Below, piece after piece: positions 1 through 64,000 of a DNA stretch of 64,000 nucleotides. Positions within the stretch are counted from its first letter, which is position 1. Each line of letters opens with the position of its first letter. This DNA comes from Rhodoferax sp. (lineage in GTDB: Bacteria > Pseudomonadota > Gammaproteobacteria > Burkholderiales > Burkholderiaceae_C): positions 124,001-188,000 of the forward strand of contig JARWZT010000011.1 in the NCBI GenBank assembly GCA_029866205.1, in the 5' to 3' direction. The notes beneath the pieces are model-generated. The model ran no database searches, was not told the origin of the DNA, and worked only from the letters and a program-made list of their open reading frames with translations. Position numbers and translations under genes: made by a program.

Positions 1-1003
1 CAGCCTTGCGGCGCGGGTTGGCCAGCGGTCCCATGGTGGTGCCGCTCTCCAGGCCATCGCCCATCTTCAGGTTTTCGGTGTGCATGACAAACTGCGCCAC
101 AAAGTCCTTGTAAACCCCCTCCTGCACCAGAAAGCGGGTGGGGGAGACGCAGACCTGGCCGGCGTTGCGAAACTTGCTTGCCACCATGGTCTTGGCGGCC
201 AGTGCCACGTCGGCGTCGTCGAAGATCACCACGGGCGCGTGTCCACCGAGCTCCATGGTCATGCGCTTCATGTGCAGTCCCGCCATGGCAGCCAGCTGCT
301 TGCCCACCGGAGTGGAACCGGTGAAAGAAATCTTGCGGATAGCGGGGTGCGCGATCAGGAAAGAAGAGATGTGCGCCGGGTCGCCATAAACCAGATTGAC
401 CACGCCCGCAGGCACGCCGGCGTCAATAAAGGCGCGGATCAGCGCGGCCGGCGACGCCGGTGTTTCTTCGGGGGCCTTCACGATGATGGAGCATCCTGCT
501 GCCAGTGCCGCGGACAGCTTGCGCACGATTTGGTTGATCGGGAAGTTCCAGGGCGTGAACGCCGCCACCGGGCCTACGGGCTCTTTGATCACCAGTTGAT
601 AGACGTCGTGCTGGCGCGGCGGAATCACTCTACCGTAGGCGCGGCGGCCTTCTTCGGCAAACCAGTCAATGGTGTCGGCACCGGCCATTATTTCCATCCG
701 GGCTTCGGCCAGGGGCTTGCCTTGCTCCAGGGTCATCAGGCGGGCGATTGGCTCCACCCGATCGCGCAGCAACTGTGCCGCTTTGCGCATGGTCTTATAG
801 CGGTCGAACGCACTGATACGCCGCCACACCGCAAAGCCACGCTCGGCGGCTGCAGCGACTTCTTCGAGGTCTGAAGTCTCTGCACAAGCCACCTGGCCGA
901 TCACGGTACCGGTGGCAGGGTTACGCACCGGCAGGCTGCGGGCGGCTGCGCCCTCGCGCCAGTGGCCGTCGATATAGAGCTGAATGGGGGGGTAGTCGTT
1001 CAT
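1..1003 (-). CDS. NAD(P)-dependent aldehyde dehydrogenase, succinate-semialdehyde type (C-terminus beyond window)
   Basis: Oxidises an aldehyde to the acid with NAD(P)+. The visible part is 334 codons, about 70% of the usual 480 residues; the C-terminal portion lies beyond base 1. It starts at ATG 1003 ([15 protein letters not shown]). Visible landmarks are the FTPWNFP segment, the nucleotide-binding loop [10 protein letters not shown], the general-base glutamate in MELGGHAP and the catalytic cysteine in [12 protein letters not shown]. The overall pattern is closest to GabD-like semialdehyde dehydrogenases, but the substrate cannot be read from sequence. It lies 99 bp downstream of a GMC oxidoreductase on the same strand, which suggests that the alcohol made into an aldehyde by that enzyme is then oxidised here. 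Confidence 0.9.
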
Positions 1004-1053
1004 GGAGGGCTTGGAGAAAAAGGAAGTGAGTGAAAGTTGAAAACGAAAAAAGG

Positions 1054-1073
1054 ACGCAAAGAGAACGCAAAGA
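1054..1073. repeat. Two tandem copies of ACGCAAAGA, 11 bp apart
   Basis: In the 99-bp gap between the GMC gene and the aldehyde dehydrogenase gene, the 9-mer ACGCAAAGA occurs at 1054 and again at 1065, one helical turn later, in an A-rich stretch. It could be a protein-binding repeat or chance. No other function is visible. Confidence 0.3.
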
Positions 1074-1102
1074 TGGGTATCAAATTGACCGGAATGCCCG
1101 GC

Positions 1103-2722
1103 TCAGGCAGCGTCTTCCAGCACCATGGCAGCGCCTTTTTCGCCAATCATGATGGCCGCCGCATTGGTGTTGGTCGATACCATGCGGGGCATGACTGAGG
1201 CGTCAATGACCCGCAGGCTATCAACGCCGCGCACGCGCAAGCGTGGGTCCACCACCGATGCCGAGTCTGCACCCATGCGGCAGGTGCCCACGGGGTGATA
1301 AACGGTACCACCTTTGTGTCGGGCAAAGTTTTCCAGGGCCTCAGGGCTGACCACACCGTTGCCCGGGAAATGCTCTTCGCCAGTCACCAAATTTCGAAAT
1401 GCGGGTTGGGCATAAATCTCGCGCAGCTGGCGCAGCCCGGCCACCAGCACCCGTGCATCTTGTGGGTGCTGCAGGTAGTTGGACACGATGCGCGGCGCGG
1501 CCAGGGGATCCGCCGAGCGCAGGTGCACACTGCCACGCGACAGCGGGCGGCATTGCGTGGCCGATGCGGAAAACCCCGAGAAACGGTGCAGTGCATCGCC
1601 CGGCTTGTCCACGGACAAAGGCATCACGTTAAACAGCACATCGGCACGCCCGCCTTGGGCATATTCAGTGCAGGCCAGGCCGCCGACTTGACCGGCGCCC
1701 ACGGTCAGCGGCCCGCGTTGCTGGAGCAGCCACTGCACGCCCATTTGCACCAGACGCAAAGGGTTGCGGATGTCATCGTTGAGCGAATGTTTCTTGCGCA
1801 GCTTGACGATCACCCGCGCCTGGTAATGGTCCTGCAGGTTTTCACCCACTTCGGGTGCGTCCACGTTCACGGCAATCTTGTGCTGGCGCAGCAGGGCCGC
1901 CGGGCCAATGCCAGAGAGCTGCAGCAGTTGGGGCGACTGCAATGCGCCAGCGGCCAGAATGACCTCGGCGTCTGCCTGTGCGGCAGTCAGCACGCCGTCG
2001 CGCAGCCATTCGACACCGATGGCACGTCCTTTGGCTTGCAGTACCCGGCTAACCTGCGCGCCGGTGAGCACCGTCAGGTTGGGGCGCGTGCGTGCCGGTG
2101 TCAAAAAAGCCGTGGCCGCATCGCAGCGCCAATGGCCGCGCAGAGTGAGCTGGTAGCGCCCTACGCCGTCGGTCTGGGCGCCGTTGAAGTCGGACGTGCG
2201 CGGGTGTCCAGCCTGCGCCGCGGCGTCCAGCCAGGCTTCGCAATAGGGATGGTCGTTGCGCAGATCCGACACGCCCAGCTCACCCGCGTCGCCATGAAAC
2301 TCGCTGGCACCGCCTTGGTAGCGCTCCGAGCGTTTGAAGTAGGGCAGCACCTCGCGGTAGCTCCAGCCGGCAGCGCCCAGTGCCGCCCAATCGTCGTAGT
2401 CCGCGCGTTGGCCGCGGATGTAAAGCAGGCCATTGATGGCGCTGGAGCCACCCAGCACCTTGCCGCGCGGCCAGACCATGGACCGGTGGCCCGTCTCGGC
2501 CTGGGGTTCGACCGGAAATTGCCAGGAAAAGCGCTGGTCGTTGATGGTCCGAAAGTAGCCCACCGGCAGCCGCAGCCAAAAACCCTGCGAGGGCCCACCG
2601 GCTTCGAGCAGCAACACGCGGCAGGTGGGGTCCGCGCTCAGGCGGTTGGCCAGCACGCAACCGGCCGATCCCGCACCCACAATGATGTAGTCAAAACCCT
2701 GGCTTAACTTTGCGGTTTTCAT
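1103..2722 (-). CDS. GMC family FAD-dependent alcohol oxidoreductase (choline dehydrogenase-like)
   Basis: Flavoprotein that oxidises primary alcohols to aldehydes, passing electrons to a quinone or other acceptor. The 539 residues are typical for the family. The N-terminus has the FAD-binding Rossmann loop [14 protein letters not shown] (about residues 17-30), then GMC signature 1 ([20 protein letters not shown], about 85-105) and signature 2 ([17 protein letters not shown], about 257-273). The C-terminus carries HPVGTCRMG and a TNTNAAAIMIGEKGA block, where the second active-site residue is Asn as in choline dehydrogenases. There is no signal peptide. It precedes the aldehyde dehydrogenase at the window edge and is divergent from an enolase-superfamily gene. 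The substrate alcohol is unknown. A second GMC gene of similar type lies at 26388-28013. Confidence 0.92.
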   Translation of the reverse strand: MKTAKLSQGFDYIIVGAGSAGCVLANRLSADPTCRVLLLEAGGPSQGFWLRLPVGYFRTINDQRFSWQFPVEPQAETGHRSMVWPRGKVLGGSSAINGLLYIRGQRADYDDWAALGAAGWSYREVLPYFKRSERYQGGASEFHGDAGELGVSDLRNDHPYCEAWLDAAAQAGHPRTSDFNGAQTDGVGRYQLTLRGHWRCDAATAFLTPARTRPNLTVLTGAQVSRVLQAKGRAIGVEWLRDGVLTAAQADAEVILAAGALQSPQLLQLSGIGPAALLRQHKIAVNVDAPEVGENLQDHYQARVIVKLRKKHSLNDDIRNPLRLVQMGVQWLLQQRGPLTVGAGQVGGLACTEYAQGGRADVLFNVMPLSVDKPGDALHRFSGFSASATQCRPLSRGSVHLRSADPLAAPRIVSNYLQHPQDARVLVAGLRQLREIYAQPAFRNLVTGEEHFPGNGVVSPEALENFARHKGGTVYHPVGTCRMGADSASVVDPRLRVRGVDSLRVIDASVMPRMVSTNTNAAAIMIGEKGAAMVLEDAA

Positions 2723-2799
2723 GTGTTTCCGTCAGGGGGCATTGGACGACAAGCGCAGGATCCGCAGGCTTTTTACCCTTCGCGACCGCAGCGATCCTG

Positions 2800-2836
2800 T
2801 AAAGGTATTATATGCCATACGTTTAGACTATTCGCC
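2800..2836. promoter_or_regulatory. Candidate divergent promoter/operator between GMC and MR/MLE genes
   Basis: The short gap between the two divergent genes carries a 4-bp-arm dyad GTAT-N8-ATAC at 2805-2820. Inside it the minus strand reads a perfect TATAAT (2812 down to 2807) and the plus strand reads TATTAT at 2806. Neither has a good -35 at 17 bp, so the promoter call is tentative. A shared regulator is inferred only from the divergent layout. Confidence 0.35.
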
Positions 2837-4018
2837 ATGAATCTCGCACCCTTGTCCTTGAATCCTCTCCCGGCCGGAACGCTGGCCCTGCGCCTGGTAA
2901 GCCTTCAGGCTTTCGTTTTGCGCTATCCCAGTCCCGTGCCAGTACGCACCTCATTTGGCACCATGCATGACCGGCCTGCGGTCTTTGTGCGCGCCCAAGC
3001 GGCTGACGGCGCTGTGGGCTGGGGCGAAATCTGGTGCAACTTTCCGGCCTGTGGCGCCGAGCACCGCGCCCGCTTGTTGGACACCGTCATAGCCCCTTTG
3101 TTGCTGGCGCAGGACTTTGGCGATCCCGCCCAGGCCAGTGCACTGGCGACCCGCAAAACCGATGTGTTGACCTTGCAAAGTGGTGAGCCAGGCCCCATCG
3201 CGCAAGTGATTGCCGGGGTGGACCTGGCGCTTTGGGACTTGTGTGCCCGTCGTGCGGGCTTGCCGCTTTTTCGTTTGCTCGGTGGCCAGCAAGCACGTGT
3301 GCCGGTCTACGCGAGCGGCATCAACCCGGACGGCGCACTGCAAGTGGTACGCCGCAAACACGCCCAAGGGTACCGGGCATTCAAACTCAAGATCGGTTTT
3401 GACGACGGGCAAGACCTGGCGAACTTGGCTGCGCTGCGTGGCTGGCTCGGCCCCGAGGCAGCCCTGATGGCCGACGTCAACCAGGCCTGGGATCTCTCCC
3501 ATGCGCTGACCTTGCTGCCGCGCCTGGCGCCCCACCGGTTGGCATGGCTGGAGGAGCCGCTGCGCACCGACAGCCCTCTGACCGATTGGCAGCAATTGCA
3601 CTCGCTCAGCCCGATTGCGCTTGCCGCGGGCGAAAACCTCATCGGCGCGGCCCGCTTTGAGCAGGCTTTGGAAAGTCAGGCTTTTGGCGTGTTGCAACCC
3701 GACATTGCCAAGTGGGGTGGTGTTTCTGGCTGTTGGCCGGTTATCCAAAAAATTCGCGCCCAGGGGAAGCGCTATTGCCCGCACTACCTGGGGGCCGGGA
3801 TTGGCCTCATGGCGTCGGCCCATGTGCTGGCTGCCGCCGGTGGCGATGGCATGCTCGAGGTCGACTCCAATGACAATCCGCTTCGCAGCTTGTTGGCGCC
3901 GCCTCTGGCGAAGCTAGTGGACGGTTGCATCACTCTGGATGAGACACCCGGCATCGGTGTGACGCCGGACATGGAGGCTTTGCGGCGCGCATGCGCCGCA
4001 GCGCATGCCAGCAGCTAG
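2837..4018 (+). CDS. Enolase-superfamily enzyme (mandelate racemase / muconate lactonizing group)
   Basis: The family abstracts the alpha-proton of a carboxylate and then racemises, dehydrates or cycloisomerises it, using a Mg2+ site. I chose ATG 2837 (MNLAPLSLNP) because the 38 codons before it read through the promoter region and look non-coding; this gives 393 residues. Visible catalytic elements are the KLKIG Kx K motif, metal ligands in MADVNQAWD, WLEEPL and AAGENL, the PDIAKWGG strand and a late His in CPHYLGAGIG. The product reaction cannot be assigned. It is divergent from the GMC oxidoreductase and aldehyde dehydrogenase, a combination seen again in the 20-28 kb operon, so a role in processing the resulting acid is plausible. 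Confidence 0.85.
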   Translation: MNLAPLSLNPLPAGTLALRLVSLQAFVLRYPSPVPVRTSFGTMHDRPAVFVRAQAADGAVGWGEIWCNFPACGAEHRARLLDTVIAPLLLAQDFGDPAQASALATRKTDVLTLQSGEPGPIAQVIAGVDLALWDLCARRAGLPLFRLLGGQQARVPVYASGINPDGALQVVRRKHAQGYRAFKLKIGFDDGQDLANLAALRGWLGPEAALMADVNQAWDLSHALTLLPRLAPHRLAWLEEPLRTDSPLTDWQQLHSLSPIALAAGENLIGAARFEQALESQAFGVLQPDIAKWGGVSGCWPVIQKIRAQGKRYCPHYLGAGIGLMASAHVLAAAGGDGMLEVDSNDNPLRSLLAPPLAKLVDGCITLDETPGIGVTPDMEALRRACAAAHASS

Positions 4019-4047
4019 TGCGCCCGCCGGCTCGCCGGCCCGGAGGC

Positions 4048-4926
4048 TCAGGCCTTGTCCTGCAGCTTGTCCTGGGTTTGGGTGTCAAAGTCGCTGGCGT
4101 CGTGGCGTTCGTGCAATTGGCTTTCCAGCGGCCCCATGACACGGTTGACCATGCGGCCCCGGCGCACGGCCGGCCGCTTGGCAATCTCATCGGCCCAGCG
4201 GATTACATGGGTGTATTCCTGCACTTGCAAAAACTCACCGCCTTCGTACATCTGGCCCTTGGCCATGCCTCCGTACCAAGGCCAAATGGCGATGTCGGCA
4301 ATGGTGTAGTCGTCCCCTGCAATAAAGCGGCTTTCCGCCAGGCGGCGGTTCAGCACATCAAGCTGGCGCTTCACCTCCATGGCAAAGCGGTCAATCGCAT
4401 ATTCAATTTTGAAGGGCGCATAGGCATAAAAATGCCCAAATCCGCCACCCAGGTAGGGCGCGCTGCCCATTTGCCAGAACAGCCATGACATGCATTCCGC
4501 CCGCAGAGCCGGTTCCGTGGGTACCAGGGTGCCAAATTTTTCCGCCAGGTACAACAAAATCGCGCCCGACTCAAATACCCGCACCACCTCGTCGCCCTGG
4601 CTGTAATCCAGCAGCGCCGGAATTTTGGAGTTGGGGTTGGCCGCCACAAAACCGCTGCCAAACTGTTGGCCTTCGTTGATGCGGATCAGCCAGGCATCGT
4701 ATTCGGCACCGCCATGGCCCTGCGCCAGTAGCTCTTCGAGCATCACCGTGACCTTCACGCCATTGGGCGTACCCAGCGAATACAGCTGCAGCGGATGCTT
4801 GCCGCGTGGCAGTTCCTGTGTATGGGTAGCACCGGCCACCGGTCGGTTGATGCTGGCAAAGCGCCCGCCATTGGCTTTGTTCCAGGTCCAGACTTTGGGT
4901 GGGACGTAGGGGCTAGGTTCGGACAT
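4048..4926 (-). CDS. yghU: Glutathione S-transferase, YghU type (disulfide-bond oxidoreductase)
   Basis: YghU-type GSTs have an N-terminal extension, bind two glutathiones and reduce disulfides or organic hydroperoxides. The protein has 292 residues, close to E. coli YghU. An extension (PYVPPKVWTWNKANGG) precedes the thioredoxin-fold domain (LQLYSLGTPNGVKVTVMLEE, about 47-66). The glutathione-binding NPNSKIPALLDY and FESGAILLYLAEKFG follow, then an all-helical domain with FIAGDDYTIADIAIWPWYGG. It stands alone, converging with the enolase-superfamily gene across 29 bp that contain two GCCGGC palindromes. Nothing ties it to the neighbouring cyanophycin genes. Confidence 0.88.
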   Translation of the reverse strand: MSEPSPYVPPKVWTWNKANGGRFASINRPVAGATHTQELPRGKHPLQLYSLGTPNGVKVTVMLEELLAQGHGGAEYDAWLIRINEGQQFGSGFVAANPNSKIPALLDYSQGDEVVRVFESGAILLYLAEKFGTLVPTEPALRAECMSWLFWQMGSAPYLGGGFGHFYAYAPFKIEYAIDRFAMEVKRQLDVLNRRLAESRFIAGDDYTIADIAIWPWYGGMAKGQMYEGGEFLQVQEYTHVIRWADEIAKRPAVRRGRMVNRVMGPLESQLHERHDASDFDTQTQDKLQDKA

Positions 4927-5023
4927 GGGCGGCTTTCAAAAAAAAGTTGACGTTCACGGCAAAAGGGAGCGGGTGCCCACCGATGGGAGAGGGCGCCCGC
5001 ACGCTTGAGGCATTTTTGGCATA

Positions 5024-7597
5024 TCAGGCGTCTCTGGCGATCTTGGCAGCGATGTAGGCCATGGCCTCTTCCACCTGGTCCACCAGAATCAGGCATAACT
5101 CGCCGGGTTGCAGGGCGTCCATGGCGTGGTCGATCGCCAAAAACTCTCCGTAGATCTCGGAGCGCTGGGTGGCTTTTTTCGCATGGGCCAGGCCTTCGCG
5201 CAACAGGGCTATCACTTCACCGTCCTGGCGGCCGCGCTGGCATTGGTCTTCGAACATCACCACTTCTTCAAAGGTATCGCCCAGAATTTCGGTAATCTGT
5301 CGGATGTCCTGGTCGCGGCGGTCGCCTGGTCCGCTGATCACCACCGAGCGGCGGGTGGCCGGTAGGGTGTTGACCGCATTGACCAAGGCCAGCATCGCGT
5401 CCGGGTTGTGGCCGTAGTCGGCAATCACCGTAGCACCCCGGTACTTGAACATATTGAAGCGACCTGCGGCGTTGTCCTGGTCGGTGGAAAAGCTGGCCAG
5501 TCCGCCGCGAATCGTGTCCCAGTCCAAGCCCAAGGCCCAGACTGCCGCCACGCTGGACATCACGTTTTCCACCTGAAAGCCAATCGTGCCACCCAAGGTG
5601 ACCGGAACATCTGCCAGGTCAATGTAATGCTTCACGGCGCCCTTGGCTGCAACCAACTGCTGGTTTTCCACGTACACCACGGCATGGCCTTGCGCGCGAT
5701 GCGTCGCCATCACCGGGTTGAATTGGTCCAGCGCAAAAAATGTCACTGCGCCCTTGCACTTGGCGGCCATCTTGGCCACCACCGGGTCGGCCGCATTGAG
5801 TACCGCCGTCCCTTTGGAGGATACGTTTTGGACAATCACGCGCTTGAGCACCGCGAGCTCGTCCACGGTCGTGATGTAGTTCAGACCCAGGTGGTCGCCA
5901 CTCCCGACGTTGGTCACCACCGCCACATCGCAGTAGTCAAAAGCCAGGCCTTCACGCAACACGCCCCCGCGCGCGGTTTCCAGTACGGCGGCATCCACGT
6001 CAGGGTGGTGCAGCACGTTTTTCGCACTCTTGGGGCCGCTGCAGTCGCCGGTGTCGATGCACTGGCCGCCGACATAGACGCCATCGGTATTGGTCATGCC
6101 CACGCACCAGCCCTGGTGCGCAAGCAGGTGCGAGATCAGGCGAACTGTGGTGGTCTTGCCATTGGTACCGGTCACGGCAATGATGGGAATACGGCCGTCT
6201 TGTCCGCTTTTGAAGAGCTGCGAAATGATGGCTTCGCCCACGGGTCGGCCTTTGCCAAACGAGGGGCTCAGGTGCATGCGCAGGCCGGGTGCGGCGTTCA
6301 CTTCCACGACGCCGCCGCCTTGCTCTTCAATGGGCCGAAGGATGCTGTCGCACACCAGGTCCACGCCGCAGATATGCAGGCCCACCATGTGCGCCGCCGC
6401 TACCGCGCGCGCGGCGACATCGGGGTGTACATCGTCCGTCACGTCCGTGGCCGAGCCGCCCGTGGAGAGGTTGGCGTTGTTGCGCAAATTGACGCGTTGA
6501 CCTTTGGCCGGGATGGTCTCGGCGTCAAAGCCCTGGCCCGCCAGGCAGGCATGGGCAATCTCGTCAAAACGGATTTTGGTCAGTGAAGTGGCGTGACCAC
6601 TGCCGCGTTTCGGGTCCAGATTGACCAGGTTGACCAACTGCGCCACGGTATGCACTCCGTCACCCACCACCTTGGGCGGGTCACGCCGGGCTGCGGCAAC
6701 GAGCTTGTCGCCCACCACCAGCAGCCGAAAATCGTTGCCGGGCATGTAACGCTCCACCAAAATCCGGTCACGAAATTCGGTGGCCACCGCGTAGGCGGCA
6801 CGCAATTGGGTTTCTTCGGTAATGTTGACCGTCACTCCCTTGCCTTGGTTGCCATCCAGAGGTTTGACCACCACGGGCAGGCCGATTTCCAGCGCTGCTT
6901 GCCAAGCGTCGTCTGCGTCGGCCACGGCACGGCCCATCGGCACCGGCACACCGGCGGCGTGGAGTAGTTTTTTGGTGAGTTCTTTGTCCTGAGCAATGGC
7001 CTCGGCAATGGCACTGGTAGCGTCAATTTCGGCGGCCTGGATGCGGCGCTGTTTGCTGCCCCAGCCAAAACGCACCATGCTGCCCGATGTCATGCGGCTG
7101 TAGGGAATATTGCGCGCCAGCGCGGCATTGACCACCGAGCCCGTGCTCGGGCCCAGGCGCACGTCTTCGTCCAACTCGCGCAACTGGTCCAGCGCATCGG
7201 CCAGATCAAAGGGTGCGTTTTCCAGCGCCGCTGCGCACAGCTTTTCTGCCAAATCAAAAGCAAGGCGGCCCACGTCTTCTTCGCTGTATTCCACCACCAC
7301 CTGGTAAACGCCCGCCTCCAGGGTGGGCTTGGTGCAGCTGAACGTGACCGGGCAGCCCGCTTGGGCCTGCAGCCCCAGCGCAGCGAGTTCCAGCACACGT
7401 GCCATGGGCACCGCGCCTTCGCTGCCAATGGTGTGAAACGGGCTGACTTCGGGAAAACGGGCCCGCAATCGGGTCTCAAAACCAGCCAACAGCCCCACAT
7501 CGCACTCCTGGGGGCTGCACGAGGCGACGACTTGAATGGCGGTATGGTGGCTCCAAAGATTGGGGCCGCGCAGTGCGCGTAAGCGGGAGACTTCCAT
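5024..7597 (-). CDS. cphA: Cyanophycin synthetase CphA
   Basis: Makes cyanophycin, a polymer with a poly-aspartate backbone and arginine side chains that stores nitrogen, by two alternating ATP-dependent ligations. The 857 residues fit the family. The layout is an N-terminal domain beginning with LRGPNLWSHH, an ATP-grasp domain (about 220-480, with LPVVVKPLDGNQGKGV) that adds Asp to the backbone, and a Mur-ligase-like domain (about 490-857) that adds Arg. The Mur P-loop is intact (VTGTNGKTTTVRL), as are the downstream EVNAAPG and DYGHNPDA motifs. It is the second gene after the paralogue cphA', separated by 59 bp, so the two are probably co-transcribed. The next genes upstream run the other way and encode a cyanophycin-linked ABC protein. 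Confidence 0.95.
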   Translation of the reverse strand: MEVSRLRALRGPNLWSHHTAIQVVASCSPQECDVGLLAGFETRLRARFPEVSPFHTIGSEGAVPMARVLELAALGLQAQAGCPVTFSCTKPTLEAGVYQVVVEYSEEDVGRLAFDLAEKLCAAALENAPFDLADALDQLRELDEDVRLGPSTGSVVNAALARNIPYSRMTSGSMVRFGWGSKQRRIQAAEIDATSAIAEAIAQDKELTKKLLHAAGVPVPMGRAVADADDAWQAALEIGLPVVVKPLDGNQGKGVTVNITEETQLRAAYAVATEFRDRILVERYMPGNDFRLLVVGDKLVAAARRDPPKVVGDGVHTVAQLVNLVNLDPKRGSGHATSLTKIRFDEIAHACLAGQGFDAETIPAKGQRVNLRNNANLSTGGSATDVTDDVHPDVAARAVAAAHMVGLHICGVDLVCDSILRPIEEQGGGVVEVNAAPGLRMHLSPSFGKGRPVGEAIISQLFKSGQDGRIPIIAVTGTNGKTTTVRLISHLLAHQGWCVGMTNTDGVYVGGQCIDTGDCSGPKSAKNVLHHPDVDAAVLETARGGVLREGLAFDYCDVAVVTNVGSGDHLGLNYITTVDELAVLKRVIVQNVSSKGTAVLNAADPVVAKMAAKCKGAVTFFALDQFNPVMATHRAQGHAVVYVENQQLVAAKGAVKHYIDLADVPVTLGGTIGFQVENVMSSVAAVWALGLDWDTIRGGLASFSTDQDNAAGRFNMFKYRGATVIADYGHNPDAMLALVNAVNTLPATRRSVVISGPGDRRDQDIRQITEILGDTFEEVVMFEDQCQRGRQDGEVIALLREGLAHAKKATQRSEIYGEFLAIDHAMDALQPGELCLILVDQVEEAMAYIAAKIARDA

Positions 7598-7656
7598 GGC
7601 GTATTCGGTAGGTGTGCTGGGTGGGGCGTATCAGGAGGGGCGTGCGGCGAGGCGCT

Positions 7657-9831
7657 TCAATACGGCGTTTTTTGGGGGTTGGACTCAAAGGTGCGCAGTC
7701 CGGCGCCAATGAGTTCAGGGGGGATATTCAGCGCCCAAGCCGCCGCCACGGCGGCCATCACCATCTCGGGTTGGGCGGCCTTGGTGGGCTTGAGACTGGC
7801 TAGCGGCAACAGCGAAATCTCGTGCGCGCCCTGCGACAGGACAATGGTCCCATCGCGCAAGAACACCGCGCGTTCGCCTGCACCGCGCTGCTGCACCAGG
7901 GTGGGGTGCTCGCCCGACAAACCATAAAAAATCACCTTGCCATCACACAGCTCGGCCAACTCAAGCGACTGCGCGTCGGAGGCATTGAGCACCGCCGTAC
8001 CGCTGGGCAACACCACATCGACCTGGGTCCGCGCCACTTTGTAGTTTTCTTCGCTGTCCAGGATATCGAAGTCGCTTAGGGCGGGCAGCCAGGTCACGTC
8101 GGTTACCACACCGACATCACATTTGTCGTAGGCCAGACCGTGGCCCAGAATGGTGGCGCTGGGGTTCTCAAACACGGCAGCTTGCACCGAACGGTTGATC
8201 AGAATGCGCTGGCCGGCATCCCAATGCGTACTGTCGCGGGCATCCACCCGCCGGCCGTCCAGATACAGGCCTTCGCTGCAGGCCAGACCCACGTGCTTGC
8301 CGCTGATATGGACCAGCCACGCCACCAGACGCGCGATACGACCGGTGTTTTGCGTGCCAGTAATGCCGACAATCGGAATGCGCCCGTTTACTTTGGGAGC
8401 AAACAAATGTTCCATGATCGCATTGCCCACCGGCTGTCCGTCTCCGTTGGCCGGTTTGATATGGGACAGCAGACCCGGGCTGGCGTTGACTTCAATCACG
8501 CAAGCGCGTTGGCTGCTGAGGGGCAGGCTGCAATCTTGCAGCACCATGTCGACCCCGGCAATGTCCAGGCCGACGACGCGGGCCGCCAGTGCCGCCGCGG
8601 CAGCCACGGTGGGATGCACAAGTTCAGTCACGTCCAGCGCGACGTTGCCGTTTCGCTGGATCAGCACGCGCTGGTTCTCGGCGGGTACCGACTGGGGGTT
8701 CAAGCCCACGCGCTCCAACTCAAGAATGATTTCTGCGCTTTCGCTGGGCTTCACCACATTGAGCGGAAAATCCTCGCCCCGTCCGCGACGCGGGTCGCAG
8801 TTGATTTGCAAATCGGCGAGCTGGTCCAGGGTGGAGACGCCGTCCCCTTGCACATAGAGGACATCGCCACGTGCAGCTGCCACCACTTTTTTGCCCACGA
8901 CCAGCAAGCGGTGCTCGTCGCCTTGAATGAATTTCTCAACAATGACGCTGCCCCCGCCCTTGCGGTGCGCCAGGTGATAGGCCGCCTCCACTTCCGGACG
9001 ATCGAGCAGGTTGAGCGAAACGCCGCGCCCGTGGTTGCCGTCATAGGGTTTCACCACCACGGGCAGTCCGATACTTTGGGCAGCTTCCCAGGCGGCTTCG
9101 GCGCTGCGCACCAGTTCGCCTTCGGGAACCGGCACGCCGCAGGCCTGCAGCAGCGATTTGGTCAGGTCTTTGTCACTGGCGATTTCTTCGGCAATGGCCG
9201 ACGTTTGGTCCGTCTCGGCCGTCCAGATGCGGCGCTGGGCGATGCCATAGCCCAACTGCACCAAATTACCCTCAGTGAGGCGAATATGCGGAATGCCACG
9301 CGCCGTGGCCGCGTCAACAATGTGTGCCGTGCTGGGGCCCAGGCAAAGTGAGTCCACCATTTCGCTCAAGTCCGCAATCGCGGCGCCCAGGTCAAATGCC
9401 GTGTCGTTAATGACGGCCACTAGAAAATCGCGGCCGTATTGCAGAGCTGCGCGGCCGACTTGTTCTTGGCGGGTGCGAAAAGCGACCTTGTAGACGCCGA
9501 CTTTGGAGGTCTGGCGCGCTTTGCCGAAACCGGTTCGCATACCTGCGAGGTTTTGCAACTCCAGGCAGACGTGTTCCAGAATATGCGCAGCCCAGGTTCC
9601 CTCACGCAGGCGCTCCAAAAATCCGCCGCGTACGCCGGGGCTGCACTCATGCTCAACCAGGCTGGGCAAGCAAGCGGTCAGGCGGTCCACAAAGCCGGGC
9701 AGGGTGTTGGAGGGAAAATCCTCCAGAGTACCAATGTCCACCCAAGCTTCAATCACTGGCCGGTAGGTCCAGATATTGGGGCCGCGCAGGTAATTAACCC
9801 GCAAAATGTCGATTTTTTTCTGGCTCGTCAT
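7657..9831 (-). CDS. cphA': Second cyanophycin synthetase CphA' (degenerate Mur-domain P-loop)
   Basis: Paralogue of CphA with the same three-part layout: N-terminal domain with LRGPNIWTYRPV, intact ATP-grasp (LPVVVKPYDGNHGRGV, EVNASPG) and Mur-ligase-like domain. The Mur nucleotide loop reads GITGTQNTGRIAR where active enzymes have GTNGKTT, so the Lys and Thr that bind ATP are missing. The domain is also shorter, ending at NPQKTPY. By analogy with CphA2-type enzymes, the ATP-grasp site probably still works while the Arg-adding site does not. I chose ATG 9831 (MTSQKKIDILRV), which starts just before the conserved region; ATG 9870 and TTG 9894 are in-frame alternatives, and no start has a clear ribosome-binding site. 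It is first in the cphA'-cphA operon. Confidence 0.88.
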   Translation of the reverse strand: MTSQKKIDILRVNYLRGPNIWTYRPVIEAWVDIGTLEDFPSNTLPGFVDRLTACLPSLVEHECSPGVRGGFLERLREGTWAAHILEHVCLELQNLAGMRTGFGKARQTSKVGVYKVAFRTRQEQVGRAALQYGRDFLVAVINDTAFDLGAAIADLSEMVDSLCLGPSTAHIVDAATARGIPHIRLTEGNLVQLGYGIAQRRIWTAETDQTSAIAEEIASDKDLTKSLLQACGVPVPEGELVRSAEAAWEAAQSIGLPVVVKPYDGNHGRGVSLNLLDRPEVEAAYHLAHRKGGGSVIVEKFIQGDEHRLLVVGKKVVAAARGDVLYVQGDGVSTLDQLADLQINCDPRRGRGEDFPLNVVKPSESAEIILELERVGLNPQSVPAENQRVLIQRNGNVALDVTELVHPTVAAAAALAARVVGLDIAGVDMVLQDCSLPLSSQRACVIEVNASPGLLSHIKPANGDGQPVGNAIMEHLFAPKVNGRIPIVGITGTQNTGRIARLVAWLVHISGKHVGLACSEGLYLDGRRVDARDSTHWDAGQRILINRSVQAAVFENPSATILGHGLAYDKCDVGVVTDVTWLPALSDFDILDSEENYKVARTQVDVVLPSGTAVLNASDAQSLELAELCDGKVIFYGLSGEHPTLVQQRGAGERAVFLRDGTIVLSQGAHEISLLPLASLKPTKAAQPEMVMAAVAAAWALNIPPELIGAGLRTFESNPQKTPY

Positions 9832-10015
9832 GGAATGGGGTGGATGGATGGGTCCACCGTTGGGGTTCATGGTGCGTTGTGTATTCTCGCTCAAGGGCGC
9901 GCGCGGCCTCGGCCGGCGACCGCCTCAGGCATAGTGGGGGTTGTGTGCAGAATGCGCCACCCGCTGGCAGACCGCTCCGAGCGGGTCGATTTTTTCCAAA
10001 TAGTGATTCAATGAC

Positions 10016-12271
10016 ATGACTTTTGATGTTTCTGCAGTGCCTTCGCCTGCTGGAGAAGTGCCGGCCGCGTGGCGCCAGGCGGTCCAATCGCGGCTGCACC
10101 CTCACGAGAACGTGCATGCCTGCCTGGAGGTTGACTTGGACGAACGTTTGCACTTTGTGCCTTCGATCGTGCTGGCGACAAACCAGCGCCTGCTTAGCCT
10201 GAGTCACGTCGAAGCTGCCGAACAGGCCTGGCCCTACCGTGGCGACTTGACGCTCAACCACCACGACCATGCGGGCGTCGGTCACCTTGAGCTGGCGGAC
10301 GCCCAAGGGCTGCTCCAGCGCTGGCGTTTTACGCTGGGTCAGAACTTGCAGGCCTTGCGGCTGGTGGACCAGTTCAAAACCCGGCAAAACAGCTCGGTCA
10401 GCGGCGAACCGGTCGCCTCGGTCTTGCAATCCGTTTGCCCCAGTTGCAAAGCCCCGCTTGAGCCTGATCAGGAAGAGTGCCCGGTCTGTACCAAGGTGGT
10501 CCACACCCCGCCGTCCACCTGGACGCTGTTGCGCCTGTGGCGCTTTGCGCGGCCCTACCGCGGGCAGTTGCTGCTGGGTTTTGTACTGATGCTCTTGGGC
10601 ACGGCCGCCAGCCAGGTGCCGCCGTACCTGACGATTCCCTTGGTGGACAAAGTGCTGATCCCGTTTCAAAACGGGCAGCAGATCCCACCAGCGACCGTCC
10701 TTTGGTATTTGTCCGGCTTGCTGGGCTCAGGCATATTGGCCTGGGTGTTGAGTTGGGCCAAGACCTATATCTTGGCGCTGGCGTCTGAACGCATTGCGGC
10801 TGATTTGCGAACCACCACCTATGAGCACCTTCTGCGCCTCTCCTTGGAGTACTTTGGCGGCAAACGAACCGGCGACCTGCTGTCTCGGGTGGGCAGCGAG
10901 AGCGACCGTATTGCGGTCTACCTGTCGCTGCACCTGACCGACTTTGCCAGTGACGTGGTGATGATTGTCATGACCGCCGTGATTTTGTTTTCCATGAACC
11001 CGTATCTGGCGTTGATTACGTTGGTGCCACTTCCTTTTATCGGCTGGATGATTCACTTTGTGCGCTACCGCTTGCGCACTGGCTTTGAGAAGATTGACCG
11101 CGTCTGGGGCGAAGTGACCAATGTGCTGGCCGACACCATCCCGGGCATCCGCGTGGTCAAGGCGTTTGCGCAAGAGCAGCGCGAGGCCAAGCGCTTTCGC
11201 GAGGCCAATCGCCACAACCTGCTGGTGAATGACCGCATTAACAAGATTTGGTCGCTTTTTTCGCCGAGCGTCTCGCTCCTCACCGAGATGGGATTGCTGG
11301 TGGTGTGGGGCTTTGGAATCTGGCAGGTGTCCCGGGGCGAGATCACGGTGGGCATGTTGCTGGCGGCCATTGCCTACATCGGGCGGTTTTATGGCCGCTT
11401 GGATTCGATGAGCCGCATCGTGTCAGTCACCCAAAAGTCGGCATCGGCGGCCAAGCGCATCTTCGACATCCTGGACCATGTGTCCAGCGTGCCAGAGCCG
11501 CAAAATCCAGCGCATGTGGACCGGGTACAGGGACGAATTGAGCTGCGCGAGGTGGGTTTCCGGTACGGCAACCGCGCGGTCAACCGGGGCATCAACCTGA
11601 AGATCGCGCCCGGGGAAATGATTGGTTTGGTGGGGCATAGCGGTTCAGGCAAGAGCACGTTGGTGAACCTGATTTGCCGCTTTTACGATGTGTCCGAGGG
11701 CGCGATTTTGGTCGACGGAGTTGATATTCGCTCGTATGCGATTGCCGATTTCCGTCGCAATATCGGCTTGGTACTGCAGGAGCCATTTTTGTTCTTTGGC
11801 ACCATTGCGGAAAACATTGCCTACGGCAAGCCTGAGGCCACACGCAGCGAAATTGTGGCCGCCGCGCGTGCGGCGCATGCGCACGAGTTCATTTTGCGGC
11901 TACCGCACGGCTACGACTCCATGGTGGGGGAGCGTGGTCAGGGGCTTTCCGGTGGCGAGCGCCAGCGCATTTCGATTGCCCGCGCACTGCTGATCGACCC
12001 GCGCATATTGATCCTGGACGAAGCCACCAGCTCGGTCGACTCCGAGACCGAAAAAGAAATCCAGAAAGCCCTGGAAAACCTGGTGCAAGGCCGCACCACC
12101 ATCGCTATTGCCCACCGCCTGTCCACTTTGCATCGCGCTGACCGACTGGTGGTGCTCGACCGGGGCGGCGTGGTGGAAGAGGGCACGCATGACGCGCTCA
12201 TGGCCGCGCAAGGGGCTTATTTCAACCTTTACCAGGCCCAAGCGCGCAATGCCGAGCCCGTGTTAGCGTAA
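10016..12271 (+). CDS. ABC exporter-type transporter (fused permease/ATPase) linked to cyanophycin genes
   Basis: Half-transporter of 751 residues. About 140 N-terminal residues form a domain unlike ordinary exporters, followed by a four-cysteine zinc ribbon (CPSCKAP...CPVC, about 141-159). Next comes a six-helix exporter membrane domain (about 175-470) and an ABC ATPase (about 500-740) with Walker A GHSGSGKST, signature LSGGERQRISIARAL, Walker B ILILDEATS and the H-loop AIAHRLS. It is divergent from cphA'-cphA and 11 bp ahead of a DUF1854 gene. From memory, this pair is found beside cyanophycin genes in other betaproteobacteria; the transported substrate is unknown. The unusual N-terminal domain with its zinc ribbon may be a docking or regulatory part. 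Confidence 0.88.
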   Translation: MTFDVSAVPSPAGEVPAAWRQAVQSRLHPHENVHACLEVDLDERLHFVPSIVLATNQRLLSLSHVEAAEQAWPYRGDLTLNHHDHAGVGHLELADAQGLLQRWRFTLGQNLQALRLVDQFKTRQNSSVSGEPVASVLQSVCPSCKAPLEPDQEECPVCTKVVHTPPSTWTLLRLWRFARPYRGQLLLGFVLMLLGTAASQVPPYLTIPLVDKVLIPFQNGQQIPPATVLWYLSGLLGSGILAWVLSWAKTYILALASERIAADLRTTTYEHLLRLSLEYFGGKRTGDLLSRVGSESDRIAVYLSLHLTDFASDVVMIVMTAVILFSMNPYLALITLVPLPFIGWMIHFVRYRLRTGFEKIDRVWGEVTNVLADTIPGIRVVKAFAQEQREAKRFREANRHNLLVNDRINKIWSLFSPSVSLLTEMGLLVVWGFGIWQVSRGEITVGMLLAAIAYIGRFYGRLDSMSRIVSVTQKSASAAKRIFDILDHVSSVPEPQNPAHVDRVQGRIELREVGFRYGNRAVNRGINLKIAPGEMIGLVGHSGSGKSTLVNLICRFYDVSEGAILVDGVDIRSYAIADFRRNIGLVLQEPFLFFGTIAENIAYGKPEATRSEIVAAARAAHAHEFILRLPHGYDSMVGERGQGLSGGERQRISIARALLIDPRILILDEATSSVDSETEKEIQKALENLVQGRTTIAIAHRLSTLHRADRLVVLDRGGVVEEGTHDALMAAQGAYFNLYQAQARNAEPVLA

Positions 12272-12282
12272 GGAGGCCGCGA

Positions 12283-12804
12283 ATGACAACTCAAGCACTT
12301 GTAACCAGTTCGGTGGCGCAATCCACGTCCTTGGACGCCCCGGCGTTTGCCCTGGAGCTCACGCCTTTTGGCAGGCTGGTATTGACCAACGCGCAAGGCC
12401 AGCGCTTTGAGGGCGTGGTGCCCGTGCGGGCTTTCCCGATTCAGGCGCCAGACGAGGGCCTCTCTATCGTGGACACCGACGGCCACGAGGTCGCCTGGGT
12501 GGCTCACTGGGGCCAGTTGCCCCCGCCCGCGCAAGAGCTGCTACGCCAGGAGCTGGCCCGACGCGAATTTATGCCGATGATTGCACGCATTGTGTCGGTA
12601 AGCAGTTTTTCCACGCCCTGCACCTGGAAGGTGAAAACGGACCGGGGGGATTGTGAATTTGTGCTGCGTGGTGACGAAGACATCCGCCGCGTGGGCACCG
12701 ACAACACGCTCCTGATTGCCGATGCCCACGGCATCCAGTACCTGGTGCCGGACCAACTGGCGCTGGATACGCACAGCAAAAAAATCCTGGACCGCTTTTT
12801 GTAG
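12283..12804 (+). CDS. DUF1854 family protein, partner of the cyanophycin-linked ABC transporter
   Basis: Small soluble protein of 173 residues with no signal peptide or membrane segment. The sequence fits the DUF1854 family, whose function is not established. The C-terminal half has the conserved-looking WKVKTDRGDCEF and RRVGTDNTLLIADAHG stretches, suggesting a beta-rich fold. It has a strong ribosome-binding site (AAGGAGG shortly before ATG) and starts 11 bp after the ABC transporter gene, so the two are one operon. The link to cyanophycin is through position and remembered co-occurrence, not a visible catalytic site. Confidence 0.78.
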   Translation: MTTQALVTSSVAQSTSLDAPAFALELTPFGRLVLTNAQGQRFEGVVPVRAFPIQAPDEGLSIVDTDGHEVAWVAHWGQLPPPAQELLRQELARREFMPMIARIVSVSSFSTPCTWKVKTDRGDCEFVLRGDEDIRRVGTDNTLLIADAHGIQYLVPDQLALDTHSKKILDRFL

Positions 12805-12923
12805 CGCGGGACGCGTCCGGCTTTGGTGCCAGCGTTGAGGCATCGATACCTTCTGACGCGCCTTCCACCCCCAAAAAGGGTTAATCGTTCAAGCGCAGAA
12901 ACCCAGACGTTGGGCCCGGGCGG

Positions 12924-13235
12924 CTACCACGCGATCTTGCCCGTCAAGATTTCAAACCACATGCGCCAGTCCCCCATCAGGCTGTAGCGCGGGTATTTGA
13001 ATGTGGCAGGTTTGTTGTGCTCGAAAAAGAAATGTCCCACCCAGGCAAAGGCATAGCCCTGCAGCAGTGCCACCAGCACCAACTCCGGCGCGCGCGTGAG
13101 CAGTGCCGCTACCAACAGTACGGCAGCAATGCTGGTGCCCACAAAGTGCAGCCGCCGTGACACCTGGTTGGCGTGTTCGTTCAGATAAAACGGATAAAAG
13201 TCGGCAAAGCTGTCAAAGCGCTCTGGGGTATCCAT
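12924..13235 (-). CDS. Mpo1-like / DUF962 membrane protein
   Basis: Short membrane protein of 103 residues, beginning MDTPERFDSFADFYPFYL at ATG 13235, which has a good AGGAG site 6-7 bases upstream; an upstream in-frame start would add 23 residues with no support. After FYLNEHANQVSRRLHFVGT come two hydrophobic segments (about 30-65) and the HFFFEHNKPATF motif with conserved His. Mpo1 of yeast is an Fe-dependent dioxygenase acting on 2-hydroxy fatty acids, and its histidines are present here, but bacterial members are mostly uncharacterised. It stands alone between the DUF1854 gene and purM. Confidence 0.8.
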   Translation of the reverse strand: MDTPERFDSFADFYPFYLNEHANQVSRRLHFVGTSIAAVLLVAALLTRAPELVLVALLQGYAFAWVGHFFFEHNKPATFKYPRYSLMGDWRMWFEILTGKIAW

Positions 13236-13337
13236 GGGGGGCTCCTGCGGTGATCTGCTGGGGCCGATGGTAATGCCGGACCCGCGTCTTTCAACCCCGC
13301 GCAAGGATTTTCAACTGGCCATCGGCAGCAGTTGGCT

Positions 13338-14411
13338 TCAGCCCACCACCCGCACCGCCGCTCCATCGCCCTGAGCGGCGATCACACCTATCTCAAACAC
13401 TTGCTCGCCGCTGGCACGCAGAGTGGCCGTACAGGCGGCCGCGGCGGCGGCATCCACCACCACCACCATGCCGATGCCGTTGTTGAAAGTGCGGTTCATT
13501 TCGATGTCGTCAATGCCCGCCGTGGTTTGCAGCCAGGCGAACAGCTCGGTTTGGGGCCAGCTGCCTTTGGTCAGCACTGCGGCACAGCCTTCAGGCAGCA
13601 CGCGGGGAATGTTTTCGAGCAGGCCGCCCCCTGTGATGTGGGCCAGGGCTTTGATGCCGCCCCCATCTTCACTGTGGGGATGTGCGGCCAAGGCGGCGAG
13701 CACGTTTTTTACATACAGGCGGGTGGGCTCCATCAGCGCGTGTTTGAAGGGTTTGCCGTCCAAGGTGGCGGGCAGCTGGTCACCCGCGCGTTCAATGCAC
13801 TTGCGTACCAGGCTGAAGCCGTTGGAATGCACGCCGTGCGATGCCAATCCCAGCACCACGTCACCCGGACGCACGCTCTGGCCCGTCAGGATTTTGGATT
13901 TCTCAACGGCGCCGACCGCAAAACCTGCCAGGTCGTATTCGCCTGCGGGGTACATGCCGGGCATCTCAGCGGTTTCGCCACCAATCAGTGCGCAGCCGGA
14001 CAGCTCACAGCCTTTGGCGATGCCGCCAATCACCGCTGCAGCCGTGTCCACGTCGAGCTTGCCGCAGGCAAAGTAGTCCAAAAAGAAGAGGGGCTCGGCA
14101 CCTTGCACCAACACGTCGTTGACGCTCATGGCCACCAAGTCAATGCCGACCGTGTCGTGCATATTCCACTCAAATGCCAATTTGAGCTTGGTGCCCACGC
14201 CGTCGGTGCCGCTCACCAGCACTGGCTCCTTGTAGCGTTTGGGTACTTCAAAGAGCGCGCCAAAGCCGCCAATCCCTGCCAGCACACCTTCGCGCATGGT
14301 TTTCTTGGCCAAGGGCTTGATGCGTTCCACCAGCGCGTCGCCTGCGTCAATGTCCACGCCGGCGGCTTTGTACGACAGGGGGGTGGAAGTGGGGGGCAAG
14401 GAAGAGGTCAT
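13338..14411 (-). CDS. purM: Phosphoribosylformylglycinamidine cyclo-ligase (AIR synthetase)
   Basis: Fifth step of purine synthesis: ATP-dependent closure of FGAM to aminoimidazole ribotide in the cytosol. The protein of 357 residues starts at ATG 14411 ([18 protein letters not shown]). Landmarks are [20 protein letters not shown] at the N-terminus, the [17 protein letters not shown] nucleotide/metal loop, [18 protein letters not shown], and [16 protein letters not shown]. The C-terminal half includes [17 protein letters not shown]. It is divergent from the AI-2E-type permease gene with a 125-bp gap that should hold both promoters. This arrangement next to the permease and hda is common in Comamonadaceae. 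Confidence 0.96.
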
Positions 14412-14536
14412 GAGGTTGATCGCGCGCTGGCGCAAGGGGGCAAGGCTAAGAGGAAGCGCCAGGCTGCTGCGCAGGACCGGCTCGATAGAATCAACCCAGA
14501 TTTTAAGGGTTCGCCCCAACGCACCAAGGAGGCGCC

Positions 14537-15634
14537 ATGACAGATTCGCAGAAAAGGTTCGCCGGTTGGGCTTCCATTGCCGGTGTTTTCCTGTTGATGC
14601 TGTGGTTTTTGGCCCCGGTCATGGCCCCGTTTGTCGTGGCCTGCGTACTGGCATATGCACTCACCCCCTTGGTGGACTGGTTGGACGCGGCATTTCAGGG
14701 TCGTGTACCCAGGGTGCTCGCAGTGCTGGTGGTGGAACTGCTGTTTGTGTTGTTGGCGCTGGGGCTGGTGTTGCTGATCGTACCGATACTGGTGAAAGAA
14801 CTGCCCCTGATGCGCGACCAGTTGCCGATTTTTTTGGACAAACTGAATACCGCCGCGCAGCCTTTGCTTCGCAAGATGGGCATCAAGCTGAGTTTGGACC
14901 TGCCCAGTATCAAGGCGTTTGTCATGACCTACCTGAATGCCAATTTCGAAGACACCCTGGGCTCGGTCATGGCCTCGGTCAAACTCGGTGGAAGTGCTGC
15001 GCTGGCCGTGCTGGGTAATGTCGTACTGATTCCAGTGGCACTTTTTTACCTGCTGATGGACTGGGAGCGCTTCATGCGGACACTGCGGGAGCTGATTCCG
15101 CCCCGCCTGCGTGCTGCAACCGACAGCTTTTTGAAGGAGTCAGACCAGGTCTTGGGCGAATACCTGCGTGGTCAACTGGTGGTGATGGGCGTGCTGGCGG
15201 TGTACTACAGCGTGGGATTGGCGCTCTTTGGGCTGGACTTGGCTTTGCCGATTGGCACTTTTACCGGGCTGGCGGTGTTTGTGCCCTATCTGGGCTACGG
15301 CCTGGGCCTGGTGTTGGCGCTACTGGCCGGTTTGTTGGAGTTCTCCAATGCGGGGGGGGCAACACAGGCGGTGCTGATGGTGGCCGTGGTCTACGGGCTG
15401 GGCCAGATGGTCGAGAGCTTCTTCCTGACGCCGCGCCTGGTCGGCGAGCGGATTGGGCTGCACCCGTTGGCCGTTATTTTTTCTTTGTTGGCCTTCGGCC
15501 AGCTGTTTGGTTTTATTGGGATTTTGGTGGCTTTGCCAGTTAGCGCCGTGCTGCTGGTGGCGGTGCGCCGCGTGCGGTCGGGCTATCTTGCCAGCGGTCT
15601 GTACCAAGGTTCTGAGCCTACCCAGGGTTCCTGA
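14537..15634 (+). CDS. AI-2E family transporter (PerM-like permease)
   Basis: Polytopic inner-membrane protein of 365 residues with about seven or eight hydrophobic segments. It has the family's long central loop between helices (about 90-160, including [17 protein letters not shown]) and the late [20 protein letters not shown] and [20 protein letters not shown] motifs. Members export varied small molecules or ions; AI-2 transport itself is proven for only some. A ribosome-binding site AAGGAGG precedes the ATG. The hda gene starts 7 bp downstream, so the two are probably co-transcribed. Confidence 0.88.
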
Positions 15635-15641
15635 CACCACC

Positions 15642-16313
15642 ATGCAGCAAATCGCGCTTGATATTGGCCTGGCCACAACGCCCACGCTGGAAAACTATTT
15701 TCCAGGGCCCAATGCGGCTGCGCTGGCCCACCTGCAGCACTGGGTCGGTGCGCGTGCCGACGGTGCTCCCAGTTACCTTTGGGGCCCCGAGGGCAGCGGC
15801 AAAACCCATTTGCTCCAAGCCGCAGTGGCGGCCCTGCGGGCGCAAGGCCTAAGGGTCGGCTGTCTCAGCGCCCAGACGCAGGAGCCGGCTGCATTTGATG
15901 AATCGTGGGCCGCCGTGGTGATGGACGATGTGCACCTGTATTCAGAAGCGCTGCAGCACAAGGCGTTCAGTTGGTTTGTGCAGGCCCAAACGCTGTTGCG
16001 TCCCGTTTTGGCGGCTGGCCGCGCGGCGCCCGTGGATTTAACCCTGCGCGAGGACTTGCGGACCCGCTTGGGTTGGGGCCATGTGCTGGGTTTGCAGCTG
16101 CTTGACGAGACGCAAAGCCGCGCCGTGCTGCGCCAAGCGGCGGACGCCCGTGGCCTGGTCCTGAGTGACGAGGTCATGGATTTCACCTTGCGCCGCTTCA
16201 GCCGCGACCTGGGAAGCCTGATGCAACTGCTTGACACCTTGGACCGGTACGCTCTGCAAACCCAGCGTGCCCTTACCATTCCCCTTGTGAAATCTATGCT
16301 GGAGAACGCATGA
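15642..16313 (+). CDS. hda: DnaA regulatory inactivator Hda
   Basis: AAA+ protein that works with the sliding clamp to make DnaA hydrolyse its ATP, preventing re-initiation. The start at ATG 15642 gives 223 residues and places a clamp-binding-like motif (QQIALDIGL) at the very N-terminus, as in Hda. Walker A is WGPEGSGKTHLL (about 47-58) and the Walker B region is VVMDDVHLY. The C-terminal end resembles the Hda lid (RRFSRDLGSLMQLLDTLDRY). It lacks the DnaA DNA-binding domain. The stop overlaps the next gene's start (ATGA), pointing to translational coupling with the HAD hydrolase. Confidence 0.92.
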   Translation: MQQIALDIGLATTPTLENYFPGPNAAALAHLQHWVGARADGAPSYLWGPEGSGKTHLLQAAVAALRAQGLRVGCLSAQTQEPAAFDESWAAVVMDDVHLYSEALQHKAFSWFVQAQTLLRPVLAAGRAAPVDLTLREDLRTRLGWGHVLGLQLLDETQSRAVLRQAADARGLVLSDEVMDFTLRRFSRDLGSLMQLLDTLDRYALQTQRALTIPLVKSMLENA

Positions 16314-16996
16314 CACTGCCCAAGTTGGCCCTGTTTGACCTGGACCACACCCTGCTGCCCATTGATTCGGATTATTCGTGGGGCCAGTTCACGGCTGCGC
16401 GCGGCTGGACGGACCCGGTGGAATTTACCCGTCAAAACGATGCTTTTTATACCCAATACAAGGCGGGCACGCTGGATATCTTTGAATATGCCCGGTTTGC
16501 CACCGCCGCATTCGTGCGTCAGGGCGAGGCCCAGAGCCTGGCCGCGCACGCCGACTACATGCGCACCGTGGTGCAACCGGCGCTCAAGCCCCAGGCACTG
16601 CAGCTGGTACAGCAGCACAAAGACGAGGGCGCGACCGTGATCGTGGTGACGGCCACCAATGAATTTGTGACCCGCCCAATTGCCGAGGCCTTGGGTGCCG
16701 ACGCGCTGATGGCGGTGGACCTGGAGCGTGACACTGCGCCTGGTGGCAGCGGCTGGTTTACCGGTGAGGTGCGCGGCATTCCGAGCTTTCGCGAAGGCAA
16801 GGTGCTGCGGGTGGAGGCCTGGCTGGCCGAGCGCGGCCTGGGCTGGGGTGATGTGCACAGCACCTTCTACTCCGATTCCATCAACGACCTCCCGCTCCTC
16901 GAAAAAGCGGATGTGCCGGTTGCCACCAACCCCGACGACCCTTTGCGCGCCATAGCCCAGGCGCGCGGATGGCGCATACTCGAACTGTTCAACTAG
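16310..16996 (+). CDS. HAD-IB family phosphatase (phosphoserine phosphatase-like)
   Basis: Cytosolic phosphatase of 228 residues with the HAD motifs in order: I, LFDLDHTLLPIDSD (nucleophile Asp in DxDHT, about residue 9); II, VTATNEFVTRPIA (Thr); Lys in SFREGKVLRV; and III/IV, YSDSINDLPLLE. A helical cap lies between motifs I and II, as in SerB-type enzymes. The substrate is uncertain; in this position next to hda and pcnB such genes are usually annotated as generic HAD-IB hydrolases. It overlaps hda by 4 bases and is followed after 64 bases by pcnB. Confidence 0.85.
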   Translation: MTLPKLALFDLDHTLLPIDSDYSWGQFTAARGWTDPVEFTRQNDAFYTQYKAGTLDIFEYARFATAAFVRQGEAQSLAAHADYMRTVVQPALKPQALQLVQQHKDEGATVIVVTATNEFVTRPIAEALGADALMAVDLERDTAPGGSGWFTGEVRGIPSFREGKVLRVEAWLAERGLGWGDVHSTFYSDSINDLPLLEKADVPVATNPDDPLRAIAQARGWRILELFN

Positions 16997-17060
16997 GCGC
17001 CAGTTCCTGGCCCCGTCGCGCCTTCACGCCGCTCCTGCAGCGTATGCGCCCCAAGGAAAT

Positions 17061-18668
17061 ATGATCAAAAAATTCATCAGCAAACTGCTGGGTCTGCCCG
17101 GCAGCGGCGGCGCGAGTGCCGGCAAACCCAATTTTGGCAAACGGGTCGAAGTGCCCGTCAGCAGCCACGCCATCGACGCCAGCTTGGTCGACGACCGTGC
17201 CATGAACGTGGTTCGTACTTTGCAAGAGGCCGGGTTTGTGGCTTACATCGTAGGCGGCGCGGTGCGGGATTTGTTGCTGGGCCTGCGCCCCAAAGATTTC
17301 GACGTGGCCACCAACGCCACGCCCGAGCAAGTCAAAGGCCTGTTTCGCAGGGCCTTCATCATCGGGCGGCGCTTTCGCATCGTGCACGTGGTCTATGGCC
17401 GGGGGCGCGAGCACGAGGTGATTGAGGTCTCCACTTTTCGAGCCTATCTTGACAATGCCGCAGCCGAACAGGTGGCGGGCAACGAGAAAACCAGCAAAAG
17501 CGAACTAGCGGGCATGAAGCACGCCGTGGATTCGACCGGTCGTGTCCTGCGCGACAACGTCTGGGGTCCGCAAGAAGAAGACGCCGTGCGGCGCGACTTC
17601 ACCATCAACGCCATGTACTACGACCCGGCTACGCAAATCGTGGTGGACTACCACAACGGCCTCAAAGACGCCAAAAACCACACCCTGCGCATGATTGGTG
17701 ATGCCGCGGTGCGTTACCGCGAAGACCCGGTCCGCATCATCCGCGCTGTGCGTTTTGGCGCCAAGCTCAGCGGCCTAGGCTTCAAGTTCGACCCCAAAAC
17801 AGCGGCGCCCATCGCCAAGTGCCTGCCACTGCTGGCCGACGTGCCTCAAAGCCGTTTGTTTGACGAGATGCTCAAGCTCCTGCAAACCGGCCACGCGCTG
17901 GCTTCGGTTGCGCAACTGCGCAAGCTGGGCTTGGAGCGCGGAATTTATCCGCTGCTGGATGTCGTGGTGGAGCGCGCCGACACACCTTTTGTGAATGCCG
18001 CCTTGCAGGACACCGATCGCCGCGTCGGCGAAGGCAAGCCAGTCGCCCCCAGCTTCTTGCTGGCCTGCGTGCTGTGGGCCGATGTACGCGATGGTTGGGC
18101 TGCTCGCCTGAACCAACGCCAGCATTCCCACCCTGCCTTGCAGGACGCCATTGACGACGTGTTCAACGCCCGCATTGGCGACGTGTCGGGCCGGGGCAAG
18201 CTCGCAGGCGACATGCGCGAGATCTGGATGATGCAGCCCCGCTTTGAAAAACGCGTGGGCAGCGCCCCCTTTGGGCTGGTTCAACAGGAGCGTTTTCGCG
18301 CTGCGTTTGATTTCATGCGGCTGCGTGCCGATATTGGCGAGGTCGACGAAGCACTGGCCGACTGGTGGCAGGAATTCAGCACTGGCGACGATCTGTTGCG
18401 TGAAGACCTGGTGGACCAGGTGCGCCAGGAAACCCAAAAACGCGCCCGCGCACCCAAGGTGCAACCTGCGCCAGCGCCCGAGGGAGTGGACCAGCGTTCC
18501 GCACCCGCCGAACGCCGCGCGGTGCCTGAAGGCAGTGCCGAGACGGCCGAGTTTGGCGAAGAGACGCCTCGTCCGAAACGCCGTCGCCGCCGTCGCTCGG
18601 GTACGAGTGGCAGTGGGGAAGGCGGCGAGGGCGCTGCTGCCCCCCGCAGTGACCCATCCACCGACTGA
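17061..18668 (+). CDS. pcnB: Poly(A) polymerase I
   Basis: Adds 3' poly(A) tails that mark RNAs for decay. The protein of 535 residues starts MIKKFISKLLGLPGSG. The nucleotidyltransferase core has YIVGGAVRDLLLGLRPKDFD (about 60-79) with the metal-binding DFD. RRDFTINAMYYD and the RNA-binding YREDPVRIIRAVRFGAKL follow. The C-terminal tail is long, low-complexity and strongly basic (RPKRRRRRRSG and further Gly/Ser/Glu repeats), typical of RNA-binding tails in betaproteobacterial PcnB. The lack of specificity residues for CCA addition was not checked, so a CCA-adding relative cannot be strictly excluded, but length and tail favour PcnB. folK follows in the usual order. Confidence 0.93.
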   Translation: MIKKFISKLLGLPGSGGASAGKPNFGKRVEVPVSSHAIDASLVDDRAMNVVRTLQEAGFVAYIVGGAVRDLLLGLRPKDFDVATNATPEQVKGLFRRAFIIGRRFRIVHVVYGRGREHEVIEVSTFRAYLDNAAAEQVAGNEKTSKSELAGMKHAVDSTGRVLRDNVWGPQEEDAVRRDFTINAMYYDPATQIVVDYHNGLKDAKNHTLRMIGDAAVRYREDPVRIIRAVRFGAKLSGLGFKFDPKTAAPIAKCLPLLADVPQSRLFDEMLKLLQTGHALASVAQLRKLGLERGIYPLLDVVVERADTPFVNAALQDTDRRVGEGKPVAPSFLLACVLWADVRDGWAARLNQRQHSHPALQDAIDDVFNARIGDVSGRGKLAGDMREIWMMQPRFEKRVGSAPFGLVQQERFRAAFDFMRLRADIGEVDEALADWWQEFSTGDDLLREDLVDQVRQETQKRARAPKVQPAPAPEGVDQRSAPAERRAVPEGSAETAEFGEETPRPKRRRRRRSGTSGSGEGGEGAAAPRSDPSTD

Positions 18669-18693
18669 TCACTTGCCACAGCAAGTCCCGGGC

Positions 18694-19164
18694 ATGCGCG
18701 AGAGCGTGATCGCCACCATCGGCCTGGGAGCAAACCTGGGCGATGCGCCCGCTACCGTGCGGGCTGCCATTGCCGCTATCGCCGCCTTGCCGCAAACCGC
18801 GTTGGTGCGCGCCTCACGCTTGTATTCCAGTGCGCCCGTCGATTCCAGTGGGCCAGATTACGTGAATGCGGTGGTACAGGTCGGCACCGGCCTGAGTGCG
18901 CCCGCGCTGCTGGCGCAATTGCAAAACATAGAGACCGCTGCCGGACGCGAGCGCCCCTACCGCAACGCCCCGCGCACCCTGGACTTGGATGTACTCTTGT
19001 ACGGCGACGCCCAAATCAGCAGTCCCCCGCTCACCGTACCGCACCCGCGCATGTGGCAGCGCGCCTTTGTGTTGCGGCCTCTCGCGGAAATTGCGCCGGC
19101 CTTGGTGAGTCCAGCCGCGCTGACCGCCGTGCAAGACCAGATGCTCCATGCCCTTGAGAATTAA
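18694..19164 (+). CDS. folK: 2-amino-4-hydroxy-6-hydroxymethyldihydropteridine pyrophosphokinase
   Basis: Transfers pyrophosphate from ATP to the pterin in folate synthesis. The protein of 156 residues starts at ATG 18694 (MRESVIATIGLGANLGD), 25 bases after pcnB. The LGANLGD start, the substrate loop YSSAPVDSSGPDYVNAVVQV, the HPPK signature RNAPRTLDLDVLLYG (metal Asp pair in DLD) and HPRMWQRAFVLRPLAEIAP are all present. pcnB-folK is a common order in this group. The stop is followed directly by a short sequence that may be a mobile-element scar (see 19163-19182). Confidence 0.94.
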   Translation: MRESVIATIGLGANLGDAPATVRAAIAAIAALPQTALVRASRLYSSAPVDSSGPDYVNAVVQVGTGLSAPALLAQLQNIETAAGRERPYRNAPRTLDLDVLLYGDAQISSPPLTVPHPRMWQRAFVLRPLAEIAPALVSPAALTAVQDQMLHALEN

Positions 19165-19182
19165 TTGGAATCTGACCCCCAT
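19163..19182. repeat. Possible repeat/mobile-element scar
   Basis: The 20-base sequence here, AATTGGAATCTGACCCCCAT, sits between folK and the next gene. From memory, AATTNGAATCTGACCCC-like strings recur at the ends of small repeats or transposase-associated elements in proteobacteria. There is only one copy in this window, so this is a weak call. Confidence 0.25.
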
Positions 19183-19194
19183 TTGCCATTAGCT

Positions 19195-20127
19195 ATGACT
19201 TCACATTCCCCCCTTTTTACGCCTCTGGGGCCGGCACTCAGTGGGGCCCACACGGTTTTGGGTACGTCGGCAGGCGATATCAGCCTGTACCGGGCGCAAC
19301 CTGAGGGTGGGGCCGACGGTGCGCCCGCTCTATTGCTGATTCACAGCGTGAATGCCGCAGCGTCGGCGGCTGAGGTGGCGCCTCTTTATGCGCACTACGG
19401 CACACGGCGCCCCGTGGTGGCCATGGAATTGCCGGGCTATGGTTTGTCGGACCGCAGTGACCGGCCCTACACACTGCGTTTGATGACCGACGCGGTGCAC
19501 GCGGTCGTTGCGCACCTGCGTGCAACCCAGGGAGGCACCCCGGTGGATGTGTTGGCGGTGTCCTTGGCCTGCGAATTTGCGGCGCGCGCCGCCGTAGAGG
19601 CGCCGACCAGCATCGCGCGCCTGGCATGCGTCAGCCCAACAGGGTTCAGCGGAAAACGCCGCCACTACGGCCCGCCCGGCGGTCACCGGGGTCTGGCCTG
19701 GTTGCATCGCGTGGTCAGCCATCCGGCGTGGGCGCAGGGCTTGTTCGACCTGCTGACGCGCCCCGGCGTGGTGCGTTACTTCTTAAAGCGGACGTGGGGC
19801 GCCCCGCTGGTTGACGAAAATCTGTGGCGCTACTGCGTGCAAACCGCGCGCCATCCCGGCGCCCGCCATGCGCCCCTGTACTTTTTGGCGGCCCATTTGT
19901 TCAGTGCGGATGTCAATGCCGTCTACGAGGCGTTGGACTGCCCGGTATGGATGTCCATGGCCACGCGCGGCGACTTTACCGATTACCAAGGCCGCGACAC
20001 CGTACAAGGCCGCGCAAACTGGCGCATCCACCAAGTCGAGGGCGGTGCTTTGCCGTATTTTGAAGACCTGAACCGCTTCGCAACACTGCTGGACCCGTTT
20101 TGGAGCGCGCCAGTTCAGGTGGCCTAG
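19195..20127 (+). CDS. Alpha/beta-hydrolase fold protein with an unusual active site
   Basis: Protein of 310 residues starting at ATG 19195 (MTSHSPLF); an in-frame TTG at 19165 is less likely. The fold is visible from LLLIHSVNAAASAAEV (oxyanion region), VVAMELPGYGLSDRSDRPYT and the nucleophile elbow. The elbow reads LAVSLACEF instead of GxSxG, and where a catalytic His is usually followed by LPHxE the sequence is GGALPYFED, so the His seems replaced. It may be catalytically weak, or may use another His. It has no signal peptide and converges with the enolase-superfamily gene with a 19-base gap. Function unknown. Confidence 0.75.
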   Translation: MTSHSPLFTPLGPALSGAHTVLGTSAGDISLYRAQPEGGADGAPALLLIHSVNAAASAAEVAPLYAHYGTRRPVVAMELPGYGLSDRSDRPYTLRLMTDAVHAVVAHLRATQGGTPVDVLAVSLACEFAARAAVEAPTSIARLACVSPTGFSGKRRHYGPPGGHRGLAWLHRVVSHPAWAQGLFDLLTRPGVVRYFLKRTWGAPLVDENLWRYCVQTARHPGARHAPLYFLAAHLFSADVNAVYEALDCPVWMSMATRGDFTDYQGRDTVQGRANWRIHQVEGGALPYFEDLNRFATLLDPFWSAPVQVA

Positions 20128-20146
20128 CAAGGCCGCGCAAATTCCC

Positions 20147-21337
20147 TCAAACGCCGATCGGCTCGTGCGTCATGTCCAGGTGCAGCATGGTGCCGGTGTA
20201 GGGGTGGGCACGGGCCACGTCTTCGTCGAGCTCGACTCCCAGTCCTGGGGCCGTGGGTGGAATGATGTAGCCGTCTTGCCAGGCAATGGGCTTTTTCAGG
20301 ATCTGGCTGTGAAACCCCTGCCAGTCCAAAATACTTTCCTGGATCAGGAAGTTGGGGCTGCAGGTCGCCAGCTGGATGTTGGCGGCGCCCACCACCGGAC
20401 CACAATACAGGTGCGGTGCGATTTGCACGTGGTACGCCTCCGCCATCGAGGCGATTTTCTTGCCCTCCAGAATGCCGCCCACACGGCCCAGGTTCATCTG
20501 CAAAATGGCGGCGGCGCCTTCTTCCAGCACGCGCACAAACTCCCACTTGGTGGTCAGACGCTCGCCGCAGGCCACCGGAATGGTGGTGCCGCGTGCGACC
20601 TTGCCCATTTCACGCTGGTTGTCTGGCGGAATGGGCTCTTCAAACCACAGGGGATCGTATTTTTCAAGGCGGCGTGCCAGGCGGATCGCACCGGCCGCGC
20701 TCATCTGCCCGTGCGTGCCAAACAGCAAGTCCGCCTGGGTGCCCACGGCTTCACGCAGCATGCGGCAAAAGGTCTCGGAGCGGTCGAGCTCGGTGAGTGA
20801 CAACTGGCGGCCGTCGTAAATGGAGTAGGGACCGGCCGGGTCAAACTTCAGGGCTGTGAAGCCCATCTTCAGGTACTCCGCGGCGCGCTCGGCGGCCAGT
20901 ACCGGGTCGGCATAGACATTGGTTTTGTCGCCGTCCTTGGGGTAAATATAGGTGTAGCTGCGCAGTTTTTCGTGGACTTGGCCGCCCAACAGCTTGTAGA
21001 CGGGCTTGTTGACGTCCTTGCCCACAATGTCCCAGCAGGCCATCTCGATGCCGCTCAGGATACCCATGGTCGAGATGTCAGGCCGCTGGATAAAGCCGCT
21101 GCCGTAGACGCTGCGCCAGATGCGCTCGGTGTCATAGGGGTCTTTGCCGATCACGCAACGCTCCACCACGTCTTTCACCATCTGCTCCACCACCCTGGGG
21201 TGGTAGGGCAGGCTGTAGACCTCGCCCAGACCTTCAATGCCCTCGTCGGTGATGAGCTTCAAAAAGACAAAGTAGCGTCCGCCAAAGCCGGGTGGCGGAT
21301 TGCCTACGACAAAGGTTTTTACGTCGGTAATTTTCAT
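20147..21337 (-). CDS. Enolase-superfamily enzyme, galactonate-dehydratase-like (last gene of operon)
   Basis: Protein of 396 residues related to acid-sugar dehydratases of the mandelate racemase group. Visible features are GLGEVYSLPYHPRVV, GIEMACWDIVGKDVNKPVYKLLGG in pieces, WFEEPIPPDN and ACGERLTTKWEF (second and third metal-ligand Glu) and the catalytic-type His in APHLYCGPVV. Where GalD-type enzymes have DFHG the sequence is FGTHGQ, so the first metal Asp looks like Gly; homologues with this GTHGQ form exist in memory, so it may define a subgroup. It is the most distal gene of the minus-strand operon that starts at 28013, 41 bases after the aldehyde dehydrogenase stop side. The reaction is not assignable. 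Confidence 0.82.
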   Translation of the reverse strand: MKITDVKTFVVGNPPPGFGGRYFVFLKLITDEGIEGLGEVYSLPYHPRVVEQMVKDVVERCVIGKDPYDTERIWRSVYGSGFIQRPDISTMGILSGIEMACWDIVGKDVNKPVYKLLGGQVHEKLRSYTYIYPKDGDKTNVYADPVLAAERAAEYLKMGFTALKFDPAGPYSIYDGRQLSLTELDRSETFCRMLREAVGTQADLLFGTHGQMSAAGAIRLARRLEKYDPLWFEEPIPPDNQREMGKVARGTTIPVACGERLTTKWEFVRVLEEGAAAILQMNLGRVGGILEGKKIASMAEAYHVQIAPHLYCGPVVGAANIQLATCSPNFLIQESILDWQGFHSQILKKPIAWQDGYIIPPTAPGLGVELDEDVARAHPYTGTMLHLDMTHEPIGV

Positions 21338-21378
21338 GGGGGTCTCCGCTTATTGTTGTGGTGGCAGACGTTGGGACT

Positions 21379-22812
21379 TCAGGTCGCGCTGTTGATGACT
21401 TTGTATTCGAGGTAGTCCTGCAAGCCAAAACGTCCCCATTCGCGGCCGTTGCCGCTTTGCTTGAAGCCGCCAAAGGGCGAGCAATAGTCTTGACCGGTGC
21501 CGTTGATGGACACCGTACCCGCCCGCAAGCGCCGCGCCACGCGCTTGGCGCGCGCCACGTCGGCGCACTGAATGTAGGCAGCCAGACCGTAGGGCGTGTC
21601 GTTGGCAATGGCGATGGCGTCTTCTTCGGTGTCAAAGGGGATCATTACCAGCACCGGGCCAAACACCTCTTCGCGGGCAATGCGCATCTGGTTGTTCACG
21701 TCGGCAAACACGGTGGGGCGGGCGTAAAAGCCTTTCTCAAACCCCTCAGGGCGACCCAGGCCGCCGCAAAGCAGTCGCGCACCCTCGTCGATGCCGATCT
21801 GGATGTAGCGCTGCACGGTGTCAAATTGCCGCTTGGATGCCAACGGGCCAATGCCGTCGCCTTTGTCGGCCGGGTGAATCACCTTGACGGCAGCACCAGC
21901 TTGCGCCGCATATTCCACCGCCTGCGCATAGACCGAACGTTCCACCAGCAAACGGGTGGGCGCGTTGCAGCTTTGGCCGGTGTTGCTCATGCATTTGTTG
22001 ACGCTCCAGCGCACCGCCTTGTCGACCTTGGAGTCGGCAAAAATAATGTTGGGCGACTTGCCACCCAGCTCTTGCACCACGCGCTTGACGGTATCTGCCG
22101 CATGCTTGGCCACAGAAATTCCCGCCGCCGTGGATCCAGTAAACGACACCAAATCGACATCGGGGTGGCTGCTGAGCACTGGGCCAATCAGTGGGCCGTC
22201 GCCGTAAATCAGGTTGAACACCCCGGCCGGGTAACCGGCCTCTTGCACAAATTCGGCCACCAGCTTGGCCGACAAAGGTGCGTATTCACTGGGCTTGAGC
22301 ACCACGGTGCAGCCCGCCAGCAGCGCGGGCGCGAGCTTGGAGACGATTTGGTTGAGCGGCCAGTTCCAGGGGGTGATCAGCACGCACACGCCGATCGGCT
22401 CGCACACCAGGTCGCCGTTGGGGCCGCTGCGGGTCTCCCAAGGGTAGTCTTTGGCGGCTTCCAAAGTGGCCTTGATGTGGCCCGTGCCGCATTCGGCTTG
22501 GGCGTCATAGGCCCAGTCCCAAGGCGCGCCCATTTCGGTGCTCAGGGCCTGCGCCATTTCCGTATAGCGACGCTCAAAGGCGGCTTGCAGCTTTTGCAGC
22601 AATTCAGTGCGGTACGCCAAGCTGGTTTGGCTGAACCCGTCGAACGCGCGGCGGGCGGCGGCTACGGCACGGTGCGCGTCCTCCGCGCTGCCCATCATTA
22701 CCTCGCCCACCACGGACTCGTCGCCGGGGCTGACCACCGGGTGCACCGTGTGCGCGCCCAAAGGCTCGACCCAGACGCCGTCAATGTAAAAGTTGCAATG
22801 TGTCATGGTCAT
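21379..22812 (-). CDS. Aldehyde dehydrogenase family protein
   Basis: NAD(P)+-dependent oxidation of an aldehyde to an acid. I used ATG 22812 (MTMTHCNFYIDG), which follows GGGAG by 5-6 bases; ATG 22806 is possible. This gives 477 residues. Landmarks are ITPWNWPLNQIV, the FTGSTAAGIS loop, the general-base Glu in QELGGKSPN and the catalytic Cys in NTGQSCNAPTR, and the C-terminal FGGFKQSGNGREWG. It resembles ALDHs used on amine- or alcohol-derived aldehydes, but the substrate is open. It is 27 bases after a second ALDH in the same operon, so the pathway may oxidise two different aldehydes or two ends of one molecule. Confidence 0.92.
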   Translation of the reverse strand: MTMTHCNFYIDGVWVEPLGAHTVHPVVSPGDESVVGEVMMGSAEDAHRAVAAARRAFDGFSQTSLAYRTELLQKLQAAFERRYTEMAQALSTEMGAPWDWAYDAQAECGTGHIKATLEAAKDYPWETRSGPNGDLVCEPIGVCVLITPWNWPLNQIVSKLAPALLAGCTVVLKPSEYAPLSAKLVAEFVQEAGYPAGVFNLIYGDGPLIGPVLSSHPDVDLVSFTGSTAAGISVAKHAADTVKRVVQELGGKSPNIIFADSKVDKAVRWSVNKCMSNTGQSCNAPTRLLVERSVYAQAVEYAAQAGAAVKVIHPADKGDGIGPLASKRQFDTVQRYIQIGIDEGARLLCGGLGRPEGFEKGFYARPTVFADVNNQMRIAREEVFGPVLVMIPFDTEEDAIAIANDTPYGLAAYIQCADVARAKRVARRLRAGTVSINGTGQDYCSPFGGFKQSGNGREWGRFGLQDYLEYKVINSAT

Positions 22813-22839
22813 TTTTACTCCCAAAAAGCGATTTTTCGT

Positions 22840-24342
22840 TCAAGCCAGGTTGATCCAGGTGGATTTGGTTTGCAGGTAGGACAGCAGACTGTCCTTGTAT
22901 TTGTCACGCGAATTGCCGCTTTGTTTGTAGCCGCCAAAGGGCTGCGTCATGTCGCCGTCGCCAAAGCAGTTGACCCAAACCACGCCGGCCTGCAACGCCG
23001 CACCCATGCGGTGGGCTGTTTTGAGGTCGGCGGTCCAGACGCTGGCCGCCAGACCGTAGACCGAGTCGTTGGCCAGGGCGATGGCTTCGGCTTCGGTGTC
23101 AAAGGCTTGCACAGAGGCCACCGGACCAAAAGTCTCCTCTTGCACGATCGCCATGTCCTGGCGCACGTGCGTGAACAGTGTGGGCGCCACATAAGCACCG
23201 GCCGCGTTCAGGCCTGCTGCCAATGCCGGTAGCACCTGGGTCGCGCCTTGCTCCAGCGCGCGGCTGATGCGGGCTTGCACATTGGCGCGCTGCGCCTGGC
23301 TCACCAGCGGGCCCATGGTGGTGGCTGGGTCCAGCGGGTCGCCCGGCTGGTACAGGGTGGCGGCGCGCTCGACAAAGCGCGCCACAAAGCGGTCATGCAG
23401 GGAGCGGTGCACCAGCAGGCGCGAGCCCGCATTGCAGACTTGGCCGGCGTTGTCCAAAATGCCACCGATCGCGCGGTCTACCGCCGCGTCAAAGTCGTAG
23501 AGGTCGGGCATGAAGATTTGCGGGCTTTTGCCACCGGTCTCCAGCGCCACGCGCTTCATATTGCTTTGGCCCGCATAGCCCAGCAGCAGCTTGCCCACGG
23601 CGGTGGAGCCTGTGAAGGTGATCTTGTCCACGTCCATGTGCAGCGCCAGCGCTTTGCCCGCCTCGGCGCCCATGCCGTTAACCACATTGAACACCCCTGC
23701 CGGCCCACCCGCGTCCACAAACAACTGCGCCAGGCGAGTGCAGGTCAGCGGTGCCTGTTCGGCGGGTTTGAGGACGACGCAGTTGCCCGCCGCCAAGATG
23801 GGCGCGAGCTTCCAGACCGCCATCAGCATGGGGTAGTTCCAGGGCGTAATGGCACCCACCACCCCCAGCGGCTCGTGCGTGATGGTGTGCAGCGCACTGG
23901 GGTCGGTGTGGGTGACAGCACCCTCGATCTTGTCAATGCATTCGGCAAAATAGCGAATGGTCTTGAGCACCTCGGGCAGGTCGATGTTGAACATGTCCGA
24001 AATCGGTTTGCCCATGTCCAGCGTTTCCAAAAGCGCCAACTCTTCGCTGTGCGCCTCCACCAGATCAGCCCATTTGAGCAACACCGCCGCGCGGGTCCGT
24101 GGCGCTTGCTTGGCCCAGCGGCCATCGCGCCATGCTGCAAGGCAGGATGCCACGGCCCGGTCCACGTCGGCCGCCTGGCCGCGCGCCATGCGGGCCAGCA
24201 GCGCGCCGGTGGCCGGGTTGATGCAGTCAAAGGTCTCGTTTGAGAGTGCCGCCACGTACTGGCCTTCAATAAACAGGCCTGTGGCAATGTCGAGCCGTGC
24301 GGCGCGTGCTTGCCAGGCTGGGTGGGTCAGGGCGGCGGTCAT
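22840..24342 (-). CDS. Aldehyde dehydrogenase, PuuC/betaine-aldehyde-dehydrogenase-like
   Basis: Protein of 500 residues from ATG 24342 (MTAALTHPAWQARA); an upstream TTG would add five residues. It has the ALDH landmarks ITPWNYPMLMAVWKLAP, FTGSTAVGK, the Glu in ALETGGKSPQ and the Cys in NAGQVCNAGSR, then VNCFGDGDMTQPFGGYKQSG. The ETGG variant and overall pattern are like gamma-glutamylaminobutanal dehydrogenase (PuuC). No glutamylpolyamine genes are nearby, so PuuC function should not be assumed. It lies between the HIBADH-like gene and a second ALDH in the operon. Confidence 0.92.
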   Translation of the reverse strand: MTAALTHPAWQARAARLDIATGLFIEGQYVAALSNETFDCINPATGALLARMARGQAADVDRAVASCLAAWRDGRWAKQAPRTRAAVLLKWADLVEAHSEELALLETLDMGKPISDMFNIDLPEVLKTIRYFAECIDKIEGAVTHTDPSALHTITHEPLGVVGAITPWNYPMLMAVWKLAPILAAGNCVVLKPAEQAPLTCTRLAQLFVDAGGPAGVFNVVNGMGAEAGKALALHMDVDKITFTGSTAVGKLLLGYAGQSNMKRVALETGGKSPQIFMPDLYDFDAAVDRAIGGILDNAGQVCNAGSRLLVHRSLHDRFVARFVERAATLYQPGDPLDPATTMGPLVSQAQRANVQARISRALEQGATQVLPALAAGLNAAGAYVAPTLFTHVRQDMAIVQEETFGPVASVQAFDTEAEAIALANDSVYGLAASVWTADLKTAHRMGAALQAGVVWVNCFGDGDMTQPFGGYKQSGNSRDKYKDSLLSYLQTKSTWINLA

Positions 24343-24375
24343 GGTGGGGCCTTGCAATAAGTGGGCTTGGGGCGC

Positions 24376-25305
24376 TTATTCAGCGACCAGCTCGGTGGGG
24401 TAGCCTGGGGCGCGCAACTCCAGGCCACAAGCGGCTTCAATCATGCGCACCACTTCAGGCGACTGGGCCTGGCTGCCATAGAGGCCGCGTGCGCGACGGA
24501 AGATTTGCTGCGCCATGCTGCCCAGCTCCAATGGCACGCCAATTTTTTCGGCAATGCCGTTGACCAGACCCAAGTCTTTGCAGGCCAAGTCCATGGTGAA
24601 TTTGACGTTGTAGCTGCCGGAGAGCACCAGCTTGGACTCGGTCTCGTGCACAAAGCTGTTGCCTGAGCTGGCGCGAATCGCACGGTAGGTTGCATCCGGG
24701 TCCACGCCGAATTTAGCGGGCAGCATCATGGCTTCGCCGGCAGCAATCAGGTGAATGAAAGCCAGCATGTTGGTGACCACCTTAACGACCGACGCGTTGC
24801 CCATCTTCCCCATGTAGATGATCTCGCCACCCATGGTGCTCAGGATGTCCTGAACGCGTTCAAAGGTGGATTGTTCGCCACCCACCAGCACGGTGATTTC
24901 GCCTGAATTGGCCAGATGTACGCCGCCGGTCACCGGGCATTCCAGCACGGTGATGCCTTTGCTGGCCGCCACATCAGCCAGGCGCAGCAGGTCTTCCATG
25001 TCGGTCGTGCTCATCTCAATCCAGGTGCCACCGCTTTTGAGGTTGTCAAAGACGCCACCAGCACCTTCCACCACTTTGCGCGAAATGGCGGGCGATGGCA
25101 ACACGGTAATCACCACATCGGCATCGCGGCAGGTGCCCGCCACGTCATCCGACCAGGTGGCGCCGCCATCGAGCAAGCGTTTGGCCAGGTCTTTGTTGAG
25201 GTCGTTCACTGTGACCGGATAGCCCGCCTTGACCAGGTTGTTGCACAGGCCTTCGCCCAAGGCACCCAGGCCGATAAATCCAATGCGAAGTTTTTGCGCG
25301 CTCAT
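24376..25305 (-). CDS. NAD(P)-dependent beta-hydroxyacid dehydrogenase (3-hydroxyisobutyrate dehydrogenase-like)
   Basis: Oxidises a 3-hydroxy acid to a semialdehyde or keto form. The protein of 309 residues has the Rossmann loop GFIGLGALGEGLCNNL (about 9-24), the substrate loop LECPVTGGVHLANSGEITVLVGG, the catalytic Lys region MGNASVVKVVTNML and the C-terminal helical domain with ACKDLGLVNGIAEKIGVPL. Within this operon it could act on a hydroxy acid while the adjacent ALDHs take the semialdehyde, as in valine or hydroxypropionate degradation. That is inference. Spacing to the next operon gene is 33 bases. Confidence 0.88.
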   Translation of the reverse strand: MSAQKLRIGFIGLGALGEGLCNNLVKAGYPVTVNDLNKDLAKRLLDGGATWSDDVAGTCRDADVVITVLPSPAISRKVVEGAGGVFDNLKSGGTWIEMSTTDMEDLLRLADVAASKGITVLECPVTGGVHLANSGEITVLVGGEQSTFERVQDILSTMGGEIIYMGKMGNASVVKVVTNMLAFIHLIAAGEAMMLPAKFGVDPDATYRAIRASSGNSFVHETESKLVLSGSYNVKFTMDLACKDLGLVNGIAEKIGVPLELGSMAQQIFRRARGLYGSQAQSPEVVRMIEAACGLELRAPGYPTELVAE

Positions 25306-25348
25306 GCTGTGTCCTTGTATTTTGAAAAGTTAAAAAAGCGAAAAATAG

Positions 25349-26338
25349 TTAACGGTTGACGTCCACCACCACGCGGCCGCGTGAGGTACCCGCCATAAAG
25401 TCTTTGGCCAAGGCCATGACTTCGCCCAAGCCCGCAATGCGCTGCATCTGCGCTTGGGCGGGTGCGGCAAATTCGCTGGCCAGGCGTTGCCATGCCGCCA
25501 TCCGGCGGTCTTTGGGGCACATCACTGAGTCCACGCCCAACAACCGCACACCACGCAGGATAAAAGGCATGACGGTGGTCTCCAGTCCAAAGCCGCCCGC
25601 CAGTCCGCAAGCGGCCACGGCGCCCCCGTAATCCATTTCACTGAGCACGCGGGCCAGCACGGTGCCGCCCACCACGTCGACCGCGCCTTGCCAGCGCTGG
25701 CTGCCCAAGGGGGCGGGCTTTTCTTTCCACTCGGGGCCACCGATCACGTCTTTGGCGCCCAGGCCCATCAAATAGTCACGGTTCTCGTCGGGGCGTTGGC
25801 TTAGCGCAGTCACTTCATAGCCCAGGCCCGCCAGCAGACTGATGGCGACGCTGCCCACGCCGCCGTTGGCACCCGTAACCAAGATCTTGCCGTGGTGCAC
25901 GCCGGCGTCTTGCAGCGCCATGACGCAGAGCATGGCCGTGAGGCCGGCGGTGCCAATCGCCATAGCGCTTTCGCTGCTCAAGCCTGCGGGCAGGGGAACC
26001 AGCCACTCGGCCTTGACGCGCTGCATCTGGCTGTAGCCGCCCCAAAATCGCTCGCCCACGCTCCAACCGGTGAGCACGACCTTGTCGCCAGCCTGGTAAT
26101 CGGCGCTGCTGGACTCGACCACCGTGCCCGCAAAGTCAATGCCCGGCACCATGGGAAAGCTTCGGATGATCTTGCCGGTGCCTGTCAGCGCCATGGCGTC
26201 TTTGTAGTTGATGCTGGAGTAGTCAATCGCCACCAGCACCTCGCCGGCAGGCAAGTCGGCTACGGTGAGGTTTTTGAGCTGGGGCACCGGTTTGCCCTCG
26301 ACTTGGTCAACAACAATGGCTTGAAAGGTGGTGGTCAT
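25349..26338 (-). CDS. MDR family oxidoreductase, acrylyl-CoA reductase (AcuI/YhdH)-like
   Basis: Zinc-free medium-chain reductase of 329 residues that uses NADPH to reduce the double bond of acryloyl-CoA or related compounds. The N-terminal part has [19 protein letters not shown] and [15 protein letters not shown]; the cofactor loop is [23 protein letters not shown]. The C-terminal end (GRVVVDVNR) matches the AcuI/YhdH pattern. In an operon with a hydroxyacid dehydrogenase and semialdehyde dehydrogenases, a 3-hydroxypropionate/acrylate-type route is conceivable, but an acyl-CoA synthetase is not in the operon. Confidence 0.88.
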
Positions 26339-26387
26339 GGAGATTTGAAATAAAAGTGGGAGTTCAATTAAACGACACCGGGCTTTT

Positions 26388-28013
26388 TCAGGCGTTATCG
26401 GCCAGCACCATGTCAGCCCCCTTTTCAGCCACCATAATCACCGGCGCATTGGTGTTGCCGGAGGTGACCGCCGGAAAAACAGAGGCATCCATCACCCGAA
26501 GCCGGGCAATTCCGTGCACCCGCAAGCGGGCGTCGACCACCGATGTAGCGGCGTCCGGGCCCATGGCACAGGTGCAAGACGCGTGGTAAACCGAGCCGCC
26601 GCGTTTGGCAAAGTCCGCAAAAATCGCCGCTTCGCTTTGTACCGAGGCGCCGGGCAGGTGTTCGCTTTGCACGATGTCGGCCAGCGGCGCGGTGGCCGCA
26701 ATACTGCGAACCATGCGTGCGCCTTCAACGATATCCTGGCGGTCGTGCTCGGTGGTCAGGAAGTTCGTGGTGATGAGCGGCTTGTCTTGCGGACTGGCCG
26801 ACCGGATTTGCACGCTGCCCCGGCTGGTGGGGCGGCAGGTGTTGAAAGAAATCAAAAACGCCGCAAAAGGGTCGGGGTTTTGCAGCTGAAAGCGTTTGCC
26901 CACGGGCGCCGTGTTGGCGGTGTAGCTGATCGGGTTGAAATACAGGTGTAAATTGGGCTGGGCCAGGCCCGGGCGGCTGCGCACAAAAGCGCCCGCCTGG
27001 TTCACGCTCATGCCCAGCGGGCCTTTGCGGTCCAGTGCATAGCGGATGCCAGCCCAGACCTTGCCGTACCAGGGGCCCAGCGTGTTGTTCAGGGTCGGCA
27101 CCTTGGACTTGAAGAAGTAAGACACGCACAAATGGTCTTGCAGGCCCTGGCCGACTGCGGGCAGGTGGTGTACCAGCGGCACGCCCTTGGCGGCCAGCAG
27201 CGCCGCATCACCGATCCCCGAAAGCTGTAAAAGCTGTGGCGAATTGATGGCTCCGCCGCACAAGATCACTTCCTTGAGGCACTTGAACTGTTGCTTGGTG
27301 CCGCCTACCTCGCACTCCACGCCCACGGCTTCGCGCCCCTGAAGCAGCACACGGTGGACCAGCGCCTGCGTCAGCACGGTCAAATTGCGGCGGCCCATGG
27401 CCGGGCGCAAAAACGCGTTGGACGCCGAGGCGCGAACGCCATTGCGGATCGTCATCTGCCACAGGCCGAAGCCTTCTTTGCGGGTGCCATTGAAGTCGGT
27501 GGTGCGGCCATAGCCCAGTGCCTCGCCGGCCTTCAAAAAGCGCTCGCACAGCGGGTGTACCTGGTCTTCAAAGTCGCTGACCGTCAGTTCGCCGCCGGCC
27601 CCGTGGTGTTCGGAGGCACCCCACACATGGTCTTCCGATTTTTTGAAGTAGGGCAGTACATCGTTCCAGCCCCAGCCCGGGTTGCCTGCATCGCGCCATT
27701 CGTTGTAGTCGGCATGCTGGCCACGCATGTAAACCATGGCATTGAGCGAGCTGCTGCCGCCCAGCACCTTGCCACGGGGCCAAAATGAGGTCCGCCCACC
27801 CAAAGCAGCATCAGGCTCGGTGGTGTACATCCAGTTGTATTTGGGGTCGGAGAAAGTCAGACCGTAGCCCAGCGGCACCTGAATCAGCGGGCTGCGGTCC
27901 GAACCACCGGCCTCCAGCAGCAGCACCCGGTCCAGGCCACTCGCGCTCAGGCGATTCGCCAGTACACAACCAGCCGATCCGGCGCCGACAATGATGTAGT
28001 CGTATTCATTCAT
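26388..28013 (-). CDS. GMC family FAD-dependent alcohol oxidoreductase (first gene of operon)
   Basis: Protein of 541 residues, the first gene of the operon. It has the FAD loop [17 protein letters not shown] (about 11-27), GMC signature 1 ([20 protein letters not shown]) and signature 2 ([17 protein letters not shown]), and C-terminal [10 protein letters not shown] with a [17 protein letters not shown] block. The choline-dehydrogenase-like sequence suggests oxidation of a primary alcohol to an aldehyde feeding the two downstream ALDHs. No signal peptide. It is divergent from the MocR regulator, with an inverted repeat in the gap that could control it. It is a paralogue of the GMC at 1103-2722. 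Confidence 0.92.
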
Positions 28014-28103
28014 GGGACGGCAGTATGTCGCAGGAGCTCAAAAGAGGGGCTTCGGAGCCGCGCAGTGGGGCTGGCGGCTTGAGCACGCATACTATGCAAG
28101 AGA

Positions 28104-28126
28104 TTGAATGCTATCAATGCGTTCAA
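28104..28126. promoter_or_regulatory. Inverted repeat, candidate operator of the MocR regulator
   Basis: Two 8-base arms, TTGAATGC and GCGTTCAA, flank a 7-base centre; only one pair of positions breaks the symmetry. The site lies between the divergent GMC operon (start 28013) and the MocR gene (start 28158), 32 bases before the latter, where an autoregulatory and operon-controlling site would be expected. Binding is inferred. Confidence 0.55.
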
Positions 28127-28157
28127 ATAAAGTAATTGCCCGATCAAATGCAGCACC

Positions 28158-29549
28158 ATGTCCTTTGAACAACTCATATCCACCGCCAGCCTGGGCGATG
28201 GCAGCAAGCCCAAGTACCAGTCGATTGCCGAAGACCTCGCACAGGCCATTTTGAACGGCCAGGTGCCCATGGGTGAAAAACTGCCGCCCCAGCGCAACCT
28301 GGCGCACCGTCTGGGCGTGACCACCGGCACCATCAGCCGGGCCTATGCCATTTTGGAGCGCCAGGGACTGGCCACAGCCCGCGTGGGCGACGGCACCTAC
28401 GTGCGATCGGCCGAGCATGTGCCGGCCAGTGGCGATTCCGACCACCAACAGCCGATCGACCTGGCGCACAACGTGGCCATGGTGGGTGACGAATCGGCCG
28501 CATTGCAACAGGCGTTTCAAAGCCTGGGGACCGATGCCGAGCTGATGCGACAGGTGCTGAGCTACCAAAGCGAGACCGGTATGCGGCGCCACCGCGAAGC
28601 CGGCGCCCAGTGGTTGCGACGCTTTGGCACCAGCGGCCAGTGGAACCGGGTAATGGTGACCCATGGCGCCCAGCACGGGCTGGCCTGCGTGCTGCGTACC
28701 GTGGCGCGACCGGGCGATGCGGTGCTGACCGAGTCCCTCAGCTATCCCGGCTTGCAGGCGCTGGCGCGTTCCATGCGGCTGCAGCTGATTGGCATCGAAA
28801 CCGACGAGCAGGGCATGGTGCCTCAGGCGCTGGAGCGGGCAGCCAAGACCTTTGATACCAAGTTTGTTTACTGCGCTCCGACCTTGCACAACCCCACGGG
28901 TGCGACTATGTCCATGGCGCGGCGCGAGGCGGTGGCAGCGGTCATGCGCACGCACGGCTTGTTCATCATCGAAGACTGCGTTCATGCGGCCATGCAGGCC
29001 CATCCCTTGCCGGCACTCTCCACGTGGTTGCCGGAGCAGTCTTTTTTGCTGAGCAGTTTTTCCAAGGTGCTGGCGCCTGGCCTGCGGGTGGGCTATGTGG
29101 AGGCCGCGCCGGCCTGGCTGAGCAAATTTGCGGCCAGCATGCGGGCCGACAGCTGGATGGTGGCGCCCTTGCTGCCTGAGATTGCCACCCGTTGGCTGGA
29201 AAGTGGCGCCATGGAAGGCCTGATCGCCCAGCAGCGCCAAATGACTGCACAGCGGCTGGAGTGCGCCCGTGCCGTGCTGCGCGGCCTGGACTTCAAGACC
29301 GACGCCGAATTTCCGCTGATCTGGCTGCCCCTGCCCGAACCGTGGCGTGCGGGTCAGTTTGCAGCCGCCCTGCGCCAAGCCGGTGTGCTGGTCCGTACCG
29401 CCGATCACTTTGCCGTGGGCCGCTCGCCTGCGCCCCATGCGATTCGCATCAGCCTGAACGCCCCGGCGTCGGTTGAGCAGTTGGAGGCGGGTTTGCAGAT
29501 GCTCAAAATCCTGATTGATAACCCGCCCTCGGCGGCCATGGATCCTTGA
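28158..29549 (+). CDS. MocR-type transcriptional regulator (GntR HTH + aminotransferase fold)
   Basis: Protein of 463 residues. A GntR winged helix (about 14-85, with LPPQRNLAHRLGVTTGTISR and QGLATARVGDGTYVR) is followed by a fold-type I aminotransferase domain. The PLP-lysine motif SSFSKVLAPGLRVG is present, as is APTLHNPTGATMS, so PLP binding should be intact. MocR proteins usually sense an amino compound or PLP and control a neighbouring operon. Here that is the six-gene catabolic operon across the gap. This hints that the pathway's substrate or an intermediate carries an amino group, which would fit ALDHs of the PuuC/betaine type. Confidence 0.92.
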   Translation: MSFEQLISTASLGDGSKPKYQSIAEDLAQAILNGQVPMGEKLPPQRNLAHRLGVTTGTISRAYAILERQGLATARVGDGTYVRSAEHVPASGDSDHQQPIDLAHNVAMVGDESAALQQAFQSLGTDAELMRQVLSYQSETGMRRHREAGAQWLRRFGTSGQWNRVMVTHGAQHGLACVLRTVARPGDAVLTESLSYPGLQALARSMRLQLIGIETDEQGMVPQALERAAKTFDTKFVYCAPTLHNPTGATMSMARREAVAAVMRTHGLFIIEDCVHAAMQAHPLPALSTWLPEQSFLLSSFSKVLAPGLRVGYVEAAPAWLSKFAASMRADSWMVAPLLPEIATRWLESGAMEGLIAQQRQMTAQRLECARAVLRGLDFKTDAEFPLIWLPLPEPWRAGQFAAALRQAGVLVRTADHFAVGRSPAPHAIRISLNAPASVEQLEAGLQMLKILIDNPPSAAMDP

Positions 29550-29614
29550 CCTTTCGTCCGTATCGGTGATTTCCCCCATTGCGATAAGGGTTATAGACCC
29601 CTAAGCTGGGTGCG

Positions 29615-30448
29615 ATGGATACAAGCCCCGAACGATCTGGCAGCGAGCCGGCACCCTTTGAGCCGCCGCCGCCCTACACACTGGGTAACGAGATTGCGGT
29701 GCTGCAATGGCGCGACCCCGTGCTTTGGCTGGCGCGCGGGTGGCAAGACGTACTCCAAGCCAAGGGCATTGCCCTTTTTTACGGGCTGTGCTTTTGGGCC
29801 ATGGCGGTACTGCTCGGGGCAGTGTTTCGCAATTCACCGGAATATGTGATCTCGATGGCCTCGGGCTGCCTGCTGGTGGGGCCTTTTTTGGCCATGGGTT
29901 TGTACGATGTGAGCCGTTGCCATGAGGCCGGGCGACTGCCGCGACTGCGCCATTCGCTGACCTGTTGGCGCGCCAATCTGCGCAGCATGGGCTTGCTGGT
30001 CTTGGTGCTGATCGTGCTGGAGTTGTTGTGGGGCCGTGCGTCGCTGGTGGTGTTTGCCGTCTTCTTCAACACCGGTATGCCCTCCACCATGGGTGTGATC
30101 GAGGCGGTGTTCAATGCCGACAACTGGGAGTTTCTGGCGGCCTATCTGATCGTGGGCAGTGGTTTTGCCGGTCTGGTGTTTGCCACCGCTGCGGTCTCCA
30201 TTCCCATGATCCTGGACCGCGATACCGACGCCATCTCGGCAGCTATCACCAGCTTGCAGGTGGTGTTCACCAACCTGGGCGTCATGGTTTTTTGGGGGGT
30301 GATGTTGACCGCCTTGGTGCTGATTGCGCTTTTGCCCTGGGGCGCGGGGCTGCTGGTGGTGGGCCCTTGGCTGGGCCACGCCACGTGGCATGCTTACCGG
30401 GGCAGTGTGCGCTGGCCCTTGGACGAGGATCCACTGCAAGTGGTTTGA
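29615..30448 (+). CDS. DUF2189 family integral membrane protein
   Basis: Protein of 277 residues with a short polar N-terminus rich in proline (SEPAPFEPPPPYTLGNEI), a conserved WLARGWQDVLQAKGIALFYG stretch, and about six hydrophobic segments. It matches the DUF2189 pattern; the function is unknown. The ATG lies 65 bases after the MocR stop, with its own likely promoter region. The DTW-domain gene starts 43 bases downstream. Confidence 0.8.
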   Translation: MDTSPERSGSEPAPFEPPPPYTLGNEIAVLQWRDPVLWLARGWQDVLQAKGIALFYGLCFWAMAVLLGAVFRNSPEYVISMASGCLLVGPFLAMGLYDVSRCHEAGRLPRLRHSLTCWRANLRSMGLLVLVLIVLELLWGRASLVVFAVFFNTGMPSTMGVIEAVFNADNWEFLAAYLIVGSGFAGLVFATAAVSIPMILDRDTDAISAAITSLQVVFTNLGVMVFWGVMLTALVLIALLPWGAGLLVVGPWLGHATWHAYRGSVRWPLDEDPLQVV

Positions 30449-30491
30449 GTGGAGCCCCCGCGCCCGCGGGCAGCGTGTACCCTCGGCGCCC

Positions 30492-31280
30492 ATGCCCCTC
30501 GCCGAACCTTCAACACCCCATGCGGTATCCCGCCTGCGCGCCGACCGACTGGCGCGCAGTTCCAAGCCGTTTTTGGCGCGTGGCGGTACCCGGGGTGAAC
30601 GCTGCCCCGGTTGTCGCCTGCTGCCCAGCCACTGCATGTGCGCGCTGCGCCCCAAGGTGTCAACGCGCGCGGGTATTTGCCTGCTGATGGCTGATGTTGA
30701 GCCACTCAAACCCAGCAATACCGGCTGGCTGATCGCCGATGTGGTGGCAGAGACCTATGCCTTTGGCTGGGCACGCACCCAGACAGACCCGGCCCTGCTG
30801 GCCCTGCTGGCCGATCCCCAATGGCAGCCCTGTGTTGTCTTTCCGGGGGAGTTTGTGGAGCCCTCGCGCGTCGTGCACGCCGTCCCTGGGGCGGAGCAAC
30901 CGGGCGCCCAGCTGGCCACTGCCAAACGCCCCTTGTTCATCTTGTTGGACGCGACCTGGGCCGAGGCGCGCAAGATGTTCCGTAAGAGCCCGTACCTGGA
31001 TCCGTGGCCCGTGCTGAGCCTGCAGCCCGCCCAGATCTCGCGCTACCAATTGCGGCGTTCCCGCCGAGATGACCACTTTTGCACCAGCGAGGTGGCTGCT
31101 CTGTGCCTGGAACTGGCGGGCGAGGTCCATGCCGCCCGGACCCTGGATGCCTATCTGGACGTCTACACCCACCACTACCTGCGGGCCAAGCAGCAGTTAC
31201 CGGCAGACCGCGAGAGCGCGGCCCATGCGGATTTGAAAGCCCTGGGGTCGCTCGCTCCCTCGCCGGTAGCTTCGCTTTAG
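30492..31280 (+). CDS. DTW domain protein, probable tRNA-uridine aminocarboxypropyltransferase
   Basis: DTW proteins (TapT/DTWD type) add a 3-amino-3-carboxypropyl group from SAM to a uridine of tRNA. I chose ATG 30492 (MPLAEPSTPHAV), giving 262 residues; a longer frame would overlap the previous gene. The N-terminal zinc-type cysteines (RCPGCRLLPSHCMCAL), the central LLDATWAEARKMFRKS (DTW motif in the form DATW) and the C-terminal YQLRRSRRDDHFCTSEVAAL are all family features. It converges with the RidA-like gene and their stops overlap by 4 bases. Confidence 0.85.
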   Translation: MPLAEPSTPHAVSRLRADRLARSSKPFLARGGTRGERCPGCRLLPSHCMCALRPKVSTRAGICLLMADVEPLKPSNTGWLIADVVAETYAFGWARTQTDPALLALLADPQWQPCVVFPGEFVEPSRVVHAVPGAEQPGAQLATAKRPLFILLDATWAEARKMFRKSPYLDPWPVLSLQPAQISRYQLRRSRRDDHFCTSEVAALCLELAGEVHAARTLDAYLDVYTHHYLRAKQQLPADRESAAHADLKALGSLAPSPVASL

Positions 31281-31735
31281 CCTTGCACTTCGGCAATCAT
31301 CTCGATCTCGACGCACGCGCCCATGGGGATTTGCGCGACGCCAAAAGCGCTGCGAGCATGGGCTCCTTTGGCACCAAAAATTTCACCGATCAATTCGCTG
31401 GCACCGTTGGTCACCAGGTGCTGCTCGGTAAAGCTACCGGTGGAGTTGACCAGTGACATGAGTTTGACGATGCGCGTGACCCGGTTCAGGTCGCCCACGG
31501 CAGCGTGCAAAGTACCCAGCAAGTCAATGGCAATGGCGCGGGCGGCGAGTTTGCCCTCTGCCGTGTCCATGGTGGCACCCAGCTGGCCGACCCAGACTTG
31601 GCCGTCTTTTTTGGCAATGTGGCCGCTCAAAAAAACCAGCTGGCCGGTTTGTACGAAGGGCACGTAGGCCGCGGCCGGGGTGGCCACTGCGGGCAGGGTG
31701 ATCTGGAGGGCGGCAAGGGTGTCGTAAATGTTCAT
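31277..31735 (-). CDS. RidA/YjgF family protein
   Basis: RidA proteins hydrolyse reactive enamines/imines; this longer subgroup of about 150 residues is less well studied. ATG 31735 (MNIYDTLAALQITLPAV) gives 152 residues; the upstream in-frame extension is unlikely. Landmarks are VFLSGHIAKKDGQVWVGQLG, NRVTRIVKLMSLVNSTGSF, and the C-terminal GAHARSAFGVAQIP with MGACVEIEMIAEV, which includes the Arg and Glu of the active-site region. It is divergent from comEC with a 173-base gap. Confidence 0.88.
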   Translation of the reverse strand: MNIYDTLAALQITLPAVATPAAAYVPFVQTGQLVFLSGHIAKKDGQVWVGQLGATMDTAEGKLAARAIAIDLLGTLHAAVGDLNRVTRIVKLMSLVNSTGSFTEQHLVTNGASELIGEIFGAKGAHARSAFGVAQIPMGACVEIEMIAEVQG

Positions 31736-31908
31736 GGCAATCAGGTCCGGGAAATAGTGGGTAAAGACGGTGGTATTTGACCAGCGCTGCGCGGAGGGCA
31801 GCGCAGCCCGCATTGTTACCCAGACCTTTTTCAGTCCGGCGGCCGCGTGGGGGACCAAGACCGGTTCCCCGTCCTTTGGCTGCAACCGGAGCCCGATAAG
31901 ATCGGGTG

Positions 31909-34587
31909 ATGACGATTGTCATTTCCGTTATTAATTTGCGTCTGCCTGCCTTGGGGTGGTGGGCTGTGGCGGCGCTCCTGGGTGTCGCTGCGCAGTTGCA
32001 ACAGAGCAGCTTGTGGCCTTGGGCAAACTACCTTGCCTTGTTGGTGGTGTGCGCCGCCGCCGGGCCGGTGGTCAGGTACGCCCCGGCGAGGCGCCCGGTT
32101 CTTGGCACGGGGCGGGCGTCGGGCACATCGCAGCCGGGCCCCCGGGGCGCTACCCAACCCACGTTGCAAGGCGCGGTTCTGCTGCTGGCTGGTGCGGGGC
32201 TGGCATTTGCGCTCGTGGGCTTGCGCGCCAGCGTCTTTGACGCCCAGCGTCTGGATCCGATGCTGGAGGGGCGGGACCTGCAGGTGGTGGGCGTGGTGAG
32301 CGACCTGACCCAAAGCAGTGCCAGTGGCTTGCGTTTTCGGCTGCAGGTGGAGTCTGCGCAGTCGGGGGGGCGCCCGGTGCAGTTGCCGCCACGAATGGAC
32401 GTGGGCTGGTACAGCGGACTGGTGCCGCGCGGTGCGGGCGCTGATCTTGCCGGCTGGGAGCTACAGCGCCAGCCGCAAGACCTGCGTCCGGGCCAACGCT
32501 GGCAATTCACCCTGCGCATCAAGGCCCCCCATGGGAGCCGCAACCCCGAGGGCTTCGACTACGAGCTGTGGCTCTGGACGCAAGGCGTGCAAGCCACCGC
32601 CTATGTTCGTGCCGGCGCTCAGGACGCTGCGCCTGCCTTTTTGGGGGAGACCTGGGCTTTCCCAGTGGCCGCTTTGCGGCAGGCCGTTCGCGCGCGCATC
32701 CTGGAGCGGGTTGCCGAGCCTCAGGCCGCCGGGCTGATTGCGGCTTTGGTTGTGGGCGATCAGGCGGCTCTCGAGCGTGCTGACTGGGACGTATTTCGTG
32801 CCACGGGTGTGGCGCATCTGGTCAGTATTTCTGGCCTGCATATCACCATGTTTGCCTGGGGAGCCATGGTACTGGTGGGCCGCCTGTGGCGACGCTCCCA
32901 GCGCCTGTGTTTGTGGTTGCCTGCGCCGACGGCTGCGCTGATGGGAGGCTTTTTTCTGGCGCTGGCTTATGCGCTTTTTTCTGGCTGGGGCGTGCCGGCG
33001 CAGCGTACGTGCCTGATGCTGGCCACGGTGGCCGCTCTGCGGGTTCTGGGACTGCGTTGGCCTTGGCCCCAGGTCTGGTTACTGACTTTTATGGCGGTGG
33101 TGGTGAGTGACCCTTGGGCGCTGTTGCAAGCCGGGTTTTGGCTGAGTTTTGTGGCGGTGGGCGTGCTGTTCGCCAGTGGCTCCGGGACACCCCGGCCCCT
33201 CGCTGCGTCCGGCCCGCAGGGCATTCCTGCCCCGGCGCCTGCAATGGACCCGCGTGACAACCTCGACACGCTGCACTGGCCGACCGCAACGCAGGCCAAC
33301 ACAAGGCCGGGTTGGCAGCGGCTGCTGGGCACCGGTGCTTTGCGCCTTGGTGCCGCACTTCAACGACTGCTCGGTGAGCAATGGACGATCACCCTGGCGC
33401 TGACGCCGCTCACCGTCCTGCTGTTTGGACAGGTGTCGGTGATCGGCCTCTTGGCCAATTTGCTGGCGGTGCCCTGGGTGACGCTGGTTCTCACGCCCCT
33501 GGCCCTGCTGGGCGTATTGTTTCCTGCCTTATGGGGCGTGGCTGCGCTGGCGGTGCAGGGGCTCATGCTGGTGCTGCAAAACCTGGCCACCTGGCCCGGC
33601 GCGGTGCTGGTGTTTGGCATACCGCCTTGGTGGCTGGCGGTATTGGCGGCTGTGGGCGGTCTGTTGTTGGTGGTGCCAGCGCCTTGGAGTCTGCGACTTT
33701 TGGGCATGCCGATGCTGCTGGCGGTACCCTTGTGGCGCGCACCGGCAACGGTCCCCGGTGAATTTGAGTTGCTGGTGGCCGATGTGGGACAGGGCAATGC
33801 GGTACTTGTGCGGACTGCGCAGCACGCCCTCTTGTACGACGCGGGTCCGCGCTACAGCCTGGAAAGCGACGCCGGGCACCGGGTGCTGGTGCCGCTGCTG
33901 CAGGCCACGCAAACGCGGCTGGATCGGTTGGTACTTAGCCATCAGGATGCCGACCATGTGGGCGGCGCCGCTGCCGTGCTGGCGACCCAAACCCAGGCCT
34001 CGCTGCTGAGTTCATTGCCCCTCAACCATCCTCTGACGGTGGGCCGCAACGCCCAGCGCTGCGAGGCCGGGCAGTCTTGGGATTGGGACGGTGTGCATTT
34101 TGAGATTCTGTACCCCCGAGCCCAAGACTACGCGGCGATGCCGCCGCCCAAGCCCAACGCCCTGTCGTGCGTGCTGCGTGTCTCTGGTCGGGGCCAAAGC
34201 GCCTTGCTGGTGGGCGATATTGAGCGAACGCAAGAGGCAGCGCTGATCACCCGCATGTCCACTGCTGACGGCGTGCGTGGCCTGAAGTCCACGCTGCTTC
34301 TGGTACCGCACCACGGCAGCAAAACCTCCAGCAGCGGGCCCTTTGTGGCGGCCGTTCAACCCTCGGTGGCCGTGGTGCAAGCGGGTTACCGCAATCGCTA
34401 CGGTCACCCCGTCATGGAAGTGATAGACCGCTACCGCACGCTGGATGCAGGTGCAAGCGCAGAGTTGGCGGTAAAAATGATCGATACGCCCCATTGTGGT
34501 GCATTTGTCTGGCAATCGGCTCTGCCCCACAATGGTGTGTGTACCCGCACTGCGGGGCTGCGTTACTGGCACCACCGCGTGCCATAA
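31909..34587 (+). CDS. comEC: ComEC/Rec2 family DNA uptake channel protein
   Basis: Inner-membrane channel that carries single-stranded DNA into the cytoplasm during natural transformation. The protein has 892 residues from ATG 31909; GTG 31906 is an alternative. An N-terminal DUF4131 domain (about 30-200) is followed by the Competence membrane domain (about 245-560, with SISGLHITMFAWG and FSGWGVPAQRT). A C-terminal metallo-beta-lactamase domain (about 618-870) has LVADVGQGNAVLV and the metal motif LSHQDADHVGG, plus VPHHGSKTSSSG. All three parts look intact, so the organism could be competent if the other com/pil genes are present. About 80 bases separate it from the ATP-grasp gene. Confidence 0.94.
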   Translation: MTIVISVINLRLPALGWWAVAALLGVAAQLQQSSLWPWANYLALLVVCAAAGPVVRYAPARRPVLGTGRASGTSQPGPRGATQPTLQGAVLLLAGAGLAFALVGLRASVFDAQRLDPMLEGRDLQVVGVVSDLTQSSASGLRFRLQVESAQSGGRPVQLPPRMDVGWYSGLVPRGAGADLAGWELQRQPQDLRPGQRWQFTLRIKAPHGSRNPEGFDYELWLWTQGVQATAYVRAGAQDAAPAFLGETWAFPVAALRQAVRARILERVAEPQAAGLIAALVVGDQAALERADWDVFRATGVAHLVSISGLHITMFAWGAMVLVGRLWRRSQRLCLWLPAPTAALMGGFFLALAYALFSGWGVPAQRTCLMLATVAALRVLGLRWPWPQVWLLTFMAVVVSDPWALLQAGFWLSFVAVGVLFASGSGTPRPLAASGPQGIPAPAPAMDPRDNLDTLHWPTATQANTRPGWQRLLGTGALRLGAALQRLLGEQWTITLALTPLTVLLFGQVSVIGLLANLLAVPWVTLVLTPLALLGVLFPALWGVAALAVQGLMLVLQNLATWPGAVLVFGIPPWWLAVLAAVGGLLLVVPAPWSLRLLGMPMLLAVPLWRAPATVPGEFELLVADVGQGNAVLVRTAQHALLYDAGPRYSLESDAGHRVLVPLLQATQTRLDRLVLSHQDADHVGGAAAVLATQTQASLLSSLPLNHPLTVGRNAQRCEAGQSWDWDGVHFEILYPRAQDYAAMPPPKPNALSCVLRVSGRGQSALLVGDIERTQEAALITRMSTADGVRGLKSTLLLVPHHGSKTSSSGPFVAAVQPSVAVVQAGYRNRYGHPVMEVIDRYRTLDAGASAELAVKMIDTPHCGAFVWQSALPHNGVCTRTAGLRYWHHRVP

Positions 34588-34665
34588 GTGTTTGTCGGGG
34601 CGCTTTGGCGTTCACAAATTGGCCCAAGTCTTGCGTGACAGCACAAAAAAAGAAGGTCCGTACCT

Positions 34666-36123
34666 ATGCATACATTTGACGAAATGGTGGCGAAGTTGCC
34701 TTATGGTGGTCTGGCAGACCCTGGCCCGGTGCGCGAGCATTACCGCGCCTACGCCCAATGGCTGGCTGGGCAAAGCGCCGAAACCATGGCGCACCGGCGC
34801 GAAGAGGCCGAGATGATTTTTCGGCGCGTCGGCATCACCTTTGCCGTCTACGGTGAAAAAGACGAGGACGGTTCAGGCACGGAGCGCCTGATCCCGTTTG
34901 ACCTGATTCCCCGCATCATCCCGGCCCACGAGTGGAAATCCATGGAAAAGGGCCTAGTGCAGCGCGTGACCGCACTGAATCGCTTTATCCATGACGTCTA
35001 CCACGGGCAAGACATCATCCGCGCGGGCATCGTGCCGCGGGAGCAGATTGAGCACAACGCCCAGTTCCGCAAGGAAATGGTGGGGGTGTCGGTGCCACAC
35101 CAGATTTATTCGCACATTTCGGGAATTGATATCGTGCGGGCGCCCAATGCGCAGGGCGAGGGTGAGTACTACGTGTTGGAGGACAACCTGCGGGTTCCCA
35201 GCGGCGTGAGCTACATGCTGGAGGACCGCAAGATGATGATGCGCCTGTTCCCGGCGCTGTTCAACAGCCACCGCGTGGCGCCGATTGCGCATTACCCGGA
35301 TTTGCTGCTTGAGACTTTGCGTGCCAGTTGCCCGGCCAGCACCGCCGAACCGACGGTGGTGGTGCTGACGCCAGGTATGTACAACAGTGCCTACTTTGAG
35401 CACGCCTTTTTGGCCCAGCAAATGGGTGTTGAACTGGTCGAAGGCCAGGACCTGGTCGTCAAAGACAACTTTGTTTACATGCGCACGACGCGTGGGCCAC
35501 GCCGGGTGGACGTTATTTATCGCCGGGTCGACGATGATTTTTTGGACCCCACGGTGTTTCGCCCGACCTCCACGCTGGGCTGCCCGGGGCTGCTCAACGC
35601 CTACCGCGCCGGCAATGTCACCATCTGCAACGCCGTGGGGACGGGCATTGCCGACGACAAGTCCATCTACCCTTACGTGCCGCAGATGATCGAGTTCTAC
35701 CTGGGTGAAAAGCCCATTTTGAACAACGTGCCTACGTTCCAGTGCCGCAAACCAGATGACCTGGCCTACACGCTGGCGCACCTCAAGGACCTGGTCGTCA
35801 AGGAAGTGCATGGCGCCGGCGGCTACGGCATGCTGGTTGGACCGGCGGCCAGCAGCGCCGAGATCGAAAATTTCCGCCAAGCGCTGTTGGCCAATCCGGG
35901 GGGCTACATTGCCCAGCCCACCCTGAGTTTGTCCACCTGTCCGACCTATGTGGAAAGCGGTATTGCGCCGCGCCACATCGACCTTCGCCCCTACGTTCTC
36001 AGTGGAAAAACCGTGCAGATGGTGCCCGGCGGACTGACGCGGGTGGCCTTGCAAGAAGGCTCGCTGGTGGTCAACAGCAGCCAAGGCGGCGGCACCAAAG
36101 ACACCTGGATTCTGGAGGATTAA
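34666..36123 (+). CDS. Circularly permuted type 2 ATP-grasp protein (DUF404/DUF407)
   Basis: Protein of 485 residues, of a family thought to be peptide ligases acting with alpha-E and transglutaminase partners; substrates are unproven. Landmarks are FDLIPRIIPAHEWKSMEKGL, the PHQIYSHISGIDIVRA stretch, YVLEDNLRVPSGVSYMLEDR, VKDNFVYMRT, GTGIADDKSIYPYVPQMIEF and VVKEVHGAGGYGMLVGP, as well as the C-terminal NSSQGGGTKDTW. It has a ribosome-binding site (AAGAAGG). It is 2 bases before the alpha-E gene, so the pair is one operon. Confidence 0.9.
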   Translation: MHTFDEMVAKLPYGGLADPGPVREHYRAYAQWLAGQSAETMAHRREEAEMIFRRVGITFAVYGEKDEDGSGTERLIPFDLIPRIIPAHEWKSMEKGLVQRVTALNRFIHDVYHGQDIIRAGIVPREQIEHNAQFRKEMVGVSVPHQIYSHISGIDIVRAPNAQGEGEYYVLEDNLRVPSGVSYMLEDRKMMMRLFPALFNSHRVAPIAHYPDLLLETLRASCPASTAEPTVVVLTPGMYNSAYFEHAFLAQQMGVELVEGQDLVVKDNFVYMRTTRGPRRVDVIYRRVDDDFLDPTVFRPTSTLGCPGLLNAYRAGNVTICNAVGTGIADDKSIYPYVPQMIEFYLGEKPILNNVPTFQCRKPDDLAYTLAHLKDLVVKEVHGAGGYGMLVGPAASSAEIENFRQALLANPGGYIAQPTLSLSTCPTYVESGIAPRHIDLRPYVLSGKTVQMVPGGLTRVALQEGSLVVNSSQGGGTKDTWILED

Positions 36124-36125
36124 CG

Positions 36126-37082
36126 ATGCTGAGCCGTACTGCCGATCATTTGTACTGGATGTCGCGCTACACCGAGCGTGCCGAAAATACCGCCCGCATG
36201 CTGGATGTGAACTACCAGACTGCGCTGCTGGGCCAAAGCGAGGCGGCCGAAGAGCGCAGCTGGCGCGGCCTGCTGAGCATCAGCGAGCTGTTGCCCGCCT
36301 ACACCCAGCGCCACAAGGCGGTGCGCGCGCGGGAAGTGATGGATTTCATGGTGCGCGATGAGAGCAATCCTTCCAGCATCCTGTCTTGCCTGGGTGCAGC
36401 GCGCGAAAACGCCCGTGCAGTGCGTGGCACCCTGACTACCGAAGTCTGGGAAACGCAGAACCAGACCTGGCTGGAGGTGAAGCGCATGGCCTCCAGTGAT
36501 AGCTTCGAGCGTGATCCTTCGCAGTTTTTTGAGTGGGTCAAATTTCGCTCTCACCTGTCGCGCGGCGTTACCGTGGGCACCATGTTGATGGACGAGTCGC
36601 TGCACTTCATGCGCTTGGGGACATTTCTGGAGCGGGCGGACAACACGGCACGCCTGGTGGACGTCAAGTTCCACGGTGGCGCCAACGACTTCATGGACGC
36701 CGGCATTGCCAAGGACCAGGAGGGCGACTTCTACCACTGGAGTGCGGTCTTGCGCAGCGTCTCGGCCTTTGAGATTTACCGCAAGGTCTACCGCGATGTG
36801 ATCCGTCCGGAGCGCGTCGCCGAACTGCTGATTCTCAAAGCGGACATGCCACGTTCTTTGCACGCATCTTTGGCCGAAGTGCTCAACAACCTGGAGCGCG
36901 TGACCAGCGACTCCGACAGTGAGACCCTGCGTCGCGCGGGCAAGTTGCGCGCCCAACTGCAATATGGCCGCATTGACGAGATCCTGGCCACCGGCCTGCA
37001 CGCGTTTCTGACCCAATTTCTGGACCGTGTGAACGATCTGGGTGTGCATGTGAGCCGCGAGTTTTTGGTGCCGGTGACCTGA
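36126..37082 (+). CDS. Alpha-E domain protein (DUF403)
   Basis: All-helical protein of 318 residues starting MLSRTADHLYWMSRYTERAEN, the hallmark N-terminus of alpha-E proteins. Other conserved parts are RDESNPSSILSCLGAARENAR, LGTFLERADNTARLVDVKF and VTSDSDSETLRRAGKLRA. It is always found with the permuted ATP-grasp partner. In many genomes a transglutaminase-like gene and a proteasome-like hydrolase follow; here those are absent and insertion-sequence remains begin about 100 bases downstream, which suggests the rest of the locus was lost or moved. Confidence 0.9.
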   Translation: MLSRTADHLYWMSRYTERAENTARMLDVNYQTALLGQSEAAEERSWRGLLSISELLPAYTQRHKAVRAREVMDFMVRDESNPSSILSCLGAARENARAVRGTLTTEVWETQNQTWLEVKRMASSDSFERDPSQFFEWVKFRSHLSRGVTVGTMLMDESLHFMRLGTFLERADNTARLVDVKFHGGANDFMDAGIAKDQEGDFYHWSAVLRSVSAFEIYRKVYRDVIRPERVAELLILKADMPRSLHASLAEVLNNLERVTSDSDSETLRRAGKLRAQLQYGRIDEILATGLHAFLTQFLDRVNDLGVHVSREFLVPVT

Positions 37083-37188
37083 ACTTGTCGCAATCCTAGG
37101 GCGGGGCCAGGCCTTGCCTAAGCGTGGCCTCGCGCCCGTAGGCGGCTTGTGAATCGCCCCGGGTTTCATGGAGGCCCGTTGGGTTAAG
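37083..37188. other. Intergenic tail with imperfect GC-rich hairpin
   Basis: After the alpha-E gene, an imperfect GC-rich hairpin could form from about 37098 to 37128 (arms around GGGGCCA and TGGCCTC). It has no T-run, so a terminator role is uncertain. No gene is visible. Confidence 0.3.
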
Positions 37189-37323
37189 TCAGACCGGTAT
37201 TGCAGCCTGACTGGCTAATTGCCGATAGTAATTTTCTTCAGCTTCGGCAGGGGGAATGTAGCCGATGGGTTCCAGCAGTCGGTGGTGGTTAAACCAAGAC
37301 ACCCATTCCAGCGTTGCCAGTTC
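37189..37323 (-). pseudogene. C-terminal fragment of an IS3-family transposase OrfB
   Basis: Forty-four sense codons and a TGA read on the minus strand as the end of an IS3-family integrase: LATLEWVSWFNHHRLLEPIG, then YIPPAEAEENYY and a short tail. This WFNxxRLLEPIGxIPPAEAE pattern is diagnostic of the OrfB C-terminus. No upstream part remains; the sequence is cut at about 37323, a few bases from the inverted repeat of the next IS. It differs from the neighbouring OrfB (HYNEIRPHSSL type), so it comes from a different IS3 subgroup. Confidence 0.85.
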
Positions 37324-37330
37324 CAGTGAC

Positions 37331-37360
37331 TCTGACCTGACCGGGTAATTTCGAGCCAAT
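37331..37360 (+). repeat. Left inverted repeat of the IS3-family element
   Basis: Begins TCTGACCTGACCGGGTAATT and pairs with the right end (38519-38547) with few mismatches and one gap. Confidence 0.75.
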
Positions 37361-37402
37361 TGGAGCTTGAGAGAATGGTCTCTTCTGCAATGAGAGCCGG
37401 GA

Positions 37403-37666
37403 ATGAAGCAGGGACGATTCAGTAACGAGCAGATTGTTCGAATACTGCGTGAGACGGATCAGGACAGTGTTGCGGTGGTTGCCAAGCGCCACGGCGTGAG
37501 TGACGCGACGATCTACATCTGGCGCAAAAAGTTTGGCCAGCTCGATACGGACGAGGTCAAACGTCTCAAGGCACTGGAGGCGGAGAATGCCCGGCTAAAG
37601 AAGATGCTGGTCGACCGTGACCTGGAAATCGAGGTCATGAAGGAAATCAATGCAAAAAAGTGGTGA
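37403..37666 (+). CDS. IS3-family transposase OrfA
   Basis: Protein of 87 residues with a helix-turn-helix (QIVRILRETDQDSVAVVAKR, HGVSDATIYIWRKKFG) that binds the element ends, then a leucine-zipper-like stretch (LKALEAENARLKKMLVDRDL) for multimer formation. The 3' end holds the heptamer A AAA AAG in the zero frame (37654-37660) just before TGG TGA. There the ribosome can slip back one base into orfB and make the full transposase. It overlaps orfB by 7 bases. Confidence 0.92.
   Translation: MKQGRFSNEQIVRILRETDQDSVAVVAKRHGVSDATIYIWRKKFGQLDTDEVKRLKALEAENARLKKMLVDRDLEIEVMKEINAKKW
37654..37660 (+). promoter_or_regulatory. Programmed -1 frameshift slippery heptamer
   Basis: A AAA AAG in the orfA reading frame, two codons before the orfA stop. 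orfB is in the -1 frame and open from this point. This is the classic IS3-family arrangement for making an OrfAB fusion. Confidence 0.75.
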
Positions 37667-38517
37667 GCGCACAGGCTCGGCTGGAACAGGTTCGCTACGC
37701 AGTGCAGCGTGGATTGAGCCAGCGGCGGGCGTGTGCGCTGATGAGGGCAGCGCGTTCTGGGCTGCATTACGAACTACGAATGCCCGTCAAGGACGCACTG
37801 GTGATTGAAGCCATGAAGGACCTATCTGGTCAATTCCCGCGCTTTGGTGCGCGGCGCATCAATATCTTTCTGGCGCGCCAAGGCATCGAAATCAGCAAAG
37901 ACCGCTGCAGCCGGATCTGGGGCGCAGCAGGCTTACAGGTGCCGCCCCGAAAGAAACGCCGTCGTGGGGTTGCCAGAACCAGTCCACGGCCCATGTCGGC
38001 ACTGGGACGCAACTCGGTATGGTGCTACGACTTCGTGTTTGATTCCTGCGCCAATGGTCAGCAATTGAAATGCCTGCCGGTGGTGGATGAATACACGCGG
38101 GAATGTCTGGCCATCGACGTGGCGCCTTCCATCCGATCCAAACGCGTCATTGACGTGCTGAGCAAACTTATCACCGTGCATGGCGCACCGCGCTACCTGC
38201 GCAGTGACAACGGACCTGAATTTGTAAGTCTTGCGCTGCTGAAATGGGCGAAAGACGAACAACTGGAATCGGTCCTAAGCGACCCGGGCAAGCCTTGGCA
38301 AAACGGAACAAACGAGAGTTTCAACGGCAAGTTCCGGGATGAATGCCTGGCCATGGAGTGGTTTCGTAACCGTCTGGAGGCCAAGGTGATCATTCAGGAC
38401 TGGGTGCGTCACTACAATGAAATTCGCCCGCATTCGAGTTTGAACTACCGGACACCGGCGGAGTTCATCGCAGGCTTGAAGAACAATTTATCAACCGAGA
38501 CCAGGCAGTCAGGTTGA
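37660..38517 (+). CDS. IS3-family transposase OrfB (DDE integrase)
   Basis: Catalytic part, 285 residues if read from GTG 37660, though it is probably made mainly as a fusion to OrfA. An HTH_21 region (FPRFGARRINIFLARQGIEI) precedes the rve core. The DDE triad is visible as D in WCYDFVFDSCANG, D in LRSDNGPEFVS and E in NGTNESFNGKFRDECL, with HYNEIRPHSSLNYRTPAEF at the end. It is intact, so the element may still be mobile. Confidence 0.92.
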   Translation: MVSAQARLEQVRYAVQRGLSQRRACALMRAARSGLHYELRMPVKDALVIEAMKDLSGQFPRFGARRINIFLARQGIEISKDRCSRIWGAAGLQVPPRKKRRRGVARTSPRPMSALGRNSVWCYDFVFDSCANGQQLKCLPVVDEYTRECLAIDVAPSIRSKRVIDVLSKLITVHGAPRYLRSDNGPEFVSLALLKWAKDEQLESVLSDPGKPWQNGTNESFNGKFRDECLAMEWFRNRLEAKVIIQDWVRHYNEIRPHSSLNYRTPAEFIAGLKNNLSTETRQSG

Positions 38518-38518
38518 G

Positions 38519-38547
38519 ATTGGTCCGAAAAAACCCATCAGGTCAGA
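38519..38547 (-). repeat. Right inverted repeat of the IS3-family element
   Basis: On the minus strand it reads TCTGACCTGATGGGTTTTTT and matches the left repeat at most positions. It begins 1 base after the orfB stop. Confidence 0.75.
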
Positions 38548-38754
38548 CCGACCAACGATCCCAATCAAACTTTGTGATTTGGGAAAACCGCATCAAAACC
38601 TTGGTTTCTTAAAGAAAGAACTGGTGGTTTTTCGTGGCCTGACGACAGTGGGGAAGACAGGCATAGCTTTGATACAGGTCTAAAGGTAAAGTACGAGCTA
38701 TTTTGTACTTTTGTTCGCTTTTTTTTAGAGGACGGGGTATTTTTTGCCTAAAAA
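38548..38754. other. AT-rich flank, no gene seen
   Basis: Base composition changes abruptly to AT-rich here. A plus-strand frame stays open for about 46 codons but shows no family pattern. A T-rich stretch near 38715-38745 lies downstream of the lipoprotein stop. Confidence 0.4.
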
Positions 38755-39066
38755 CTAGCGGGAACTTTTAGTGCAAGCACTTATAGCTGAATAGTCTACC
38801 GGACAAGCCGTACGCTTACATTCTGCAACTCGCTCAGTACTGGAAAGGCCGTTCATGTACGCAGAGCAACCAGAGCCTATAACATTGTTACCATGCTTTG
38901 CGGCACAGTACATAAACTTTGGATCAGCGTCACAGGCTCGATTGCATTTGCTTTGATATGAATCAATACAAGAGTCAAAAGCAGCGTCTTGTCGCTGCTT
39001 CTTTTTTTCATCGCTGTCGCATCCTGCAATAGCGAAAAGAACAAAAAATAAAAGTAAAATTTTCAT
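38755..39066 (-). CDS. Small cysteine-rich lipoprotein, AT-rich islet
   Basis: Protein of 103 residues. The N-terminus MKILLLFFVLFAIAGCDSD is a lipoprotein signal with lipobox IAGC; the Asp after Cys would favour inner-membrane retention by the E. coli rule. The mature part has eight more cysteines (patterns KCNRAC and ECKRTAC among them), so disulfide bonds or a metal site are likely in the periplasm. I recognise no family. The codons are AT-rich, unlike the surrounding genes, and no strong ribosome-binding site is seen. Together with the next gene it looks acquired. Confidence 0.7.
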   Translation of the reverse strand: MKILLLFFVLFAIAGCDSDEKKKQRQDAAFDSCIDSYQSKCNRACDADPKFMYCAAKHGNNVIGSGCSAYMNGLSSTERVAECKRTACPVDYSAISACTKSSR

Positions 39067-39165
39067 TTTTATTGGTTTTTATAAGTTAAGAAATTTGCTC
39101 AAACTGTGCCATTAGAAATTATCTTCTTGCAATTAGTTCGGACTAACCTATTTCAGTGCTGAATT

Positions 39166-39771
39166 TTATTCAGGAATCTTAGGCAAATAGCTGCCGATGA
39201 ATCTTGTGCGACAAACTGGGCACTCATTCGAATTAAGTTTAACTTCACTATCGCAGCCGGGACAAATTCCATTGCCTTTCTTGATAATACGTTTGTAATT
39301 CCGTATTTTTTCAAGCTCTTCTTTTTTAAGATTTTCACTTTCTTCTAGCAATTGACAATAACGATGATCAGCTGCAAATAACGCTTCATTGAGTGTCTTG
39401 TAGGGCGTCTTTTCAAAAACATAACTGTCCAAAGTATTATTTTTGACAATATTAAATTGATCGGTCAGAAATAATTGATATGGCGGGTTGGTTATATTTT
39501 TTTCTCCGGAAAAATTTTGATATTTATCTAAGTCGACATCTGATTTTTCGGGTGCTGAGAATTTTTCTGAATCTGAATTGGTTACGTGATTTTTCTTGGG
39601 TCGACTAAAGCCTATAAGCAGAACGCCCGATATTGTAAGAATTCCACCAAGCATTAAAAAATTTGACTTTTTTTGCATTAATCCTATGTTATGTACTTCC
39701 TTGATTTCGGGATTAAAATTCGCTTTCCCGAAATTATGCATGTCTGACAAGTAAGTTACAGTCGTACTCAT
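39166..39771 (-). CDS. Membrane-anchored protein with C-terminal zinc ribbon, AT-rich islet
   Basis: Protein of 201 residues, no family recognised. One transmembrane segment (NFLMLGGILTISGVLLIGF, about 38-56) follows a polar N-terminus, then a Ser/Asp/Lys-rich linker, a helical stretch with coiled-coil character (CQLLEESENLKKEELEKIRN, about 139-158) and a four-cysteine ribbon (CPGCDSEVKLNSNECPVC, about 170-187). With a positive segment after the helix, the ribbon is likely cytosolic or periplasmic depending on topology, which I cannot fix. It is AT-rich and lies 99 bases upstream of the lipoprotein gene on the same strand, so the two may form a unit. Confidence 0.65.
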   Translation of the reverse strand: MSTTVTYLSDMHNFGKANFNPEIKEVHNIGLMQKKSNFLMLGGILTISGVLLIGFSRPKKNHVTNSDSEKFSAPEKSDVDLDKYQNFSGEKNITNPPYQLFLTDQFNIVKNNTLDSYVFEKTPYKTLNEALFAADHRYCQLLEESENLKKEELEKIRNYKRIIKKGNGICPGCDSEVKLNSNECPVCRTRFIGSYLPKIPE

Positions 39772-40113
39772 GGATAAAGCATAAATAAGAGTTATGATTC
39801 CAATGAAAAATAATGAAATTCCAATTTTTTTTCATGTTGTTACTTTGTTAAAGGTAAATTCTGCTTTAATTTCTAATAGTGGTCAACTATTTTAGCACAG
39901 TGCGATCTCTTCGGCTAGGCCGCCTTGTCTACTTCTGAAATTATAAAGATATTGCAAATCAAATATTTAAGCATATTGAATTAAAAAATGGGTGTAATTA
40001 TCTATTAGTGGTCGCAAGTGAGCGTGGTAGTTGTATCAGTGAAAAGCCAAAGTCGCATGCCAACAGCTTGGCCAGTTTTATTACATGGGCAGGTGAACCT
40101 AACCCCAACCCCA
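39772..40113. other. AT-rich intergenic region with a GC-rich scar
   Basis: No gene is visible. About 39896-39935 is a GC-rich patch (GTGCGATCTCTTCGGCTAGG and following) inside AT-rich DNA, which could be the end of a lost insertion sequence. Two similar strings, CTAATAGTGGTCAAC (about 39885) and CTATTAGTGGTCGCA (about 40004), lie about 119 bases apart and may bound it. The return to high GC starts near 40020. Confidence 0.35.
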
Positions 40114-40341
40114 TCAAACCCAACCCTGCTGCCACACGTTATCGTCTTGCAACTCACGCCATGCGATGACCTGAACAGCCTTAGAAAACACCGCTTCGAT
40201 TTCCACACGCTCAATCGGGTCGGTGGGCAATTCGGGTTGAATTACCCGGCTGACCAAAAAGTGTTTCTGCTTGGCCACAGGCTTAACCGCCGTCCATTTG
40301 GTCAAGAGCAGTTTTTGGGTGTTTAAGCGTTTATCGCGCAC
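40114..40341 (-). CDS. TIGR02450 family Trp-rich small protein
   Basis: Protein of 75 residues that begins at GTG 40341 with AGGAG about 10 bases upstream. It fits a small conserved family by LNTQKLLLTKWTAVKPVAKQ, KHFLVSRVI, IEAVFSKAV and the C-terminal WRELQDDNVWQQGW. The function of the family is not known. A plus-strand frame over the same region is not supported. It is 31 bases upstream of the mltB-like gene's stop, on the same strand. Confidence 0.82.
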   Translation of the reverse strand: MRDKRLNTQKLLLTKWTAVKPVAKQKHFLVSRVIQPELPTDPIERVEIEAVFSKAVQVIAWRELQDDNVWQQGWV

Positions 40342-40372
40342 GGGGTGCGGCTCCTACACCTGTCTTGAAGGC

Positions 40373-41431
40373 TCAGCGCCTGTTGGCCATTTCCCGCGCC
40401 ACCGCTTCAGCCAACTCAATCACCGACATGGCGTAAAAGCTACTCCAGTTGTAGCGGGTGACGGTGTAAAAGTTGTCGGTTCCCGCCACGTAATGGGTGG
40501 GCGCCGCGCCATTGGGCAGCTCAATCAGGGCCAACATTCCAGGGTGGCGAGCGCCCTTGTCCCCCACGGATACGCCTTTTTCCAGCATGGCCGTTGGGCT
40601 CAGACTGGGCACGATGTCGTTTTGCAGCAGCGCGGGCAAGTCCAACTTTTGAGAGTCGATTTGCACGGCGTAATGCGTCGCCATGCCCGCCTTCCAGTGA
40701 AACGCCGCCAGGTAGTTGGCCACCGAGCCGATGGCGTCGGCGCGGCTGCCAAACAGGTCAATCCGGCCGTCGCCGTCAAAGTCCACCGCATATTGGCGCC
40801 AACTCGACGGCATGAATTGCGCCATGCCCAGCGCCCCCGCATAGCTGCCGCGCACGGTTAAGGGGTCCAGGTTTTGGGCTTTGCACAGACGCAGAAATTC
40901 TTCCAGTTCCTGCAAAAAATAGGCGGTGCGCTGGGCTGCCTTGGGGTGCACGCCGGGAAAGTCAAAGGCCAGGGTACTCAGTGCGTCAAGGGTGCGATAA
41001 CTTCCCATGTGCTGGCCATAAATCGTCTCGACCCCCAAAATACCAACAATGATGCTGGCGGACACCCCGGTCTGCGCTTCGGCACGTGCCAGCGTTTCGG
41101 CGTTGTGCTGCCAAAAGCGCACACCGGCTGCGATGTGCCGGGGCTCGACCACCCGACTTCGGTAAAGCGCCCAGTCACGCGCAGCCGAGGCCTGGCCCGG
41201 CGTGACCGCTTTCACCACCCCCGGCAGGCGCCGCGCCTTGCCGATCACACTGCGCACCCAGGCCGGGCGCAGTTGCAATCGTTCGGCCATGGCGGTGGCT
41301 GCAGCCATGGCCGCGGGGTTGTTGCGATAGGTGGGGAGCTCGGTGCGCGTGCGTTTGGCCGCAACTGCCTGGCTGGCTGGCAGCAAGCAGGCCGCCAGGG
41401 CAAGAAAAAGGGAGAAAAACCGGTGTGTCAA
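40373..41431 (-). CDS. mltB: Lytic murein transglycosylase, MltB type
   Basis: Cleaves peptidoglycan glycan strands with formation of anhydro-muramyl ends. The protein of 352 residues begins with a Sec signal (FFSLFLALAACLLPASQAVA) that contains LAAC-like residues, so it is either periplasmic or lipid-anchored. The catalytic Glu is in VGILGVETIYGQHMGSYRT; other SLT_2 features are LDALSTLAFDFP, GSYAGALGMAQFMPSSWRQY and DFDGDGRIDLF, ending in TRYNWSSFYAMSVIELAEAV. It is read in the same direction as DUF808, 16 bases downstream of that gene's stop. Confidence 0.9.
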   Translation of the reverse strand: MTHRFFSLFLALAACLLPASQAVAAKRTRTELPTYRNNPAAMAAATAMAERLQLRPAWVRSVIGKARRLPGVVKAVTPGQASAARDWALYRSRVVEPRHIAAGVRFWQHNAETLARAEAQTGVSASIIVGILGVETIYGQHMGSYRTLDALSTLAFDFPGVHPKAAQRTAYFLQELEEFLRLCKAQNLDPLTVRGSYAGALGMAQFMPSSWRQYAVDFDGDGRIDLFGSRADAIGSVANYLAAFHWKAGMATHYAVQIDSQKLDLPALLQNDIVPSLSPTAMLEKGVSVGDKGARHPGMLALIELPNGAAPTHYVAGTDNFYTVTRYNWSSFYAMSVIELAEAVAREMANRR

Positions 41432-41447
41432 AGCAGTCTTGGCCCGA

Positions 41448-42371
41448 TCAGGCGGTCATGGCACGCAAGCCTTTGCGCAGGCGCTGGCCCACTGCCAGCA
41501 TGGCCACAAGCAAAGCGCCGGCCAGCAGCCCAGCAGCGCCATCCAAGGCACCCGAGGCCAGTGGCGCAGCCCAGCCCAGCTGCGCCGTAAACGTCTCAAT
41601 TCCGTGGCCTACCGCAGGCACGCCATGGGCCAAAATGCCGCCGCCAACCAAAAACATGGCCGCCGTACCCACCGCTGAGAGGCCCTTCATCAGCCAGGGC
41701 GCAGCCCACACCACGGCGCGGCCTATGGCCTGCTGCCACTGCGAGGCCCGGCGGCTGAGGTACAGGCCGGCATCGTCGAGCTTGACAATACCCGCCACCA
41801 GGCCATAAACGCCCAGCGTCATGGCAATAGAAATTCCCACCAGCACGGCCACACGCTGCGCCATGCTGGCACCGGTCAAGGTGCCCAGAGTAATAACGAT
41901 GATTTCGGCAGAAAGAATGAAGTCGGTACGCACCGCGCCTTTGATCTTTTCCCGTTCGAAGGCCACGATGTCCACGGCCTCATCGGCCACCGCTTGGCGC
42001 AGTTCCTCGTGGTGTTGGGCCGCGGCTGGTGCGTTGTGCGCCAGCAGATGCAACACCTTTTCGGCGCCCTCGAAACACAGGAACAAGCCCCCTAGCATCA
42101 GCAAGGGCGAGATCAGCGCTGGCACAAAGGCGCTGATCAGCAGCGCGGCAGGCACCAAAATCGCCTTGTTGACCAAAGAGCCTTTGGCGACGGCCCAGAC
42201 CACCGGGAGCTCGCGGTCGGCCTGGACGCCTGCCACTTGCTGCGCATTGAGCGCAAGGTCGTCGCCCAGCACCCCGGCGGTTTTTTTTGCCGCCACTTTG
42301 GTCATGAGCGCCACGTCGTCAAGCAGGCTTGCAATATCGTCAATCAGGGCAAAGAGGCTGGAGCTGGCCAT
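41448..42371 (-). CDS. DUF808 family inner-membrane protein (YedI-like)
   Basis: Protein of 307 residues from ATG 42371 ([20 protein letters not shown]). The same frame stays open far upstream, but that part runs antisense through the phosphatase gene and is not coding. Family features are [51 protein letters not shown] and several membrane helices. The function is unknown; E. coli YedI is uncharacterised. It is transcribed toward mltB and is divergent from the PhoX-type gene. Confidence 0.86.
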
Positions 42372-42646
42372 TGTTTTTTGGGGTTTCAGAAATTGGGGTG
42401 CTTGGGCATGCGGGAGGCGGGGCTCGCAGCAAGGCTTGCAGCCGCTGCGGCGCGCCCGGCCTGGCTGGCGCTGGCCCGCATTGTGCCTGTGCGGGCTTTT
42501 GCACCGGCCCCAAGTCGGGGAATAGGCTTTGCCCCCTAGGCCCTTCCAGTGCGCTTGGCCAAGGCGTCTGTGCCGCATCTGAGGCTGCGATGCCCGCGCG
42601 GGCATCGCCCCAAGCATCGCGGGTTTGGCGGGCGAAAGGCGCATAA

Positions 42647-42664
42647 CTGTCACTGTTTTGACAC
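42647..42664 (+). promoter_or_regulatory. Pho-box-like site upstream of the PhoX-type phosphatase
   Basis: CTGTCAC-TGTT-TTGACAC follows the PhoB pattern of two 7-base repeats with a 4-base spacer. The first repeat matches the consensus CTGTCAT at 6 of 7 positions and the second matches the first at 5 of 7. It lies 77 bases before the ATG, facing the phosphatase gene. Control by phosphate limitation is inferred. Confidence 0.5.
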
Positions 42665-42740
42665 TTAAAAAAGGTAAACCTCGAGCCGTTACACCTATCT
42701 CGCGCCGCCGAGCTCCATCACCTGTTTGTAGAAAGACACC

Positions 42741-44672
42741 ATGGCAAAAGACTTCTCCACCATGGAGGACAGCAACCGTTCCTCCAACGCCAGTATTCAT
42801 GACGTTTCCACCCCTTCGCGCCGCACGGTTTTGCGGGGCGGTCTGGGTGCGTTGGCCAGCAGCTTTTTGGCACCTTTGAGTGCGGTGGGCGGTGCGGCAG
42901 CGCTTACGGCCTGCGCGACCAGTGGCGGCGCGGGTGCTTCCCTGCTCGGATTCAAGAGCGTGGCCATTTCTCTTGCCGACACGGTGATCGTGCCCGAAGG
43001 CTATTCGGTGCAGGTCATTGCGCCTTGGGGGGATCCGGTTGGCCTGTCCGGCGAAGACCGTGCGTTCAAGCACGATGCCAGCAACACCGCGGCCGACCAG
43101 GAAACCCAGATCGGCATGCACCATGACGGTATGCATTACTTCGCCCAAGACGGATCCAAAAGTGGTTTGTTGGTGATCAACCACGAATACACCGACGAAG
43201 GCCTGTTGTTCCCGGACGGCATGGTCACCTGGACCGCCGAGAAAGTGCGCAAGGCCCAAGCGGCCCATGGCGTGTCCGTGCTCGAAATCGAAGACAAGGG
43301 CGGAAAGTGGGAGGTGGTCCGGCCCTCGCCCTGGGCGCGCCGCATCACGGCCAACACCCCGTGCGAACTCACTGGGCCCGTGGCCGGCCATGCCTTGGTG
43401 AAAACCGCGGCGGATACCGCAGGTCGGCGGGTGTTGGGTACGTTGAACAACTGCGCCAGCGGCATCACCCCCTGGGGCACCTACCTGACTGCTGAAGAGA
43501 ACTTCATCAACTACTTCAGCGGCGGCGACGCTCTGAACGCGCATGAAAAGCGCTGGGGCTTGAAGAAAGGGGGCGGTGGCGGCTACCGCTGGCACGAGCA
43601 CGACGCCCGCTTTGACGCCGTCAAAAACCCCAACGAACCCAACCGTTTTGGCTGGATTGTTGAAATCGACCCCGCCAACCCCAGCTCCACGCCCAAGAAG
43701 CGCACTGCCATGGGACGCGCCTCGCACGAAGGCGCGACGGTGGCCATGACCAAGGATGGGCGCGCCGTGGTTTACATGGGCGAAGACGCGCGGTTTGAGT
43801 ACATCTACAAGTTCGTAAGCCGCGACACCGTCAAGCCCGGTGGTGCAAGTGCCAACAGCAGCTTGCTGGACCACGGCACGCTGATGGTGGCCCAATTCAA
43901 TGCCGATGGAAAAGGGCAATGGATCGCCCTGACCCACGGCCAAGGCCCCCTGACGGCCGCCAACGGTTTCGCTGACCAGGGCGAAGTGCTCATCAAATCC
44001 CGCCAAGCCAGCGATTTGCTGGGTGCCACCAAAATGGACCGGCCAGAGTGGATCGAGGTGGACAAGCAAGGCTGGGTCTACGCCACACTGACCAACAACA
44101 GCAATCGCGGCATGGACAAACAGCCGGCGGTGGACGCTGCCAACGCGCGGGCCAACAACACCATGGGCAACATCATCCGCTGGAAAGAGGACGGCGACTT
44201 CCACAGCACGACCTTTGCCTGGAACCAGTTCGTGCTGGCGGGTGACCCCTCATTGGAGCGCGCAGACGCCAAGGGCAATATCAAAGGCGATATGTTCTCT
44301 TGCCCGGACGGTCTGTGGACGGATGCGCGTGGTGTGCTCTGGATTCAGACCGATATGTCGACCTCTGCCATGGGCAAGGGCGACCTGAAAAACATGGGCA
44401 ACAACATGATGCTGGCGGCCGACCCGCGCACCGGCGAGATCCGACGGTTTTTGACCGGTCCTGCCGGTTGTGAAATCACCGGGGCTACCGGCACGCCTGA
44501 CGGTAAAACCATGTTTATCAACGTGCAGCATCCTGGCGAAAGTCCCACGGAACGCAGTGACCCGAAAGCCCCCGGCGCGATCTCCAACTGGCCTGACAAA
44601 AAGCCCGGCGGTCGTCCGCGCTCGGCGACCGTGGTGATTCGCAAGAACGATGGCGGCGTGATCGGCACCTAA
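42741..44672 (+). CDS. PhoX family alkaline phosphatase (DUF839), Tat-exported
   Basis: PhoX enzymes release phosphate from organic esters outside the cytoplasm, using Ca2+ and Fe3+. The 643 residues fit. The N-terminus has a twin-arginine signal ([19 protein letters not shown], about 26-44) followed by a possible lipobox (ALTAC). The core contains [15 protein letters not shown], the metal-binding Cys in [42 protein letters not shown] and [18 protein letters not shown]. The Pho-box-like site upstream fits phosphate-starvation control. It stands alone. Confidence 0.92.
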
Positions 44673-44784
44673 GGCAGGGCCAGCGCAGCGACTCCACGGG
44701 GTGTCGGGGGTTTTGCGTAACCCCAAGCCCAAGGGTCGGCGTCGCTGCAGATTGCACAGGCCCGCATGCCAAGCTTGAGGCACG

Positions 44785-44811
44785 GTGGCGCAAGGAAATC
44801 CCTTGCGCCAC
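44785..44811. terminator. Strong perfect hairpin downstream of the phosphatase gene
   Basis: An 11-base perfect stem (GTGGCGCAAGG / CCTTGCGCCAC) with a 5-base loop lies 112 bases after the phosphatase stop and before the HDAC-family gene. It lacks a T-run on either side, so it may slow RNA decay or stop transcription poorly rather than act as a classic terminator. A weaker GGGGTT/AACCCC hairpin is at about 44706-44724. Confidence 0.5.
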
Positions 44812-44957
44812 GGCGTGCGCTACTTCATCCATCGCAACTGCGGGCCCCCAGGCGCGTGGTAAGCTAAATCGGATTTAGAGTTTCCTGCAGGCGGTCGACA
44901 GGGCCACTGTGGGCCATGCCTGAAAACCAGCGCAGTTCGCGTGCAAGCGCCTCGTTT

Positions 44958-45911
44958 ATGCATAAAACCGGTTACTTCTCCCATCCCGCGTGCCGCAAAC
45001 ATGAAATGGGGACCGGCCACCCCGAGTGTCCGGAGCGGCTCGACGCCATCAACGACTGGCTCCTTGCCACCGGCGTGCTGGACGCGCTGGAGCAACATGA
45101 GGCCCCGGCTGCGCCCATCGCCGATCTCGAACTCGCCCACGGGCGCATGCACATTGCCTCTCTGCGTGGCCTGACCGACGGGCTGCGCGAAGACATTGCG
45201 GCGGGCGGGCCGACGCACGCGCAAATTGACCCGGACACCAACCTCAATATCCATACCTGGGATGCCGCCTTGTACGCCGCAGGCGCTGCGCTGGCCGCCA
45301 CCGACGCCGTGATGGCCGGTGAGCTGGAAAACGCGTTTTGTGCGGTGCGCCCGCCCGGTCACCATGCCTGCCGCGACCAGGCCATGGGTTTTTGCTTTTT
45401 CAATAACGTGGCGATTGCCGCACGCTACGCGCTGGAGCGCCATGGCCTGGAGCGGGTTGCGATCATCGACTTTGATGTGCACCACGGCAACGGCACTGAA
45501 AATATCGTCAGTGGTGATGCACGCATCCTGATGGCGAGCTTTTTTCAGCATCCCTTTTACCCTTATGGCGGTGTGCAGTCGGATGCCGCTAACCTGGTCA
45601 ACGTCCCGCTGCCCGCCTATTCCAAGGGCGACGCGGTGCGCGCTGTCGTGCAAGAGCAGTGGCTGCCGCGCCTGGAAGCCTTTGCGCCCCAGATGATTTT
45701 TATCAGCGCCGGTTTTGATGCCCACCGTGATGATGAGTTGGGCCAGATGGGCTTGGTGGAGGCCGATTACGCCTGGATCACCCACCAGCTCAAGGGGGTG
45801 GCGCAGCGACATGCCCAAGGGCGCATCGTCTCGTGTCTGGAGGGCGGCTACCAGCTCGATGCCCTGGCACGCAGCGTAGAGGCCCATGTACGGGCGCTGG
45901 CCGGTGTTTAG
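44958..45911 (+). CDS. Histone deacetylase family protein (acetoin utilization / acetylpolyamine amidohydrolase type)
   Basis: Zinc amidohydrolase that removes acetyl groups from lysine, polyamines or related compounds. Residue 1 at ATG 44958 (MHKTGYFSHPACRKHEMG) matches usual family starts; ATG 44916 would add 14 residues, and neither has a clear ribosome-binding site. The length is 317 residues. Key motifs are HPECPERLDAI, VRPPGHHACRDQAMGFCFFN (His pair), IIDFDVHHGNGT (zinc Asp and His) and ISAGFDAHRDDELGQM (zinc Asp), with a late GGYQLDALARSV. The active site is complete; the substrate is unknown. The MscS gene follows after 27 bases. Confidence 0.9.
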   Translation: MHKTGYFSHPACRKHEMGTGHPECPERLDAINDWLLATGVLDALEQHEAPAAPIADLELAHGRMHIASLRGLTDGLREDIAAGGPTHAQIDPDTNLNIHTWDAALYAAGAALAATDAVMAGELENAFCAVRPPGHHACRDQAMGFCFFNNVAIAARYALERHGLERVAIIDFDVHHGNGTENIVSGDARILMASFFQHPFYPYGGVQSDAANLVNVPLPAYSKGDAVRAVVQEQWLPRLEAFAPQMIFISAGFDAHRDDELGQMGLVEADYAWITHQLKGVAQRHAQGRIVSCLEGGYQLDALARSVEAHVRALAGV

Positions 45912-45938
45912 CCCCCGGTTTCTGGTGGGCAGCGCACC

Positions 45939-47237
45939 ATGAGCAAGGATCTGCATCACGCCATGCCGCAGCCGATTGATGATTTCGACGGTTGGCTGGC
46001 GGCGTTTTCGCAGCCCACGGTGGCGCTCGAGTTGGCCTCGCTGGTGCTGTGCGTGCTGCTGGCATGGGCCGGGGTGCGGGGCTTGCGTCAGACGGTGGGG
46101 CGCGATGAACGTTCGATCTGGTTTGGGCGCAAGGACATCGACGGGGTGCTGTTTCCGCTGCTGCTCTTGTGCCTGGGCTTTGGCGCACGTGCGTTGCTCG
46201 AGCGCCATATCAGCATTGCGGTCTTGAACCTGGCGGTGCCCGTGCTACTGGCGCTGGTTGCCATTCGCACGGGTGTCAAGGTGCTGCAGATTGCCTTTTC
46301 GCAGGCCCGCTGGGTCCGCGTGCTGGAGCAGACCATTTCCTGGCTGGCGTGGCTGGCCATGGTCTTATGGGTCAGCGGACTGTTGCCCGCATTGTTGAAC
46401 GCACTGGACCAGATCAGCTGGAAGGTAGGCAATTCCCAATTGTCGGTGCGCAACATCATTGAAGGGCTTTTGACCGCCAGCGTGGTTCTGATCCTGACGC
46501 TGTGGCTGTCCGCCGGCATCGAAGCGCGCTTGCTGCGCTCGGCTACGGGGGGTGAGCTCTCGCTGCGCAAGGCGCTGAGCAACGCCACCCGCGCCCTGCT
46601 GCTGTTTGTCGGGCTCATGGTGGCGTTGTCGGCGGTTGGAATTGACCTCACGGCTTTGTCCGTGCTGGGCGGTGCACTGGGCGTGGGCATTGGTTTTGGT
46701 CTGCAGAAGGTGGCCGCAAGCTATGTCAGCGGTTTTGTGATCCTGACCGAGCGCAACCTGCGCATTGGCGACTACGTGCGGGTAGAAAACTTTGAGGGCG
46801 TGATTACTGAAATCAATGCCCGCTACACCGTGGTGCGGGCTCAAACCGGACGCGAATCGATCGTACCCAATGAAATGCTGATCAGCAGCCGGGTGGAAAA
46901 CCTGTCCCTGGCGGATGCGGTGGTTGCGCAAACCACGCAAGTGCAGGTCGGTTCTGACAGCGATGCGGCGCTGGTGATTGACTTGATCAAGGGCGCAGCG
47001 GCAGAGCAGGAGCGGGTGTTGAAGGCGCCTGGACCCTCGGCTCTGTTGTCACAATTTTCTGCCGATGGCCTGGAATTTACGCTGGTGTATTGGATCAACG
47101 ATCTGCAAAACGGGCAGGGCAACCTGCGCTCAGAGGTCAATCTTGCCATTTTGCGGGCGTTGCGGGCCCATGGCATTGCCATCGCACCGTCGGCACGCGC
47201 GGTCCCCTTGCCCGCTACGGCCCATCCTCCGATCTGA
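45939..47237 (+). CDS. MscS family mechanosensitive ion channel
   Basis: Protein of 432 residues that opens under membrane tension to release solutes. There are about five hydrophobic segments, with two N-terminal to the typical MscS core. The pore helix and beta domain are visible in LGGALGVGIGFGLQKVAASY, VILTERNLRIGDYVRVENFE, GVITEINARYTVVRAQTGRE and IVPNEMLISSRVEN (about 243-330). It ends with a soluble beta/alpha domain. It may be co-transcribed with the HDAC-family gene. Its stop is 33 bases before the promoter of the TetR-linked operon A. Confidence 0.9.
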   Translation: MSKDLHHAMPQPIDDFDGWLAAFSQPTVALELASLVLCVLLAWAGVRGLRQTVGRDERSIWFGRKDIDGVLFPLLLLCLGFGARALLERHISIAVLNLAVPVLLALVAIRTGVKVLQIAFSQARWVRVLEQTISWLAWLAMVLWVSGLLPALLNALDQISWKVGNSQLSVRNIIEGLLTASVVLILTLWLSAGIEARLLRSATGGELSLRKALSNATRALLLFVGLMVALSAVGIDLTALSVLGGALGVGIGFGLQKVAASYVSGFVILTERNLRIGDYVRVENFEGVITEINARYTVVRAQTGRESIVPNEMLISSRVENLSLADAVVAQTTQVQVGSDSDAALVIDLIKGAAAEQERVLKAPGPSALLSQFSADGLEFTLVYWINDLQNGQGNLRSEVNLAILRALRAHGIAIAPSARAVPLPATAHPPI

Positions 47238-47270
47238 CTTAAAGGCCCGGGTAAGGATGCGGGGAATGGG

Positions 47271-47290
47271 TTGACAGTACACTGGTGTAT
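47271..47290 (+). promoter_or_regulatory. Promoter -35 box and TetR-type operator of operon A
   Basis: A consensus -35 box TTGACA (47271-47276) is followed at once by a perfect palindrome TACAC-TG-GTGTA (47278-47289), so a bound repressor would cover the spacer. The -10 is poor. The 13-mer TACACTGGTGTAT differs at one base from the site at 53381-53393. The first gene of the operon starts 67 bases downstream. Confidence 0.6.
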
Positions 47291-47356
47291 CGATGAGCGA
47301 ACCGATGCCTGCTGCGCTAAGCGCGTGCTGGCTCTTAAATACGTGAGGGATTTGCG

Positions 47357-48187
47357 ATGAGTGAATTGGTGGTGCGAAAACTCCTGGTGGACTTGACTAC
47401 GCCTTTTGCAGCGCGATGGAACGGCGGTGATGCCTTTCGGTCGGCATTTTTTAACGCCTTGTCCATGAGCTTCCCGGTGGGTGAGCAGTTTTTTATGGAT
47501 TCGGTGCGTGCGGGCTTCAAAACCTTGCCCGAAGAGAAGCGTACGCAATTCGCCGCGGAGGTGCAGGGCTTTGTCGGTCAGGAAGCCACGCACCGGCGCG
47601 TGCATGCGTTGTTCAACGGCCATCTGGAAAAAATGGGGTTCGCCAACACCATTGCCGAGCGGGCAACCGCACGCATCAAGAAGCAAGCCCACCTCGACCC
47701 CCGCATGCATGTGGCCGGTACTGCCGCTACCGAGCACTTCACAGCGCTTTTTGCCGATTGGATGTTGCGTCATCCGGAGGCTCTTGCGGGTGCCGAGGAG
47801 CGCCTGCAAACCCTGTGGCTGTGGCACAGCGCTGAGGAGTCCGAGCACCGCAGCACCGCTTTTGACATTTACCAAGTCATGGGTGGAAGCCATCTTTGGC
47901 GTGTGCGGGTGTTTCGCTATGTGAGCTTTATCTTCCTGTGGGACTTGCTGCGCCAAACCGTTCGCAATCTTTGGCACGATGGCGCGCTGTTCAAGGTGAG
48001 TACTTGGCGCAGTGCGGCTCAGTTGCTGTTTGCCAAAGACGGCATGCTGCGCGGCAATCTGGACCTGTGGCGCGACTACCTGCGCGAAGACTTTCATCCG
48101 AACCAGCACGACGCCAGCCGGTCCCAAGCGTGGTTGCGTGACAACACGCGGCATTTCACTCCGGTTTCAGGCCCCGCGACGGCCTGA
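47357..48187 (+). CDS. PF10118 family predicted metal-dependent hydrolase (ferritin-like)
   Basis: First gene of operon A. Protein of 276 residues, mostly helical. Likely metal-binding ExxH motifs are visible in VGQEATHRRVHALFNGH and in LWHSAEESEHRSTAFDIYQ, with an early GEQFFMDSVR. The family is uncharacterised; members are often near monooxygenases and lipid genes, as here. A GAGGGA ribosome-binding site precedes ATG. It has no signal peptide and no long hydrophobic segment apart from FRYVSFIFLWDLL. The next gene starts 18 bases downstream. Confidence 0.8.
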   Translation: MSELVVRKLLVDLTTPFAARWNGGDAFRSAFFNALSMSFPVGEQFFMDSVRAGFKTLPEEKRTQFAAEVQGFVGQEATHRRVHALFNGHLEKMGFANTIAERATARIKKQAHLDPRMHVAGTAATEHFTALFADWMLRHPEALAGAEERLQTLWLWHSAEESEHRSTAFDIYQVMGGSHLWRVRVFRYVSFIFLWDLLRQTVRNLWHDGALFKVSTWRSAAQLLFAKDGMLRGNLDLWRDYLREDFHPNQHDASRSQAWLRDNTRHFTPVSGPATA

Positions 48188-48205
48188 CCTGGGGAGGCGG
48201 TGCCG

Positions 48206-48820
48206 ATGGCCTATCACGCAACGCTGGTCGCCGCGGCCATCGCGCTTTTTGCGCTCTTCGTCTGGTGGTACGGTGGCAACGGCAGGCCCATGAGTGCCGC
48301 TGAGAAAGCGCGAATTCTGGAGGCCTTGCGCCAGCGCCTGCAGGGCACACCGGGAGAGCCGTTGATCGATGAAGCCGCCCAGCTGATGGCCAGCGACGAC
48401 GGCAAAGAATTCATCATGCACAACTGTGTGCGCTACCGCGCCAAGGCGCTGTATCCGCCGGGCCACGACTATGGCGATGACCCGCGCGCTGCCGACAAGC
48501 GCTACGGCAAAGCCATTGTTCCCCACCTGCTGCGCCGCGCCTGCGTGCCGGTGTTCATCGCCCGACGCAGTGGGCGTTTTGTGGACTGCGAAGGCGTGCC
48601 CGATTGGCACTATGTGGCCATGGTTCGTTACCGCAGTCAGCGCGATTTTTTCAATTTTGCGCTGGCGATTGGCGACACCGGAGAAGATGTCCACAAGTGG
48701 GCGGCGATTGGGCAAACGCTTATTTTCCCGGTCCAACCGATCGTCAGTCTGATTTCTGTGCGCCTGTGGGTAGCCGTGATGCTGGCCTTGGTGACGGCCG
48801 CCTTGTGGGCGCTTGCATGA
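48206..48820 (+). CDS. Uncharacterised protein with N- and C-terminal membrane helices
   Basis: I do not recognise a family. 204 residues from ATG 48206, which follows GGGGAGG by 8 bases; GTG 48200 is also possible. An N-terminal helix (TLVAAAIALFALFVWWYGG, about 5-23) and a C-terminal helix (LWVAVMLALVTAALWALA) bracket a soluble part with several charged or aromatic patches, such as LMASDDGKEFIMHN, YGDDPRAADKRYGKAIV and FNFALAIGDTGEDVHKWAAI. It overlaps the next gene by ATGA. By context it belongs to the sulfatase/monooxygenase regulon. Confidence 0.7.
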   Translation: MAYHATLVAAAIALFALFVWWYGGNGRPMSAAEKARILEALRQRLQGTPGEPLIDEAAQLMASDDGKEFIMHNCVRYRAKALYPPGHDYGDDPRAADKRYGKAIVPHLLRRACVPVFIARRSGRFVDCEGVPDWHYVAMVRYRSQRDFFNFALAIGDTGEDVHKWAAIGQTLIFPVQPIVSLISVRLWVAVMLALVTAALWALA

Positions 48821-49854
48821 TTCAGTTGCCTGTTGCCTTCAAGGGCGCACCTGGCTCGCCTTACACGCGCAAGATGGTGGCGCTGATGCGCTACCGCCAT
48901 ATTGCCTACCGCTATCTGTTGGGTGTGGCGGCGGACAAGGCGAACCTGCCCAAGCCGGCTGTTGAACTGCTGCCGACGTTTTATTTGCCCGATCCGCAGG
49001 GCACGCTGATTGCCGTGACCGATTCCACACCGCTGATTCGCCGCCTGGAGCATGAAGTCGCCGGGCGCAGTGCGCTGCCCACCGACCCGGTGCTGAACTT
49101 CCTCGATGCGCTGCTGGAAGATTTTGCCGACGAATGGGTCACCAAGGCCATGTTTCATTACCGCTGGAGCTACGCGCAGGGTATTGAAAAGGCGAGTGAC
49201 ATTCTTCCGCCGCACTTTCTGGGCGTGAGTGCGGACGAGGCGGTGCTTGATGCCGCCCGGGCGCAGTTTTCAAAGCGCCAGATTGCGCGTCTGGAGGTGG
49301 TGGGCTCCAACGCGCAGACCTCTGCGCTGATCGAGGCGAGCTACGTTCGGCTGGTGGATTTGTTGGACCGCCATTTGCGGGCACAGCCATTTTTGATGGG
49401 ACACCGCCCCGGGGCCAGCGACTTTGCGCTCTACGGTCAACTGTCGCAACTGGCGCATTTCGACCCGACGTCCATGGACCTGACACTCAAACGCTCCCGG
49501 CGGGTTTTTGCCTGGGTCGGTCTGATGGAAGATCTCTCGGGCCTGGAGCCACAGGCCAGCGATTGGGCCGTGGCCGACGCGCTAGCGCCGTCCCTGGTGG
49601 CTTTGTTGCAAGAGCTGGCGCAGGGCTACGTGCCGGTGCTGCTGATGAACGCCCGGGTGCTGGCCCGGGGTGAAAAACGGGTGAAAGTCGCGTTGCCAGG
49701 CGGACTTTGGACCCAGTCGGTGGTGCCCTACCAGGCCAAGTGCCTGCGCTGGCTGCGTGCACAGTTTGCGGCGATGGACGCCCGAGACCAGTCACGAGCC
49801 CGGCAAGTACTGCACACTGCGGGTCTTGCCGACCTGATTGATGCCGACCTTTAG
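48817..49854 (+). CDS. Glutathione S-transferase-fold protein
   Basis: Protein of 345 residues, longer than a normal GST of about 210-230. The N-terminal thioredoxin-like part has GAPGSPYTRKMVALMRY (a Ser/Tyr active-site region), LLPTFYLPDP and the family's SxPL-type DSTPLIRRLE. The C-terminal part is all-helical with FLMGHRPGASDFALYGQLSQ. About 100 extra residues at the C-terminus are unassigned. It may conjugate or bind a pathway intermediate. It overlaps the preceding gene by 4 bases and precedes the sulfatase by 50 bases. Confidence 0.78.
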   Translation: MIQLPVAFKGAPGSPYTRKMVALMRYRHIAYRYLLGVAADKANLPKPAVELLPTFYLPDPQGTLIAVTDSTPLIRRLEHEVAGRSALPTDPVLNFLDALLEDFADEWVTKAMFHYRWSYAQGIEKASDILPPHFLGVSADEAVLDAARAQFSKRQIARLEVVGSNAQTSALIEASYVRLVDLLDRHLRAQPFLMGHRPGASDFALYGQLSQLAHFDPTSMDLTLKRSRRVFAWVGLMEDLSGLEPQASDWAVADALAPSLVALLQELAQGYVPVLLMNARVLARGEKRVKVALPGGLWTQSVVPYQAKCLRWLRAQFAAMDARDQSRARQVLHTAGLADLIDADL

Positions 49855-49904
49855 TGGCCTGCCGCCCCCTTTGACCTTGTGATTTGCAGCACTGGAGACT
49901 GAAT

Positions 49905-51569
49905 TTGAAAACCCAAACCAAGCTCGGAATCGGCGCTGCAGCCCTGATTGCCCTGGGCGCCTTGGCGTATGCCAACCGCATCCACGTGCTTCAGTATTCG
50001 TTGGGTTGGTATACCGATATCCGTCACCCGCGGGCCGGGTACCAAGAGACACCCTGGATGCCCGGTCCCCAAGAGCCGGCAGCACCCGTGGCCCAGCGCC
50101 CGCCCAACATCATCGTCATCATGGCCGACGACCTGGGCATCAATGATGTTTCCATGCATGGCGGAGGCCATACGGCCGAGGGCGTGCCGACCCCGCATAT
50201 TGATTCGATTGCCCGAGAGGGTGTGCGTTTTGACCAAGGCTATGCGGGCAGCGCGGTTTGCACGGTGTCGCGCGCGGCGCTTTTGACCGGACGCTACCCG
50301 TGGCGCTTTGGCGTCGAATTCACGCCCACACCGGGCGCTATGGCGCGCGTCGCTGGCGAGCTGTACTCCGACCCCAACCGGGCCCACCCGGTGATCATCG
50401 ACAAGGTCGCCGCCAAAGATGCCAAAGACTTCAGTGATCTGGGTATGCCGCCCTCTGAGATCACCATGGCCGAAGGCCTGAAGGAACGCGGCTACCACAC
50501 CATGCACATCGGCAAGTGGCATTTGGGCAGCACCCCAGAGATGCGACCTGGCAACCAAGGTTTTGACGAAAGTGTTTTCATGGAAAGCGGCTTGTATCTG
50601 CCGCAAAAGGACCCTCAGGTGGTCAACTCCAAACAGGACTTCGACCCGATCGACAAATTCCTCTGGCCCAATATGCGTTTCGGCGTGAGTTACAACGGCG
50701 GGAAGTGGTTTGAGCCGAACAAATACCTCACTGACTATTTCACAGACCAGGCCGTCACCGCAATCCAGCGCAACAAAAATCGGCCCTTCTTTTTGTTTCT
50801 GGCGCATTGGGGCGTGCACACGCCCCTGCAAGCGAGCAAAGAAGACTACGACGCGCTGTCGCATATTCCCGATCACCGGCGCCGGGTGTATGCCGCCATG
50901 GTGCGCTCGGTGGACCGCAGCGTAGGGCGTGTGTTGCAAACCTTGAAAGATGAAGGGCTCGACCAGAACACGCTGGTGATTTTTACCAGCGACAACGGGG
51001 CGCCCGGCTACATCGGAATCCCGGATGTCAATCAACCCTACCGCGGCTGGAAGCTCACGTTCTTTGAGGGCGGTCTGCGCGTGCCCTATGTTGCCAAATG
51101 GCCTGGGCATATCGCGCCAGGCACCCAGTATCCGAAGCCCATCAGCAATATTGACATGATGCCCACGGTGCTGGCGGCAGCGGGCGGAAAAATGCCGACC
51201 GACCGTCCGGTGGATGGCGTGGATTTGTTGCCCTTTCTAAGCGCCAAACCGAAGACGCAGGCCGATCGCCCCCTGTTTTGGCGCGATGGTCCTTACCGCG
51301 CGATGCGTAACCAGCAATGGAAGCTGATCTCGGCCGAATTGCCCGCCAAAGATTGGTTGTTCAATCTCGCCACCGATCCCACCGAAAAAGTCAATCTGGC
51401 GGCGACGGAGCCCCAGAAGCTGGCCGAGCTCAAGGCGGAGCTGGCCGCGCACCATGCCGACATGCCTCAGGCGCGCTGGGCATCTTTCATCAAGATGGCC
51501 ATCAGTATCGACAAGACGCTGGACCAGCCCGAAGCGCCTGGAGACGAATACACCTACTGGAACAACTGA
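49905..51569 (+). CDS. Sulfatase (arylsulfatase family) with atypical CTVSR active site, membrane-anchored or secreted
   Basis: Hydrolyses a sulfate ester. I chose TTG 49905, which is 7 bases after a GGAG site and gives MKTQTKLGIGAAALIALGAL, a signal or anchor; TTG 49884 is an alternative. The length is 554 residues. Metal-site motifs are IIVIMADDLGINDV, HIGKWHLGS and FTSDNGAPGY. The modification site reads CTVSRAALLTG: the catalytic Cys and Arg are there, but the Pro of CxPxR is Val, so conversion of Cys to formylglycine might be less efficient, or this subgroup may differ. An FGE gene follows 53 bases downstream, a strong hint that it is modified. Confidence 0.88.
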   Translation: MKTQTKLGIGAAALIALGALAYANRIHVLQYSLGWYTDIRHPRAGYQETPWMPGPQEPAAPVAQRPPNIIVIMADDLGINDVSMHGGGHTAEGVPTPHIDSIAREGVRFDQGYAGSAVCTVSRAALLTGRYPWRFGVEFTPTPGAMARVAGELYSDPNRAHPVIIDKVAAKDAKDFSDLGMPPSEITMAEGLKERGYHTMHIGKWHLGSTPEMRPGNQGFDESVFMESGLYLPQKDPQVVNSKQDFDPIDKFLWPNMRFGVSYNGGKWFEPNKYLTDYFTDQAVTAIQRNKNRPFFLFLAHWGVHTPLQASKEDYDALSHIPDHRRRVYAAMVRSVDRSVGRVLQTLKDEGLDQNTLVIFTSDNGAPGYIGIPDVNQPYRGWKLTFFEGGLRVPYVAKWPGHIAPGTQYPKPISNIDMMPTVLAAAGGKMPTDRPVDGVDLLPFLSAKPKTQADRPLFWRDGPYRAMRNQQWKLISAELPAKDWLFNLATDPTEKVNLAATEPQKLAELKAELAAHHADMPQARWASFIKMAISIDKTLDQPEAPGDEYTYWNN

Positions 51570-51622
51570 ACCGGCTGTGGCGGATTGATGCTCCACCGTT
51601 TGGTGCTGTGAATATTGTGCGC

Positions 51623-52705
51623 ATGGTCGCTCTTTTGTTTTCAACCCCACGACGGCGCTGGCTGTCCATGGCGATGCTGGCATTGCTGACGCTGGCCGCT
51701 TGGCTGGTCTGGTCGGCCCAGAGAACCGAGCTGTCGCGCGCCCGTGAACGTCTGGTGTGCGCGTTGCCGCCGGTGCCTCCTGACGCGCCGCATCCGGGCA
51801 TGGTTTGGGTGCCGGGCGGTACGCTCGCTTTAGGCGACACCGTCTACCCCGAAGAAATGCCAATCCGCCCCTTGTCAGTGGCGGGGTTTTGGCTCGACCG
51901 TACCGAGGTGACCAATGACCAGTTTGCCGCCTTTGTGAACGCCACGGGCTACCGCACTGTGGCGGAGCGTGCCGTGGACCCCCGGCAGCACCCGGAACTG
52001 CCCCCCGAGATGCGTTTGCCTGGCGCGGTGGTTTTTATCAGCCCGACCCAACTGTCTGGCCAGGGCAGTGCCACCCACTGGTGGCGCTATGTGGCTGGGG
52101 CAGATTGGCGCCATCCCGGGGGACCTGCCACCTCCATTGACGGGCGCGGTGCCTTTGCGGTGGTCAACGTCACGATTGAGGACGCGCAGGCCTACGCGCG
52201 CTGGAAGGGCGCCGTAGTGCCCTCTGAAGCGCAGTGGGAATGGGCCGCGCGTGCGGCGCAAAACCCGTCAGTGCCTTCGCATGCGCAGCCGCCGCAGGCC
52301 AATACCTGGCAAGGCCTCTTTCCTGTGTCCAATTCGGCGGCCGATGGTTTTGTCGGTTTGGCTCCGGTGGGCTGTTTTGATCCCAACGCGCTAGGCCTGT
52401 TTGACATGATTGGCAATGCTTGGGAACTCACACGGGACGCCTATACGCCGAGTCACGCGGTGCTTGCCTCCGACGCGATGGCCGACCCCTCGCCCGCTAG
52501 CGTCCGACCTGCAGGAGGCGCGATCGGACAGCACGTTATCAAGGGCGGTTCGTTTTTGTGCGCACCCAACTACTGCATGCGCTATCGCGCAGGTGCTCGT
52601 CAAGCGCAAGACGACGACCTGGCCGTCAGCCATGTGGGCTTTCGAACCGCACGGATCGCGCCGGGGCCTACGGGACCTGCGACTTCACCAGGTAGCGGCC
52701 AATGA
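51623..52705 (+). CDS. Formylglycine-generating enzyme (sulfatase-modifying factor), apparently membrane-anchored
   Basis: Converts the active-site Cys of sulfatases to formylglycine with oxygen and copper. The 360 residues run from ATG 51623 (MVALLFSTPRRR); the start is uncertain since no good ribosome-binding site is seen. Residues about 13-31 are hydrophobic (WLSMAMLALLTLAAWLVW) after RRR, a signal anchor that would put the catalytic part in the periplasm. The FGE-sulfatase domain begins at MVWVPGGTLALGD and has FWLDRTEVTNDQFAAFVNAT and VVPSEAQWEWAARAA. GGSFLCAPNYCMRYRAGAR has the two catalytic cysteines spaced as in true FGEs. It is the last gene of operon A, overlapping the convergent tetR by 38 bases. 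Confidence 0.88.
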   Translation: MVALLFSTPRRRWLSMAMLALLTLAAWLVWSAQRTELSRARERLVCALPPVPPDAPHPGMVWVPGGTLALGDTVYPEEMPIRPLSVAGFWLDRTEVTNDQFAAFVNATGYRTVAERAVDPRQHPELPPEMRLPGAVVFISPTQLSGQGSATHWWRYVAGADWRHPGGPATSIDGRGAFAVVNVTIEDAQAYARWKGAVVPSEAQWEWAARAAQNPSVPSHAQPPQANTWQGLFPVSNSAADGFVGLAPVGCFDPNALGLFDMIGNAWELTRDAYTPSHAVLASDAMADPSPASVRPAGGAIGQHVIKGGSFLCAPNYCMRYRAGARQAQDDDLAVSHVGFRTARIAPGPTGPATSPGSGQ

Positions 52706-53288
52706 TGTCGGTCAAGTATTGCTTGGTCGGGTGTGCCGCTTGGGGGCGGCTCAGGGCCTGGAAGCTACCGACAATCGTCAGGTAAAACAGGGCAGCCAGA
52801 TCAATCGCCGTTTTGGTGTCGGGGGTGATCCGCGCGAACTTGCCCGCAAACAGCGCCATGCGCGCTTGGTCCACTTCCAGCAGCATGGCGGCCACTGCGG
52901 CATCACGGCGACCCAGGCCGCGCAAGGCGAGTTCAAAGCGCATATTGCTCAGATCGGCCCCGCCATGGGCCAGGGCGGCGTCCAGCAGCAGTTCCAGGTC
53001 TTTGACCGGGTCTTCGCTGCGAGGTTGCTGAAAGCTTTGGTTGCTGGCGTGTTCTGCCGCACGCCAGCGCTCCAGCAAGGCGGCAATCAGATCCGCATGG
53101 TCCTTGAAGTGCCAGTAAAAGCTGCCACGGGTCACACCCAGCGTGTCCGCCAGCACCAGTACCCGCACGCCCTCAAAGCCGTGCTCCACCGCAGCCGCAA
53201 AAGCGGCGTCTAACCAGTGGTCGCGGTTCAGGCGCGCGGCGGCGATACGCGCAGACGGGACTTGGGGTGGGGCGGAGGACGGTACCAT
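52668..53288 (-). CDS. TetR family transcriptional regulator
   Basis: Protein of 206 residues. The N-terminal HTH (LNRDHWLDAAFAAAVEHGFE, LADTLGVTRGSFYWHFKDHA; about 20-70) is typical, and the ligand-binding domain has no recognisable specificity. The gap to the divergent sulfatase gene contains the TACAC-AG-GTGTA palindrome, and a near-identical palindrome is at the start of operon A. The regulator probably represses itself and both operons until a hydrophobic ligand binds. The pairing with an EthA-type enzyme is like EthR-EthA of mycobacteria in layout, though orthology is not shown. Confidence 0.92.
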   Translation of the reverse strand: MVPSSAPPQVPSARIAAARLNRDHWLDAAFAAAVEHGFEGVRVLVLADTLGVTRGSFYWHFKDHADLIAALLERWRAAEHASNQSFQQPRSEDPVKDLELLLDAALAHGGADLSNMRFELALRGLGRRDAAVAAMLLEVDQARMALFAGKFARITPDTKTAIDLAALFYLTIVGSFQALSRPQAAHPTKQYLTDIIGRYLVKSQVP

Positions 53289-53379
53289 TTGGTTCGGGCG
53301 AGGGGACAGTGCGGGGATTGTCGCCCAAACGATAGCGACCGACCTGAGCGTGCGCTGTGCGTGCTAAATTGCGTCCAAA

Positions 53380-53393
53380 ATACACAGGTGTAT
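53380..53393. promoter_or_regulatory. TetR-type operator in the tetR / operon B gap
   Basis: ATACACAGGTGTAT is a perfect 6+2+6 palindrome except the centre. It lies 92 bases upstream of tetR and 53 bases before the sulfatase ATG. A weak -35 (TTGCGT, 53369) and -10 (TATGGA, 53391) flank it on the plus strand. Its core matches the site upstream of operon A except for one central base. Confidence 0.65.
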
Positions 53394-53445
53394 GGATTTC
53401 TGTTGCGCAGTTTGATCTGTGCCTTTCGTTGATTAAGGCTTTCTC

Positions 53446-55233
53446 ATGAAGACATTCGCGAGCACGTTCGGCTGCATGCTGGCCCTGACGGGGGTGTGGT
53501 CCAGCATGGGCGTGGCACAGGCCACCACCGGAGCGTCCGGCGGGGCAACCCGCCCCAACATCGTGGTGCTGGTGGCCGACGACTGGGGGTTCTCGGACTT
53601 GGGGGCATTTGGGGGCGAAATCGCTACACCGCACCTTGACGCACTCGCCAAGCGTGGCGTGCGCTTTTCGAACTTTCATGTGGCGGCCTCCTGTTCCCCC
53701 ACCCGCTCCATGTTGCTCACCGGCGTGGACAACCACCGCAACGGTGTCGGCAATCTGCGTGAGGCCATGCCCACCGCCCACCTTGGCAAGCCAGGCTACC
53801 AAGGGTCGTTGGCCAGCAATGTGGTTACCGTTGCGTCCCTGTTGCAGGACAGCGGCTACCGAACCTACATCTCGGGCAAGTGGAACGTCGGGTCCGAGCC
53901 CCACAACCTGCCCAACCGCCGTGGTTTTGACAAATCCATCGTCCAAGGGGACACCGGCTCTGACAATTGGGAGCCCGCCAAGCAATACCTGCCGCACCTG
54001 CCGGCGGTTTACTGGTTTGAGGACGGCAAAACCGCAACCCTGCCAAAGGACTTCTATTCGTCCGAGTATTTTGTGGACCGCATGATCGGCTACATCGACG
54101 CCGATCCGCGCAAGCAGCAGCCGTTTTTTGCGTATGTGGGCTTCCAGGCCAACCACGTGCCGGTACAGGCACCCAAAGAGCTGGTGGACAAGTACAAAGG
54201 TCGCTACCACGAAGGCTGGACCGCGCTGCGGGAACGGCGGCTGGCGCGGGCCATTGAACTGGGCTTGGTGCCACCGGGCACCCGCATGACCACCATGTCC
54301 ACCACCGGTGACTGGAAGGCGCTCAAAGCGCAAGACCGCCTGCACATGGAGCGTCAAATGGAGGTCTACGCCGCGATGGCTGAGTCGATGGACGCACACG
54401 TCGGGCGCTTGGTGGAACACCTCAAAAAGACCGGCCAGTACGACAACACCGTGTTTTTGTTTATGTCGGACAACGGCCCCGAGGGTTCGGACTACCACGA
54501 GGCGCAGCCTTGGTTGTATTTCAATTACACGCAAGACACCGCAACTTTGGGTGCCAAAGGCAGCTACGGCATTCCCGGTCCCGGCTGGGCGAGCGCCTCG
54601 GCTTCGCCCTTTTACACCTATAAGTTTTGGTCGGGTGAAGGCGGTATCCGCGCGCCCATGCTGATTTCTGGGCCCTCGGTGCGCCAGGGCAGCCACATTG
54701 AGGGAGCTTTGACCCACGTGACCGACATCACGCCCACACTGCTGGAGCTGGCGCAGGTCAAGGCACCCGGCGCCAATTACCAAGGCGTGGCGGTCGAGCC
54801 CCTCACCGGAAAGAGCCTGCTGCCTTTGTTGCAGGGCAGCGCCAGCGCGGTGCGCACCGCCGACCAGCCCTTGGGCTATGAGTTGTCCGGGAACGCCGCG
54901 CTCTTCAAGGGCACGCTGAAACTGGTGCGCAACATGCCGCCGCTGGGCGACGGGCTCTGGCACCTTTACGACCTCAGCCAGGACCCTGGTGAAACCTTGG
55001 ATATCAGTGCCCGTTTGCCAGAGGAATTTTTGGCCATGCAGGCCGACTACGTGGCCTACGAAAAGGCCAATCAGGTGCTGGAAATGCCCTCCGGCTACAG
55101 CCCCCAAAGGCAAGTTTTTATCAACAGCATCTGGCGTTATTGGGTGCCCGTATTCGGCAAACAGGCGCTTGGCGTGTTGCTGGCCTTGGCCGGATTGCTG
55201 GTTTGGTGGCGCCTGCGTCGGCGTCGCGCATGA
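53446..55233 (+). CDS. Sulfatase (arylsulfatase family), exported and C-terminally membrane-anchored
   Basis: First gene of operon B, 595 residues. The Sec signal peptide ends at about AQA (residues 1-26). Active-site features are complete: VVLVADDWGFSDLG metal Asp pair, CSPTRSMLLTGVD with the canonical CxPxR, the Lys in YISGKWNVGS and MSDNGPEGSD. The C-terminus has a membrane helix (ALGVLLALAGLLVWW) and a basic tail RLRRRRA, so the enzyme should sit in the periplasm attached to the inner membrane. Its stop overlaps the next start by ATGA. The substrate is unknown; the anchor suggests a lipid-like or membrane-near substrate. Confidence 0.92.
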   Translation: MKTFASTFGCMLALTGVWSSMGVAQATTGASGGATRPNIVVLVADDWGFSDLGAFGGEIATPHLDALAKRGVRFSNFHVAASCSPTRSMLLTGVDNHRNGVGNLREAMPTAHLGKPGYQGSLASNVVTVASLLQDSGYRTYISGKWNVGSEPHNLPNRRGFDKSIVQGDTGSDNWEPAKQYLPHLPAVYWFEDGKTATLPKDFYSSEYFVDRMIGYIDADPRKQQPFFAYVGFQANHVPVQAPKELVDKYKGRYHEGWTALRERRLARAIELGLVPPGTRMTTMSTTGDWKALKAQDRLHMERQMEVYAAMAESMDAHVGRLVEHLKKTGQYDNTVFLFMSDNGPEGSDYHEAQPWLYFNYTQDTATLGAKGSYGIPGPGWASASASPFYTYKFWSGEGGIRAPMLISGPSVRQGSHIEGALTHVTDITPTLLELAQVKAPGANYQGVAVEPLTGKSLLPLLQGSASAVRTADQPLGYELSGNAALFKGTLKLVRNMPPLGDGLWHLYDLSQDPGETLDISARLPEEFLAMQADYVAYEKANQVLEMPSGYSPQRQVFINSIWRYWVPVFGKQALGVLLALAGLLVWWRLRRRRA

Positions 55234-56477
55234 GCAGCGGCTACTTTTCGAGCCCCTGGCCCTGCGAAGACGGCAGTCCGGCGCGTTTGCAGGCAGCGCG
55301 TCCCGACGCCGCTTTGGCGCTTCAGCCTGGTGAACGCCTGCAATGTGTGACCCGCAACACCTTGTTGTCGACCATGACGGTGTTGGGACAGCCGGGCGAG
55401 GTGTACCTGCTCACCCATTCGGCGCTGAGGGCGCACCTGGGTATGGCCACCACCGCGTGCGTAGAGCGCATTGACCCGAGAACCCTGCAGCCGCTCCAGC
55501 GCTCAAAACGCCTGCCCGGCGGTCCGATGTGGCCGGGTGGCCTGGCGATTCACCGCAATGGCGACATTTACGTGGTGTATGGGCGCTACGCGCACCGCTT
55601 GGGTCGGGATTGTGGCCTCAAGACCACGTTCCAGTTGCCCCTTGACCAAGCCTACAACTCCTTTGTCATTCTGGATAACGGCCATATCGTCACCAAAAAC
55701 CTGTCGGACCAGCAACCCGCCGTGCTGACCGTGCTAGACGCAGAAACCCTGCGCCCCGCCTGCGCCGATGTACCCTGTCCTGAGGCCTCCATTGCACGCC
55801 TGAGCGCGGTGGGGAATACGGTCTATGTGGTGGGAGTTCGCAGCATCTTTCGGTACCACTGGAGCGATGCGACGCACACGCTGGAACGCGACCTTGGGTG
55901 GACTTGGGACTACGTGGGCGCCAGCGCCCAAAGCTATGGCTGGGACCCGGTGATTGACGGCCAGAACGCCTGGTTCATGGACAACGGACTGCACCGCTAC
56001 CGCATCAACATGCTGGGCGCGGGGGTGCGCCAGACGCCTAACCGCCTGTTGCGCGTGTCGCTGGCAGACGCCCAAGACCATGCCAGCGTGGAGGTCAGCG
56101 GCCTGCGCGGCGGCAGCATCACCAACCCGCCGCTGTTCGATTTGCAGCGGCGCATTGTGGTGGGCTTTGATTCGGCCAACAAAATATTGCGGGCCTGGCG
56201 CGTGGGCGAGGACCACAGCCTGGTGCCACTATGGCTGAAACAGGACTTTGGCGTGGCCAGTCACTTGCTGCTCTACCCGCAGAGCGGCGAGCTGTTGGTC
56301 AATGACTACCGGCGCCTGGGGGAAGAAGTGGTGTTGCTGGACATCGAGACAGGCACCGAACGCGCCCGGGTCCGCAGCGGCGGGCTTACCCAGGGCGTGG
56401 TGTTTCCCAGCGTGGGCTGGGAGCGCGATCTGTACTGGTGTTCGATGGGGCGCTTGGCAAGGATTTTTGTCGCATGA
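55230..56477 (+). CDS. Uncharacterised beta-propeller-like protein (SMP-30/NHL-like pattern)
   Basis: I do not recognise a named family. The 415 residues have no signal peptide and are made of recurring strand-turn blocks such as PGGLAIHRNGDIYVVYGRY, FVILDNGHIVTKNL, YGWDPVIDGQNAWFMDNG, IVVGFDSANKILRAW and HLLLYPQSGELLVNDYRR, which suggests a six- or seven-bladed propeller. The propeller could bind or hydrolyse a small ester or lactone; a lactonase acting after a Baeyer-Villiger enzyme is tempting but not supported by a clear catalytic motif. It is coupled by ATGA overlaps to the sulfatase before and the monooxygenase after. Confidence 0.72.
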   Translation: MSSGYFSSPWPCEDGSPARLQAARPDAALALQPGERLQCVTRNTLLSTMTVLGQPGEVYLLTHSALRAHLGMATTACVERIDPRTLQPLQRSKRLPGGPMWPGGLAIHRNGDIYVVYGRYAHRLGRDCGLKTTFQLPLDQAYNSFVILDNGHIVTKNLSDQQPAVLTVLDAETLRPACADVPCPEASIARLSAVGNTVYVVGVRSIFRYHWSDATHTLERDLGWTWDYVGASAQSYGWDPVIDGQNAWFMDNGLHRYRINMLGAGVRQTPNRLLRVSLADAQDHASVEVSGLRGGSITNPPLFDLQRRIVVGFDSANKILRAWRVGEDHSLVPLWLKQDFGVASHLLLYPQSGELLVNDYRRLGEEVVLLDIETGTERARVRSGGLTQGVVFPSVGWERDLYWCSMGRLARIFVA

Positions 56478-57949
56478 GCGCAGACCCGGCTGAGATTCTG
56501 GACTTCGACACCCTGATTGTGGGGGCGGGCTTGTCAGGCATTGGCAGCGCGGTGCACCTGCGCCAGCGTTGTCCTGAACAAAGCTTTGCCATTCTGGAAG
56601 GGCGCGACCGTTTGGGGGGCACCTGGGACCTTTTTCGCTACCCGGGTGTACGTTCGGACTCGGACATGCACACCCTGGGCTATGCCTTCAAGCCTTGGAC
56701 CCGTGGTCAGGCAATTGCAGACGGCCCGGCCATCCTTGAATATATTCAGGACACGGCACGCGAATACGGCCTCTTGCCGCACATCCGGCTGGGTCACCGG
56801 GTCACTGCGGCGGCATGGTCGAGCCAGGACGCGCGTTGGCGACTGACGGTGGAGCGGGGCGCAGACCAGGTGCCCCTTCAAATGCACTGCCGCTTTTTGT
56901 GGGTGTGCAGTGGCTATTACAACTACGCCCAGGGCTACACCCCGACTTTTCCGGGCCAAGAGCAATTTGCCGGGCGCATGGTGCATCCGCAAGACTGGCC
57001 TGCCGATTTGAATTACCGCAACCAGCGCGTGGTGGTGATTGGCAGCGGCGCCACCGCCATGACGCTGGTGCCCGCCATGGCCAAAGACGCGGCCCAGGTG
57101 ACCATGCTGCAGCGCTCGCCAAGCTATGTGGTGGCGCGCCCGCGTGCCGATGCACTGGCCAATGCGTTGCGCCGACTGCTGCCCGAACGCCTGGCCTATG
57201 CGCTGACGCGCTGGAAAAACGTGCTGCTGGGCCTTTTCTTCTTTTCCCTGGCCAAGCGTCACCCCGAACAAGCAAAGGCCCGCATCATTGCGGCGGCCAA
57301 AGCGGTATTGCCGCCTACTTTTGACACCCAAACCCACTTCAGTCCGCGCTACAAACCCTGGGACCAACGCGTTTGCCTGGTTCCCAACGGCGACTTGTTT
57401 GCTTCCATCCGCAGTGGCAAGGCCACCGTGGTGACCGACACCGTGGCCCGATTTGAACCCGAGGGCATCCGCCTGGGCTCGGGCACCTTGCTCAAAGCCG
57501 ATCTGGTGGTCACCGCGACCGGTCTGGACTTGTTGGGCTTTGGCGGCATGGCCCTCAGCGTCGATGGCATACCGTTACAGGTGGGCAAAACTATGAGCTA
57601 CAAGGGCATGATGCTGGCCGGCGTGCCCAACCTGGCCTATGTGGTTGGTTACACCAATGCATCGTGGACGCTCAAAAGCGACCTGACCGGCGCCTTTGTT
57701 TGCCGCGTGCTGCGCCATATGCAGCGCAGCGGCGCCCGGGTTTGTGTGCCCGACGCACCCGGCGCAGGCGTGCAAACGCAGCCGTGGGTGGATTTCAGCT
57801 CGGGCTATATCCAGCGCTCGCTTGACCAGTTTCCGGTGCAGGGCAGCCGGGTGCCCTGGCGCCTGAACCAAAACTATCTGCGCGATCTGCTGGACCTGCG
57901 TTTTCGTGGTTTGAACGACGGCGTGCTGCAGTTCAAAAGCCGGCTGTGA
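56474..57949 (+). CDS. FAD-dependent Baeyer-Villiger monooxygenase, EthA type
   Basis: Inserts oxygen next to a ketone using NADPH and oxygen, making an ester or lactone; EthA relatives also oxidise sulfur. The 491 residues start MSADPAEILDFDTLIVGAG. The FAD loop VGAGLSGIGSA, GGTWDLFRYPGVRSDSDM, the Baeyer-Villiger fingerprint FAGRMVHPQDWPADLNY (FxGxxxHxxxWP) and the NADPH loop VVIGSGATAMTLVPAM are present. Later NPWDQR-like KPWDQRVCLVPNGDLF, YKGMMLAGVPN and VGYTNASWTLKSDL match EthA closely. It is the last gene of operon B. The neighbouring TetR and PF10118 genes fit a pathway for hydrophobic ketones. Confidence 0.92.
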   Translation: MSADPAEILDFDTLIVGAGLSGIGSAVHLRQRCPEQSFAILEGRDRLGGTWDLFRYPGVRSDSDMHTLGYAFKPWTRGQAIADGPAILEYIQDTAREYGLLPHIRLGHRVTAAAWSSQDARWRLTVERGADQVPLQMHCRFLWVCSGYYNYAQGYTPTFPGQEQFAGRMVHPQDWPADLNYRNQRVVVIGSGATAMTLVPAMAKDAAQVTMLQRSPSYVVARPRADALANALRRLLPERLAYALTRWKNVLLGLFFFSLAKRHPEQAKARIIAAAKAVLPPTFDTQTHFSPRYKPWDQRVCLVPNGDLFASIRSGKATVVTDTVARFEPEGIRLGSGTLLKADLVVTATGLDLLGFGGMALSVDGIPLQVGKTMSYKGMMLAGVPNLAYVVGYTNASWTLKSDLTGAFVCRVLRHMQRSGARVCVPDAPGAGVQTQPWVDFSSGYIQRSLDQFPVQGSRVPWRLNQNYLRDLLDLRFRGLNDGVLQFKSRL

Positions 57950-58172
57950 CAGCCGATGGCCAGCGTCTGTCGCCCGCGCTACATGGCCGGTCGCCCGGTC
58001 GTCAGTGTTGCCAATGCTCCGCAGCTAAAATAAAAAAGCACGGTCGTTCTATTCTGGCTTTCGTCCCCTGTAAGCTGACAGATACCACTGGGCGCATAGA
58101 ATCCTCAGTTGACGTGCACGTAAGGTCCCTGCGGCGCTGAAGTGCCTTTTTTTATCCTCTGGAGTGGTAGAC
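57950..58172. promoter_or_regulatory. Upstream region of etfBA
   Basis: 223 bases between the monooxygenase and etfB, with no gene. It holds the imperfect palindrome described at 58037-58050 and probably the etfBA promoter. GGAG at 58161 precedes the etfB ATG by 8 bases. Confidence 0.4.
58037..58050. promoter_or_regulatory. Imperfect palindrome, candidate TetR-family fatty-acid regulator site
   Basis: AGCACGGTCGTTCT, where the arms AGxACG and CGTxCT mirror each other across a GT centre, follows an A-rich stretch and lies about 120 bases before etfB. From memory, operators of this kind (ACG-N2-CGT cores) are used by TetR-family regulators of fatty acid breakdown in betaproteobacteria, which would suit etfBA. 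This is inference. Confidence 0.35.
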
Positions 58173-58922
58173 ATGAAAGTTTTGGTACCGGTCAAACGCG
58201 TGGTTGATTACAACGTCAAGGTGCGCGTCAAGTCTGACGGCAGCGGCGTTGACATTGCGAACGTCAAAATGAGCATGAATCCCTTTGACGAGATCGCCAT
58301 TGAGGAGGCGGTGCGTCTGCGCGAAAAAGGTGCCGTGACTGAGGTAATCGCTGTGTCCTGCGGTGTGACCCAGTGTTCCGAGACCCTGCGTACGGCCATG
58401 GCCATTGGCGCAGACCGTGCCATCCTGATTGAAACCAGCGAAGAGCTGCAGCCCTTGGCCGTGGCCAAGCTGCTCAAAGCCCTGATGGACAAAGAGCAAC
58501 CGGGTCTGGTGATCTTGGGCAAACAAGCCATTGATGACGACTGCAACCAGACCGGCCAAATGCTCGCCGCCCTGAGCGACCGCCCCCAAGCCACCTTTGC
58601 CAGCAAGGTCGAAGTGGCCGACGGCAAGGTGCAGGTCACCCGCGAAGTGGACGGCGGCTCCGAGACCTTGAGCCTGACACTGCCGGCCATCATCACCACC
58701 GATTTGCGCCTGAACGAGCCCCGCTATGTCACCTTGCCCAACATCATGAAGGCCAAGAAAAAGCAGCTCGACACCTTTACCCCGGCTGATTTGGGCGTGG
58801 ACATTAGCCCGCGGATCAAGACCCTCAAAGTGGTCGAACCGGCTGCCCGCAGCGCCGGTATCAAGGTCGCCGACGTGGCCGCCTTGGTTGAAAAACTGCG
58901 CAACGAAGCCAAAGTCATCTAA
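58173..58922 (+). CDS. etfB: Electron transfer flavoprotein subunit beta
   Basis: With EtfA it takes electrons from acyl-CoA dehydrogenases to the ETF-quinone oxidoreductase. The start at ATG 58173 ([20 protein letters not shown]) follows GGAG by 8 bases; GTG 58164 is less likely. This gives 249 residues. Landmarks are [49 protein letters not shown] and the signature region [20 protein letters not shown]. etfA follows 48 bases later, and an acyl-CoA dehydrogenase lies just beyond. Confidence 0.96.
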
Positions 58923-58970
58923 GTACCGCAAGCCCCGGCCGTACCACCTATTGATTCAAAGGACATATTC

Positions 58971-59903
<933 letters not shown>

Positions 59904-59910
59904 TCGCAGG

Positions 59911-59943
59911 AAAAAAAGGCACCTCGCGCGGTGCCTTTTTTTT
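59911..59943 (+). terminator. Rho-independent terminator of etfBA
   Basis: GGCACC and GGTGCC form the stem around a TCGCGC loop, and the stem extends with A-run/T-run pairs, followed by eight T. It would also work weakly on the other strand because of the A-run. Confidence 0.92.
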
Positions 59944-60007
59944 GTCTGGACTTTGCGTTTTTTCGTTTTTCGTGCCCCGATCTTCCGGTTTCAATTGAAA
60001 GCACACC

Positions 60008-61798
60008 ATGAGCTACATCGCCCCCGTCAAAGACATGCTGTTCAATATGGAGCATCTGGCCCGTATTGACCAGATTGCCCAACTGCCCGGTTTTGAGGAT
60101 GCCGACCTCGACACGGCGCAAGCGGTTTTGGAAGAGGCAGCCAAGTTCACAGAGGGCGTGCTCGCACCCTTGAACTGGGAGGGCGATATTCATCCCACGA
60201 GCTGGAAAGATGGCGTGGTCACGGCGACCCCGGGTTTCAAAGAAGCCTTCAAGCTCTTTGCCGAAGGCGGTTGGCAAGGCCTGCAGCACCCGACAGCTTT
60301 TGGCGGCCAGGGCCTGCCCAAGACCATCGGCTCGGTGTGTGGCGAAATGCAAAACTCTGCCAATATGAGTTTTGCGCTGTGCCCCTTGCTCAGCGATGGT
60401 GCGATTGAGGCGCTGTTGACCGCAGGGTCGGACGAGCTCAAGGCCACTTACCTGGAAAAGCTGGTGAGCGGCGAGTGGACCGGCACCATGAACCTGACCG
60501 AGCCCCAAGCCGGCAGTGACCTGGCCATGGTACGGACCCGCGCCGAGCCGCAACCGGACGGCACCTACAAGGTGTTTGGCACCAAGATCTACATCACCTG
60601 GGGTGAACACGACATGGCCGACAACATCGTCCATCTGGTGCTGGCACGGGTGCAGGGAGCGCCTGAAGGCGTCAAAGGCATCAGCCTGTTTGTGGTGCCC
60701 AAATTCATGGTCAATGGCGATGGCTCACTGGGCGCGCGCAACGACGTGCATTGCGTCAGCATCGAACACAAGATGGGGATCAAGGCCAGCGCCACGGCTG
60801 TTTTGCAGTACGGCGACCACGGTGGCGCTGTGGGCTATTTGGTGGGCCAGGAAAACCGCGGCCTCGAATACATGTTCATCATGATGAACGCCGCGCGCTA
60901 CGGCGTCGGGGTGCAAGGCATTGCGATTGCCGAGCGCGCCTACCAAAAGGCTGCCAGTTTTGCGCGTGACCGCGTTCAAAGCCGTCCGGTCGATGGTTCC
61001 ATGAATGCCAGCGCGCCCATCATTCACCACCCTGACGTGCGCCGCATGCTCATGACCATGCGCGCCTACGTGCAGGGCTGCCGCGCCCTGGCCAGTGTGG
61101 CGGCATCGGCGTTTGACGTGGCACACCACCACCCGGACGCCGAGGCGCGCAAAGAGCACCAGACCTTTTATGAATTCATGGTGCCGCTGATCAAGGGCTT
61201 TAGCACCGAGATGAGCCTGGAGGTCACCTCCCTGGCGGTGCAAGTACACGGCGGTATGGGCTTTATCGAGGAAACCGGCGTGGCCCAGTACTACCGCGAC
61301 GCCAAAATCCTGACGATTTACGAAGGCACGACCGCCATTCAAGCCAACGACTTGGTGGGGCGCAAAACCTCGCGCGATGGTGGCCAAGCGGCCAAGGCCA
61401 TCGCGGCGCAAATTTCTGTCACGGTGGCTGACCTGCGGGCCAGCGGCACCGCCCACGCGCTGGCGATGGCCCAGCGTCTGGACACTGCGCGCGCGGCCCT
61501 GGTGGACGTGATTGACTTTGTCGCGGGCAATACCAAAGCCAGCCCCAATGCGGTGTTCTCGGGCAGCGTGCCCTACTTGATGCTGGCGGGCAATGTGATG
61601 GCCGGCTGGCAAATGGGACGCTCCCTGCTGGCCGCCCAACACGCCATGGCCGAGGGCAAAGAGGCAGACTTCATGCAGGCCAAAGTGCTGACGGCGCGTT
61701 TTTACGCCGACCATATCCTGACCAAGGCCCAGGGCCTGCGCGACAGCATTGTGGAAGGCGCCGACAGCGTCACCGCGCTCGCGCTGGACGCGTTTTAA
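60008..61798 (+). CDS. Acyl-CoA dehydrogenase with C-terminal extension (DmdC / FadE-long type)
   Basis: Oxidises acyl-CoA to enoyl-CoA with FAD and gives electrons to ETF. The 596 residues are longer than short-chain enzymes, as in the 3-methylmercaptopropionyl-CoA dehydrogenase (DmdC) branch. Visible features are MNLTEPQAGSDLAMVRTRA, the FAD contact YITWGEHDM, IEHKMGIKASATAV, VQVHGGMGFIEETGVAQYYR and the catalytic Glu in ILTIYEGTTAIQANDLVGRK; the last 120 residues are the C-terminal domain. DMSP-specific function cannot be claimed. It is 23 bases before the nitronate monooxygenase gene. Confidence 0.92.
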   Translation: MSYIAPVKDMLFNMEHLARIDQIAQLPGFEDADLDTAQAVLEEAAKFTEGVLAPLNWEGDIHPTSWKDGVVTATPGFKEAFKLFAEGGWQGLQHPTAFGGQGLPKTIGSVCGEMQNSANMSFALCPLLSDGAIEALLTAGSDELKATYLEKLVSGEWTGTMNLTEPQAGSDLAMVRTRAEPQPDGTYKVFGTKIYITWGEHDMADNIVHLVLARVQGAPEGVKGISLFVVPKFMVNGDGSLGARNDVHCVSIEHKMGIKASATAVLQYGDHGGAVGYLVGQENRGLEYMFIMMNAARYGVGVQGIAIAERAYQKAASFARDRVQSRPVDGSMNASAPIIHHPDVRRMLMTMRAYVQGCRALASVAASAFDVAHHHPDAEARKEHQTFYEFMVPLIKGFSTEMSLEVTSLAVQVHGGMGFIEETGVAQYYRDAKILTIYEGTTAIQANDLVGRKTSRDGGQAAKAIAAQISVTVADLRASGTAHALAMAQRLDTARAALVDVIDFVAGNTKASPNAVFSGSVPYLMLAGNVMAGWQMGRSLLAAQHAMAEGKEADFMQAKVLTARFYADHILTKAQGLRDSIVEGADSVTALALDAF

Positions 61799-61820
61799 TT
61801 TTTTCTCTTTCGAGTTGCCT

Positions 61821-62771
61821 ATGTCCAAACTTCCTGCCGCCCTGGCAAACCTGCCGTTCCCGGTGATCGGCTCGCCGCTGTTCATCATCAGCACGCCCAA
61901 ACTGGTGATCGCCCAGTGCATCGCGGGCGTGGTGGGTTCCATGCCCGCGCTCAACGCCCGCCCCGCCGAGCAACTCGAGGAGTGGCTGATAGAAATCACC
62001 GAGACGCTGGCGGCCTACAACCTCGCGCATCCCGACAAGCCTGCCGCACCCTTCGCCATCAACCAGATCGTGCACAAGAGCAACGACCGCCTGGAGCACG
62101 ACATGGCCATGTGCGTGAAGTACAAGGTGCCGATCATCATCACCAGCCTGGGTGCCCGCGAGGACATCAACGCCGCGGCCCACTCTTACGGCGGTGTCGT
62201 TTTGCATGACGTGATCAACAACAAGCACGCACACAAGGCGATTGAAAAAGGCGCTGACGGCCTGATTGCCGTGGCGGCTGGCGCGGGTGGCCACGCGGGT
62301 CTGAAAAGCCCGTTTGCCCTGATCCAGGAAATACGCCAGTGGTTTGACGGCCCCTTGGCCCTGAGTGGCTCCATTGCCTCCGGCGACGCCGTGCTGGCGG
62401 CCCGGGCCATGGGTGCGGACTTTGCCTACATCGGCTCAGCCTTTATCGCCACCGACGAGGCGCGCGCCGCAGAGGCCTACAAGCAAAGCATTGTGGACAG
62501 CGACTCCGATGACATCGTCTACAGCAATCTGTTTACCGGTGTCCACGGCAACTACCTGGCGCCCAGCATCCGCAATGCGGGCATGGACCCGGCCAACCTG
62601 CCCGAAAGCGACCCCAGCAAGATGAACTTCAGCGGGGACAAGACCAAGGCGTGGAAAGACATCTGGGGCTGCGGTCAAGGTATTGGAGCCATCCATCAGG
62701 TGCAGTCGACCGCCGACTTTGTCGCGCAGCTCAAGCGCCAGTACGCTGAGGCCAAGGCTCGGATCGCCTAA
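61821..62771 (+). CDS. Nitronate monooxygenase family flavoprotein (2-nitropropane dioxygenase-like)
   Basis: FMN TIM-barrel enzyme of 316 residues from ATG 61821 (MSKLPAALANLPFPVIGSPL). The catalytic-type His motif is AVAAGAGGHAGLKSPFALIQ, and the FMN phosphate is held by LSGSIASGDAVLAARAMGAD and FAYIGSAFIATDEA. It is the longer, class-II-like type that often accompanies acyl-CoA dehydrogenase genes; such proteins may be enoyl or nitronate oxidoreductases. It is probably co-transcribed with the acyl-CoA dehydrogenase. It converges with the GST gene with 7 bases between stops. Confidence 0.88.
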   Translation: MSKLPAALANLPFPVIGSPLFIISTPKLVIAQCIAGVVGSMPALNARPAEQLEEWLIEITETLAAYNLAHPDKPAAPFAINQIVHKSNDRLEHDMAMCVKYKVPIIITSLGAREDINAAAHSYGGVVLHDVINNKHAHKAIEKGADGLIAVAAGAGGHAGLKSPFALIQEIRQWFDGPLALSGSIASGDAVLAARAMGADFAYIGSAFIATDEARAAEAYKQSIVDSDSDDIVYSNLFTGVHGNYLAPSIRNAGMDPANLPESDPSKMNFSGDKTKAWKDIWGCGQGIGAIHQVQSTADFVAQLKRQYAEAKARIA

Positions 62772-62778
62772 GCGTGGT

Positions 62779-63456
62779 TTAAGGCGCTGCTGGCGCCGAA
62801 TCCTCCACAACACCCGGCCAGACCGGGTGTTTTTCCATGACCTGCGCAAAAGCGGCTGACGCTTCAAAGTCGGCCAGCCACTGCGCCAGATGGCTCCAGG
62901 CTTGCGCCCCGAACCAGGCGGCGTCGGTGTGGGCGAATTGGCGCACAAATGGGGCGATGGCAGCATCGGCAAGGCCGAAGCGCGGTCCGCTCAAAAATCC
63001 GTCCAGCGCAAGCTGATCTTGCAAACGACTTAAAAATCCCCGTGCCAAATCCCGGTGTGCCACGCCATCGGCCAAGCCGTAGCGGTGCGGGTATTTGTAA
63101 CGGTCCAAGTGGTGCTTGAACTCGCCATCGTTTTCCGCAATCAAGGCCCAAGTGTTTTGGCGCTTGGTTTCATCGCCGCCCAGCCAGCCCAGCGGGTCAC
63201 TGCGCTCCAAAGCCCAGCGCATGATGTCCAGGCTTTGCTCCAGCACAGCGCCATCGGCAAGCACCAGCACCGGCACCGTGCCCTTGGGGGAGACGCGAAG
63301 CATCTCCGAGGGTTTGTTTTTGAGCACAATTTCGCGGTGCTCCACCGCCTGACCCGCTGCCTGCAACGCCAGTCGAGCACGCATGGCATAGGGGCAGCGC
63401 CTAAACGAGTACAGGACTGGCAGCGTCGCAGGCGAAGGTAATTCGGGGCTTGTCAT
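62779..63456 (-). CDS. Glutathione S-transferase family protein
   Basis: Protein of 225 residues. The N-terminus has VLYSFRRCPYAMRARLALQA with a Cys in the active-site loop, HREIVLKNKP, SPKGTVPVLVLADGAVLEQS (cis-Pro and GSH binding) and a helical domain ending in WPGVVEDSAP. The Cys-type active site suggests deglutathionylation or thiol transfer (omega/YfcG-like) rather than conjugation. It is on the minus strand, 57 bases before the start side of the adhesin-E-like gene. Confidence 0.88.
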   Translation of the reverse strand: MTSPELPSPATLPVLYSFRRCPYAMRARLALQAAGQAVEHREIVLKNKPSEMLRVSPKGTVPVLVLADGAVLEQSLDIMRWALERSDPLGWLGGDETKRQNTWALIAENDGEFKHHLDRYKYPHRYGLADGVAHRDLARGFLSRLQDQLALDGFLSGPRFGLADAAIAPFVRQFAHTDAAWFGAQAWSHLAQWLADFEASAAFAQVMEKHPVWPGVVEDSAPAAP

Positions 63457-63512
63457 GGGATGGTCACCACAGGTTCCGGCCGAAGTGCGCGCTACCAGGC
63501 GATGCGGTACGC

Positions 63513-63890
63513 CTATTGGCCACAGACCTGATTGAAACCCGTCTCATAGGCAGTTCCGCGGGGTACTTCTTTCCACAAACCCGCTCGAGCCACCGAAAGT
63601 AGGGTTCCACCCGTCGCCATGGGCTCCCAATGCGTGCTGATCGACAGCACTTGGGTCCGTCCCAGCGCGCAGTCGTACTGAACTCTGAGACGACGCGACA
63701 ACTCGCCCCCTTCATCTCGCTGTTTTAAATCAATCAATTCCCATACCTGCCGGACCTGTCCAGCACGTTGTACGGTAACGGGGTCAATGTAGAAGCTCCC
63801 CTCATCGGTCTCTCCCACCTTGACCCAGTCGGCCTGCGCGCTGGTGGCGAGCAAGGCCAGTGCAAAAAGGGTTGTCTTTTTTGATCGCAA
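63513..63890 (-). CDS. Surface-adhesin E-like (PF16747) secreted protein
   Basis: Small secreted protein of 125 residues if started at TTG 63890, which has AAGG 7 bases upstream and gives a clean signal peptide (LRSKKTTLFALALLATSAQA). ATG 63914 would add eight polar residues. The mature part, starting ADWVKVGETDEGSFYIDP, matches the adhesin-E pattern found in many betaproteobacteria, with YDCALGRTQVLSISTHWEPM and two cysteines that may bond. Function in this organism is unknown; an adhesin role is shown for Haemophilus protein E only. Confidence 0.78.
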   Translation of the reverse strand: MRSKKTTLFALALLATSAQADWVKVGETDEGSFYIDPVTVQRAGQVRQVWELIDLKQRDEGGELSRRLRVQYDCALGRTQVLSISTHWEPMATGGTLLSVARAGLWKEVPRGTAYETGFNQVCGQ

Positions 63891-63914
63891 GTGGTCACCT
63901 TGGCTTTTGGTCAT

Positions 63915-64000
63915 CGGTTGGTGGCGGAGTCTACCGACACATAGGCTCAACTGTGAGGCAGGCCTGGCAGCATCATGGCGAGGCGTAGCAGCTGGGGTGC
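63915..64000. other. Window end, no gene seen
   Basis: 86 bases with no supported coding region; possibly upstream sequence of the adhesin-E-like gene. Confidence 0.4.

What the first reader, a model, noticed from the sequence alone, without database searches (positions are those of the whole stretch)
47271..53393. Two near-identical palindromes mark a TetR regulon of two operons
TACACTGGTGTAT at 47278-47290 and TACACAGGTGTAT at 53381-53393 differ by one base, and both have perfect 5-base arms. One follows a TTGACA box in front of the five-gene operon A. The other is in the gap between a minus-strand tetR and operon B. I noticed no other TACACnnGTGTA in the window, though I could not search exhaustively. 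This joins genes 47357-52705 and 53446-57949 into one inferred regulon controlled by the TetR at 52668-53288.
Basis: partly seen in the sequence, partly recalled or inferred. Interest (0 to 1): 0.78.

Follow-up and report, generated by a model that had tools for sequence, protein, structure and literature searches.

The report
TetR operators uniting a scattered sulfatase regulon
Two near-identical DNA palindromes very probably mark promoters controlled by one repressor, and the same palindrome also marks two distant genes, a sulfatase-like hydrolase and a haloalkane dehalogenase, which suggests a bacterial programme for using a sulfated and perhaps chlorinated lipid.

Summary
TACACNNGTGTA occurs twice in the window and three times in the 3.07-Mb genome; 114 family genomes without a close TetR ortholog predict 0.16. 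It is conserved: of 8 other TetR orthologs (54-64% identity) found in 299 family genomes, 7 have a perfect site beside tetR and the eighth one mismatch. All 10 perfect sites in those 8 genomes lie at the cluster. In an unbiased count this palindrome, in two registers, is the most frequent gapped palindrome upstream of 80 TetR relatives.

The regulon is larger than proposed. The third site precedes a remote MBL-fold sulfatase-like gene, which in 7 of 8 relatives sits in operon B. A one-mismatch fourth site with 10-bp perfect arms precedes a haloalkane dehalogenase, which in 5 of 8 relatives is next to that gene. Both genes usually carry the operator when alone (22 of 23; 13 of 22 within one mismatch) and lack it inside the operon. 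In relatives the operator probably covers the -10 box.

I infer an inducible catabolic regulon for a sulfated, possibly halogenated lipid. Binding, inducer and substrate are untested.

The parts
47278..47289 (.). Operator A, TACACTGGTGTA, in front of operon A (extended form CAGTACACTGGTGTATCG)
   Evidence: upstream of PF10118 in named relatives 16 of 42 perfect and 19 of 42 with at most one mismatch
47271..47276 (+). TTGACA next to operator A; doubtful as -35, its ACA overlaps bases that are often kept outside the operator (ACAG)
   Evidence: in 26 distinct sites of relatives a -35-like box peaks 17 bp upstream of the operator
47357..48187 (+). Operon A gene 1: PF10118 protein ('predicted metal-dependent hydrolase'; model resembles ferritin-like di-metal oxidases, weakly)
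   Evidence: Pfam 243.7 bits, cut-off 33.2; AlphaFold2 pLDDT 93.1; best Foldseek hit an R2-like ligand-binding oxidase, E 0.046
48200..48820 (+). Operon A gene 2: 206-aa protein of unknown family, found in many relatives
   Evidence: No Pfam or NCBIfam match; tblastn in relatives
48817..49854 (+). Operon A gene 3: glutathione S-transferase-like (start read)
   Evidence: Pfam GST_N_3 and GST_C_2
49884..51569 (+). Operon A gene 4: S1-type sulfatase with unusual CTVSR formylglycine motif
   Evidence: Pfam Sulfatase; nearest solved: kappa-carrageenan S1 sulfatase, E 1.6e-81; motif
51623..52705 (+). Operon A gene 5: formylglycine-generating enzyme-like activator; start uncertain (read)
   Evidence: Pfam FGE-sulfatase 207.1 bits, cut-off 23.3; Cys316 and Cys321 (numbered from base 51614) kept in 46 of 46 homologs
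52668..53288 (-). TetR-family regulator, the inferred repressor
   Evidence: Pfam TetR_N; orthologs; model pLDDT 84.5; TetR folds as best hits
53381..53392 (.). Operator B, TACACAGGTGTA (6-bp arms with 53380 and 53393), in the gap between tetR and operon B
   Evidence: perfect in 7 of 8 family orthologs, at most one mismatch in 52 of 80 named relatives
53446..55233 (+). Operon B gene 1: arylsulfatase, CSPTR motif
   Evidence: Nearest solved: arylsulfatase 1hdh, E 2.4e-125; CxPxR in 65 of 65 homologs
55230..56477 (+). Operon B gene 2: 416-aa protein of unknown family (start read); among 299 family genomes found in 6, each with the close TetR
   Evidence: No Pfam or NCBIfam match
56474..57949 (+). 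Operon B gene 3: flavin-containing (Baeyer-Villiger-like) monooxygenase
   Evidence: Pfam FMO-like

Best explanation
The two palindromes are operators of the TetR-family protein at 52668-53288, which represses a scattered catabolic regulon. In this genome the regulon has at least four units: operon A (PF10118, unknown 206-aa protein, GST, S1 sulfatase, sulfatase activator); operon B, divergent from tetR (arylsulfatase, unknown 416-aa protein, flavin monooxygenase); an MBL-fold sulfatase-like hydrolase on contig C4; and a haloalkane dehalogenase on contig C21. A TetR dimer on RTACACNNGTGTAY covers the promoter (in relatives, probably the -10 box of unit A) and blocks transcription. A lipid-like inducer, probably an intermediate of the pathway, releases it. 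The enzymes then remove sulfate, and where present halogen, from a lipophilic compound whose carbon skeleton goes to beta-oxidation. Shown by computation: the sites, their rarity, their conservation and the gene links. Inferred: binding, repression, inducer and substrate.
For: Rarity: 3 perfect sites in 3.07 Mb against 0.16 expected from 114 family genomes. Conservation beside tetR: 7 of 8 perfect, 1 with one mismatch; 20 of 80 perfect and 52 of 80 with at most one mismatch, against 1.1% and 3.0% of 1,600 random windows. In an unbiased count of gapped palindromes with 5-bp arms, ATACA-N4-TGTAT (24 of 80, 1.4 expected) and TACAC-N2-GTGTA (20 of 80, 1.3 expected) are the two most frequent. All 10 perfect sites of the 8 ortholog genomes are at the cluster; in 26 closer genomes 39 of 48 perfect sites fall at units A, B, MBL or dehalogenase. 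Remote MBL gene: site 34-54 bp before the start, perfect in 12 and at most one mismatch in 22 of 23 with upstream sequence, while it lies inside operon B in 7 of 8 family relatives. Stand-alone dehalogenase: at most one mismatch in 13 of 22, own copy included; none in the 5 beside the MBL gene in operon B. In 10 loci where a ligase-like gene leads operon A, the site lies before it. Promoter: mean match to TTGACA is 3.0 of 6 exactly 17 bp upstream of TACACT, 0.65-2.12 at the other spacings from 8 to 31. The 416-aa protein occurs in 6 of 299 family genomes, all 6 among the 9 with the close TetR.
Against: No binding or expression data. Many loci are close relatives, and the 80 named loci contain the 8 family genomes again, so counts are not independent. 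28 of 80 TetR upstream regions have no site within one mismatch; some of these (L095, L110, L143, L144, L149, L150, L155) keep a perfect site only in front of operon A. 23 of 42 PF10118 upstream regions lack one within one mismatch, partly because the operon starts elsewhere. 9 of 22 stand-alone dehalogenases have 2-3 mismatches. The dehalogenase has no close ortholog in 3 of the 8 family relatives (G173, G050, G186), and the 416-aa protein is missing from 3 of the 9 TetR genomes. 9 of 48 perfect sites in the closer genomes are outside the four units. The window's operator A does not have the -35 spacing of the relatives. Another TetR with the same specificity could compete: distant TetRs (34-41% identity) have similar sites beside them.
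Confidence: 0.87

Rival explanations
1. The palindromes are operators, but only local ones for this TetR: it controls itself and operon B, and the copies at A, MBL and dehalogenase belong to another TetR-type regulator with similar specificity.
For: Distant TetRs (34-41%) in other genomes carry the same kind of palindrome beside them: 5 of 11 perfect and 4 more with one mismatch, so the motif is not private to this ortholog group.
Against: Only one TetR match at E up to 1e-20 exists in the own genome. In relatives the MBL and dehalogenase genes are physically part of the TetR cluster, and in the 8 ortholog genomes no perfect site lies outside the cluster.
Confidence: 0.08
2. The palindromes are not operators but chance or structural repeats (terminators, repeat elements).
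For: Short 12-bp palindromes occur by chance; the family background is 0.05 per Mb, and same-genus G287, without the TetR, has two unrelated copies.
Against: Expected 0.16 in the genome against 3; the central NN varies while the arms stay; the place in front of starts is kept although the gene order changes; copies inside the operon lack it.
Confidence: 0.02
3. (Substrate, a separate question.) The substrate is a steroid or sterol sulfate rather than a halogenated lipid: sulfatases free the hydroxyl, the Baeyer-Villiger-like monooxygenase and beta-oxidation open the skeleton, and the TetR works like KstR.
For: First Foldseek hits of the TetR model by E-value are KstR (4.7e-5), with FadR and FasR in the list; flavin monooxygenase in operon B; neighbouring ETF and acyl-CoA dehydrogenase genes; a below-cut-off match of the ligase to a steroid-24-oyl-CoA synthetase model (251 of 750 bits).
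Against: KstR sequence score is far below its cut-off (20.5 of 280 bits); multidrug regulators (TtgR, AcrR, SmeT) score nearly as well in fold and best in sequence; no protein scanned passed a curated cut-off for a steroid enzyme; a haloalkane dehalogenase has no evident role.
Confidence: 0.25
4. (Substrate, a separate question.) The substrate is a plain alkyl or aryl sulfate (surfactant-like), with the dehalogenase serving another purpose.
For: Arylsulfatase closest to 1hdh; acyl-CoA-ligase-like gene in relatives; 3 of 8 family relatives have the cluster without a close dehalogenase ortholog.
Against: It leaves unexplained why the dehalogenase is in the cluster in 5 of 8 relatives and often keeps an operator when it stands alone.
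Confidence: 0.25

Closest known systems
TetR-family repressors of lipid catabolism (KstR of Mycobacterium tuberculosis; FadR of Bacillus; FasR)
   Same: TetR fold; KstR is the first Foldseek hit by E-value, FadR and FasR are in the list; palindromic operators at several promoters and a catabolic regulon (recalled)
   Different: Sequence matches to solved TetRs are weak, and the best are SmeT, AcrR and TtgR, multidrug regulators; KstR model far below cut-off; operator RTACACNNGTGTAY differs from the KstR and FadR motifs (recalled); here the targets are sulfatases and a dehalogenase
PA3973 of Pseudomonas aeruginosa (PMC9736018, passages seen)
   Same: TetR regulator near acyl-CoA metabolism genes with palindromic sites in its own promoter
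   Different: Motif SAAGRNMTGAACG, more than 300 ChIP sites; a different operator
Arylsulfatase of 1hdh type with formylglycine-generating enzyme
   Same: Sulf2 residues 35-544 of 595 align, E 2.4e-125; CxPxR motif in 65 of 65; FGE-like activator encoded nearby
   Different: Inferred to be under TetR control together with two other sulfatase-like enzymes; the S1 sulfatase of operon A has CTVSR
Haloalkane dehalogenases (6f9o, 5esr, 4mj3; NCBIfam PRK00870)
   Same: The own-genome protein matches 6f9o with E 4.7e-106; a relative's protein scores 430.2 bits, cut-off 265; the Asp of GQDWG/CQDWG and the His of GHFLQED are in 44 of 44 covered homologs, some counted twice (their catalytic roles are recalled)
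   Different: Linked by operator or position to sulfatases

Membership tests
TetR-family repressor regulon | Regulator has a TetR N-terminal DNA-binding domain and an all-helical TetR fold | tested here: met
   Pfam TetR_N 40.1 bits, cut-off 24; model with 9 helices, pLDDT 84.5; TetR folds as best hits
TetR-family repressor regulon | Palindromic operator in the regulator's own intergenic region, conserved in orthologs | tested here: met
   7 of 8 perfect, 52 of 80 with at most one mismatch and 28 of 80 without
TetR-family repressor regulon | Same operator at further promoters of functionally linked genes | tested here: met
   Units A, MBL and dehalogenase
TetR-family repressor regulon | Operator overlaps the promoter so that binding blocks RNA polymerase | tested here: inconclusive
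   In 26 distinct sites of relatives a -35-like box peaks 17 bp upstream of the left half; not so in the window
TetR-family repressor regulon | Regulator binds the operator and is released by a ligand | not testable with these tools
   Needs purified protein
KstR (steroid catabolism repressor) | Meets the curated KstR model | tested here: not met
   20.5 bits, cut-off 280
Haloalkane dehalogenase (PRK00870) | Passes the curated score of the family | tested here: met
   L210 protein 430.2 bits, cut-off 265; the own-genome ortholog is 87% identical to it but was not itself scanned
Haloalkane dehalogenase (PRK00870) | Dehalogenates a haloalkane | not testable with these tools
   Needs an assay
MBL-fold arylsulfatase | Metal-binding HxHxDH and best solved relative an arylsulfatase | tested here: met
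   HFHSDH in 52 of 52 covered homologs, some counted twice; best hit 8gyg 'Arysulfatase', E 3.2e-27
MBL-fold arylsulfatase | Sulfatase activity | not testable with these tools
   Needs an assay; NCBIfam's best matches are RNase Z models below cut-off (172 of 363 bits), so nuclease or phosphodiesterase activity is not excluded

The most novel reading that the evidence does not exclude
This is an operator-defined regulon for breaking down chlorosulfolipids, the polychlorinated sulfated lipids of freshwater golden algae: three sulfatase-like enzymes and a sulfatase activator remove the sulfates, a haloalkane dehalogenase (with a neighbouring alpha/beta hydrolase) removes chlorine, and an acyl-CoA ligase and beta-oxidation take the chain, all under one TetR. 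It would be a bacterial pathway for a lipid class whose degradation appeared in none of the listings of my two chlorosulfolipid searches.
Probability: 0.2. Interest if true: 0.85.

Novelty: new member of a known kind. Interest (0 to 1): 0.6.

Why it matters
A 12-bp operator links genes that no longer lie together, and so reveals a catabolic programme that gene order alone hides in this genome: sulfatases, a sulfatase activator, a dehalogenase and several unknown proteins. It gives uncharacterised proteins (PF10118, the 206-aa and 416-aa proteins) a testable context. It also shows the same genes as one cluster in some relatives and as scattered, operator-tagged units in others, an example of a regulon held together while its cluster breaks up (or of units later gathered). 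If the substrate is a chlorosulfolipid, it would open the fate of these algal lipids in lakes to direct test.

Tried and rejected
TTGACA as the -35 of operon A: real, but in relatives the bases often kept there are ACAG, part of the wider operator, and a -35-like box peaks 17 bp upstream of TACACT; I do not use it.

A fifth unit, an aldehyde dehydrogenase next to an aldolase II gene: it has a perfect site in 3 genomes, but the gene is found in only 3 of 27 searched. The stretch fetched from the own genome holds the aldolase and a degenerate AAACACAGGTGTTT. Not counted as a unit.

Other perfect sites of the 26 closer genomes: 9 of 48 are outside the four units, 3 of them at the aldehyde dehydrogenase and 6 elsewhere (L209, L212, L213, L217, L218, L221; at least L217, L218 and L221 apparently inside coding sequence).

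PA3973 as the prototype: its motif differs.

Motif in print: TACACNNGTGTA gave 0 papers; five spellings gave 3 papers, by listing a yeast, a human-variant and a juniper study. TetR + palindrome + arylsulfatase and the like gave 9; dehalogenase + sulfatase + TetR + freshwater gave 182 with 20 listed; TetR + sulfatase + dehalogenase + Comamonadaceae + regulon gave 6; no matching system in these listings. Chlorosulfolipid gave 16 papers and the mixed search 83 with 15 listed; no listed title or abstract start was on bacterial degradation. Of these I saw passages of PMC13413282 only. Absence from these open-licence papers is weak evidence.

PF10118 literature: 17 papers, 15 listed, listing only, nothing useful.


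Full report
OBSERVATION. The whole genome, 3,069,559 bases in 24 contigs, has three. The background comes from 120 genomes of the same family, all of which one search had searched for the TetR: leaving out the own genome and the five with a close ortholog, 114 genomes of about 471 Mb hold 24 sites, 0.051 per Mb, so 0.16 would be expected here. Unrelated copies do occur: the same-genus genomes G125, G217 and G287, without the TetR, have 1, 0 and 2.

GENES. Operon A: a PF10118 protein, a 206-aa protein without family, a GST-like protein, an S1 sulfatase and a formylglycine-generating enzyme-like protein. Operon B: an arylsulfatase, a 416-aa protein without family and a flavin monooxygenase. Between them lies a minus-strand TetR. 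The arylsulfatase matches 1hdh (E 2.4e-125); the operon A sulfatase matches carrageenan S1 sulfatases (E 1.6e-81). The formylglycine motif is CxPxR in 65 of 65 arylsulfatase homologs. In the operon A sulfatase it is C-T/A-V/P/I-S-R in the 40 of 42 homologs that cover it, with V in 30; the activator's Cys316 and Cys321 (numbered from base 51614) are in 46 of 46.

CONSERVATION AT TETR. Of 299 family genomes, 20 have a TetR match at E up to 1e-20; nine, the own one included, are at 54% identity or more. I fetched the stretches of all eight others. A perfect site stands beside tetR in 7 of 8 and a one-mismatch site in the eighth; a perfect second site stands before the PF10118 gene in 3 of 8, and a one-mismatch site in one more. 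In three of the rest, one-mismatch sites lie before an open reading frame upstream of PF10118 that begins like the acyl-CoA-ligase-like protein of other relatives (by eye). These eight genomes hold 10 perfect sites in all, every one at the cluster. Of 11 distant TetRs (34-41%), 5 have a perfect site and 4 a one-mismatch site nearby; 2 have neither.

NAMED RELATIVES. A scan of the genome collection kept the best 80 of 561 TetR loci: mostly betaproteobacterial MAGs, many titled Comamonadaceae, with Roseateles toxinivorans, Pelomonas and Undibacterium isolates. In the 350 bases upstream of TetR residue 17 the best site has 0, 1, 2, 3, 4 mismatches in 20, 32, 9, 16, 3 of 80; random 350-base windows of the same loci have 0 or 1 mismatch in 3.0% of 1,600. 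Upstream of PF10118 the figures are 16 perfect and 3 with one mismatch of 42. To avoid bias I counted every palindrome with 5-base arms and gaps 0-8: ATACA-N4-TGTAT (24 of 80, 1.4 expected) and TACAC-N2-GTGTA (20 of 80, 1.3 expected) lead at tetR, and TACAC-N2-GTGTA (16 of 42, 0.8 expected) leads at PF10118. Against the reading: 28 of 80 lack a site within one mismatch at tetR, and some of these keep a perfect one only at operon A (L095, L110, L143, L144, L149, L150, L155).

THIRD UNIT. The third perfect site of the own genome lies 36 bases before an MBL-fold hydrolase on another contig. Its best solved relative is an arylsulfatase, 8gyg, E 3.2e-27, and the metal motif HFHSDH is in 52 of 52 covered homologs, some counted twice; NCBIfam's best models, RNase Z types, stay below cut-off. 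In 7 of the 8 family relatives this gene lies in operon B; G050 has no match. I then searched the genomes of 26 of the 80 named loci, picked from the clade whose loci mostly carry the flavin monooxygenase: 23 of 26 have the gene. Of 27 gene pieces, 4 lack upstream sequence; of the other 23, 12 have a perfect site, 10 one mismatch and 1 two, 34-54 bases before the start. Of the 48 perfect sites of these 26 genomes, 39 are at unit A, B, MBL or dehalogenase, 3 at an aldehyde dehydrogenase and 6 elsewhere. In 10 loci the unit-A site precedes a ligase-like gene that leads the operon.

FOURTH UNIT. Three of those 39 sites precede a haloalkane dehalogenase; the one scanned scores 430.2 bits, curated cut-off 265. 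The own genome has an ortholog, 87% identical, at C21:116360-117256 minus, and the only one-mismatch ATACACNNGTGTAT site outside the cluster is 100 bases before the match, inside a 24-base inverted repeat AGTCCATACA-N4-TGTATGGACT. The own protein matches solved haloalkane dehalogenases (6f9o, E 4.7e-106). Among 22 orthologs with upstream sequence that lie on other contigs than the MBL gene, own one included, 3 are perfect, 10 have one mismatch, 7 two, 2 three; in 5 of 8 family relatives the gene is next to the MBL gene in operon B, and there no site precedes it. So the same gene often has the operator when alone and lacks it inside the operon. A wider pattern, CRTACANNNNTGTAYG, has exactly two perfect matches in the own genome: the MBL and the dehalogenase sites. 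Limits: G173, G050 and G186 have TetR clusters but no close dehalogenase ortholog.

MECHANISM. In 26 distinct unit-A sites of relatives the match to TTGACA peaks at 3.0 of 6 exactly 17 bases upstream of TACACT, 0.65 to 2.12 at the other spacings from 8 to 31. The operator's left half is therefore probably the -10 box, and a bound TetR would exclude RNA polymerase. The window's operator A lacks this -35; its TTGACA touches the operator instead, so its promoter is uncertain. The TetR model (pLDDT 84.5) has KstR as first fold hit by E-value, with FadR and FasR in the list, regulators that respond to acyl-CoA thioesters (recalled); but multidrug regulators TtgR, AcrR and SmeT score nearly as well and are the best by sequence. 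A lipid-like inducer is a guess, no more.

SUBSTRATE. Unit A of a number of relatives begins with an AMP-binding enzyme closest to long-chain acyl-CoA ligases, below that model's cut-off (803 of 869 bits); the MBL gene follows a fadB-like gene (Pfam 3HCDH and ECH; NCBIfam below cut-off) and a thiolase-like gene (by eye); an ETF pair and an acyl-CoA dehydrogenase follow operon B. Sulfatases, their activator, a dehalogenase and fatty-acid genes together point to a sulfated, perhaps halogenated lipid. Chlorosulfolipids were first described from freshwater golden algae (passages of PMC13413282); the listings of my searches showed no paper on their bacterial degradation. That the relatives live in fresh water is my reading of some record titles and not tested. 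I give the chlorosulfolipid reading 0.2; steroid sulfates and plain alkyl or aryl sulfates remain open.

LINKAGE. The 416-aa protein occurs in 6 of 299 family genomes at E up to 1e-40, all 6 among the 9 with the close TetR; 3 of those 9 lack it.

VERDICT. The control logic is of a known kind; the combination of targets is what is new.

Noticed in passing
window 52668-52705: The sulfatase-activator gene and tetR overlap tail to tail by 38 bases.
   Followed up: no
window 47357-48187: PF10118, named a predicted metal-dependent hydrolase, gives a confident helical model whose best (weak) folds are R2-like oxidases and AurF; the kept E76-A-T-H79 and E161-x-x-H164 look like a di-metal site, so it may be an oxygenase.
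   Followed up: partly
window 49884-51569: The operon A sulfatase has CTVSR where CxPxR or CxAxR is usual (recalled); V in 30 of 40 covered homologs, P in 9, I in 1.
   Followed up: partly
L007 4377-5273 (own genome, contig C21): An alpha/beta hydrolase lies just upstream of the dehalogenase; a 67% identical protein is divergent from tetR across the palindrome in L035 (same contig as L106, Hydrogenophaga sp.). It might open epoxides; no NCBIfam cut-off was reached.
   Followed up: partly
L008 about 3942-4713 (own genome, contig C21): The own genome has the aldolase II gene (92% identity) and a degenerate AAACACAGGTGTTT after it, but no match to the aldehyde dehydrogenase that follows a perfect site in three relatives.
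   Followed up: partly
L042-L052: Distant TetRs (34-41% identity), several near thiolase- and acyl-CoA dehydrogenase-like genes, carry the same kind of palindrome in 9 of 11 cases (5 perfect, 4 one mismatch), which hints at a wider TetR subfamily with one operator type.
   Followed up: partly
window 58164-61798: An electron-transfer flavoprotein pair and an acyl-CoA dehydrogenase follow operon B, without a perfect palindrome of their own.
   Followed up: no
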